From positions 1-37,044 of the forward strand of contig JAISCE010000091.1 in NCBI GenBank assembly GCA_031265765.1: a stretch of DNA of 37,044 nucleotides. Direction: 5' to 3'. Under the pieces are notes generated by a model. The model searched no databases and was not told the DNA's origin. It saw only the letters and a program-made list of their open reading frames with translations. The DNA is from Azoarcus sp. (GTDB lineage Bacteria > Pseudomonadota > Gammaproteobacteria > Burkholderiales > Rhodocyclaceae). The translations under genes were made by a program, and so were the position numbers. Positions within the stretch are counted from its first letter, which is position 1, and each line of letters begins with the position of its first letter. Positions 1-37,044 of the stretch are shown piece by piece.

Positions 1-723
1 TCGCCATCCACCGTAACGGCGATGAATGGCGCGGGCGGTGTTTTGCATCAGCGTCTTGATGGCGTCCGCACTCCCGTAGGAAGGCTTTTGTGAAACCGCT
101 CCGACGTCAAGGACTTCCCATATACCTTGAAAGTTATCCGTAGGGACGGCAAGGCTGTAGGCGTAGTTCAGTGCGCTGTAGGCGTCGAAGCTTTCCGGCA
201 AACGTCTGGCTGTCCCCAGTAGTTGGGCTATAACCCGGTCGTTTTCCCGGATCATCGCCTGATACCGCCGCCCACATTCGGCGCGGTTCATGCGGGCGGT
301 GACATAGACGGTATTGTCCCTTGCGGTATACATATCGGTTTGCACGCCAATCAGACCCTGCACACTGCTGGCGGTATTCACCTCCTGGGCAAAATTTTGC
401 GACTGGTCAAAAGACACAGACTGTTTCCCCGCCATGGTATTTACCATCTGGGAAAATTGCTGGGAAGCAATGGCGAGGCTTGCCACATCGGTCTTAAAGG
501 CCCTCGCCAGGGCGTTCATGGCGGCGCTTTCGGCCTGATTCCGATCCGTACCCTGGGCAGTAACGGCAACCCATTCCCGCGATGGGTAGGCCTGCTCAAG
601 GTTCTGTACCCACGATGGAGCAACCTGGGCCTCCGCCCTTTGGGGCGAAGCGGCACAGGCAAAGGTTATGGCAATAAACCAGCACACTGCCGCCCTTAGG
701 TAAAATGTAGTACCGCTTTTCAT
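1..723 (-). CDS. LPP20-type secreted protein/lipoprotein, C-terminus beyond window
   Basis: The reading frame opens at the ATG at 723 and stays open for 241 codons to the window edge, so the C-terminus is missing. The N-terminus is a signal peptide with a hydrophobic stretch (AAVCWFIAITFACA). Cleavage could be by signal peptidase I after AEA, or at a lax lipobox ending in TFAC; I cannot decide. The mature start (APSWVQNLEQAYPSREWVAV) and the following Ala-rich helix with repeated NRAE/NQAES-like segments resemble the LPP20 family, whose function is largely unknown. It sits 12 bp after the stop of the upstream lipoprotein gene, and an AAAGGAA ribosome site overlaps that stop, so the two are probably co-transcribed. 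Base composition is more AT-rich than the genes beyond 2275. Family assignment is moderately sure and spirochaete origin is inference. Confidence 0.7.
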   Translation of the reverse strand, partial: MKSGTTFYLRAAVCWFIAITFACAASPQRAEAQVAPSWVQNLEQAYPSREWVAVTAQGTDRNQAESAAMNALARAFKTDVASLAIASQQFSQMVNTMAGKQSVSFDQSQNFAQEVNTASSVQGLIGVQTDMYTARDNTVYVTARMNRAECGRRYQAMIRENDRVIAQLLGTARRLPESFDAYSALNYAYSLAVPTDNFQGIWEVLDVGAVSQKPSYGSADAIKTLMQNTARAIHRRYGGWR

Positions 724-735
724 ACACGTTTTCCT

Positions 736-1836
736 TTATTTTCTGGTGAACGAAGTCAAGCCGCCGTCCACAAAATCAGCGGCAAAACTATCTTTGGAGG
801 TAATACCCACGGTGGAGGTTCCGCTGTCCGTGCCATACCCGCCTTCGCCTTCCTTCTGGCTTTCGGTACGGTCGTTCAGAAATGTCTCAAAGGTATATAT
901 CCCTTCGGGCAAATCCCAGCTTGCCTGCTGCCCTCCCAGCACCGAATTATCATAGGTCATGTAGGGCAGGCCTTTTGCCTCATAGCCCTTGTAAATTTTT
1001 ATCGATGACAAAACACTGGCGGTACGGCTTGAGTTATTTCTGATGACAACCTTGCCCGAAAGACCCGTGGCGATTACGGCCTGTACTTCTGCCGGTGTTT
1101 GGGTCGGGGTTTCGGCAGACGCAAGGTCTCCCGCTCCCAGATACTCAAAGCCCTCCGACAGAATTTCTGTGGCGATTTGGATGGTAATGTCGTAGAGGGC
1201 CGAGTCCTTTGCCACACTCGTTTCCAGCGCATAGGCAATCTGCTGGTTCAGTTGCGTCTTGGGGATGGTGTACAGGACATAAGCGGTATACTCGTCGCTA
1301 TACACATCCTTCTGGTCCGGGTCGTAACGCCGCGTGAGGGTCCACCAGTCCGAGTCCCGCTGTGCCCCCGAATAGGATACGTTCACCACCGCATTGACCA
1401 TATTGTCAATTTCCTGGCGGTACTCCGCCGATGCGGTTCCCGCTGCCGATGAGGAATTGGCCCCGCCGGAAGATTGGGAGCTTCCGCTTACTGTGGCCTC
1501 GTACTTGCTGGCGATGTTGGTCCGCAGCATAGCGCCGATCCGCTGCTGGGCGCTGAAGTTGTCCGCCCAGGCCAGGGCAAACTGCCGGTTAGTGGAGGTT
1601 TCATCCCCGATAATGCAGTACAGACCCTCGAATTGGGGCTGAGCCTGCACCGCCATAATACCGTTAGCCACATACAGCTTGATCCAGTCCGGGGTAGATA
1701 CGCCGAGGGCCCGCCCCTTGTTGTCCAGCTCCCTGGTGTTTACCTTTGGCCCCCCGACACAGCCAATAACGACCGATGCCGTTACGATGGACATCAACGT
1801 CACACATGACATTCCCAACAAACATTTTTTCTGCAT
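736..1836 (-). CDS. Putative lipoprotein (LPP20-like N-terminal half, unknown C-terminal domain)
   Basis: This is a 366-residue protein. I chose the ATG at 1836 because AAGGAG lies six bases upstream and the protein then starts with a compact signal peptide (MQKKCLLGMS...) ending in the lipobox VIGC, with Cys26 as the likely lipidated residue. Frames extending to 1911 lack such a site. The middle part (TPDWIKLYVANGIMAVQAQ, then a Ser/Ala/Gly-rich linker and a YVLYTIPKTQLNQQIA segment) resembles LPP20-like spirochaete lipoproteins. The last ~110 residues look like a beta-rich domain (GKVVIRNNSS...IYTFETFLNDRT). I do not know a function. It is the first gene of a two-gene unit with the LPP20-type gene at 1-723. 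Composition and codon use differ from the downstream pigment genes, suggesting foreign origin. Confidence 0.7.
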   Translation of the reverse strand: MQKKCLLGMSCVTLMSIVTASVVIGCVGGPKVNTRELDNKGRALGVSTPDWIKLYVANGIMAVQAQPQFEGLYCIIGDETSTNRQFALAWADNFSAQQRIGAMLRTNIASKYEATVSGSSQSSGGANSSSAAGTASAEYRQEIDNMVNAVVNVSYSGAQRDSDWWTLTRRYDPDQKDVYSDEYTAYVLYTIPKTQLNQQIAYALETSVAKDSALYDITIQIATEILSEGFEYLGAGDLASAETPTQTPAEVQAVIATGLSGKVVIRNNSSRTASVLSSIKIYKGYEAKGLPYMTYDNSVLGGQQASWDLPEGIYTFETFLNDRTESQKEGEGGYGTDSGTSTVGITSKDSFAADFVDGGLTSFTRK

Positions 1837-1927
1837 ACTTTTCTCCTTCGCGTTTTTAATGTCCCGCCGGACAATAATTTTATGTTTAACCACCGCATAA
1901 GCGGGTAACATACCTGTTAGGGCATCT

Positions 1928-1947
1928 CTTATTCCTTACGGAATAAG
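1928..1947. repeat. Perfect 8-bp inverted repeat (hairpin)
   Basis: CTTATTCC and GGAATAAG pair perfectly around a TTAC loop. It lies about 90 bp upstream of the lipoprotein start at 1836, so on the minus strand it could be part of a leader. There is no U-run on either side, so it is not a standard terminator. Confidence 0.55.
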
Positions 1948-2057
1948 CGCCGATACCATCGGCCCCCAACCGCCCTTCTTGCCGAAGGGAGCCACTCAAC
2001 ATAATGAGCCATGTTTAACCTCACTTTTGGCGGTTTTGCCGCCGCTATTAATTGAAA

Positions 2058-2076
2058 ATGAATACAACGTATTCAT
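2058..2076. promoter_or_regulatory. Operator-like palindrome ATGAATAC-N3-GTATTCAT
   Basis: Perfect 8-bp arms are separated by three bases (AAC). The symmetry and spacing are typical of sites for dimeric helix-turn-helix regulators. It is about 220 bp upstream of the lipoprotein start. No regulator gene is visible in the window, so the cognate protein is unknown. Confidence 0.4.
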
Positions 2077-2112
2077 GGGTTCGCCTTTGTAGGTTTGGGG
2101 GTTTATACGGAA

Positions 2113-2143
2113 GGTAATTACCGATAAATTAGAGGTAACTACC
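2113..2143. promoter_or_regulatory. Tandem GGTAAYTACC elements 21 bp apart
   Basis: GGTAATTACCGA begins at 2113 and GGTAACTACCGA at 2134. The first decamer is a perfect palindrome and the second differs from it by one base. A 21-bp period places them on the same DNA face, as expected for cooperative binding of a dimeric regulator. It lies about 67 bp upstream of the -35 of the plus-strand promoter at 2210-2240 and about 280 bp upstream of the minus-strand lipoprotein gene. Function is inferred from symmetry only. Confidence 0.45.
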
Positions 2144-2209
2144 GACAGCCTGTTTTTTACTTTGAACGGAAAAATTTGATAAAAGGGAGAGAATTTAGGT
2201 GTTAGATAC

Positions 2210-2240
2210 TTGACACGCTGTTTTTCACATGCGATATAAT
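2210..2240 (+). promoter_or_regulatory. Sigma70-type promoter with perfect hexamers, no downstream gene
   Basis: TTGACA (2210-2215) and TATAAT (2235-2240) both match the consensus exactly; the spacer of 19 bp is longer than the ideal 17. Transcription would run rightward through the heptamer tract and antisense into the end of the pigment operon. No plus-strand gene follows, as if the gene once served by this promoter has been replaced at the composition junction. Confidence 0.5.
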
Positions 2241-2241
2241 C

Positions 2242-2269
2242 GGGTGTCGGGTGTCGGGTGTCGGGTGTC
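2242..2269 (+). repeat. Heptamer tandem repeat (GGGTGTC)x4
   Basis: Four perfect 7-bp units lie back to back, followed by a degenerate partial unit. The tract begins two bases after the TATAAT of the plus-strand promoter and ends six bases before the stop codon of the dehydratase gene. Such tracts are prone to slippage and can also mislead assembly; it marks the boundary between AT-richer and GC-rich sequence. Confidence 0.85.
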
Positions 2270-2274
2270 GGTAT

Positions 2275-2754
2275 TCATTTCAGCACCGTCGAGAAAGCTT
2301 TCAGATCCTTGGGCATATACGCGGTCAATTGGGTTCTTGCAATCAGGACATCGGCCGGATGGTATATCGCACAGGCCATGGTTCCCAACCCGCTATCGTT
2401 GTCGCGTATGACTTCGCGCGCTTCGACCATGAGCGTCGTACCGGCGGCGAACCCATCTACCATACTCGTGAATTTGCGCACCGACACGAGAAAGCCGATC
2501 CTCGGGGATACGTCTTCGGTATACGCGCCCCAACCGATCAAAGCCCCCGCAGCCTGCGCCATATATTCGATGCCGATGTAGGCGGGCACGCGCCCTTCCC
2601 GGCAAAACGGGCTGTTCTCCCGCAAGGCGACCGCGCAAAGGATGCGGTTCGCGCTGGCTTCGATCACGCGATCGAGCAGCAGCGCATAGCCACGATGCGA
2701 CAGATATTTCGCAATGGGTAAATAATCATGCGTGTCACGGGCCTGCCTGTTCAT
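2275..2754 (-). CDS. 3-hydroxyacyl-ACP dehydratase, aryl polyene type (ApeP-like)
   Basis: A 159-residue hotdog-fold protein. The segment GIEYMAQAAGALIGW, with the acidic residue and Gln of FabZ/FabA-like dehydratases, and the ending IARTQLTAYMP match the ApeP family of aryl polyene clusters. It would dehydrate ACP-bound 3-hydroxyacyl intermediates as the conjugated chain grows, probably as a heterocomplex with the second dehydratase domain fused to the AMP ligase (10941-12677). The ATG at 2754 overlaps the ketosynthase stop in ATGA, indicating translational coupling. It is the last intact gene of the operon here; the ketoreductase usually found next is absent because a different sequence begins within 40 bp of its stop. 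Confidence 0.85.
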   Translation of the reverse strand: MNRQARDTHDYLPIAKYLSHRGYALLLDRVIEASANRILCAVALRENSPFCREGRVPAYIGIEYMAQAAGALIGWGAYTEDVSPRIGFLVSVRKFTSMVDGFAAGTTLMVEAREVIRDNDSGLGTMACAIYHPADVLIARTQLTAYMPKDLKAFSTVLK

Positions 2755-3965
2755 GTCTTCGCCATTCTCTCCAGAATCAGCGCCGTATTGCTGCCGCCAA
2801 AGGCGAAGGATGTCGAAAGCGCATACTTCAGCGGCGCGGCGGCGCACTCGCCGGACGCGACCAGATGCAGGGGCGGATCGTCCGGATCCGGCACGCCATC
2901 CCATACTTGCGGCGGCAAGCGGCGGCGGTCGTCGGCCAGCGCCAGCCAGCAAATGGCCGCTTCCAGCGCGCCCGCAGCGCCGAGGGTATGACCGGTGAGC
3001 GGTTTTGTCGAACTCATGGGCACGGCGACGGGCAGGCAGGCCGCCATTGCCCTGCTTTCCATCGCGTCGTTCTGCCGCGTGGCGGTACCATGCAGGTTGA
3101 CGTAACCAATGGCGCCAGCGTCGATACGGGCGCATTCGAGCGCCGCCCTAATTGCCAGCTTCGCGCCCGCCCCCGTGGGTTCCGGGGCGGAAATGTGGTG
3201 GCCGTCGGAGCTTTCTCCCCAACCGGCGATTCCGATGCAGGGAGCATCGTCCGGCTGTTCGCGGCTCAGCAGGAAAAGCGCGGCGGCTTCGCCGATATTG
3301 ATCCCCTTGCGGTTTTTCGAGAAAGGCAGACAAGGTTCGGACGACACCGCGTCCAGCGCCGAGAAGCCCGCAACGGTAAAGCGCGTCAGGGTATCCACGC
3401 CGCCCGCCAGCGCCAGATCGGCCATGCCGGCCTTGATGAGACGCGCGGCGGCAACCAATGCCTTGGCACTGGAAGTGCAGGCGGTCGATACCGCGTACGC
3501 CGGCCCCGTCGCGCCCAGTTCCCCGGCCAGCATACGGGCCGGAGAACCCAGTTCCTGCTGCAAGAAATGAAACCCTTGCGGCCAGTTGCCATGCGCCGCC
3601 AGATATTCCACTGCGCTTTCCGACTCGAACATGCCGGAGGTGCTGGTGCCGATCACCACCGCGATCCGCGAAGCCGGCAGTCCCGTGGCGAGCTTGCGAT
3701 ACCTTGCTTCGATGCGGGCGAATGCCGCCAGGGTCAGGGCATTGTTGCGCGTGCGTTGCGCCACCGGCAAGAAACCGATGTCCGGCAGCGCCGCATCCAC
3801 GATGCCGAGCCGGAGCGGATGTCCGGGACTGTAGGCGTCGGTCGTCCGCATGCCCGGACTGTTGCCGCCGAACAATGCCTCGCGCACAGAAACCAGATCG
3901 TCGCCAAGCGCGCACAAAATGCCGGGAGGAGAAATATGTATTGCCGTGGAAACCTCAGATTTCAT
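2751..3965 (-). CDS. Beta-ketoacyl-ACP synthase, aryl polyene type (ApeO-like)
   Basis: A 404-residue FabB/FabF-type condensing enzyme. The catalytic triad is intact: Cys163 in STACTSSAKA, His292 in LHGTATRQND and His326 in TGHTLGAAGA, so it is an active ketosynthase rather than a chain-length-factor-like partner. It would extend the aryl starter on ACP with malonyl units. Aryl polyene ketosynthases are known to pair with a chain-length-factor-like subunit; no such gene is in this window. The start overlaps the DUF3261 gene end by 11 bp and the stop overlaps the dehydratase start by 4 bp. Confidence 0.92.
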   Translation of the reverse strand: MKSEVSTAIHISPPGILCALGDDLVSVREALFGGNSPGMRTTDAYSPGHPLRLGIVDAALPDIGFLPVAQRTRNNALTLAAFARIEARYRKLATGLPASRIAVVIGTSTSGMFESESAVEYLAAHGNWPQGFHFLQQELGSPARMLAGELGATGPAYAVSTACTSSAKALVAAARLIKAGMADLALAGGVDTLTRFTVAGFSALDAVSSEPCLPFSKNRKGINIGEAAALFLLSREQPDDAPCIGIAGWGESSDGHHISAPEPTGAGAKLAIRAALECARIDAGAIGYVNLHGTATRQNDAMESRAMAACLPVAVPMSSTKPLTGHTLGAAGALEAAICWLALADDRRRLPPQVWDGVPDPDDPPLHLVASGECAAAPLKYALSTSFAFGGSNTALILERMAKT

Positions 3966-4524
3966 GCGACTCCAGAATAAGTTCGTACTTCATGGCAAGA
4001 TGCGCAAACGTGACTCTGCCTTGCCAGGGCGATTCCGTTTCATAGTCGATAACAGCCTGCATCATACCGTCCAGGGCGATTTCCCGCCGCAATCCGCCGT
4101 TCGCGCGCGTCTCCGTCACACTCGCGCCCGGCGGCAAGACGCGGCGCAAGTCTTCCAGCGGCGCGGCGATCAGCAGCAGGTCGTTCAGGATGCGCGCGCC
4201 CTCCGGCGCATGTGGCACAAAGCGCCGCTCGGTCAGCGTTTCCCCATCGTAAGCCAGACTGACGAGACGCATGCCGAAAGCCATCATGACGAGTTGCAGA
4301 CGGCCTTCGGCGATTTCCAGCACCGCTTCCGTGGCGCGCTCGCCGCCCGGCCAGCGCATGACGAGCCGTTGTTCCACCGTGCGCTCGCCCAGCGCGGCGG
4401 GTGCAATCCTGAGCGGCTCCGGCGCGATCGTCCCCCGGCCCGGAGCCGGCAACGCGCAGGAGCCCAAACATAGAACGCCGCAAACGTAAAAGAGGCCGGC
4501 GATCAGGCTGCGGCGGACACGCAT
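3955..4524 (-). CDS. DUF3261 family lipoprotein of aryl polyene cluster
   Basis: 189 residues. The ATG at 4524 was chosen because the product then begins with a typical lipoprotein signal: MRVRRSLIAGLFYV followed by a lipobox ending LGSC. The remainder is a beta-rich domain (LVMRWPGGERATEAVLEIAE...LVSLAYDGETLTERRFVP) similar to DUF3261, a family regularly found in aryl polyene operons and related in fold to LolA/LolB-like lipid carriers. It probably helps move the lipidated pigment across the periplasm to the outer membrane, with the LolA-like protein (8201-8830) and the MMPL exporter. Its start lies inside the end of the flavoprotein gene (22-bp overlap). Confidence 0.75.
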   Translation of the reverse strand: MRVRRSLIAGLFYVCGVLCLGSCALPAPGRGTIAPEPLRIAPAALGERTVEQRLVMRWPGGERATEAVLEIAEGRLQLVMMAFGMRLVSLAYDGETLTERRFVPHAPEGARILNDLLLIAAPLEDLRRVLPPGASVTETRANGGLRREIALDGMMQAVIDYETESPWQGRVTFAHLAMKYELILESHEI

Positions 4525-5744
4525 GCCGTTTGCACCGAGGCCAGACGACGCTCCGGCCTGGCGACGAACGGGTTCTTCTCGTCCCAAGCGTAACCGGCCA
4601 GTACCGCGGATACCATGCGCTCGACTTCCGGCGGTTTATTGGGCGCGAAAATGATGTCCTGCAAGCGCCGGTCGTACCATGCGGTCACGAAAGCGCGAAA
4701 TGCCTCGACTCCCACCTTGAGCGGCGCGGCATATTCGCGCTCCCAGTCGACAGGCTCGCCCGCGAGTTGCTTCAAAAGCGCCTTGACCGCCAGATCGGAC
4801 GATTTGAACGCGATGGTGACGCCGGAAGAAAATACGGGATCGAGGAATTCGGTGGTATTGCCCAACAGCGCGAAATTGCGCCCGTACAGCGCCTTGACGT
4901 TGGCGGAATAACCGACGATGTTCCGCACCGGTGTATCCCACACCGCGTTTTTCAGTAATTTGGCAAGATTCGGCGTCCGGCGCACACGGTCGAGCAACTG
5001 TTCCTTGTCGTCGCGCGTATCGAATTGTTCACGCCGCCCCACGACGCCGATCGAGGAGCGCCCATTGGAAAAAGGAATCAACCAGAACCAGACATCGGTT
5101 TCGTCCGGCGGTACCGAAATCAGGATCTTATCGCGGTCGAACGCCGCCTCGGTATTTTGCGCGATGCGGTCTTCGATATGAGTGAAGATGGCCTGCCTCA
5201 CCGGCAATTCCGAGGCAATGTCCAGATCGAGCAGCCGGGGCAGCACTCGCCCGTAACCGCTGGCATCGAGCAGGAACTCGCCGGTAAGCCGGTAATCCTC
5301 GCCGTTTTCCGGATGCACGGTCACGACGGGTTTTTCCCCGCTCACATCGACGGCGGTCACTTCGTGACGGTAGCGGATGTCGGCGCCCTGGCGCGCGGCG
5401 GCATCGGCCAATACCTTGTCGAAAGGCCCGCGCTGCACCTGATAGGTCGTTCCCCAGCCCGGCGTGAATTTCTGGCGAAAATCGAAATGCGCGTACCGGT
5501 TGCCGCAAGCGAAAGCGGCGCCGTTCTTGAATTGAAAACCGGCTTCGATCACATCCTGCAACATCCCGGCGGCCTCGATGTATTCCATGCTTTGCGGCAA
5601 CAGGCTTTCACCGATGACGAAGCGCGGAAAATCCGCCTTCTCCAATATAGTTACGGTACGCCCCGCGCGCCGCAGCAACCCTGCCGCCACGGCGCCGGAC
5701 GGTCCCGCACCGACGATGATGATTTCGCTTTTCTCTTGACGCAT
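4503..5744 (-). CDS. FAD-dependent oxidoreductase, flavin halogenase-like
   Basis: 413 residues. An N-terminal Rossmann motif GAGPSG (12-17) binds FAD; GESLLPQS (45-52) and DASG (160-163) are typical of the tryptophan-halogenase/geranylgeranyl-reductase superfamily. Two features favour a halogenase: Lys73 in GFQFKNGAAF, at the place of the conserved catalytic lysine of carrier-protein-type halogenases, and W219-F-W-L-I-P224, matching the WxWxIP halogenase signature. In an aryl polyene operon it could halogenate the aryl head, as in brominated xanthomonadins. A hydroxylase or reductase role is not excluded. A GGGAG site precedes the ATG. The 115 bp upstream is the only long gap in the operon. 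Confidence 0.8.
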   Translation of the reverse strand: MRQEKSEIIIVGAGPSGAVAAGLLRRAGRTVTILEKADFPRFVIGESLLPQSMEYIEAAGMLQDVIEAGFQFKNGAAFACGNRYAHFDFRQKFTPGWGTTYQVQRGPFDKVLADAAARQGADIRYRHEVTAVDVSGEKPVVTVHPENGEDYRLTGEFLLDASGYGRVLPRLLDLDIASELPVRQAIFTHIEDRIAQNTEAAFDRDKILISVPPDETDVWFWLIPFSNGRSSIGVVGRREQFDTRDDKEQLLDRVRRTPNLAKLLKNAVWDTPVRNIVGYSANVKALYGRNFALLGNTTEFLDPVFSSGVTIAFKSSDLAVKALLKQLAGEPVDWEREYAAPLKVGVEAFRAFVTAWYDRRLQDIIFAPNKPPEVERMVSAVLAGYAWDEKNPFVARPERRLASVQTACVSAAA

Positions 5745-5859
5745 GTTAGGACTCCCTTTGAACGGGTCTAAAGAAACGGGTCGATTTTGAAGCTGACCGA
5801 TTCTGCCTTGGAACGCGACAGAATAAAAGTGGCGGCACGTTCGGCCTCTTGGCCGATAC
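5745..5859 (-). other. 115-bp gap inside the otherwise overlapping operon
   Basis: All other junctions between 2275 and 13816 overlap or lie within 14 bp. This one contains a CGGCC-AAGA-GGCCG hairpin just after the exporter stop, and a short open stretch without start codon whose translation (ERAATFILSRSKAESV...) ends at TAG. It may be the remnant of a lost gene, or just a leader for the flavoprotein gene. I do not recognise the peptide. Confidence 0.3.
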
Positions 5860-8208
5860 TCAGTCCTTACGCAGGAACACCGGCGTCAATAGCCATGACA
5901 ACGCCACTCCCAGCGTAACGGTCAAGCCCAGCGCATGCAGCGCCGGCGTGCCGGAAAGCGCCAGAAGCCCGAAAGATAAAAGCGTCAGCGACGCGGCAAG
6001 CGTGGTCGCCAGAAGCGTATGCGCATGGGCCTGCCGCGCTTGCAGGAAGATGGCGTAATCGATGCCCATGCCGAGCGTGAGCAGCAATGCAAGGATACTC
6101 AACAACTGGAGAGGAACGCTCAGATAGCCCATGATGGCCAGCGTAATGCCGCCCGCCGCCAGGACCGGCGCAACGATGCGCCAGACGCGGCCCTTGAAGA
6201 ACGGGTAAAGCAAAAAGGGAACGAGGAGACAGGCAAGCAAAAGGGTTTTCGTCAGCAATTCCCGATAGCGCGCCATCAATCCGGAAATTTCACCGGTCTG
6301 GTCGATCCATTCCGCCCCGGGAATGGCGGGTTCCCGCGCCGCCAGCCCGGCGAGTTCGTTTGCCGTACCGCGATCGGCCAGACCTTGCAACAGCACCATG
6401 CTCGAATATCGCGGCAAGCCATCGCCGCTTCGGATAGCGCCAAGCCACAGGGCGCGAAACGGCGCGCTGGCGGGATTCGCAAGCCAGGCATCGGCGGTGA
6501 GGAACCCGCCGGAAGCGCCGGAAGATAGTTCCGCGTCCCATCCGGCGGGCAGTTCCAGTTCTTCGCCGACCTGGGCGCGGCTCACCTGCAAACGGTCTTG
6601 CAAGGCGCGGGCCTGCCGCTGCTTTTCCACGGAAGGCAGCCAGCGGCTCGCGGCTTCAAAGCCGCCTATCTTGTTCGCCGCGATGAACGGGCGCAGACGC
6701 TCGACCAAGGCTTCTTCGCTTCGCAGCAAGGCGTCCGGCGTTTCGCCGCCGAGCAGGAACATCTGCGCCGGACTGGGCAGCCGCATGATTTCGGAGACTT
6801 GGCGATGTTCGGCCATCAGCGCGGCATCGCCGCTGAAAAGGCCGCGAATATCGTCATTCGCGCGCAATTGCACAAGCCCCCCCGCCGTGACGGCGGCCAG
6901 GCACAAAGCCAGTCCCCAAGCCTTGCCGGTATTGCGCCAGCGCGGCCAACGCGCGAGCAGGCGCGTCATCGGCGCGGCATTTCCGGGCAATGGCAAGGTC
7001 GCTGGAAGCAGATAAGGGTAAAAAAGCACGACGCTCGCCCAAGCGCCGAAAATCCCGCACACGGCGAAAACCGCCATCTGCTTCAGGCCGGGGAAGGGCG
7101 TCAGGGCCAGCGCCAGATAAGCGAGCGCGGGGGTAATCAATACCATGCCCAAGGTCGGCAGCAACTTGCGGTAGCGTTCCCATACCGGCTCCTCGTTGCC
7201 CAGATGTTGCGCGAACACGAGAATCGCGTAATCGACGGCGACGCCGATCAGGCTGGCGCCGAAGACGAGGGTGACGGCATGTACGCGCTCGAAAAGCAGG
7301 AAGACCGCAAAGAGCGCGGCGAGCGCGCCGGAGACGAGCGAAACCGCAATGAGTTTCAGCGCGCGGGCGCTCTGGAAAACGAGGCCGATCAGGAAAAACG
7401 TCCCGGCCAGCGACCCCAGGCCGATGAGGCGCATTTCATTTTCGGCCTGACGGGCCGCCGCCGCCGCGTGCAACACGACGCCGGCGCGCAGGAAGCGCGC
7501 TTGCGGGTCGATGGCATGGACGCGATCCCGCGCTTCGCCGAGGCGGGCAAGCAGCTTTTGCTGGAAATCGGCATCGAAGACGCTTCGCGGCAAAGCATAA
7601 GTCAGCGCGGCGTAACGCCGCCCGCCCTGTTCGACCATCAATTCGCCATTGAAAGGGCGTAAAGGCGTGGCCTCGCCCAGACCTTGCAGCCAATTGCCGA
7701 AAAACCCGTATGGATCGTCCCGCCATGGCACATTGCCCGGCGTAAACAGCGCATAGGCAAAATTCAGGGCGCGCGCCGTGGCGGCTTCCGGCGATGCCGC
7801 GGCGAGCCATTCGCGGTCGGCGGCGGTCAACAAACCTTGCCGGTACGGAAAATAGAAATCGCCGGGGAAATCCGCGGCAGTCCCCTGCGCCGTCAACCCG
7901 AGGCCGGAAAGCGCCTCGCGCACCCCGGCGGCGGCCTGGCGCGTCGCGGCCTCGTCGCGGGCGGAAACCAGCAGGGCCAACTGTCTTTCGCCCTGGGCGG
8001 CAAGCGCCTTCAAGGCGGCTTCGAGCGCCGGGCGACGTTCGTCCGTCGGAAGCAGGGCCAGCAAATCGGTGTCGATGCGCTCGAAACGACCTTGCCATCC
8101 GGCCATCAAGAATCCGGCCGCCCCCAGCAAAAAAGCCAGCCAAAGCCCGGCAAGCAGCCTGTGCGCGCGATTGCGGCCCAATGGCGATGGCGGGTTCGGA
8201 TTACTCAA
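5860..8208 (-). CDS. MMPL/RND-family exporter of aryl polyene cluster (ApeM-like)
   Basis: 782 residues with the two-half MMPL layout: one N-terminal membrane helix (about 17-38), a large periplasmic domain, a block of about five helices (about 260-420), a second helix followed by another large loop, and a C-terminal helix block (about 650-780). The first loop contains the phrase DLLALLPTDERRPA, common in this exporter group. By context it transports the lipid-linked pigment or its precursor from the inner membrane into the periplasm, feeding the LolA-like carrier encoded just upstream, whose gene end overlaps this start by 8 bp. Predicted inner-membrane location. Confidence 0.85.
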   Translation of the reverse strand: MSNPNPPSPLGRNRAHRLLAGLWLAFLLGAAGFLMAGWQGRFERIDTDLLALLPTDERRPALEAALKALAAQGERQLALLVSARDEAATRQAAAGVREALSGLGLTAQGTAADFPGDFYFPYRQGLLTAADREWLAAASPEAATARALNFAYALFTPGNVPWRDDPYGFFGNWLQGLGEATPLRPFNGELMVEQGGRRYAALTYALPRSVFDADFQQKLLARLGEARDRVHAIDPQARFLRAGVVLHAAAAARQAENEMRLIGLGSLAGTFFLIGLVFQSARALKLIAVSLVSGALAALFAVFLLFERVHAVTLVFGASLIGVAVDYAILVFAQHLGNEEPVWERYRKLLPTLGMVLITPALAYLALALTPFPGLKQMAVFAVCGIFGAWASVVLFYPYLLPATLPLPGNAAPMTRLLARWPRWRNTGKAWGLALCLAAVTAGGLVQLRANDDIRGLFSGDAALMAEHRQVSEIMRLPSPAQMFLLGGETPDALLRSEEALVERLRPFIAANKIGGFEAASRWLPSVEKQRQARALQDRLQVSRAQVGEELELPAGWDAELSSGASGGFLTADAWLANPASAPFRALWLGAIRSGDGLPRYSSMVLLQGLADRGTANELAGLAAREPAIPGAEWIDQTGEISGLMARYRELLTKTLLLACLLVPFLLYPFFKGRVWRIVAPVLAAGGITLAIMGYLSVPLQLLSILALLLTLGMGIDYAIFLQARQAHAHTLLATTLAASLTLLSFGLLALSGTPALHALGLTVTLGVALSWLLTPVFLRKD

Positions 8209-8830
8209 AGCGTTTCCTGACTTCAGCGGAGACTTCCCCCGCGTGCGTCTGCGCCCTGAATTCGATGCGGGTCACGTCGCCCGCGGCATTCCTGATTTCA
8301 ACCTGTTCGATGTCGTGTGTGCCAGTCAGCGAGAGCGTCTCGATCAGGCGGGCGAGATTGGCGTCCCTGGGCGTGAAATCGAGTCGCCATCTACCGTTTT
8401 CCATTTTGCCGTCGTAACTGAAACTTTGCGCGAGCGTCTCGAACTCCCCCGCAAGCACGCCGAACAGAATGCTGTTGATGATGCCGACCACGGGTTCCTT
8501 GTCGGCGGAAAGGCGCACGACCGCGCCGCCATCGTTCGTTTGCAGAATCTCGTTTTTCGTCAGGCGCATCGTTTGCGCGATGGGCGCGATATTCTCCCAG
8601 ATCACGCCGGCATCGCGGACAACCAGGAAACGCCCGGTCGAAACGAGCGGCTTTTTGATCTGCACAAGATGGCGGGTCTGTGAAAACTCGCCCTGCGTCA
8701 CCGGCGCCGGCACGAGGCGGGCGCGAACCTCCGCAAGCAAATCGGCGGCGGACAGCGGCAAGGCAAAACACAGGATGGACGCGGCGAAAAGAGATTTCAG
8801 CCATGAGAACTTCAACGGCGCTGCCTTCAT
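8201..8830 (-). CDS. LolA-like outer-membrane lipoprotein carrier (ApeL-like)
   Basis: 209 residues with a clear signal peptide (FAASILCFALPLSAA, cleavage near residue 29) and no lipobox. The mature part (QGEFSQTRHLVQIKKPLVSTGRF, then IWENIAP) matches the LolA-like family of aryl polyene and related lipid-export clusters. LolA proteins are periplasmic chaperones that shield acyl chains; here the cargo is presumably the aryl polyene lipid. The ATG at 8830 overlaps the thioesterase stop in ATGA. No deviation from family length. Confidence 0.88.
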   Translation of the reverse strand: MKAAPLKFSWLKSLFAASILCFALPLSAADLLAEVRARLVPAPVTQGEFSQTRHLVQIKKPLVSTGRFLVVRDAGVIWENIAPIAQTMRLTKNEILQTNDGGAVVRLSADKEPVVGIINSILFGVLAGEFETLAQSFSYDGKMENGRWRLDFTPRDANLARLIETLSLTGTHDIEQVEIRNAAGDVTRIEFRAQTHAGEVSAEVRKRFE

Positions 8831-9252
8831 TTCACCCCCAGTTTTCCAGCGAGGACATCAGGACTGAGCAAGCGCATTTCTCCCGTTCGCATATCTACCG
8901 CCACCTGTATGGTATAGCCGCGCGTGAGGCGCATGCCGCTTTCGAGATCGCGGATCACATACTCGATCTTGAGACGGTTCTCCCACTCCGCGATGAGAGC
9001 TTCGACCCTAATACGCTGGCGATAACGGAGCGGCTGCGCATAACGGATGTGAAGTTCGATGACCGGCCAGGCATAACCGGACGCCCGCATCTCCGGATAG
9101 TCGTAATCAATGGATTGCAAGAGCGCCGCGCGGGCAATCTCGAAATAGCGCACGTAATGCCCGTGCCAGCATATTTCCAGCGGATCGATGTCGTGAAACG
9201 GAATCTGCAATTCCACGCTTTCACGCCAGCGGCTTTGTTGTCGATTACTCAT
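8827..9252 (-). CDS. 4HBT-type acyl thioesterase (ApeK-like)
   Basis: 141 residues from the ATG at 9252, which overlaps the acyltransferase stop in ATGA; longer frames have no support. It has the single hotdog domain of 4-hydroxybenzoyl-CoA thioesterases, with the signature HDIDPLEICWHGHYVRYFE and the likely catalytic Asp23. In the pathway it would release polyene or aryl intermediates from ACP or CoA, or act as an editing enzyme. Cytoplasmic. All neighbours belong to the same operon. Confidence 0.87.
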   Translation of the reverse strand: MSNRQQSRWRESVELQIPFHDIDPLEICWHGHYVRYFEIARAALLQSIDYDYPEMRASGYAWPVIELHIRYAQPLRYRQRIRVEALIAEWENRLKIEYVIRDLESGMRLTRGYTIQVAVDMRTGEMRLLSPDVLAGKLGVK

Positions 9253-10196
9253 AGCGCGGAATCCGGACGTCCGGCGCGATCTTGCCAGAACGGAAAGAAA
9301 TTGAACCATTGCAGGGGATGCTCGATGCACATTTCGGTCAGCGCGGCAACATAAGCATCGAGATACGGACGAATGGCCGCTCCGCGCGCGCGCCGCGGCA
9401 ACACGATGCGATCGGCGAGCCGCCGCACCGTGACGGAAACCCCCTCACGGAACCGGGCGCTGAACATCATGAATACAGGGCAGGCCAGCACGGCCCCAAG
9501 AACATATGGCCCTATCGGAAATTGCGCATCCTTGCCGAGAAAGGGCGAGACCATCATGGCGCTGCTGCCCGGCGCGACCGGAACGCGATCCCCCGTGATG
9601 ACCACGACCCCTCCCGCATCAATGCGCTCCGACAGCAGCATGGCCGTGGCAGCATCGATACTACCAACCTGGATCATGTCGATTTCCAGCGCCGGGTTCA
9701 GCGAACTCAATATCTGATTGAAACGCCCGGCATGGCGAGTATGCACCAAAAGCGTAAACGGTATATGGGCGTAACGACTGCACCCCAACCGGTAAAGGGA
9801 CATGAGACTCCCGATATGCGTCGCCACGACGAGCACCCCGTGTCCTTCATCCAGCATACGATCCAGGGATTCCAGACCGTTGGAACTGGATAGCATCCCG
9901 GCATTTTCCCGCGCATCCACCGCAGTGAGTTGTTCGAGCATCGCTTCGCCGAAGTTCATGAAATGCCGAAAACCGTTCCGCCAATTCGGCGCTGGCGTTG
10001 CACCGCCGCTCGTCTCATGCAGGCAGGCGAGATATTCGAGGGAAGCGCGGCGGGCAACGCCCTTGCTCAGGAAAAACCACGGCATGATCGCATAAAGCAG
10101 CGCGCGGAAAAGCCAGATGCCGCCATGCCGGTAAACCCAGTGCAAAAAACGTATTCCCCCAAGAAAACCGGCCTCGCCGACCCGCGTCCAGTGCAT
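9249..10196 (-). CDS. LPLAT/HtrB-like acyltransferase of aryl polyene cluster
   Basis: 315 residues, similar to lauroyl/myristoyl acyltransferases of lipid A synthesis (LPLAT superfamily), with an N-terminal amphipathic or membrane-associated region (RALLYAIMPWFFLS). It probably attaches the aryl polyene or fatty acyl chain to a glyco- or phospholipid anchor at the inner membrane. An oddity is that the catalytic HX4(D/E) motif reads H127-IGSL-M132, so the acidic partner is absent. The gene starts one base after the stop of the GT2 gene; in other clusters a GT2 and an acyltransferase domain are fused in one protein. Confidence 0.8.
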   Translation of the reverse strand: MHWTRVGEAGFLGGIRFLHWVYRHGGIWLFRALLYAIMPWFFLSKGVARRASLEYLACLHETSGGATPAPNWRNGFRHFMNFGEAMLEQLTAVDARENAGMLSSSNGLESLDRMLDEGHGVLVVATHIGSLMSLYRLGCSRYAHIPFTLLVHTRHAGRFNQILSSLNPALEIDMIQVGSIDAATAMLLSERIDAGGVVVITGDRVPVAPGSSAMMVSPFLGKDAQFPIGPYVLGAVLACPVFMMFSARFREGVSVTVRRLADRIVLPRRARGAAIRPYLDAYVAALTEMCIEHPLQWFNFFPFWQDRAGRPDSAL

Positions 10197-10197
10197 G

Positions 10198-10944
10198 TCA
10201 GTTCACGGTACGAAAATGGCGGGACACCAGCCGAGGCAAGCGGCTGAGCATGCCGAAAAAAAGCCTGGCATGCATTGCGGAGATACGCAGATTGTCGCGC
10301 AGGGGCCGAAAATGCGATATCCCGCCCCGCGGATAGCTCACCGCAACCGGCAAGTTGATGACCGGCACGCCTTCCCAGTCCAGCCGCACCAGGATTTCGG
10401 TATCGAAATCCATGCGCCGGGCGTGGGCCAGCGCGGGCAAAAGCGGCATCACCGCTGCAAGCGGATACAGGCGGAAGCCGCACATCGAATCGACGATGCG
10501 CCTCGACAGCGTATTGATCCACACCCAAGCATGCGTGATGTAGCGCGCATACTTCCGCCCTTTGGGAACGCTGGCGTCGTACTGCGGGCAACCGGCGACG
10601 ACGGCATCGGGATGCCGCGCCGAGACGATCAGGAACCGGGGTACGGCTTCGAGATCGTGCTGGCCGTCGGCATCCACCTGCAAGGCGTGGCTCGCGCCCA
10701 ACTCGTGCGCATGGCGAAATCCCGCCAGCACCGCCGCCCCTTTGCCGCGGTTTTCCGGGTGACGCAAAAGAACGACCGGCAGCCCGGACGGCCCGGACGC
10801 GAGCGCGTCCAGAACACGGGCCGTGACCGCATCGCTGCCGTCGTCGACCAGGATGACCGGCAGTCCATGGCCATGCAAGGCGCAAACGACGCCCCCCACG
10901 GTTCCGCCGTGATTGAACACCGGAACGACGGCAACGGTCTTCAC
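10198..10944 (-). CDS. Family 2 glycosyltransferase of aryl polyene cluster
   Basis: 248 residues from a GTG at 10944 that overlaps the ligase stop in GTGA, so translation is coupled; the open frame extends further upstream only as an overlap with the ligase. GT-A fold motifs are present: the DDGS at 34-37 and DADGQHD at 91-97 (metal- and sugar-nucleotide-binding), with ENRGKGAA between, similar to dolichyl-phosphate-mannose/glucose transferases. It may add a sugar to the lipid anchor of the pigment. Cytoplasmic face of the inner membrane. Confidence 0.85.
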   Translation of the reverse strand: MKTVAVVPVFNHGGTVGGVVCALHGHGLPVILVDDGSDAVTARVLDALASGPSGLPVVLLRHPENRGKGAAVLAGFRHAHELGASHALQVDADGQHDLEAVPRFLIVSARHPDAVVAGCPQYDASVPKGRKYARYITHAWVWINTLSRRIVDSMCGFRLYPLAAVMPLLPALAHARRMDFDTEILVRLDWEGVPVINLPVAVSYPRGGISHFRPLRDNLRISAMHARLFFGMLSRLPRLVSRHFRTVN

Positions 10945-12677
10945 GTCGCCGCTTCCACACTGCCGCCCGCCTGGTCTCTCGGCACGAAAACACCATGCGA
11001 GCAGGTTTTCCCGTTCAATGTGAAAACGAATGCAAGCTCCCTGCCGTGGCGCTTCGAGACGAGCGTCAGCTGGAGCGCGTCGCCGGGCCGAACGATATTC
11101 AGGAACTTCAGGCCCGACACATTGGCCGCCGCGGCATCGAACCCAAAATACAGATGCGCGAAATGCGCCGCCCAATCGAGTTGCACCACGCCGGGCAACA
11201 GCGGAAAACCGGGGAAATGCCCCTCGAACCAGACGAGATCGCGCGGTATCTGGAGTTGTAAACGCACGGTGTTTTTGCCGTGCTCGTCCGGCAGGCGCTG
11301 GGCGCGCGGCATCAGGGAAACGAACAGCCGTTCCAGATCTTGCCGGGTCGTCTTGCCCATTTCGTTGCAGGGCAGCGCCTCCACATAGCGCCAGCGGCGC
11401 GGCAAGGCCAAGGGATCGAGCCTGCCGCGCAAGCGCCTGCGCAGCGCCGAATCGAAATCCGCTTTTTTCTTCTCCCCGTATTCCAGGCAGCCTTCCGGCG
11501 TCAGGACGACGACCGCGCCCAGGATGACGCGATCGCCTTCCTGTTCATGGGGCAACGGCACGACGCGCACGCTTGCCACTTCCGGCAGGCGGGCGAGTTC
11601 CTGCTCGACCTGGGTCAAGGAAATTCTTTTTTCGCCGATTTTGACCAGCCGGTCTGCACGCCCCTGCAATTCCAGGCCGCGCCCGTCCAGGCGGGCGATG
11701 TCGCCCGATAAAAAACCGCTTTCCATTTCGGCATCGGCAAGCAGCGGCGAATGAATGCGCAACCGGGAAGTCCCTTCTTCCAAGCTCAGACGCACGCCGG
11801 AGAAAGCCTGCCATGGCGAGTTCCCTTGGCGGCGAGCGACAGCGCCGGTTTCCGTGCTGCCGTATATCTCGAAAAGCGGCGCCTGCAAGTACGCCGCGCC
11901 GCTGGCCGCGATACCCGCGGCCAGCGGACTGCCCGCCGATGTCGCCATCCGCCAGCGCACGCCCGCCGCCGCGGGCGCATCCGCCAGATACTTCAGGAAA
12001 GTCGGCGCACTGATGAAAACGTAATCCGCGGGCGGCAGCCGTCCGAGGTCTTCGGGGTAGCGGAGCTTCTCCACGACGAAGGGATGCGCACCCACCAGCG
12101 ACCACAACACGAAAAACGGCAAACCATACATATGCTGATGCGGCACGCTGGTGACGAAACGGGTATCGGCCGTCAATTCGTCGCCGAACGCTTCCTCGAA
12201 CATTTGCGCTTCGGCGCGCAATTGCCTCAGGTCTTTTTCTATCAGAGCCGGCTTGCCGGTGGAGCCGGAAGTGAAAAGCACGACGCCGGGCCGTCCACGG
12301 TCGGCCCAGGACGCCGGCGCGGCGACATGCCATGCCGTCAGGACGTTCGACGAACTGCCGCTCCCGACCCAAGGCATCGCCAGCGCCTCTCTCGTCGCGG
12401 GCAAATCGTCGCCCGGCAGGACAGCCGTGAGGCCGAGCGACCACGTCGCCAGCAGCCAAACCGCAAAACGGTAAACATCCGGCTCGAAAAGCACGATGCC
12501 GGGCCGCCCGGCCACTTCGCCGGGCGCAAGTCCGGCCAGCGTGCGCCGGGCCGCGTCGAGGTCGAGATGGAAGGCCGCGCGTCCGACGGGATTCCCGCCG
12601 CGATAAGCCACGGGCCGTCCGTCGCCGTCGGGCAAGGCCCAATAGCGCGCAAGACTTTGCAGGGACGGCTCAGGCAT
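10941..12677 (-). CDS. AMP-dependent acyl/aryl ligase fused to hotdog dehydratase
   Basis: 578 residues with two enzymes. Residues 1-455 are an adenylate-forming ligase: P-loop TSGSTGKP (136-143), IYGSTETG (271-278), the GDIARLDGRG hinge region and Lys441 in NEMGKTTR. It would activate the aryl starter acid (for example 4-hydroxybenzoate or a cinnamate) and load it on ACP. Residues about 470-575 form a FabZ-like domain with catalytic His487 in WFEGHFPGFPLLPG, equivalent to the separate second dehydratase (ApeI) of the Escherichia coli ape cluster. The fusion couples loading and dehydration on one chain. Its start overlaps the membrane-protein gene by 8 bp. Confidence 0.88.
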   Translation of the reverse strand: MPEPSLQSLARYWALPDGDGRPVAYRGGNPVGRAAFHLDLDAARRTLAGLAPGEVAGRPGIVLFEPDVYRFAVWLLATWSLGLTAVLPGDDLPATREALAMPWVGSGSSSNVLTAWHVAAPASWADRGRPGVVLFTSGSTGKPALIEKDLRQLRAEAQMFEEAFGDELTADTRFVTSVPHQHMYGLPFFVLWSLVGAHPFVVEKLRYPEDLGRLPPADYVFISAPTFLKYLADAPAAAGVRWRMATSAGSPLAAGIAASGAAYLQAPLFEIYGSTETGAVARRQGNSPWQAFSGVRLSLEEGTSRLRIHSPLLADAEMESGFLSGDIARLDGRGLELQGRADRLVKIGEKRISLTQVEQELARLPEVASVRVVPLPHEQEGDRVILGAVVVLTPEGCLEYGEKKKADFDSALRRRLRGRLDPLALPRRWRYVEALPCNEMGKTTRQDLERLFVSLMPRAQRLPDEHGKNTVRLQLQIPRDLVWFEGHFPGFPLLPGVVQLDWAAHFAHLYFGFDAAAANVSGLKFLNIVRPGDALQLTLVSKRHGRELAFVFTLNGKTCSHGVFVPRDQAGGSVEAAT

Positions 12678-13269
12678 GGGGCGTCTCCTGGAAAACCGGA
12701 TCGGCCCCGCTCCGGGCGCGATGCATCACGCGCCGGCGGATCAGCCATTCCCCCGCGAACATCAGCCCCATCAAAACATAGGAGACAAAGCCGCTGTAGA
12801 GCGCCCAGGCTTCTTCCCCCGCCTCGATGCACAGCAAGGTCATCGCAATATTGAACACAAAGAACGCGCACCAGGCTTGCGTGACACGGCGCGTATACCG
12901 CACGCCGGATTCCGGCAGGCCGGGATCGAACCGCCGCGCCAGACGCTCGACGATGCTTTGCTCCTGCCAAAGACTGCCCGCGAAAACAGCAAGGAAAAAG
13001 AGACCGACCAACACCGGGTAATACTGAAGCGGCATACCATCGCGAAAAACGAGCGCCGCGACGCCGATCGCCGCCGCCAACGCGCCCGGCAGCCATTTCA
13101 CGGCGCGCGGCGCGACGGCGGCGATGGAAGCGCCGTCACCGGCGCGGCGCGGCCAGGCCAGCGGCAACAGCACGAGTCCGCAATACCAGAACGGCCAGTC
13201 CTGCCAGCGGCAGACCCAGAACATGAGCGGCAGGGCGAGCCCCGCGCCCCAGGCGGCCCATCCGGGCAT
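12670..13269 (-). CDS. COG4648-like integral membrane protein of aryl polyene cluster
   Basis: 199 residues from the ATG at 13269, whose A is shared with the ACP stop (TGATG). At least five hydrophobic segments are visible, including GLALPLMFWVCRW, WYCGLVLLPLAW, LVGLFFLAVFAG and VFNIAMTLLCIEAG. The YYPVLVGLFFLAVFAGSL segment, followed by QSIVERLARRFDPGLP, is characteristic of the COG4648 proteins of aryl polyene operons. Biochemical role is not established; it may organise the biosynthetic or lipid-transfer complex at the inner membrane. Confidence 0.78.
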   Translation of the reverse strand: MPGWAAWGAGLALPLMFWVCRWQDWPFWYCGLVLLPLAWPRRAGDGASIAAVAPRAVKWLPGALAAAIGVAALVFRDGMPLQYYPVLVGLFFLAVFAGSLWQEQSIVERLARRFDPGLPESGVRYTRRVTQAWCAFFVFNIAMTLLCIEAGEEAWALYSGFVSYVLMGLMFAGEWLIRRRVMHRARSGADPVFQETPHA

Positions 13270-13532
13270 CAGGCATTCCCCGCCTGCGCGCAAGCGGCAT
13301 CGACAATATCGCCCACGGTACGAATCTTCTTGAACTCGTCCGGGGAAAGTTGCCGCCCGGTATGCTTTCTGAATTCGAGCGCGAGATCGACGGCATCGAT
13401 ACTGTCGATGTCGAGATCCTGATACAGGTTGGCCTCCGGCGCGATCTTTTCCGGGGCGATCTCGAAAAGCTCGACGAGAAGCCGGGAAATCAACGCATAG
13501 GCAGCATCTCTATCCATTTTTTCAACACTCAC
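13269..13532 (-). CDS. Acyl carrier protein 2 of aryl polyene cluster
   Basis: 87 residues if the GTG at 13532 is used; the in-frame ATG at 13517 (MDRDAAYAL) gives 82 residues and fits the usual ACP N-terminus better. Neither has a strong ribosome site. Ser44 (GTG numbering) in DLDIDSIDAVDL is the phosphopantetheine attachment site, and the helix before it (LLVELFEIAPEKI) is typical of aryl polyene ACPs. It carries the growing polyene chain for the ketosynthase and dehydratases. Two successive ACP genes are normal for these clusters. Confidence 0.88.
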   Translation of the reverse strand: MSVEKMDRDAAYALISRLLVELFEIAPEKIAPEANLYQDLDIDSIDAVDLALEFRKHTGRQLSPDEFKKIRTVGDIVDAACAQAGNA

Positions 13533-13546
13533 GACGTTGGAGAAAA

Positions 13547-13816
13547 TCAGTTCGCACGATGTGCGGCGACGTATTCGGCCAAAGCGCGCACCGATGCAAA
13601 AATCTGGCGGGTTTCTTCGCTTTCGGCGGCGATCTTCAACCCATAACGCTTTTGCAACCCTACCCCGAGTTCCAGCGAATCAATGGAATCCAGCCCCAGG
13701 CCATCACCGAACAAAGGCAGGTTCGCATCGATATCCTCGGGAGAAATATCCTCCAAATCCAGTGTTTCGATAATGAACGCCTTAATCTCGTGAACCAGTT
13801 CGTCGAGCATTGTCAT
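13547..13816 (-). CDS. Acyl carrier protein 1 of aryl polyene cluster
   Basis: 89 residues; first gene of the pigment operon. An AGGA stands at suitable distance from the ATG at 13816; a second ATG two codons on is also possible. The 4'-phosphopantetheine site is Ser44 in GDGLGLDSIDSLEL. Acidic, helical, cytoplasmic. In aryl polyene pathways one of the two ACPs usually takes the aryl starter and the other the elongating chain; which is which cannot be read from sequence. Confidence 0.9.
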   Translation of the reverse strand: MTMLDELVHEIKAFIIETLDLEDISPEDIDANLPLFGDGLGLDSIDSLELGVGLQKRYGLKIAAESEETRQIFASVRALAEYVAAHRAN

Positions 13817-13875
13817 GTCATTCCTGTGAAAATCGACCGCCTATTGTCACCCGCGCGCATGTTTACCGCGCGCGA

Positions 13876-13915
13876 ATGATACCAATTCTTCGGTCAAGAT
13901 ATGGCGTGAACGCCA
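13876..13915 (-). promoter_or_regulatory. Candidate promoter/operator of the aryl polyene operon
   Basis: On the minus strand the extended -10 TTGGTATCAT (TATCAT at 13881-13876) lies 60 bp before the first ACP start. Upstream is a perfect dyad TGGCGT-N2-ACGCCA (13902-13915), placed where a regulator would overlap the -35 region. No good -35 is seen, consistent with an extended -10 or an activator. The UTR also holds GCGCGC repeats able to form a hairpin. Confidence 0.4.
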
Positions 13916-13956
13916 CGGCGCAAGGCACGGGACATGGCGCTTGCCGCGCGGCGGAT

Positions 13957-15186
13957 CTACTCCCTCGCCGTCCGGCCCGTCAATTCGGCGAAGACCCGGC
14001 ACAGACGGTCGATCCGCCCATCCCAACTATTGGTTTCGGCATACCGCCGGATGGCTGCGCGATCCCATGGCTGCGACAGCGCCCGGTCAAGCGCCGCTTC
14101 GAGCGCCAGCGGCTCACCGAAAGGAATCAACTCACCCAATTCCGGGCGGCAAACGGTTTCGCGGCTGACGCCTGCCTCGGTCGTCACCACCGGCAAGCCG
14201 CAAGCCATGGCCTGGAGAAAGACATTGCCCCCGCTCCCGGCATGCGTGGCAAGCACGAATACATCGGCGGCGGACAAAGGCGCGGACAGTTCATTCAGCG
14301 GCACATCGTCGAGAAAACGCACCGCATCGCCCAAACCCAGACGCACCGCATGGGCCCTGAGCGCAGTGCCGTCATGCCCGGCCAGCGCGCCCGCCCCGGC
14401 GACCAGATACGCCAGCCCCGGCCAGCGCCGGACGAGCGAAGGCAAAACCTCGATGACCCGGTGGCAGCCCTTCTCATCGACCGGCCAGCCCGCCGATATC
14501 AGCACCGGCGCTTCCGGCGTCAATCCAAGCGCCGCTCGCGCCTTGCCGCGATCGCGCGGGCGGAAGCGTTCGACATCGACGCCGTCGCCGATCGTCTCGG
14601 CCCGCTCGCCCGGCGTCCCCAGCCCGACGGCAAGCTGGCGCAAGCCCTCGCTGACGGCAAACACCTTCGTCGCGCCCGTGAGCGCCTCGCGCAGCCTCGA
14701 AGCGAGGCGCGAATTCTGCGCCTGCCGCGCCTCGTCGCCGCGCAGGCTTATCGTCACCGGCACCCCCAGCCTGCGCCCGAGCAATACGGCGGCATAGCCG
14801 TCCGGATAGGCGAAATGCGCATCGATCACATCGAGATGCCCGGCATGGCGCATCGCGGCAAAGCGGCGATACGCCGCCATCGCCATCGTCCACCCATCGC
14901 AACACCTGAGCACTCCCGGCACGGACAAAAAACGCGGATACCACACCGGAATGCCCTGCTGCTCCTCATATTCCGGCGCGCCGGGGCGAAAATGCGGCTT
15001 GTCCAGATATTCCTTTATCGCATCCTGCCACGGCATCCAGGGCGTCGGCGCCACGACGAACAACGGCAAACGGCGAGCGACGCGAAACATGCGTTCGCGG
15101 ATGGACAGCCCCAAACCCGGCTGTACGCTACTCGGAAACAGGCTGCTCAATACCCCGATATACGGGCCTTTCGACAACTCGGCCAT
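13957..15186 (-). CDS. Family 4 glycosyltransferase, exopolysaccharide locus
   Basis: 409 residues, start at ATG 15186 with GGAG five bases upstream. GT-B fold: the N-terminal domain includes DVIDAHFAYPDGYAAVLLGRRLGVPVT split by loops, and the C-terminal domain has ISAGWPVDEKGCHRVIEVLP and AMACGLPVVTTEAGVSRE. It would transfer a sugar from a nucleotide donor in assembly of a surface polysaccharide; location next to an XrtA-type amidotransferase and deacetylase supports this. The EX7E catalytic motif is not intact: its two positions are Gly317 and Gln325. It lies 140 bp upstream of the pigment operon on the same strand, and could be transcribed with it. Confidence 0.82.
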   Translation of the reverse strand: MAELSKGPYIGVLSSLFPSSVQPGLGLSIRERMFRVARRLPLFVVAPTPWMPWQDAIKEYLDKPHFRPGAPEYEEQQGIPVWYPRFLSVPGVLRCCDGWTMAMAAYRRFAAMRHAGHLDVIDAHFAYPDGYAAVLLGRRLGVPVTISLRGDEARQAQNSRLASRLREALTGATKVFAVSEGLRQLAVGLGTPGERAETIGDGVDVERFRPRDRGKARAALGLTPEAPVLISAGWPVDEKGCHRVIEVLPSLVRRWPGLAYLVAGAGALAGHDGTALRAHAVRLGLGDAVRFLDDVPLNELSAPLSAADVFVLATHAGSGGNVFLQAMACGLPVVTTEAGVSRETVCRPELGELIPFGEPLALEAALDRALSQPWDRAAIRRYAETNSWDGRIDRLCRVFAELTGRTARE

Positions 15187-15288
15187 ACTCGCTCCGTCCC
15201 CCGGTCAGGCTTCCCGGGCGGCAATACTGTTTTGTTTCGACCGCTGCGCCCGCCCCGGACACGCGGGCTGCGCCCTCCCAAACGGTCG

Positions 15289-15318
15289 AGAATATGCAGG
15301 ACGCGCGCAATCGGTCAA
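15289..15318 (-). promoter_or_regulatory. Weak candidate promoter for the GT4 gene
   Basis: TTGACC (15318-15313, overlapping the amidotransferase stop) and TATTCT (15294-15289) are separated by 18 bp. The match is partial and read-through from the amidotransferase gene is an equally good explanation. Confidence 0.25.
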
Positions 15319-17222
15319 GCAGAACTTACCGGCTGACCGGCGCGGCGCAGAAACGCCTCGAACATCAACAAGGCCCACAGCGGGGCGCTATGGTCGCGCA
15401 CGCCAAGCAAATGGGTATCCACCAAATGCTGCAAATAACCGGCATCGAAGATGCCCGTGGCCGCAAGGGTATCGCCCAGGACGATGTCCCGCATCCGCCT
15501 TTTGAGCGAACCGCGAAGCCAGCGGTCGAACGGTACATCGAACGCCCTCCCCGTCTGGTACAGCACATTGCGGGGAAGCTGCGACGCCATGGCTTGCTTG
15601 AGCAGGAAGCGCCCTTCCTTTCCCCGCAGCTTGAATGCCGAAGGCAGGGCGGCAAGCCACTCGACAAGCCCATGATCGAGCAAGGGCGCGCGCACTTCCA
15701 GCGAATGCGCCATGCTGGCGCGGTCGACGCGAGTATTGACGCGGCCCGCCAGGCAAGTCTTGATATCCAGATATTGAATGAGCGCCAGCGGATCGGCGGT
15801 CTGCGCGCGCCGGACATGCCTGCGGAAAACCTCGATCGCCTCGTAACCGGCGAGATCGCGGCGGAAGGATGCGGAAAAAAGGCGGCGTCGCATATCGTCG
15901 TGCAGCAGGGAAACCGAATGGAAATACGCCTCGACCGTATTCTTCGCCAATGCCTGGAAAACAGCCTGGCCGCGAAAAACGCGGGGCGCCCAGCCCGCTG
16001 CCGAATACACTCCCCCGAGAAGCCCGAAAACCGCCTGGCGCACCCCCGCGGGCATCGCCGCGCGCAGGCGCTCTCCCATCAAATGCAGGCGATAACGACG
16101 ATGGCCGGCAAGAACCTCATCGCCGCCGATGCCCGAAAGCGCCACCGTCATCCGCTTGCGCGCCAATTCGCACAGGCGATAAAACGGAATGGCCGCGCTA
16201 TCGGCAAAAGGCTCGTCGTACAGACCGGAAAGCATATCGGCGAAATCCAAATCGTCCAGCCGCGCCGTCCCGCTGGAATGATTGCTGCGGTAAAGCCCGG
16301 CGACCGCGCCCGCCATGCCGGTTTCCTTGAATCCGGGATCGTCGAAAACGATCGAGCACGTATCGACCGGCTTCTCCGAAAGCCCCGCCATGGCGGCAAG
16401 CACCGCGCTGGAATCGGCATCGCCTGTCAACAACGCGCCCAGCGGCGCTTCCGCCCCCAGGCGCAGCCTCACAGCCTCACGCAAACGTCCGCCGAACTCG
16501 GCGGCGGCTTCCTCGAACCCGATCGGACTGTCGAGCGAAAACCGGACATCCCAATACTCGCGCGGCAGCGGAAGCGCCACGCCACGCCGGATGCAGATAG
16601 CATGGCCGGGCGGCAACTTCCACGCCGCCAGGAAAATCGTGCGCGGATCGGGCACATAGCCGAAAGCGAAATACTCCTCCACCGCGCGCGAATCGATCCG
16701 CCGCTCGAAGCCGGGGTGCCGCATCAAGGCTTTGAGCTCGGAGCCGAAAATCACGCTGCCGTCCCCGAGCGCCGCATAATACAAAGGCTTGGCGCCGAGG
16801 CGGTCGCGGGCAAGAAAAAGCGTCTGCCGGGCGCGATCCCACAACGCAAAAGCGAACATACCGCGGAAATGCCCGACGCAGGACTCGCCCCAGGCCTCCC
16901 AGGCATGGATGATGACTTCGGTATCGCTCCTGGTGCGGAACACATGGCCAAGCGCGGCCAGTTCGGATGCCAGAGCCTGGAAATTATAGATCTCGCCATC
17001 GAAAACCAGCGCCACCGAGCCGTCCTCGTTGAGCAAGGGCTGCTGCCCGGCGGCAAGGTCGACGACCGGCAAGCGCCGATGGCCGAGCGCAAGCCCCGGC
17101 TCCAGATGAAGCCTGCCGTCGCCCGGCCCGCGGTGGCGCAGGGACTCGTTCATCCCCCGCGCCAGGGCGCAATCGAAATCGCGTTGGCCCTGGACATCGA
17201 AAAGACCGACGATACCGCTCAT
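15315..17222 (-). CDS. XrtA-type asparagine synthase-like amidotransferase, probably inactive catalytic sites
   Basis: 635 residues, full length for the exosortase-A-associated amidotransferase family: an N-terminal class II glutaminase domain (1-~190) and a C-terminal asparagine-synthetase domain (~230-600). AGAGGGA precedes the ATG. Catalytic residues are lost: the Cys2 nucleophile is Ser (MSGIVG, codon AGC), the oxyanion NGEIYN is D75-GEIYN, the PP-loop SGGxDS is TGDADS (266-271), and the acidic residue of SG(D/E)GGDE is Ile366. Arg50 and the SDTEV motif remain. The frame is intact, so it may be a pseudoenzyme with a binding or structural role. Neighbouring GT4 and deacetylase genes place it in exopolysaccharide synthesis. 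Confidence 0.88.
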   Translation of the reverse strand: MSGIVGLFDVQGQRDFDCALARGMNESLRHRGPGDGRLHLEPGLALGHRRLPVVDLAAGQQPLLNEDGSVALVFDGEIYNFQALASELAALGHVFRTRSDTEVIIHAWEAWGESCVGHFRGMFAFALWDRARQTLFLARDRLGAKPLYYAALGDGSVIFGSELKALMRHPGFERRIDSRAVEEYFAFGYVPDPRTIFLAAWKLPPGHAICIRRGVALPLPREYWDVRFSLDSPIGFEEAAAEFGGRLREAVRLRLGAEAPLGALLTGDADSSAVLAAMAGLSEKPVDTCSIVFDDPGFKETGMAGAVAGLYRSNHSSGTARLDDLDFADMLSGLYDEPFADSAAIPFYRLCELARKRMTVALSGIGGDEVLAGHRRYRLHLMGERLRAAMPAGVRQAVFGLLGGVYSAAGWAPRVFRGQAVFQALAKNTVEAYFHSVSLLHDDMRRRLFSASFRRDLAGYEAIEVFRRHVRRAQTADPLALIQYLDIKTCLAGRVNTRVDRASMAHSLEVRAPLLDHGLVEWLAALPSAFKLRGKEGRFLLKQAMASQLPRNVLYQTGRAFDVPFDRWLRGSLKRRMRDIVLGDTLAATGIFDAGYLQHLVDTHLLGVRDHSAPLWALLMFEAFLRRAGQPVSSA

Positions 17223-17441
17223 GTTGAATCCCTCTGTTCTGGATGCCGCTTCCGCCAGGGCAAGCGCGCTTCATTTTTTCCTTCCGGCGCGGGGGAGAAA
17301 AAACGCCCCGTCCATGCTTGGGAGCATGCTGGATTTTCGGAAGCATATTGGAATTTTCCCGGTCTGCGAGCGCCGCGCGCGGCAAAAACGCATGGACGCC
17401 ACACATTGCCGCATCCGCCCCGCGCGCCGAAGCGGCAACCG
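17223..17441 (-). other. Intergenic spacer with a 6-bp stem-loop
   Basis: The 219 bp between the deacetylase stop and the amidotransferase start hold no gene. CATGCT-TGGG-AGCATG (17313-17328) can form a hairpin; on the minus strand a GC stretch and six T residues follow about ten bases later, so a weak terminator for the deacetylase gene is possible but not convincing. Confidence 0.3.
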
Positions 17442-18305
17442 TCACAAAATATCCCGGAACACGTCGTCCATCCGCCCCCAGCGGAAATCGTCGAGCAACA
17501 GACGCAAGCGGCCTTCGGTACGCGACAGATTGAAGTAATGATTCAAGCGGGTCCTGAACGGCGCTTCCCATACCCGAGGCTGATCCGGGTCGATTTCCCA
17601 AGCATGGAAATAAAACACCGCGGCGCGGGCATCGCGGCGGTTGATCCGGGCGATCTGCCAGCGCGACATCTCATACGGCATCCACCGGAACCAGACGCCG
17701 CCGCCAGCCGGCCAATTGCGCCCGCCCCAACGCACGGTGGCGGGCGGAATCTCGATCAGGCCCGAAGGCAGGCGCCAGGGGAAACGCGGCGCGTCCGGCA
17801 TGCCATGCTGGCCGTGCCTGACCGGATAAACCGACGAACTGTACCGGTACCCCGCCTCGGCGATGATATCGTGCGCCCACGGATTGCCCGCCCCGATGGA
17901 AAAATCCGGCGCGCGATAGCCCAACACAGGCTTGCCGGAAAAATCTTCGAGCAAAGCCTTGGCGCGGACGATGTCGGTGCGGAAAGCCTTGGGCGTCATC
18001 GCGCCGACATGGCCATGACCATACCCGTGACAGGCCAGTTCATGGCCATCGCCGACGATTCGCTGCACCAGCGACGGATAACGGGTAGCGACCCATCCAA
18101 GTACAAAAAACGTGGCAGCCACGCCGCGTCTTGCAAGAAAATCGAGAATACGGTCGACATTCTGCTCGACCCGGCACGGCGTCGACGCCCATGTCTCGTG
18201 CGGAAAATACGCCGCCAAGGCCGAAACCTGAAAATAGTCCTCGACATTGATAGTGAGCGCATTGCGCAAAATGCCCAGGCCGGGCGTGGAAACGAGTCTG
18301 TTCAT
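17442..18305 (-). CDS. Polysaccharide deacetylase, XrtA/PEP-CTERM locus type
   Basis: 287 residues, NodB-type carbohydrate esterase with the extra C-terminal DUF3473 region of the exosortase-locus family (PEP-CTERM locus polysaccharide deacetylase). Motifs: INVEDYF with Asp23 (motif 1), metal-binding His93 and His97 in CHGYGHGH, Arg131 in GYRAPDFS, and FYFHAWEIDPDQPR near the C-terminus. All expected catalytic positions appear present. It would remove N-acetyl groups from a growing exopolysaccharide. AAGGAG lies eleven bases before the ATG. No signal peptide, so a cytoplasmic or membrane-face role is likely. Confidence 0.9.
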   Translation of the reverse strand: MNRLVSTPGLGILRNALTINVEDYFQVSALAAYFPHETWASTPCRVEQNVDRILDFLARRGVAATFFVLGWVATRYPSLVQRIVGDGHELACHGYGHGHVGAMTPKAFRTDIVRAKALLEDFSGKPVLGYRAPDFSIGAGNPWAHDIIAEAGYRYSSSVYPVRHGQHGMPDAPRFPWRLPSGLIEIPPATVRWGGRNWPAGGGVWFRWMPYEMSRWQIARINRRDARAAVFYFHAWEIDPDQPRVWEAPFRTRLNHYFNLSRTEGRLRLLLDDFRWGRMDDVFRDIL

Positions 18306-18385
18306 ATACCGGATTCTCCTTCGTGCACCGCCGGGAGCACACCGGTACGGCTGGCGGCGCGCCTATGAAATGGTGCACTGCCGCA

Positions 18386-18394
18386 ACGATACCA
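18386..18394 (-). promoter_or_regulatory. Candidate extended -10 for the deacetylase gene
   Basis: Minus-strand TGGTATCGT, about 80 bp before the ATG at 18305, resembles the extended -10 TTGGTATCAT in front of the pigment operon. No convincing -35 is seen. Confidence 0.3.
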
Positions 18395-18464
18395 GAAAAC
18401 CCGGCGCGCCGATTTGCACTGGGCGGTTCACGCCGTCGAGATCGGCCTGAAGCGACGAACCCCT

Positions 18465-18482
18465 CTCCATGATTGGATGGAG
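18465..18482. repeat. Inverted repeat CTCCAT-N6-ATGGAG
   Basis: A perfect 6-bp dyad with a 6-base loop between ssrA and the deacetylase gene. It may be a leader hairpin or regulator site; nothing else supports a role. Confidence 0.3.
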
Positions 18483-18542
18483 CGCGCCGGCAGGGAAAGC
18501 GGGCGGATGCGCTCCCGCGGCCGCCCTGCCCTCCGGGCATGG

Positions 18543-18556
18543 GCCGGATATCCGGC
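18543..18556. repeat. Perfect 14-bp palindrome GCCGGATATCCGGC
   Basis: Self-complementary over 14 bp without spacer, 20 bp beyond the 3' hairpin of ssrA. It could be an operator, a methylation or restriction target, or a second stem of the ssrA terminator region. Confidence 0.45.
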
Positions 18557-18576
18557 AAACCGTGGCGTAAACGTGA

Positions 18577-18600
18577 CGGCGGAGGCCGAAGCCCCCGCCG
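18577..18600 (-). terminator. Strong GC hairpin with UUCG loop at 3' end of ssrA
   Basis: On the minus strand CGGCGGGGGC pairs with GCCTCCGCCG over ten positions (one G-U) around TTCG. It closes the ssrA transcript. The following bases (TCACGTTTACG) lack a real U-run, so it may act as the 3'-end stabilising or processing stem of the coding RNA rather than a classical terminator. Confidence 0.55.
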
Positions 18601-18760
18601 GCTGTCTTGGGTTACAAGGCTTCAGCGGCCCCGGCAATCAGCTTAAGCAGCGATTGCAAAACGCTCATCGTTGGCGTTTATGGATTTGCGCGGATTACGT
18701 CCGTCGCCTCTCGGGTTGCCTGCGCACCTTCACTCGCCCTGTCGAAACCGGTACATCCCC
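18601..18760 (-). ncRNA. ssrA: tmRNA coding piece with tag ORF (18675-18643)
   Basis: Starts GGGGATG at 18760, followed by the D-loop-like GGTTTCGACAGGG region. The resume codon GCC is at 18675-18673; the ORF GCC AAC GAT GAG CGT TTT (then GCA ATC GCT GCT TAA) encodes ANDERFAIAA and ends at 18643. GCAATC within the tag pairs with GATTGC after the stop, forming helix P5. Downstream GCCGG/CCGGC segments can form a pseudoknot. Confidence 0.9.
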
Positions 18761-18790
18761 ACCCAAACACACGCAACACTCATGCGCTTG

Positions 18791-18855
18791 GGTGGAGATG
18801 AGGGGAGTCGAACCCCTGTCCAGAACGCCTCCGGGTTGCCGGGATTACAACCATG
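18791..18855 (-). ncRNA. ssrA: tmRNA acceptor piece
   Basis: About 65 nt. Contains the P2 3' strand CGTTCTG, the T-arm AGGGG-TTCGACT-CCCCT and the 3' acceptor strand CATCTCC followed by discriminator A and CC. The next genomic base is C, so the terminal A of CCA is not encoded and must be added after processing. The 5' end is inferred from the promoter at 18862-18890. Confidence 0.85.
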
Positions 18856-18861
18856 GAGCGG

Positions 18862-18890
18862 ATTATGAGGGCAAGCGCGGCCCGATTCAA
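18862..18890 (-). promoter_or_regulatory. Sigma70 promoter of ssrA
   Basis: Minus-strand TTGAAT (18890-18885) and CATAAT (18867-18862) are separated by exactly 17 bp. The predicted start near 18855 lies just before the acceptor piece, giving a short leader. This placement independently supports the permuted order. Confidence 0.65.
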
Positions 18891-19022
18891 GCTATAAAAT
18901 TTCCACTTGATGGCTCCCGCTACGCACGGCTGCGCCAGCAAGTGCGCGACCGGCGCAAACAGGCGATGGGCCGGGGCATTGGGAATGGACGGCGACCGCG
19001 CCAGGATTGCGGGAATGAGAAC

Positions 19023-19083
19023 TTGCACGCCTCCTTGAAAATGTGCACAATCCATCCTGTAGAATCAGACAAAGTACAAGGAG
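19023..19083 (+). promoter_or_regulatory. Promoter and ribosome site of the toxin-antitoxin pair
   Basis: Possible -35/-10 pairs are TTGCAC (19023) with CACAAT (19046), 17-bp spacer, or TTGAAA (19035) with TAGAAT (19060), 19-bp spacer. AAGGAG at 19078-19083 is six bases from the GTG at 19090 and decides the start. Such pairs are usually autorepressed; no clear operator dyad is seen. Confidence 0.4.
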
Positions 19084-19089
19084 TTGATC

Positions 19090-19545
19090 GTGCGGAGCAT
19101 GACCATTGAACAACTACGCACCGCGAACGATGCCGGCGGAGTGGCGGGCGTGACCCTGAAAGGACGGGGTGGGGTGTTTCTCGTGCAGATTGCCACGCGT
19201 AGCGGCGGCGACGCCGTACTGGCGAAAGCCCGCAGCAGTGACCCGCGCCGCTTCGGTAACCCCATTGCCGCCCTGAACGTGCTGCGCGACGTGGGCATTA
19301 CCGTCGGCCAATTCGATGCCAGCGAGTGGAACCCGGCTGAAAAGGAAGACTCCTTCGGCAATCGCGGGCGCGCCGAGGCGATGCGCAAGGCGCACCAGGC
19401 CGCTGCTTACATGAAATGGCTTGCCGCTGGGATTCAAGAGGCCATCGACGACCCTCGGCCAAGCGTCCCGCACGATGAAGTCATGGCGCGCATGGTGGCC
19501 AACCTTGCGAAGCCACGAATCAGGGGCGTAGCGAAGGACGATTGA
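19090..19545 (+). CDS. Antitoxin of ParE-type module with long N-terminal domain
   Basis: 151 residues from the GTG at 19090, chosen for its ideal AAGGAG spacing. The C-terminal part (EAMRKAHQAAAYMKWLAAGI, then DDPRPSVPHDEVMARM) has the pattern of RelB/PaaA-like antitoxins that wrap ParE/RelE toxins. The N-terminal ~90 residues (GVTLKGRGGVFLVQIATRSG, then GNPIAALNVLRDVGITVGQF) form an additional domain I do not recognise with certainty; it probably supplies DNA binding for autoregulation. The stop is directly followed by the toxin GTG, so both are translated together. It is longer than common antitoxins (70-100 residues). Confidence 0.72.
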   Translation: MRSMTIEQLRTANDAGGVAGVTLKGRGGVFLVQIATRSGGDAVLAKARSSDPRRFGNPIAALNVLRDVGITVGQFDASEWNPAEKEDSFGNRGRAEAMRKAHQAAAYMKWLAAGIQEAIDDPRPSVPHDEVMARMVANLAKPRIRGVAKDD

Positions 19546-19851
19546 GTGGCGGCAAAAACCCCTTACCGCATCGTCTGGCGTCCGATGGCCGAGGCCGATC
19601 TGGAGAACATTGTCGACTACATTGCCCAGGACGATCCGATCAAGGCCGAGGCGTTCGGCAAGGAACTGCGCGACAAAACCTTGCTGCTCACGCGGCATCC
19701 AAGGATGGGCCGCGACGGTCGACCAGGTCTGCCCGCCTTCGTGCGCGAACTGGTTGCTCATCGGCATTACATCATGTTCTACCGTGTGCTGGACGAGGCG
19801 CGCACCGTGGAAATTTTGCGAGTGAAACACACGGCGCAACAAATACCGTGA
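19546..19851 (+). CDS. ParE/RelE-superfamily toxin
   Basis: 101 residues with a GTG start immediately after the antitoxin TGA; AAGGA lies eight bases upstream. The fold signature is clear: YRIVWRPMAEADLENIVDYI at the N-terminus, HPRMGRDGRPGLPAFVREL in the middle and HYIMFYRVLDEARTVEILRVKH at the end, matching ParE-type proteins (gyrase poisons) more than RelE mRNA interferases. The HPRMGR motif is typical of ParE. A hairpin (19921-19947, CGGCGT/ACGCCG plus TCCG/CGGA) without U-run follows in the gap before the convergent permease gene. Confidence 0.87.
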   Translation: MAAKTPYRIVWRPMAEADLENIVDYIAQDDPIKAEAFGKELRDKTLLLTRHPRMGRDGRPGLPAFVRELVAHRHYIMFYRVLDEARTVEILRVKHTAQQIP

Positions 19852-19953
19852 CGCCTACGCCATCCCGCATGATGAAGCTGTGGCATGCATGGATGCCCAC
19901 ATGGTCTCCAGGCGCTGACCCGGCGTTCCGTTACGGCGGAGACGCCGATGGAG

Positions 19954-21147
19954 TCATTCCGTGCGCAGGGCGTCGATGACGTTGAGCCGCGCCGCGCGCC
20001 GCGCGGGCAGCACGCCGGAAGCCAATCCGATCAGGATGGCGACGAATTCGGCGGCGAGGACGAATATCCATGGCGTGCTGACCGGCAGCGCCGGAACCAA
20101 TACCCCCGCCAGCCAGGCCAGTCCGACGCCGATGACCAGCCCCAGCAAGCCGCCGAGCGCGGCCAGCGCCACCGCTTCGGCGAGGAAAAGACCGAGGATG
20201 GTTCGGCGGCGCGCGCCCAGCGCAACCATGAGGCCGATTTCGGAGGTGTGTTCGGCAACGGCAATGGTCATGATGGTAGCGATACCCACCGCGCCGACGA
20301 TGAGCGAGATGCCGCCGAGCGCGCTGATGGCGGAGGTGACAATGCGCAGGATGTCGAGGAGAGCGGAGATCATCTCCTCTTGCGTCGTGAGGGTGAAATC
20401 TTCGCGACCGTGACGGGAGATGAGGGTCTGGCGTATCACGGACAGGACTTGTCCGACGTCGGCGTGAACATCGTAGGCAAGCTTGATGTGATCCGCGCCG
20501 CTGCGGTTGTAGAGCGCCATTGCCCGCGAGGTCGGGACATAGATGACATCGTCGATATCCACATGAAGGAGTTGCCCTTTCGATTGCAGGACGCCAATGA
20601 CGCGATAGCGTTCGCCGCCGATTTCGACGCGCGCGCCGACCGCGTTGCTTATGCCGAACAACTCATCCTTAAGAGTCGAGCCGAGCACCGCCAATGCACG
20701 CGCATCCCTGCCGCCATCCGCCTCATCCAGGAAACGGCCCGCGGCGACGCCGACGGAATAGAGAGTGTGCATCGTCGGGCCGACGCCCATGACCGAACTA
20801 CGGCGCACCCGCCCATTGGCGCGGATTTCGGCATTGCCCAGTGCAACGGCGTTGACGTTGGAAACGTAAGGCAAGCGGGCGAGCGCCGCCGCGTCGTCCA
20901 GGGTCAGGTCGCGGGCCGTTGAGGGCATGCCGACATGCGCGCTTTGGCGGCCCGGCGTGATTTTGACGATGTTGGTGCCGAATTTGGCAAATTCATTGAG
21001 CACGTAGTTGTGGACGCCTTCACCGATCGTGGTGAGCAGGATCACCGCCGCGATGCCGATGGCGATACCGAGCAGGGTGAGGAAGCTGCGCAGGCGGTAA
21101 ACGGCGAGGGCGTGCAGGGCAAAGTGGAAAAGGTCGCGCCAGCGCAT
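19954..21147 (-). CDS. MacB/FtsX-type ABC transporter permease 2
   Basis: 397 residues from the ATG at 21147 (MRWRDLFHFAL); longer frames are unsupported. Typical MacB permease layout: first membrane helix (SFLTLLGIAIGIAAVILLTT), a large periplasmic MacB-PCD domain, then three C-terminal helices (SLIVGAVGIATIMTIAVAE, GARRRTILGLFLAEAVALAAL, and a last helix before SGVLPARRAARLNVIDALRTE). Four-helix permeases of this type do not form a pore but drive export by mechanotransmission. Last gene of the operon, five bases after the first permease. Confidence 0.9.
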   Translation of the reverse strand: MRWRDLFHFALHALAVYRLRSFLTLLGIAIGIAAVILLTTIGEGVHNYVLNEFAKFGTNIVKITPGRQSAHVGMPSTARDLTLDDAAALARLPYVSNVNAVALGNAEIRANGRVRRSSVMGVGPTMHTLYSVGVAAGRFLDEADGGRDARALAVLGSTLKDELFGISNAVGARVEIGGERYRVIGVLQSKGQLLHVDIDDVIYVPTSRAMALYNRSGADHIKLAYDVHADVGQVLSVIRQTLISRHGREDFTLTTQEEMISALLDILRIVTSAISALGGISLIVGAVGIATIMTIAVAEHTSEIGLMVALGARRRTILGLFLAEAVALAALGGLLGLVIGVGLAWLAGVLVPALPVSTPWIFVLAAEFVAILIGLASGVLPARRAARLNVIDALRTE

Positions 21148-21152
21148 GGTTT

Positions 21153-22382
21153 TCAGTGCCGCGTCAGGGCGAGTACCGGATCGAGCGCCGCCGCCCGCCG
21201 CGCGGGCATGACGCCGAAAACCAGGCCGCTGCCCAGCGCGACGCACAACGCCGCCGCCACGGCCCAGGCGGGCGGCCAGGCCGGGAGTTCCGGCCAGCGC
21301 AGCCGGACGAGCCAGGCCCCGGCCAGGCCGAACAGGTAGCCGGTCAGCGCGCCCGCGAACGAGAGCAGCGCCGCTTCGGTGAGAAAAATGCAAACGATGT
21401 CGCGCCCGCGCGCGCCAAATGCCTTGAGAAGCCCGATTTCGGCGGTACGTTGGGTGACGGCCACCAGCATGACGTTCATGACCAGGATACCGGCCACGAT
21501 CAGACTGATGGCGGCAATGCCGGCGATTGCCAGTGTGAGCAAACCGAGAATGTCATCGAGCGTAACGAGCACGGCATCTTGTGTAACCAAAGTGACGTCG
21601 AGTTCGCCTTCGTGACGCTCGCGCATGATGTTTTCCAGCCCGGTCTTCGCGGCGTCGATGGCATCGCGGTCGCGGGTTTCGACCAGGATGCGGAACAGGG
21701 AACCGGTGTCGAAGATCGCCTGCGCGGTGGCGACGGGCACGATGACCAGTTCATCGGTGTTCATGTCCAGGCCCTGGCCCGAGGGTTCCATCACGCCGAC
21801 GATCCGCAGGCGGCGATCGCCGAGGCGAATCGTCTGCCCGATGGAAGAATTGTTGCCGAACAGTTCGTTGTGGACGGTCGCGCCGAGAACCGCCACGGCG
21901 CCGCCGCGCCGCCAGTCCGTGACGGGGAGGAAATTCCCCTGGGCGAGAGAGAGTTGGCGGATGGCGATGAAATCGGACGAGGTACCGAGCACCATGACTT
22001 CGCGCAATCGCCCGTTGGCCGCGGCTTCCGAATTGCCCGCCGAAATCGGCGCCGCGCGCTGTACGAGCGGCGCGCGCGCAAGGGCCGCCGCGTCTTCGAT
22101 GGTCAGATCGCGCGGCGTGCTGGCGACAAAGCTGTTGGGCTGGAGTCCGCCGGTTTCGGTGCGCCCCGGCAAGACAATGATGAGATTGGCGCCCAGCGAG
22201 GCGAATTGACCGGCAACATAGCGCCGCATGCCGTCGCCGACTGCGGTAAGGGTCACGACCGCCGCCACGCCGATCGACATCGCCAATATCAGCAGCGCGG
22301 TGCGCAGCGGATAGCCGAGCGCAGCGCGGATAGCGAAACGCAGGGTGTCAAGAGCGGTCAGGGTCGCGTCGGCGGCGCTCAT
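21153..22382 (-). CDS. MacB/FtsX-type ABC transporter permease 1
   Basis: 409 residues from the ATG at 22382, one base after the ATPase stop. Same topology as the neighbouring permease: helix 1 (ALLILAMSIGVAAVVTLTAVG), periplasmic domain with NNSSIGQTIRLGDRRLRIVG, and three C-terminal helices ending in the conserved FGVMPARRAAALDPVLAL. The two permeases are paralogous but clearly diverged, so a heterodimeric exporter is likely. Substrate unknown. Confidence 0.9.
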   Translation of the reverse strand: MSAADATLTALDTLRFAIRAALGYPLRTALLILAMSIGVAAVVTLTAVGDGMRRYVAGQFASLGANLIIVLPGRTETGGLQPNSFVASTPRDLTIEDAAALARAPLVQRAAPISAGNSEAAANGRLREVMVLGTSSDFIAIRQLSLAQGNFLPVTDWRRGGAVAVLGATVHNELFGNNSSIGQTIRLGDRRLRIVGVMEPSGQGLDMNTDELVIVPVATAQAIFDTGSLFRILVETRDRDAIDAAKTGLENIMRERHEGELDVTLVTQDAVLVTLDDILGLLTLAIAGIAAISLIVAGILVMNVMLVAVTQRTAEIGLLKAFGARGRDIVCIFLTEAALLSFAGALTGYLFGLAGAWLVRLRWPELPAWPPAWAVAAALCVALGSGLVFGVMPARRAAALDPVLALTRH

Positions 22383-22383
22383 T

Positions 22384-23127
22384 TCATTGCATGCCGCCCC
22401 GTTGCCGTTCCATAGGCGCGGGAAGCGCGGGAGGCGGGCCGTTCGCCGCTTCGCTTTTGTCGTCGGTGAGCACGCCATCCACCATCAACAGCCTGCGCCG
22501 CGCGCGGCGGCCCAGCACCGAGTCGTGGGTGACGACGATGAGCGTCGTGCCCGCGGCGTTGAGACCTTCCAGCAATTCGGTGACTTCCTGGCCGGTGTGG
22601 CGATCCAGATTGCCGGTCGGTTCGTCGGCAAGCAACATCGCCGGTCGCATGATGATGGCGCGGGCGATGGCGATACGCTGGCGCTGGCCGCCGGAGAGCT
22701 CGTCGGGGCGGTGTCCGGCGCGGGATTCGAGCCCCACCTTGGCAAGCGCGCTGCGCACCTGCTTTTCGCGCACGGCGAGCGGCGCACCGGCGAGCACGAG
22801 CGGCAAGGCGATGTTCTCGGCGGCGGTGAGCCGGGGAATGAGGTGGAAACTCTGGAAGATGAAGCCGATCCGCTGACGGCGCACCGCGGCCAGTTCGTCG
22901 GAAGACAGCGTGGTGACATCGCGCCCTTCGAGCCGGTAGCGCCCGGCATCGGGGCGGTCGAGCAGGCCCAGCAAATTGAGCAGGGTGGATTTTCCTGAAC
23001 CCGACGGCCCCATGATGGCAACGTATTCGCCTTTCTCGATGGCGAGGTTTATCGCCGAAAGAGCGCACACCTGGGCATTGCCCAGGGAGAACGTGCGTGC
23101 AATGTTTTCAAGTTCGATCTGGGCCAT
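22384..23127 (-). CDS. ABC transporter ATP-binding protein, MacB/LolD type
   Basis: 247 residues. Walker A GPSGSGKST (40-48), Q-loop in GFIFQSFHLIPRL, signature LSGGQRQR (144-151), Walker B MLLADEPTGNLD (164-175) and H-loop VVTHD. This is the MacB/LolD/FtsE subclass (MPSGSGKS, LTAAENIALPL). In classical MacB the ATPase is fused to the permease; here it is separate and serves two permeases. A Pro-rich C-terminal tail of ~20 residues extends beyond the usual end. Confidence 0.93.
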   Translation of the reverse strand: MAQIELENIARTFSLGNAQVCALSAINLAIEKGEYVAIMGPSGSGKSTLLNLLGLLDRPDAGRYRLEGRDVTTLSSDELAAVRRQRIGFIFQSFHLIPRLTAAENIALPLVLAGAPLAVREKQVRSALAKVGLESRAGHRPDELSGGQRQRIAIARAIIMRPAMLLADEPTGNLDRHTGQEVTELLEGLNAAGTTLIVVTHDSVLGRRARRRLLMVDGVLTDDKSEAANGPPPALPAPMERQRGGMQ

Positions 23128-23153
23128 TGCGCGAATCCGCGTGGCGAAAGCGT

Positions 23154-24356
23154 TTAACTTTGGCCGCCCCCGTTCTTCGCCGGACTGGCCCGCGCCCGGA
23201 CGCCGGGTTCAAGCCCCACTTGCGTGAACGAGGTAATGATGCGCTCCCCGGCGTCGATTCCGGCGACGACTTCGGTGTACTCCCAATTGGCGATGCCCGG
23301 CGTGACCGCGCGCTCGACGACGATACCATCGTCGAGCAGCAAAACTTTATTGCCCGCGCGCAGCGCGCCGGAAGGAATGCGCAGGACGTTGATGCGCGAG
23401 ACGAGCACGATTTCGACGTCGACGCTGTAGCCGACGAGCAACTGACGTATTCCTTCCCCGTCGTCGAAATCGATGTCGACATCGACCGTGCGCGCCTGTT
23501 TTTCCACGGCGGTAATGTAGGGCGCGATGCGGCGCACCTTGCCGGTGAAATGCTGGCCCTTGATGGCTTCGACGCTGATGCGGACCGGCTGGCCGGGCTG
23601 GATTCTGGGGGCGTCGACCTCATCCATCGGCGCCCTGACGTAGAGGCAGGAATCGTTGATCAGGTCGATGGCGGGCGGCATGGCGATGCCGGTGGGCGAC
23701 GGCGTGGAGATTTCGCCGAGTTCGCCGTTGATCTTGGCGATCGTGCCGTCGAATGGCGCAACGATCACGGTACGGTCGAGATCGGTATCGATGGATTCGA
23801 GCTGGCGTTTCGCGGTTTCCACTTCCGCTGCGGCGCTGGCGCAGGAAGCGGAGCGGGAATCGGCTTCGGCGCGGTATTTCTCCGCCGCATTGGGGGAAAC
23901 GTAGTTGCTCTTGACCAGTTCTTCCTGGCGCTTGGCTTCCTTTTCCGCCTGATCCGCCAGGGCGCAGGATTCGAGCTGGCGCTGCCGGGCGCTGGCCAGC
24001 CGGGCCTGCGCCACGGACTGGCTCGCGTGCAGGTCGCCTTGCCACAGGCGCATCAGCACTTGACCCGCCACGACGCGGTCGCCTTCCTTAGCGCCGAGGT
24101 AGTCGATACGTCCGCCCGTGATGGTGGAAAGCTTGGTGCGCTGGCAGGCTTCGACCACGCCGGCGCGAGTATTGATTACGGTGGACTCGACCGTGCCGCG
24201 CCCGGTCGCATGGACGACGACATCGACCGGTTTGGGCCGGGTAAGGAGCCAGACCGCCACGATGAAAGCGGCGGCGGCCAAAAGCATGAGGGAACGGTGG
24301 GCAGGTAATGTAATTGGTTTCACTGCGGGTCGGGGTACGGCAAGACTGCTCTGCAT
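23154..24356 (-). CDS. Periplasmic adaptor (membrane fusion protein) of MacAB-like exporter
   Basis: 400 residues. One N-terminal membrane anchor (LMLLAAAAFIVAVWLL), a lipoyl/barrel-sandwich domain split by a helical hairpin rich in Ala/Glu/Gln (QSVAQARLASARQRQLE ... SASCASAAAEVETAKRQLES), then beta-barrel and membrane-proximal domains, as in MacA/HlyD proteins. It would bridge the inner-membrane permeases to a TolC-like channel; no outer-membrane channel gene is nearby. First gene of a four-gene operon with 26, 1 and 5 bp spacings. Confidence 0.9.
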   Translation of the reverse strand: MQSSLAVPRPAVKPITLPAHRSLMLLAAAAFIVAVWLLTRPKPVDVVVHATGRGTVESTVINTRAGVVEACQRTKLSTITGGRIDYLGAKEGDRVVAGQVLMRLWQGDLHASQSVAQARLASARQRQLESCALADQAEKEAKRQEELVKSNYVSPNAAEKYRAEADSRSASCASAAAEVETAKRQLESIDTDLDRTVIVAPFDGTIAKINGELGEISTPSPTGIAMPPAIDLINDSCLYVRAPMDEVDAPRIQPGQPVRISVEAIKGQHFTGKVRRIAPYITAVEKQARTVDVDIDFDDGEGIRQLLVGYSVDVEIVLVSRINVLRIPSGALRAGNKVLLLDDGIVVERAVTPGIANWEYTEVVAGIDAGERIITSFTQVGLEPGVRARASPAKNGGGQS

Positions 24357-24409
24357 CCCGTGACGGCTACAGGAAACAGCCTGCGCGCGTCCGGCGGGTC
24401 TTTGGGGCG

Positions 24410-24438
24410 ATTATATTGACTTACACAGCCATGGGGAG
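24410..24438 (-). promoter_or_regulatory. Candidate promoter of the MacAB-like operon
   Basis: A perfect minus-strand TATAAT (24415-24410) lies 54 bp before the adaptor start at 24356. The -35 position (CTCCCC, 17-bp spacer) is poor, so an activator may be needed. The 125-bp gap to the glnS stop shows no terminator. Confidence 0.4.
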
Positions 24439-24481
24439 CAACTTGTAAAATCCATTGTTGTCCAGTCGCGGATCGACCGCC

Positions 24482-26215
<1,734 letters not shown>

Positions 26216-26241
26216 GAGCGGCAGGAACAATGGAAACGCGC

Positions 26242-26247
26242 ATTATA
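26242..26247 (-). promoter_or_regulatory. -10 box of glnS promoter
   Basis: Minus-strand TATAAT (26247-26242), 26 bp before the glnS ATG, gives a leader of about 20 nt, which agrees with the lack of a ribosome site. The -35 (CGGTAC at 17 bp) is weak. Confidence 0.45.
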
Positions 26248-26354
26248 AGCCAGGCGCCGATCTCGTACCGTATTGCCGGGCTTTTGGACAACCCGATGCA
26301 CTTCCGGCCCCGGCAGGCCACAATCCCGACCTTACGAAGATTCGCGCACTTTCG

Positions 26355-27209
26355 ATGTTCGACACACTTAAACGCTGGCTGAACCACGCCCGTAAAAACA
26401 AAATCGCCACGCCCGCGCCCGAACTCTGGGCGCGGGCGGAAGCGCGCCTGCCGTTCCTGGACTTCCTGCCGGAAGAAGCGCGCGCCCGGTTGCGCGCGCT
26501 GGCCGTGGCGTTTCTCGGCGAAAAAGAGTTCTACGGCGCGCGCGGCCTGCGCGTCGACGACGACATCATGCTTTCCATCGCCCTGCAAGCCTGCCTGCTC
26601 ATCCTGGGTCGAGGACTCGCCGCCTATCGCGGTTGGGTGGGCATCATCGTCTATCCCGGCGATTTCATCGTACCGCGCCGGGTGATGGACGAAGCAGGCA
26701 TCGTCCACGAATACGACGACCCGATGCTCGGCGAAGCCCGCGCGGACGGGCCGGTCATCGTGGCATGGTTCGACGGCGGCCCCCCCGGCCCAGGCATCAA
26801 CGTCATCCTCCACGAATTCGCCCACAAGCTCGACATGGCCAACGGCAGCGCCGACGGCTTCCCGAATCTGCCGCCCGGCATGTCGCGGCGGCAATGGGCG
26901 GCTGCTTTCACCGCCGCTTACGAACGCCTGTGCCGGCTCGACGACGCGGGCATCGAAACGATCCTCGACCCCTACGCCGCAACCCATCCCGGCGAGTTTT
27001 TCGCCGTCGCTTCCGAGGCGTTTTTCGAGACCCCCCTGAGCCTGCGCGCCGCCTTCCCCGCCGTCTATGCGCAACTGTCCGCTTATTACGGTCTCGACAC
27101 CGCCGAGGGCGAAGCGCGGACGAGCGGCATCCGCTTCGCCACAGGGACGGACACGGGGAATCCGCCGGAAAACGCCGGCGACGGCAACGGCGGCGAGATG
27201 AAGCCGTGA
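26355..27209 (+). CDS. mtfA: MtfA-family zinc-dependent peptidase
   Basis: 284 residues from the ATG at 26355. Gluzincin-like metallopeptidase with HEFAHKLD (His153, Glu154, His157) and a third-ligand segment GEFFAVASEAFF around Glu214/Glu221. In E. coli MtfA binds the Mlc repressor and so affects the glucose PTS; whether this holds here is unknown. Divergent from glnS (139-bp gap) and convergent with rpoC (64-bp gap). The last ~25 residues are Gly/Asn-rich and unlike the conserved core. Confidence 0.92.
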   Translation: MFDTLKRWLNHARKNKIATPAPELWARAEARLPFLDFLPEEARARLRALAVAFLGEKEFYGARGLRVDDDIMLSIALQACLLILGRGLAAYRGWVGIIVYPGDFIVPRRVMDEAGIVHEYDDPMLGEARADGPVIVAWFDGGPPGPGINVILHEFAHKLDMANGSADGFPNLPPGMSRRQWAAAFTAAYERLCRLDDAGIETILDPYAATHPGEFFAVASEAFFETPLSLRAAFPAVYAQLSAYYGLDTAEGEARTSGIRFATGTDTGNPPENAGDGNGGEMKP

Positions 27210-27273
27210 GCGAGCAGCCGCAGGATGGAACGCTATGGAGGGAGGGGCAAGTTCAGTTTCCGCAACCCGGCGC

Positions 27274-31512
<4,239 letters not shown>

Positions 31513-31559
31513 GTATTACTCCATCCAGGACATGCGTTGTGCGATGCAATGTCGCCGGT

Positions 31560-35876
<4,317 letters not shown>

Positions 35877-36094
35877 GGTCGCTCCGAGCTGGGATGGGGG
35901 ACATGGACTCCGGGCCGGCCACCCGGGAATCGTTGCAACGGACAAACGAAAAGACGGAGTGCGCCTCTTCCGACCGCGTATTTGCGTTTGTACGCTGCCT
36001 CTTGGAATCGTGACGGGATGGTCTGAAAAATCACTTTCGGAAAGCACAAAAGGCTGGCAGCCCGAAGGCGGCCAGCCCGCATGCAAAAGCCGGA
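35877..36094 (-). other. rplL-rpoB intergenic leader
   Basis: 218 bp without gene. It holds the attenuator-like hairpin just after rplL (separate entry) and otherwise no clear element except the rpoB ribosome site. In E. coli this spacer also carries an attenuator and an RNase III site, so a role in balancing ribosomal protein and polymerase expression is likely. Confidence 0.5.
36044..36077 (-). terminator. Attenuator/terminator after rplL
   Basis: On the minus strand GGCTGGC pairs with GCCAGCC; after one mismatch an inner GCC-TTCG-GGC stem closes with a stable UUCG loop. The stem is followed by TTTTGTGCTTT. This is a good intrinsic terminator shape, 17 bp after the rplL stop, and probably reduces transcription into rpoBC. 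Confidence 0.75.
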
Positions 36095-36469
36095 TTACTT
36101 GATCTCGACCTTGGCACCCGCGTCCTCGAGCTGTTTCTTGAGGGCTTCGGCGTCGGCCTTGGAAATTGCTTCCTTGACGGGCTTCGGCGCGCCGTCGACC
36201 AGATCCTTGGCTTCCTTGAGGCCGAGGCCCGTCGCCGCGCGCACGACCTTGATGACGTCCACCTTCTTTTCTCCGAAGGACGCCAGGATGACCGTAAACT
36301 CGGTCTGCTCTTCGACCGGCGCCGCGGCCGCGGCGGCGGCCGGTCCGGCGACGGCCATCGCCGCGGCGGAAACACCGAATTTTTCTTCGAATGCCTTGAC
36401 CAGGTCATTCAAGTCCATCACCGTCATGTTGCCGACGGCTTCCAGGATGTCTTCCTTGCTGATTGCCAT
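36095..36469 (-). CDS. rplL: 50S ribosomal protein L7/L12
   Basis: 124 residues. N-terminal dimerisation domain ([20 protein letters not shown]), Ala-rich hinge ([15 protein letters not shown]) and C-terminal factor-binding domain ([20 protein letters not shown]). Multiple copies bind L10 in the ribosomal stalk and recruit translation GTPases. AGGAGC precedes the ATG. Second gene of the operon, 60 bp after rplJ. Confidence 0.98.
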
Positions 36470-36529
36470 GATTGCTTGCTCCTAAATATATATTCAGTGA
36501 TTGGATCGGTTCGTCCGTCGATAACGGCG

Positions 36530-37027
36530 TCATGCGGCGGCTTCTTCGCGCTGCTTGGCCAGCGCGGCGAGGGCTATCGCGAAACCCGCCACCGGCGCCT
36601 GCATCACGCCCAGCAGCCTGGCCAGCAGTTCCTCGCGGCCCGGGATCGAGGCCAGCGCCTGCACGCCCGCCTTGTCCAGCAGCTTGCCCGCATGGCAGCC
36701 CGCCTTCAGCACCAGTTTGTCGTTGGTGTTGGCGAAGTCGTTCAAGACCTTCGCGGCAGCCACCGGATCCTGCGAAATGCCATAGATCAACGGCCCCGAC
36801 ATGTGCTCGGCCAAGCCCGCGAACGGACTGCCGGAAACGGCGCGGCGCACCAGCGTGTTCTTCAGCACACGCAGATAGACACCGGATTTGCGCGCCTGTG
36901 CCCGGAGCCGGGTGAGCTGGGCCACGCCGATCCCCTTGTACTCGGCCACGACGATCGTCTGCGCGCCGGAGAGCTGCGCCGACACGTCGGCCACTACGGC
37001 TTTTTTGTCATCAAGATTGAGACCCAT
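36530..37027 (-). CDS. rplJ: 50S ribosomal protein L10
   Basis: 165 residues from the ATG at 37027 (AAAGGA just upstream); typical length. Starts [19 protein letters not shown] and contains the rRNA-binding core ([29 protein letters not shown]). The C-terminal helix ([20 protein letters not shown]) carries the L7/L12 dimers. In many bacteria L10-L12 represses its own mRNA at a leader upstream; that leader is outside the window. rplA and rplK are expected further upstream. Confidence 0.97.
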
Positions 37028-37044
37028 GGGTCCTTTCTCCATCT

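Follow-up and report, generated by a model that had tools for sequence, protein, structure and literature searches.

A Permuted Two-Piece tmRNA Gene of the Betaproteobacterial Type Is the Only ssrA Detected in a Rhodocyclaceae Draft Genome, and Many of Its Relatives Share a Covarying Intervening-Sequence Helix

Anatomy and Identity of the ssrA Locus

The window, i.e., the whole stretch of 37,044 nucleotides that was analyzed, carries on its minus strand an ssrA gene in permuted order, whereby the acceptor half lies upstream of the coding half and an intervening sequence (IVS) is placed between the two, as seen by sequence reading and with the Rfam model RF01850 (Table 1). In a covariance-model search, nucleotides 18904-18574 of the minus strand matched RF01850 (beta_tmRNA) over all 331/331 model positions with 282.9 bits (E = 3.6e-91), the cut-off of this model being 84 bits. 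The model RF04321 (tmRNA_permuted) yielded 166.5 bits at the same locus (E = 9.7e-34; cut-off 47), and ARAGORN independently called a permuted tmRNA at 18882-18552 with the tag ANDERFAIAA. An earlier note, made from the sequence alone, had proposed a permuted two-piece gene here and had recommended a search with the permuted betaproteobacterial model; the full-length RF01850 match at 282.9 bits and the permuted call by ARAGORN confirm that proposal. The piece coordinates given there (18855-18791, a 30-nt gap, and 18760 onward) agree with our sequence reading, and the tag was recovered by both sequence reading and ARAGORN. Two other statements did not hold. The gene was said to end at 18577, whereas the 3′ end of the coding RNA varies by method and is put at 18574 by Rfam and at 18552 by ARAGORN; and it was said to be easily missed by annotation tools, whereas ARAGORN and Rfam each detect it straightaway.

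Table 1. Features of the permuted ssrA locus, in positions of the window.
Feature	Position	Strand	Basis
Sigma70-type promoter, TTGAAT-17-CATAAT; transcription start predicted near 18855	18862..18890	-	Promoter scan, conservation; start inferred
Acceptor RNA: 3′ side of P2, T-arm, 3′ acceptor strand CATCTCC, A73, C74, C75	18791..18855	-	Sequence reading, RF01850
Predicted precursor hairpin: 18800-18781 pairs with 18773-18754, 20 bp, 7-nt loop	18754..18800	-	Folding; covariation in relatives
IVS, 30 nt, predicted to be removed	18761..18790	-	Sequence reading, RF01850, relatives
Coding RNA: 5′ acceptor strand GGGGATG, tRNA-like 5′ part, P5, tag frame, pseudoknot region	18574..18760	-	Sequence reading, RF01850
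Tag reading frame ANDERFAIAA + TAA, resume codon GCC	18643..18675	-	Sequence reading, ARAGORN
GC-rich hairpin of 9 bp at the 3′ end of the coding RNA, without T-run	18578..18599	-	RF01850, folding

The acceptor stem of 7 bp is complete: GGGGATG (18760-18754) pairs fully with CATCTCC (18800-18794), as the earlier note had claimed, and both the G3-U70 pair and A73 are present, which are alanine identity elements. The acceptor piece finishes in CTCCACC. Since the gene reads ACCC at this point, CCA is not encoded, and the IVS starts with C at the position of the CCA-A. At the 3′ end of the gene, a scan of the locus for intrinsic terminators found no terminator-like site.

In its order, its acceptor and T-arm part, P2, P5, tag region, promoter-like boxes in the 5′ flank, and ACC followed by a base other than A, the gene resembles the betaproteobacterial two-piece tmRNA, the RF01850 type, which Sharkady and Williams reportedly described in 2004. 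It differs in the end of the tag, which is AIAA here, whereas ALAA is commoner: among 124 distinct permuted genes, 19 carry ANDERFAIAA and 56 have an ALAA ending. A further difference concerns the structure line of RF01850, in which only the 7-bp acceptor stem is paired and the IVS is left unpaired, whereas the fold predicted here continues for 13 bp. The alphaproteobacterial two-piece tmRNA (RF01849, Caulobacter type) shares the permuted order, and some of its IVSs likewise pair with the ACC end; unlike the present gene, it falls into a separate clade (8 sequences) and more often encodes CCA (14/18 parsed). With the standard one-piece ssrA of Rhodocyclaceae (RF00023) the gene shares the expected function and the tRNA-like end. 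The standard form, unlike the permuted one, is a single RNA of ~360-378 nt, usually located at gyrA-ompA-ubiG-gph (21/28 loci), and its shared parts are 66-68% identical to those of the permuted form in the one genus compared.

A promoter scan found one promoter-like site at the locus, compared to a mean of 0.3 in shuffled sequences. The sigma70 promoter with 17-bp spacing that had been noticed before the acceptor half is thus present, and it is conserved in relatives: the hexamer closest to TATAAT (at least 4/6 matches) ends 8-9 nt before GGTTGT in 108/110 of their upstream regions. Because of this conserved spacing, transcription would start about where the acceptor piece starts, whose 5′ end may be the primary transcript end.

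On the left, the locus is neighbored by XrtA/PEP-CTERM exopolysaccharide genes on the minus strand (13957-18305), with an XrtA amidotransferase (TIGR03108, 901.5 bits) and an XrtA polysaccharide deacetylase (TIGR03006, 403.2 bits), next to which a glycosyltransferase is encoded. A toxin-antitoxin pair, consisting of a PaaA2/RelB-like antitoxin and a ParE toxin, adjoins ssrA on the plus strand (19084-19851); no such pair was found at the ssrA flanks of the tested relatives, save for a 40% ParE match at locus L171. Among the flank proteins scanned, a subset of the ORFs, there was no integrase that would fit a genomic island, the flanks being the XrtA-type gene and the ParE-type pair. When the flanking proteins were tested against loci of the genus, most of which carry 1.5-kb flanks only, two other loci matched, and these by an ABC permease only. 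Further away on the minus strand, ketoacyl synthase, FAD-dependent halogenase-like, exporter-like, and AMP-binding/ApeI-type proteins are encoded at 2751-12677, which looks like an aryl-polyene-type lipid cluster (the name is deduced from this content), and rpoC, rpoB, and the gene of ribosomal protein L10 occupy the right end of the window (27274-37042).

Copy Number and Partner Genes in the Genome

The genome was searched as a draft of 2.58 Mb in 98 contigs (98% complete). RF01850 matched once in the whole genome. The best match of the standard model RF00023 elsewhere in the draft reached 28.3 bits at a cut-off of 47, and none reached E 1e-30; at the permuted locus itself the best RF00023 match was 25.7 bits, which is likewise below the cut-off, so that the locus does not read as a gene in normal order. 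A standard-order ssrA elsewhere in the assembled contigs, for which the earlier note had advised a search, is ruled out by these sub-threshold matches (at most 28.3 bits vs. 47), although a second copy could lie in a gap of the draft. At the usual address of the standard gene, adjoining ubiG, the genome has retained matches to the amidohydrolase, ompA, and ubiG, and neither the RF01850 nor the RF00023 genome search found an ssrA there. The same genome encodes smpB (PF01668, 191.4 bits) and two PF01743 proteins above the cut-off (CCA-enzyme/poly(A)-polymerase family).

Overall, we consider this locus to be a functional permuted ssrA of the betaproteobacterial type and the sole detected ssrA of this Rhodocyclaceae draft, with a probability of about 97%. 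This judgment draws on the anatomy, the model match, the single detected copy, the promoter, the IVS helix described below, and smpB/PF01743, all observed here; processing, charging, and tagging are expected from the family.

Distribution of Permuted and Standard Genes

The genus of the source probably represents termite-gut Rhodocyclaceae. Of its 21 genomes, 19 exceed the RF01850 cut-off (17 at model positions 1-331, one at 49-331, and one in two partial pieces), and the remaining two, which are 66% and 82% complete, gave no RF01850 match. In order to describe the family, we used a sample of 297 Rhodocyclaceae genomes, whereby permuted genes were accepted at E ≤ 1e-15 and standard genes at E ≤ 1e-30. 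A permuted gene was present in 114/297 genomes and a standard gene in 159/297, with two genomes (G032 and G167) having both and 26 having neither at these limits. By genus (68 in total, given here by working labels), the permuted form occurs in 34, the standard form in 44, and both in 13. In 11 of these 13 genera (g7, g42, g45, g52, g54, g56, g69, g77, g83, g86, and g91) the two forms occur in different species, and g13 and g43 count as both-form genera through the double genomes only. Misbinning is not the general cause of the mixed genera because single-contig genomes occur on both sides in g69 (permuted: G179; standard: G088 and G287) and in g86 (permuted: G154 and G316; standard: G189 and G261).

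In the wider samples, the permuted model matched 15/349 genomes of the order, 8 of the 15 belonging to Rhodocyclaceae, and 112/349 genomes of the phylum. A DNA-pattern search returned 57 stretches from named genomes; all that carry a family or genus name belong to Rhodocyclaceae or its genera (Thauera, Azonexus, Dechloromonas, and ‘Azoarcus’ MAGs), and the others are labeled just Betaproteobacteria or Proteobacteria. In the 2025 tmRNA database, 11,946 of 97,179 unique sequences are permuted (PMC11915505). The assertion that such genes are rare is therefore not borne out, given 114/297 genomes in the family and the database figure, nor does the present gene extend the distribution, as had been thought possible, since named Thauera, Azonexus, and Dechloromonas genomes already show the form. 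The gene is ordinary for Rhodocyclaceae, a fresh example of a known betaproteobacterial type.

Several individual loci may be mentioned. In the double genomes G032 and G167, standard and permuted ssrA either coexist or were brought together by misbinning; in G032 (loci L199 and L200) the standard gene occupies the usual address, and a contig of 11.9 kb carries the permuted one. The permuted copies L108 and L129 from HGW-Betaproteobacteria MAGs are without part of the tag region, perhaps by assembly deletions, and locus L274 from the Burkholderiales-binned genome G477 (6% contamination) is a permuted tmRNA that on visual inspection resembles the alphaproteobacterial type.

The IVS Helix and Its Relation to the Encoded CCA

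The predicted precursor hairpin consists of the 7 acceptor base pairs and 13 bp from A73 inward, with a folding energy of -42.0 kcal/mol (z = -6.22), and 0/200 shuffled sequences were as stable. The pairs beyond the acceptor stem begin with A73-C74-C75, followed by the first IVS base, i.e., the CCA-A position. Among the 124 distinct permuted genes, the IVS measures 5-7 nt in 23 and 24-50 nt in 101. The constancy of A73-C74-C75 in this collection is not evidence, as the pattern by which the genes were collected fixes CTCCACC and GG[N]TTCGAC. In addition, 57 loci had been selected by a pattern in which the CCA-A position had to be C, and the counts were redone without the rows known only from them, which left an unbiased set of 99 genes. 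All 23 short-IVS genes in this set encode CCA (23/23). In the 76 long-IVS genes the CCA-A position is C in 39, T in 24, A in 7, and G in 6.

Across 70 distinct arm pairs from long-IVS genes, the eight positions inward from the CCA-A position are paired to 91.4%, compared to 28.6-56.2% in slid controls, and there are 78 compensatory cells vs. 6-24 in six slid versions and a mean of 27.6 in shuffles, of which 0/1000 reach 78. The CCA-A position and its IVS partner themselves form C-G in 27, T-A in 22, G-C in 6, and A-T in 2 arm pairs, with 13 non-pairs. When each 93% cluster is represented by a single row (32 long genes), pairing is 89.5% and there are 37 compensatory cells vs. a shuffle mean of 12.9 (0/1000).

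A helix was scored as flush with the acceptor stem when it had at least 8/11 pairs. By this rule, the unbiased 99 genes comprise 67 with helix and without CCA, 4 with helix and CCA, 26 with CCA and no helix, and 2 with neither. Thus, 67/71 family genes with a flush helix lack an encoded CCA, and conversely the helix is present in almost every gene that does not encode CCA (67/69 in the family and 4/4 in the phylum sample). Four genes were scored as having neither in a separate count (two of which remain in the unbiased 99), and by eye their IVS forms a hairpin that a small loop separates from the acceptor stem. Ten fetched loci that the collecting pattern had missed were judged by eye only. 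They include six with short IVS and CCA, one with a long helix and no CCA (L231), two long ones with CCA (L234 and L260), and a rearranged one (L265). Locus L266 is truncated.

Among the permuted genes of the phylum sample (18/28 parsed), 14 encode CCA and 9 have a flush helix, 5 of the latter with encoded CCA and 4 without. In other families of the order (7/7 parsed), 7/7 encode CCA and 4 have a flush helix. For two loci of these wider sets, L272 and L273, the parsing register was one base off, and folds show the helix there. A general rule by which the helix means absence of CCA is ruled out by the 5/9 phylum-sample helix genes and the 4/4 from other families of the order that encode CCA. 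Because helix and CCA co-occur outside Rhodocyclaceae, their exclusion is not general; the two are compatible, and the helix alone does not force CCA loss. Outside the 2004 and 2009 papers on the subject, no title or abstract opening among those listed in literature searches links permuted tmRNA to an IVS helix, to RNase III, or to Rhodocyclaceae.

Exchange Between Permuted and Standard Forms

Flanking ORFs were compared for 30 permuted and 29 standard loci from mixed genera, with the standard locus L167 as reference. The gyrA-ompA-ubiG-gph neighborhood of L167 is common to 21/28 other standard loci and to 4/30 permuted loci, the latter lying at the standard address in the same orientation (L166 and L157) or inverted (L163 and L164). 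The permuted g45 gene L166 (entered in the comparison as L088) is 97.9% identical to the permuted gene L081 of genus g83 and 65.9-68.1% identical, over 182 columns, to two standard genes of its own genus. De novo re-permutation inside g45 is ruled out by this difference (97.9% vs. 66-68%). The location of the g45 gene at the standard address, together with its 97.9% identity to the g83 gene, points to replacement by transfer. At least in g45, the sequence comparison thus points to the permuted form having moved by transfer, or to old coexistence, rather than to a fresh permutation.

A FastTree tree of the shared parts was calculated from 116 distinct permuted, 53 standard, and 8 alphaproteobacterial sequences; 5/130 permuted loci and 4 standard ones were left out at extraction. 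L157 of g7, whose contig ends early, is not in the tree. All distinct permuted sequences (116/116) fall into one clade without standard or alphaproteobacterial members (local support 0.937), and the branch that parts permuted and alphaproteobacterial sequences from standard ones has a support of 0.704. For permuted genes in general, a tandem-duplication origin and independent origins have been reviewed (PMC3978253).

Proposed Maturation and Alternative Explanations

For the present gene, we propose a single transcript that would begin about at the start of the acceptor piece. Acceptor half and tag half would be held together by the acceptor stem and P2. The IVS would extend the acceptor stem into a long hairpin, from which it would be cut out by nucleases, with RNase P generating the 5′ end of the coding RNA and another nuclease plus trimming the 3′ end of the acceptor RNA. 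That permuted transcripts are cut in two is described for the class as a whole (PMC11915505; PMC3985003). Because the gene reads ACCC, the CCA end would be completed by nucleotidyltransferase; that tmRNA genes do not always encode CCA at this position is also noted in the tmRNA database paper (PMC11915505), and the permuted tmRNA of Hodgkinia is reported to have an IVS of 129 nt that contains complementary sequences and to receive CCA on both pieces (PMC6581868). In E. coli, two leader bases that pair with the 3′ RCCA lower the kcat/Km of RNase P, which must unwind the extended stem, and the leader dinucleotide GU is inhibitory, yet frequent among precursors (PMC9433436). The last two IVS bases are GU in 63/76 long-class genes. 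RNase P would probably act on a duplex that is unwound or already cut, for which RNase III cleavage within the 20-bp duplex is possible, before the CCA enzyme finishes the tail. The two RNAs would then remain base-paired, be charged with alanine (G3-U70), and act with SmpB on stalled ribosomes, adding ANDERFAIAA.

It might also be that the IVS is retained, in which case a single RNA, joined by the hairpin, would be made in place of two. The folding of IVS and acceptor stem into one 20-bp hairpin would agree with this, as would the slowing of E. coli RNase P by leader pairing with the 3′ RCCA. Yet an uncut molecule would have no free 3′ end for charging, two-piece maturation is what the class descriptions cited above state for permuted genes, and E. 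coli RNase P routinely handles such pairing (PMC9433436), so that we regard retention as highly improbable. The chance is just as slight that the locus is a decayed or silent copy and that rescue depends on an undetected ssrA or on other rescue factors: nothing positive speaks for it beyond an assembly in 98 contigs, and it is opposed by the intact elements, the tag frame with its stop, the complete acceptor pairs, and the conserved promoter, as well as by the failure to find a second ssrA and the retention of smpB.

A more serious alternative, though still an unlikely one, is that the IVS helix simply reflects common descent and plays no part in maturation. Kinship alone yields some pairing, as the sampled permuted genes form one clade, and 28/99 genes are without a flush helix by the rule of at least 8/11 pairs. 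This is difficult to reconcile with the compensatory cells, which outnumber those of shuffled and slid versions and persist when each 93% cluster is reduced to one row (37 vs. 12.9), and with the flush helices in 9/18 parsed phylum-sample genes and 4/7 genes from other families of the order.

Implications for the Family

Taken together, the data may be read in terms of two maturation classes of two-piece precursors in Rhodocyclaceae. In the first, selection would keep the IVS complementary to A73-C74-C75 and to the CCA-A position, which covaries rather than encodes A, and the CCA enzyme would finish the tail once the long duplex is open or cleaved; in the second, the IVS has 5-7 nt, which is too short for such a helix, and the gene encodes CCA. 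Through transfer, moreover, permuted and standard ssrA would take each other's place among species of a single genus, in some cases at an unchanged address. For this joint reading, we see the odds as even. If it is true, two-piece and one-piece tmRNA would be exchangeable parts. The family offers related species, some of them with single-contig genomes (g69 and g86), that differ in having one-piece or two-piece tmRNA, in which it could be studied whether the two-piece form changes anything and how it is exchanged, and the covarying IVS helix would provide a defined precursor substrate for the order in which RNase P, RNase III, RNase Z, and the CCA enzyme act.
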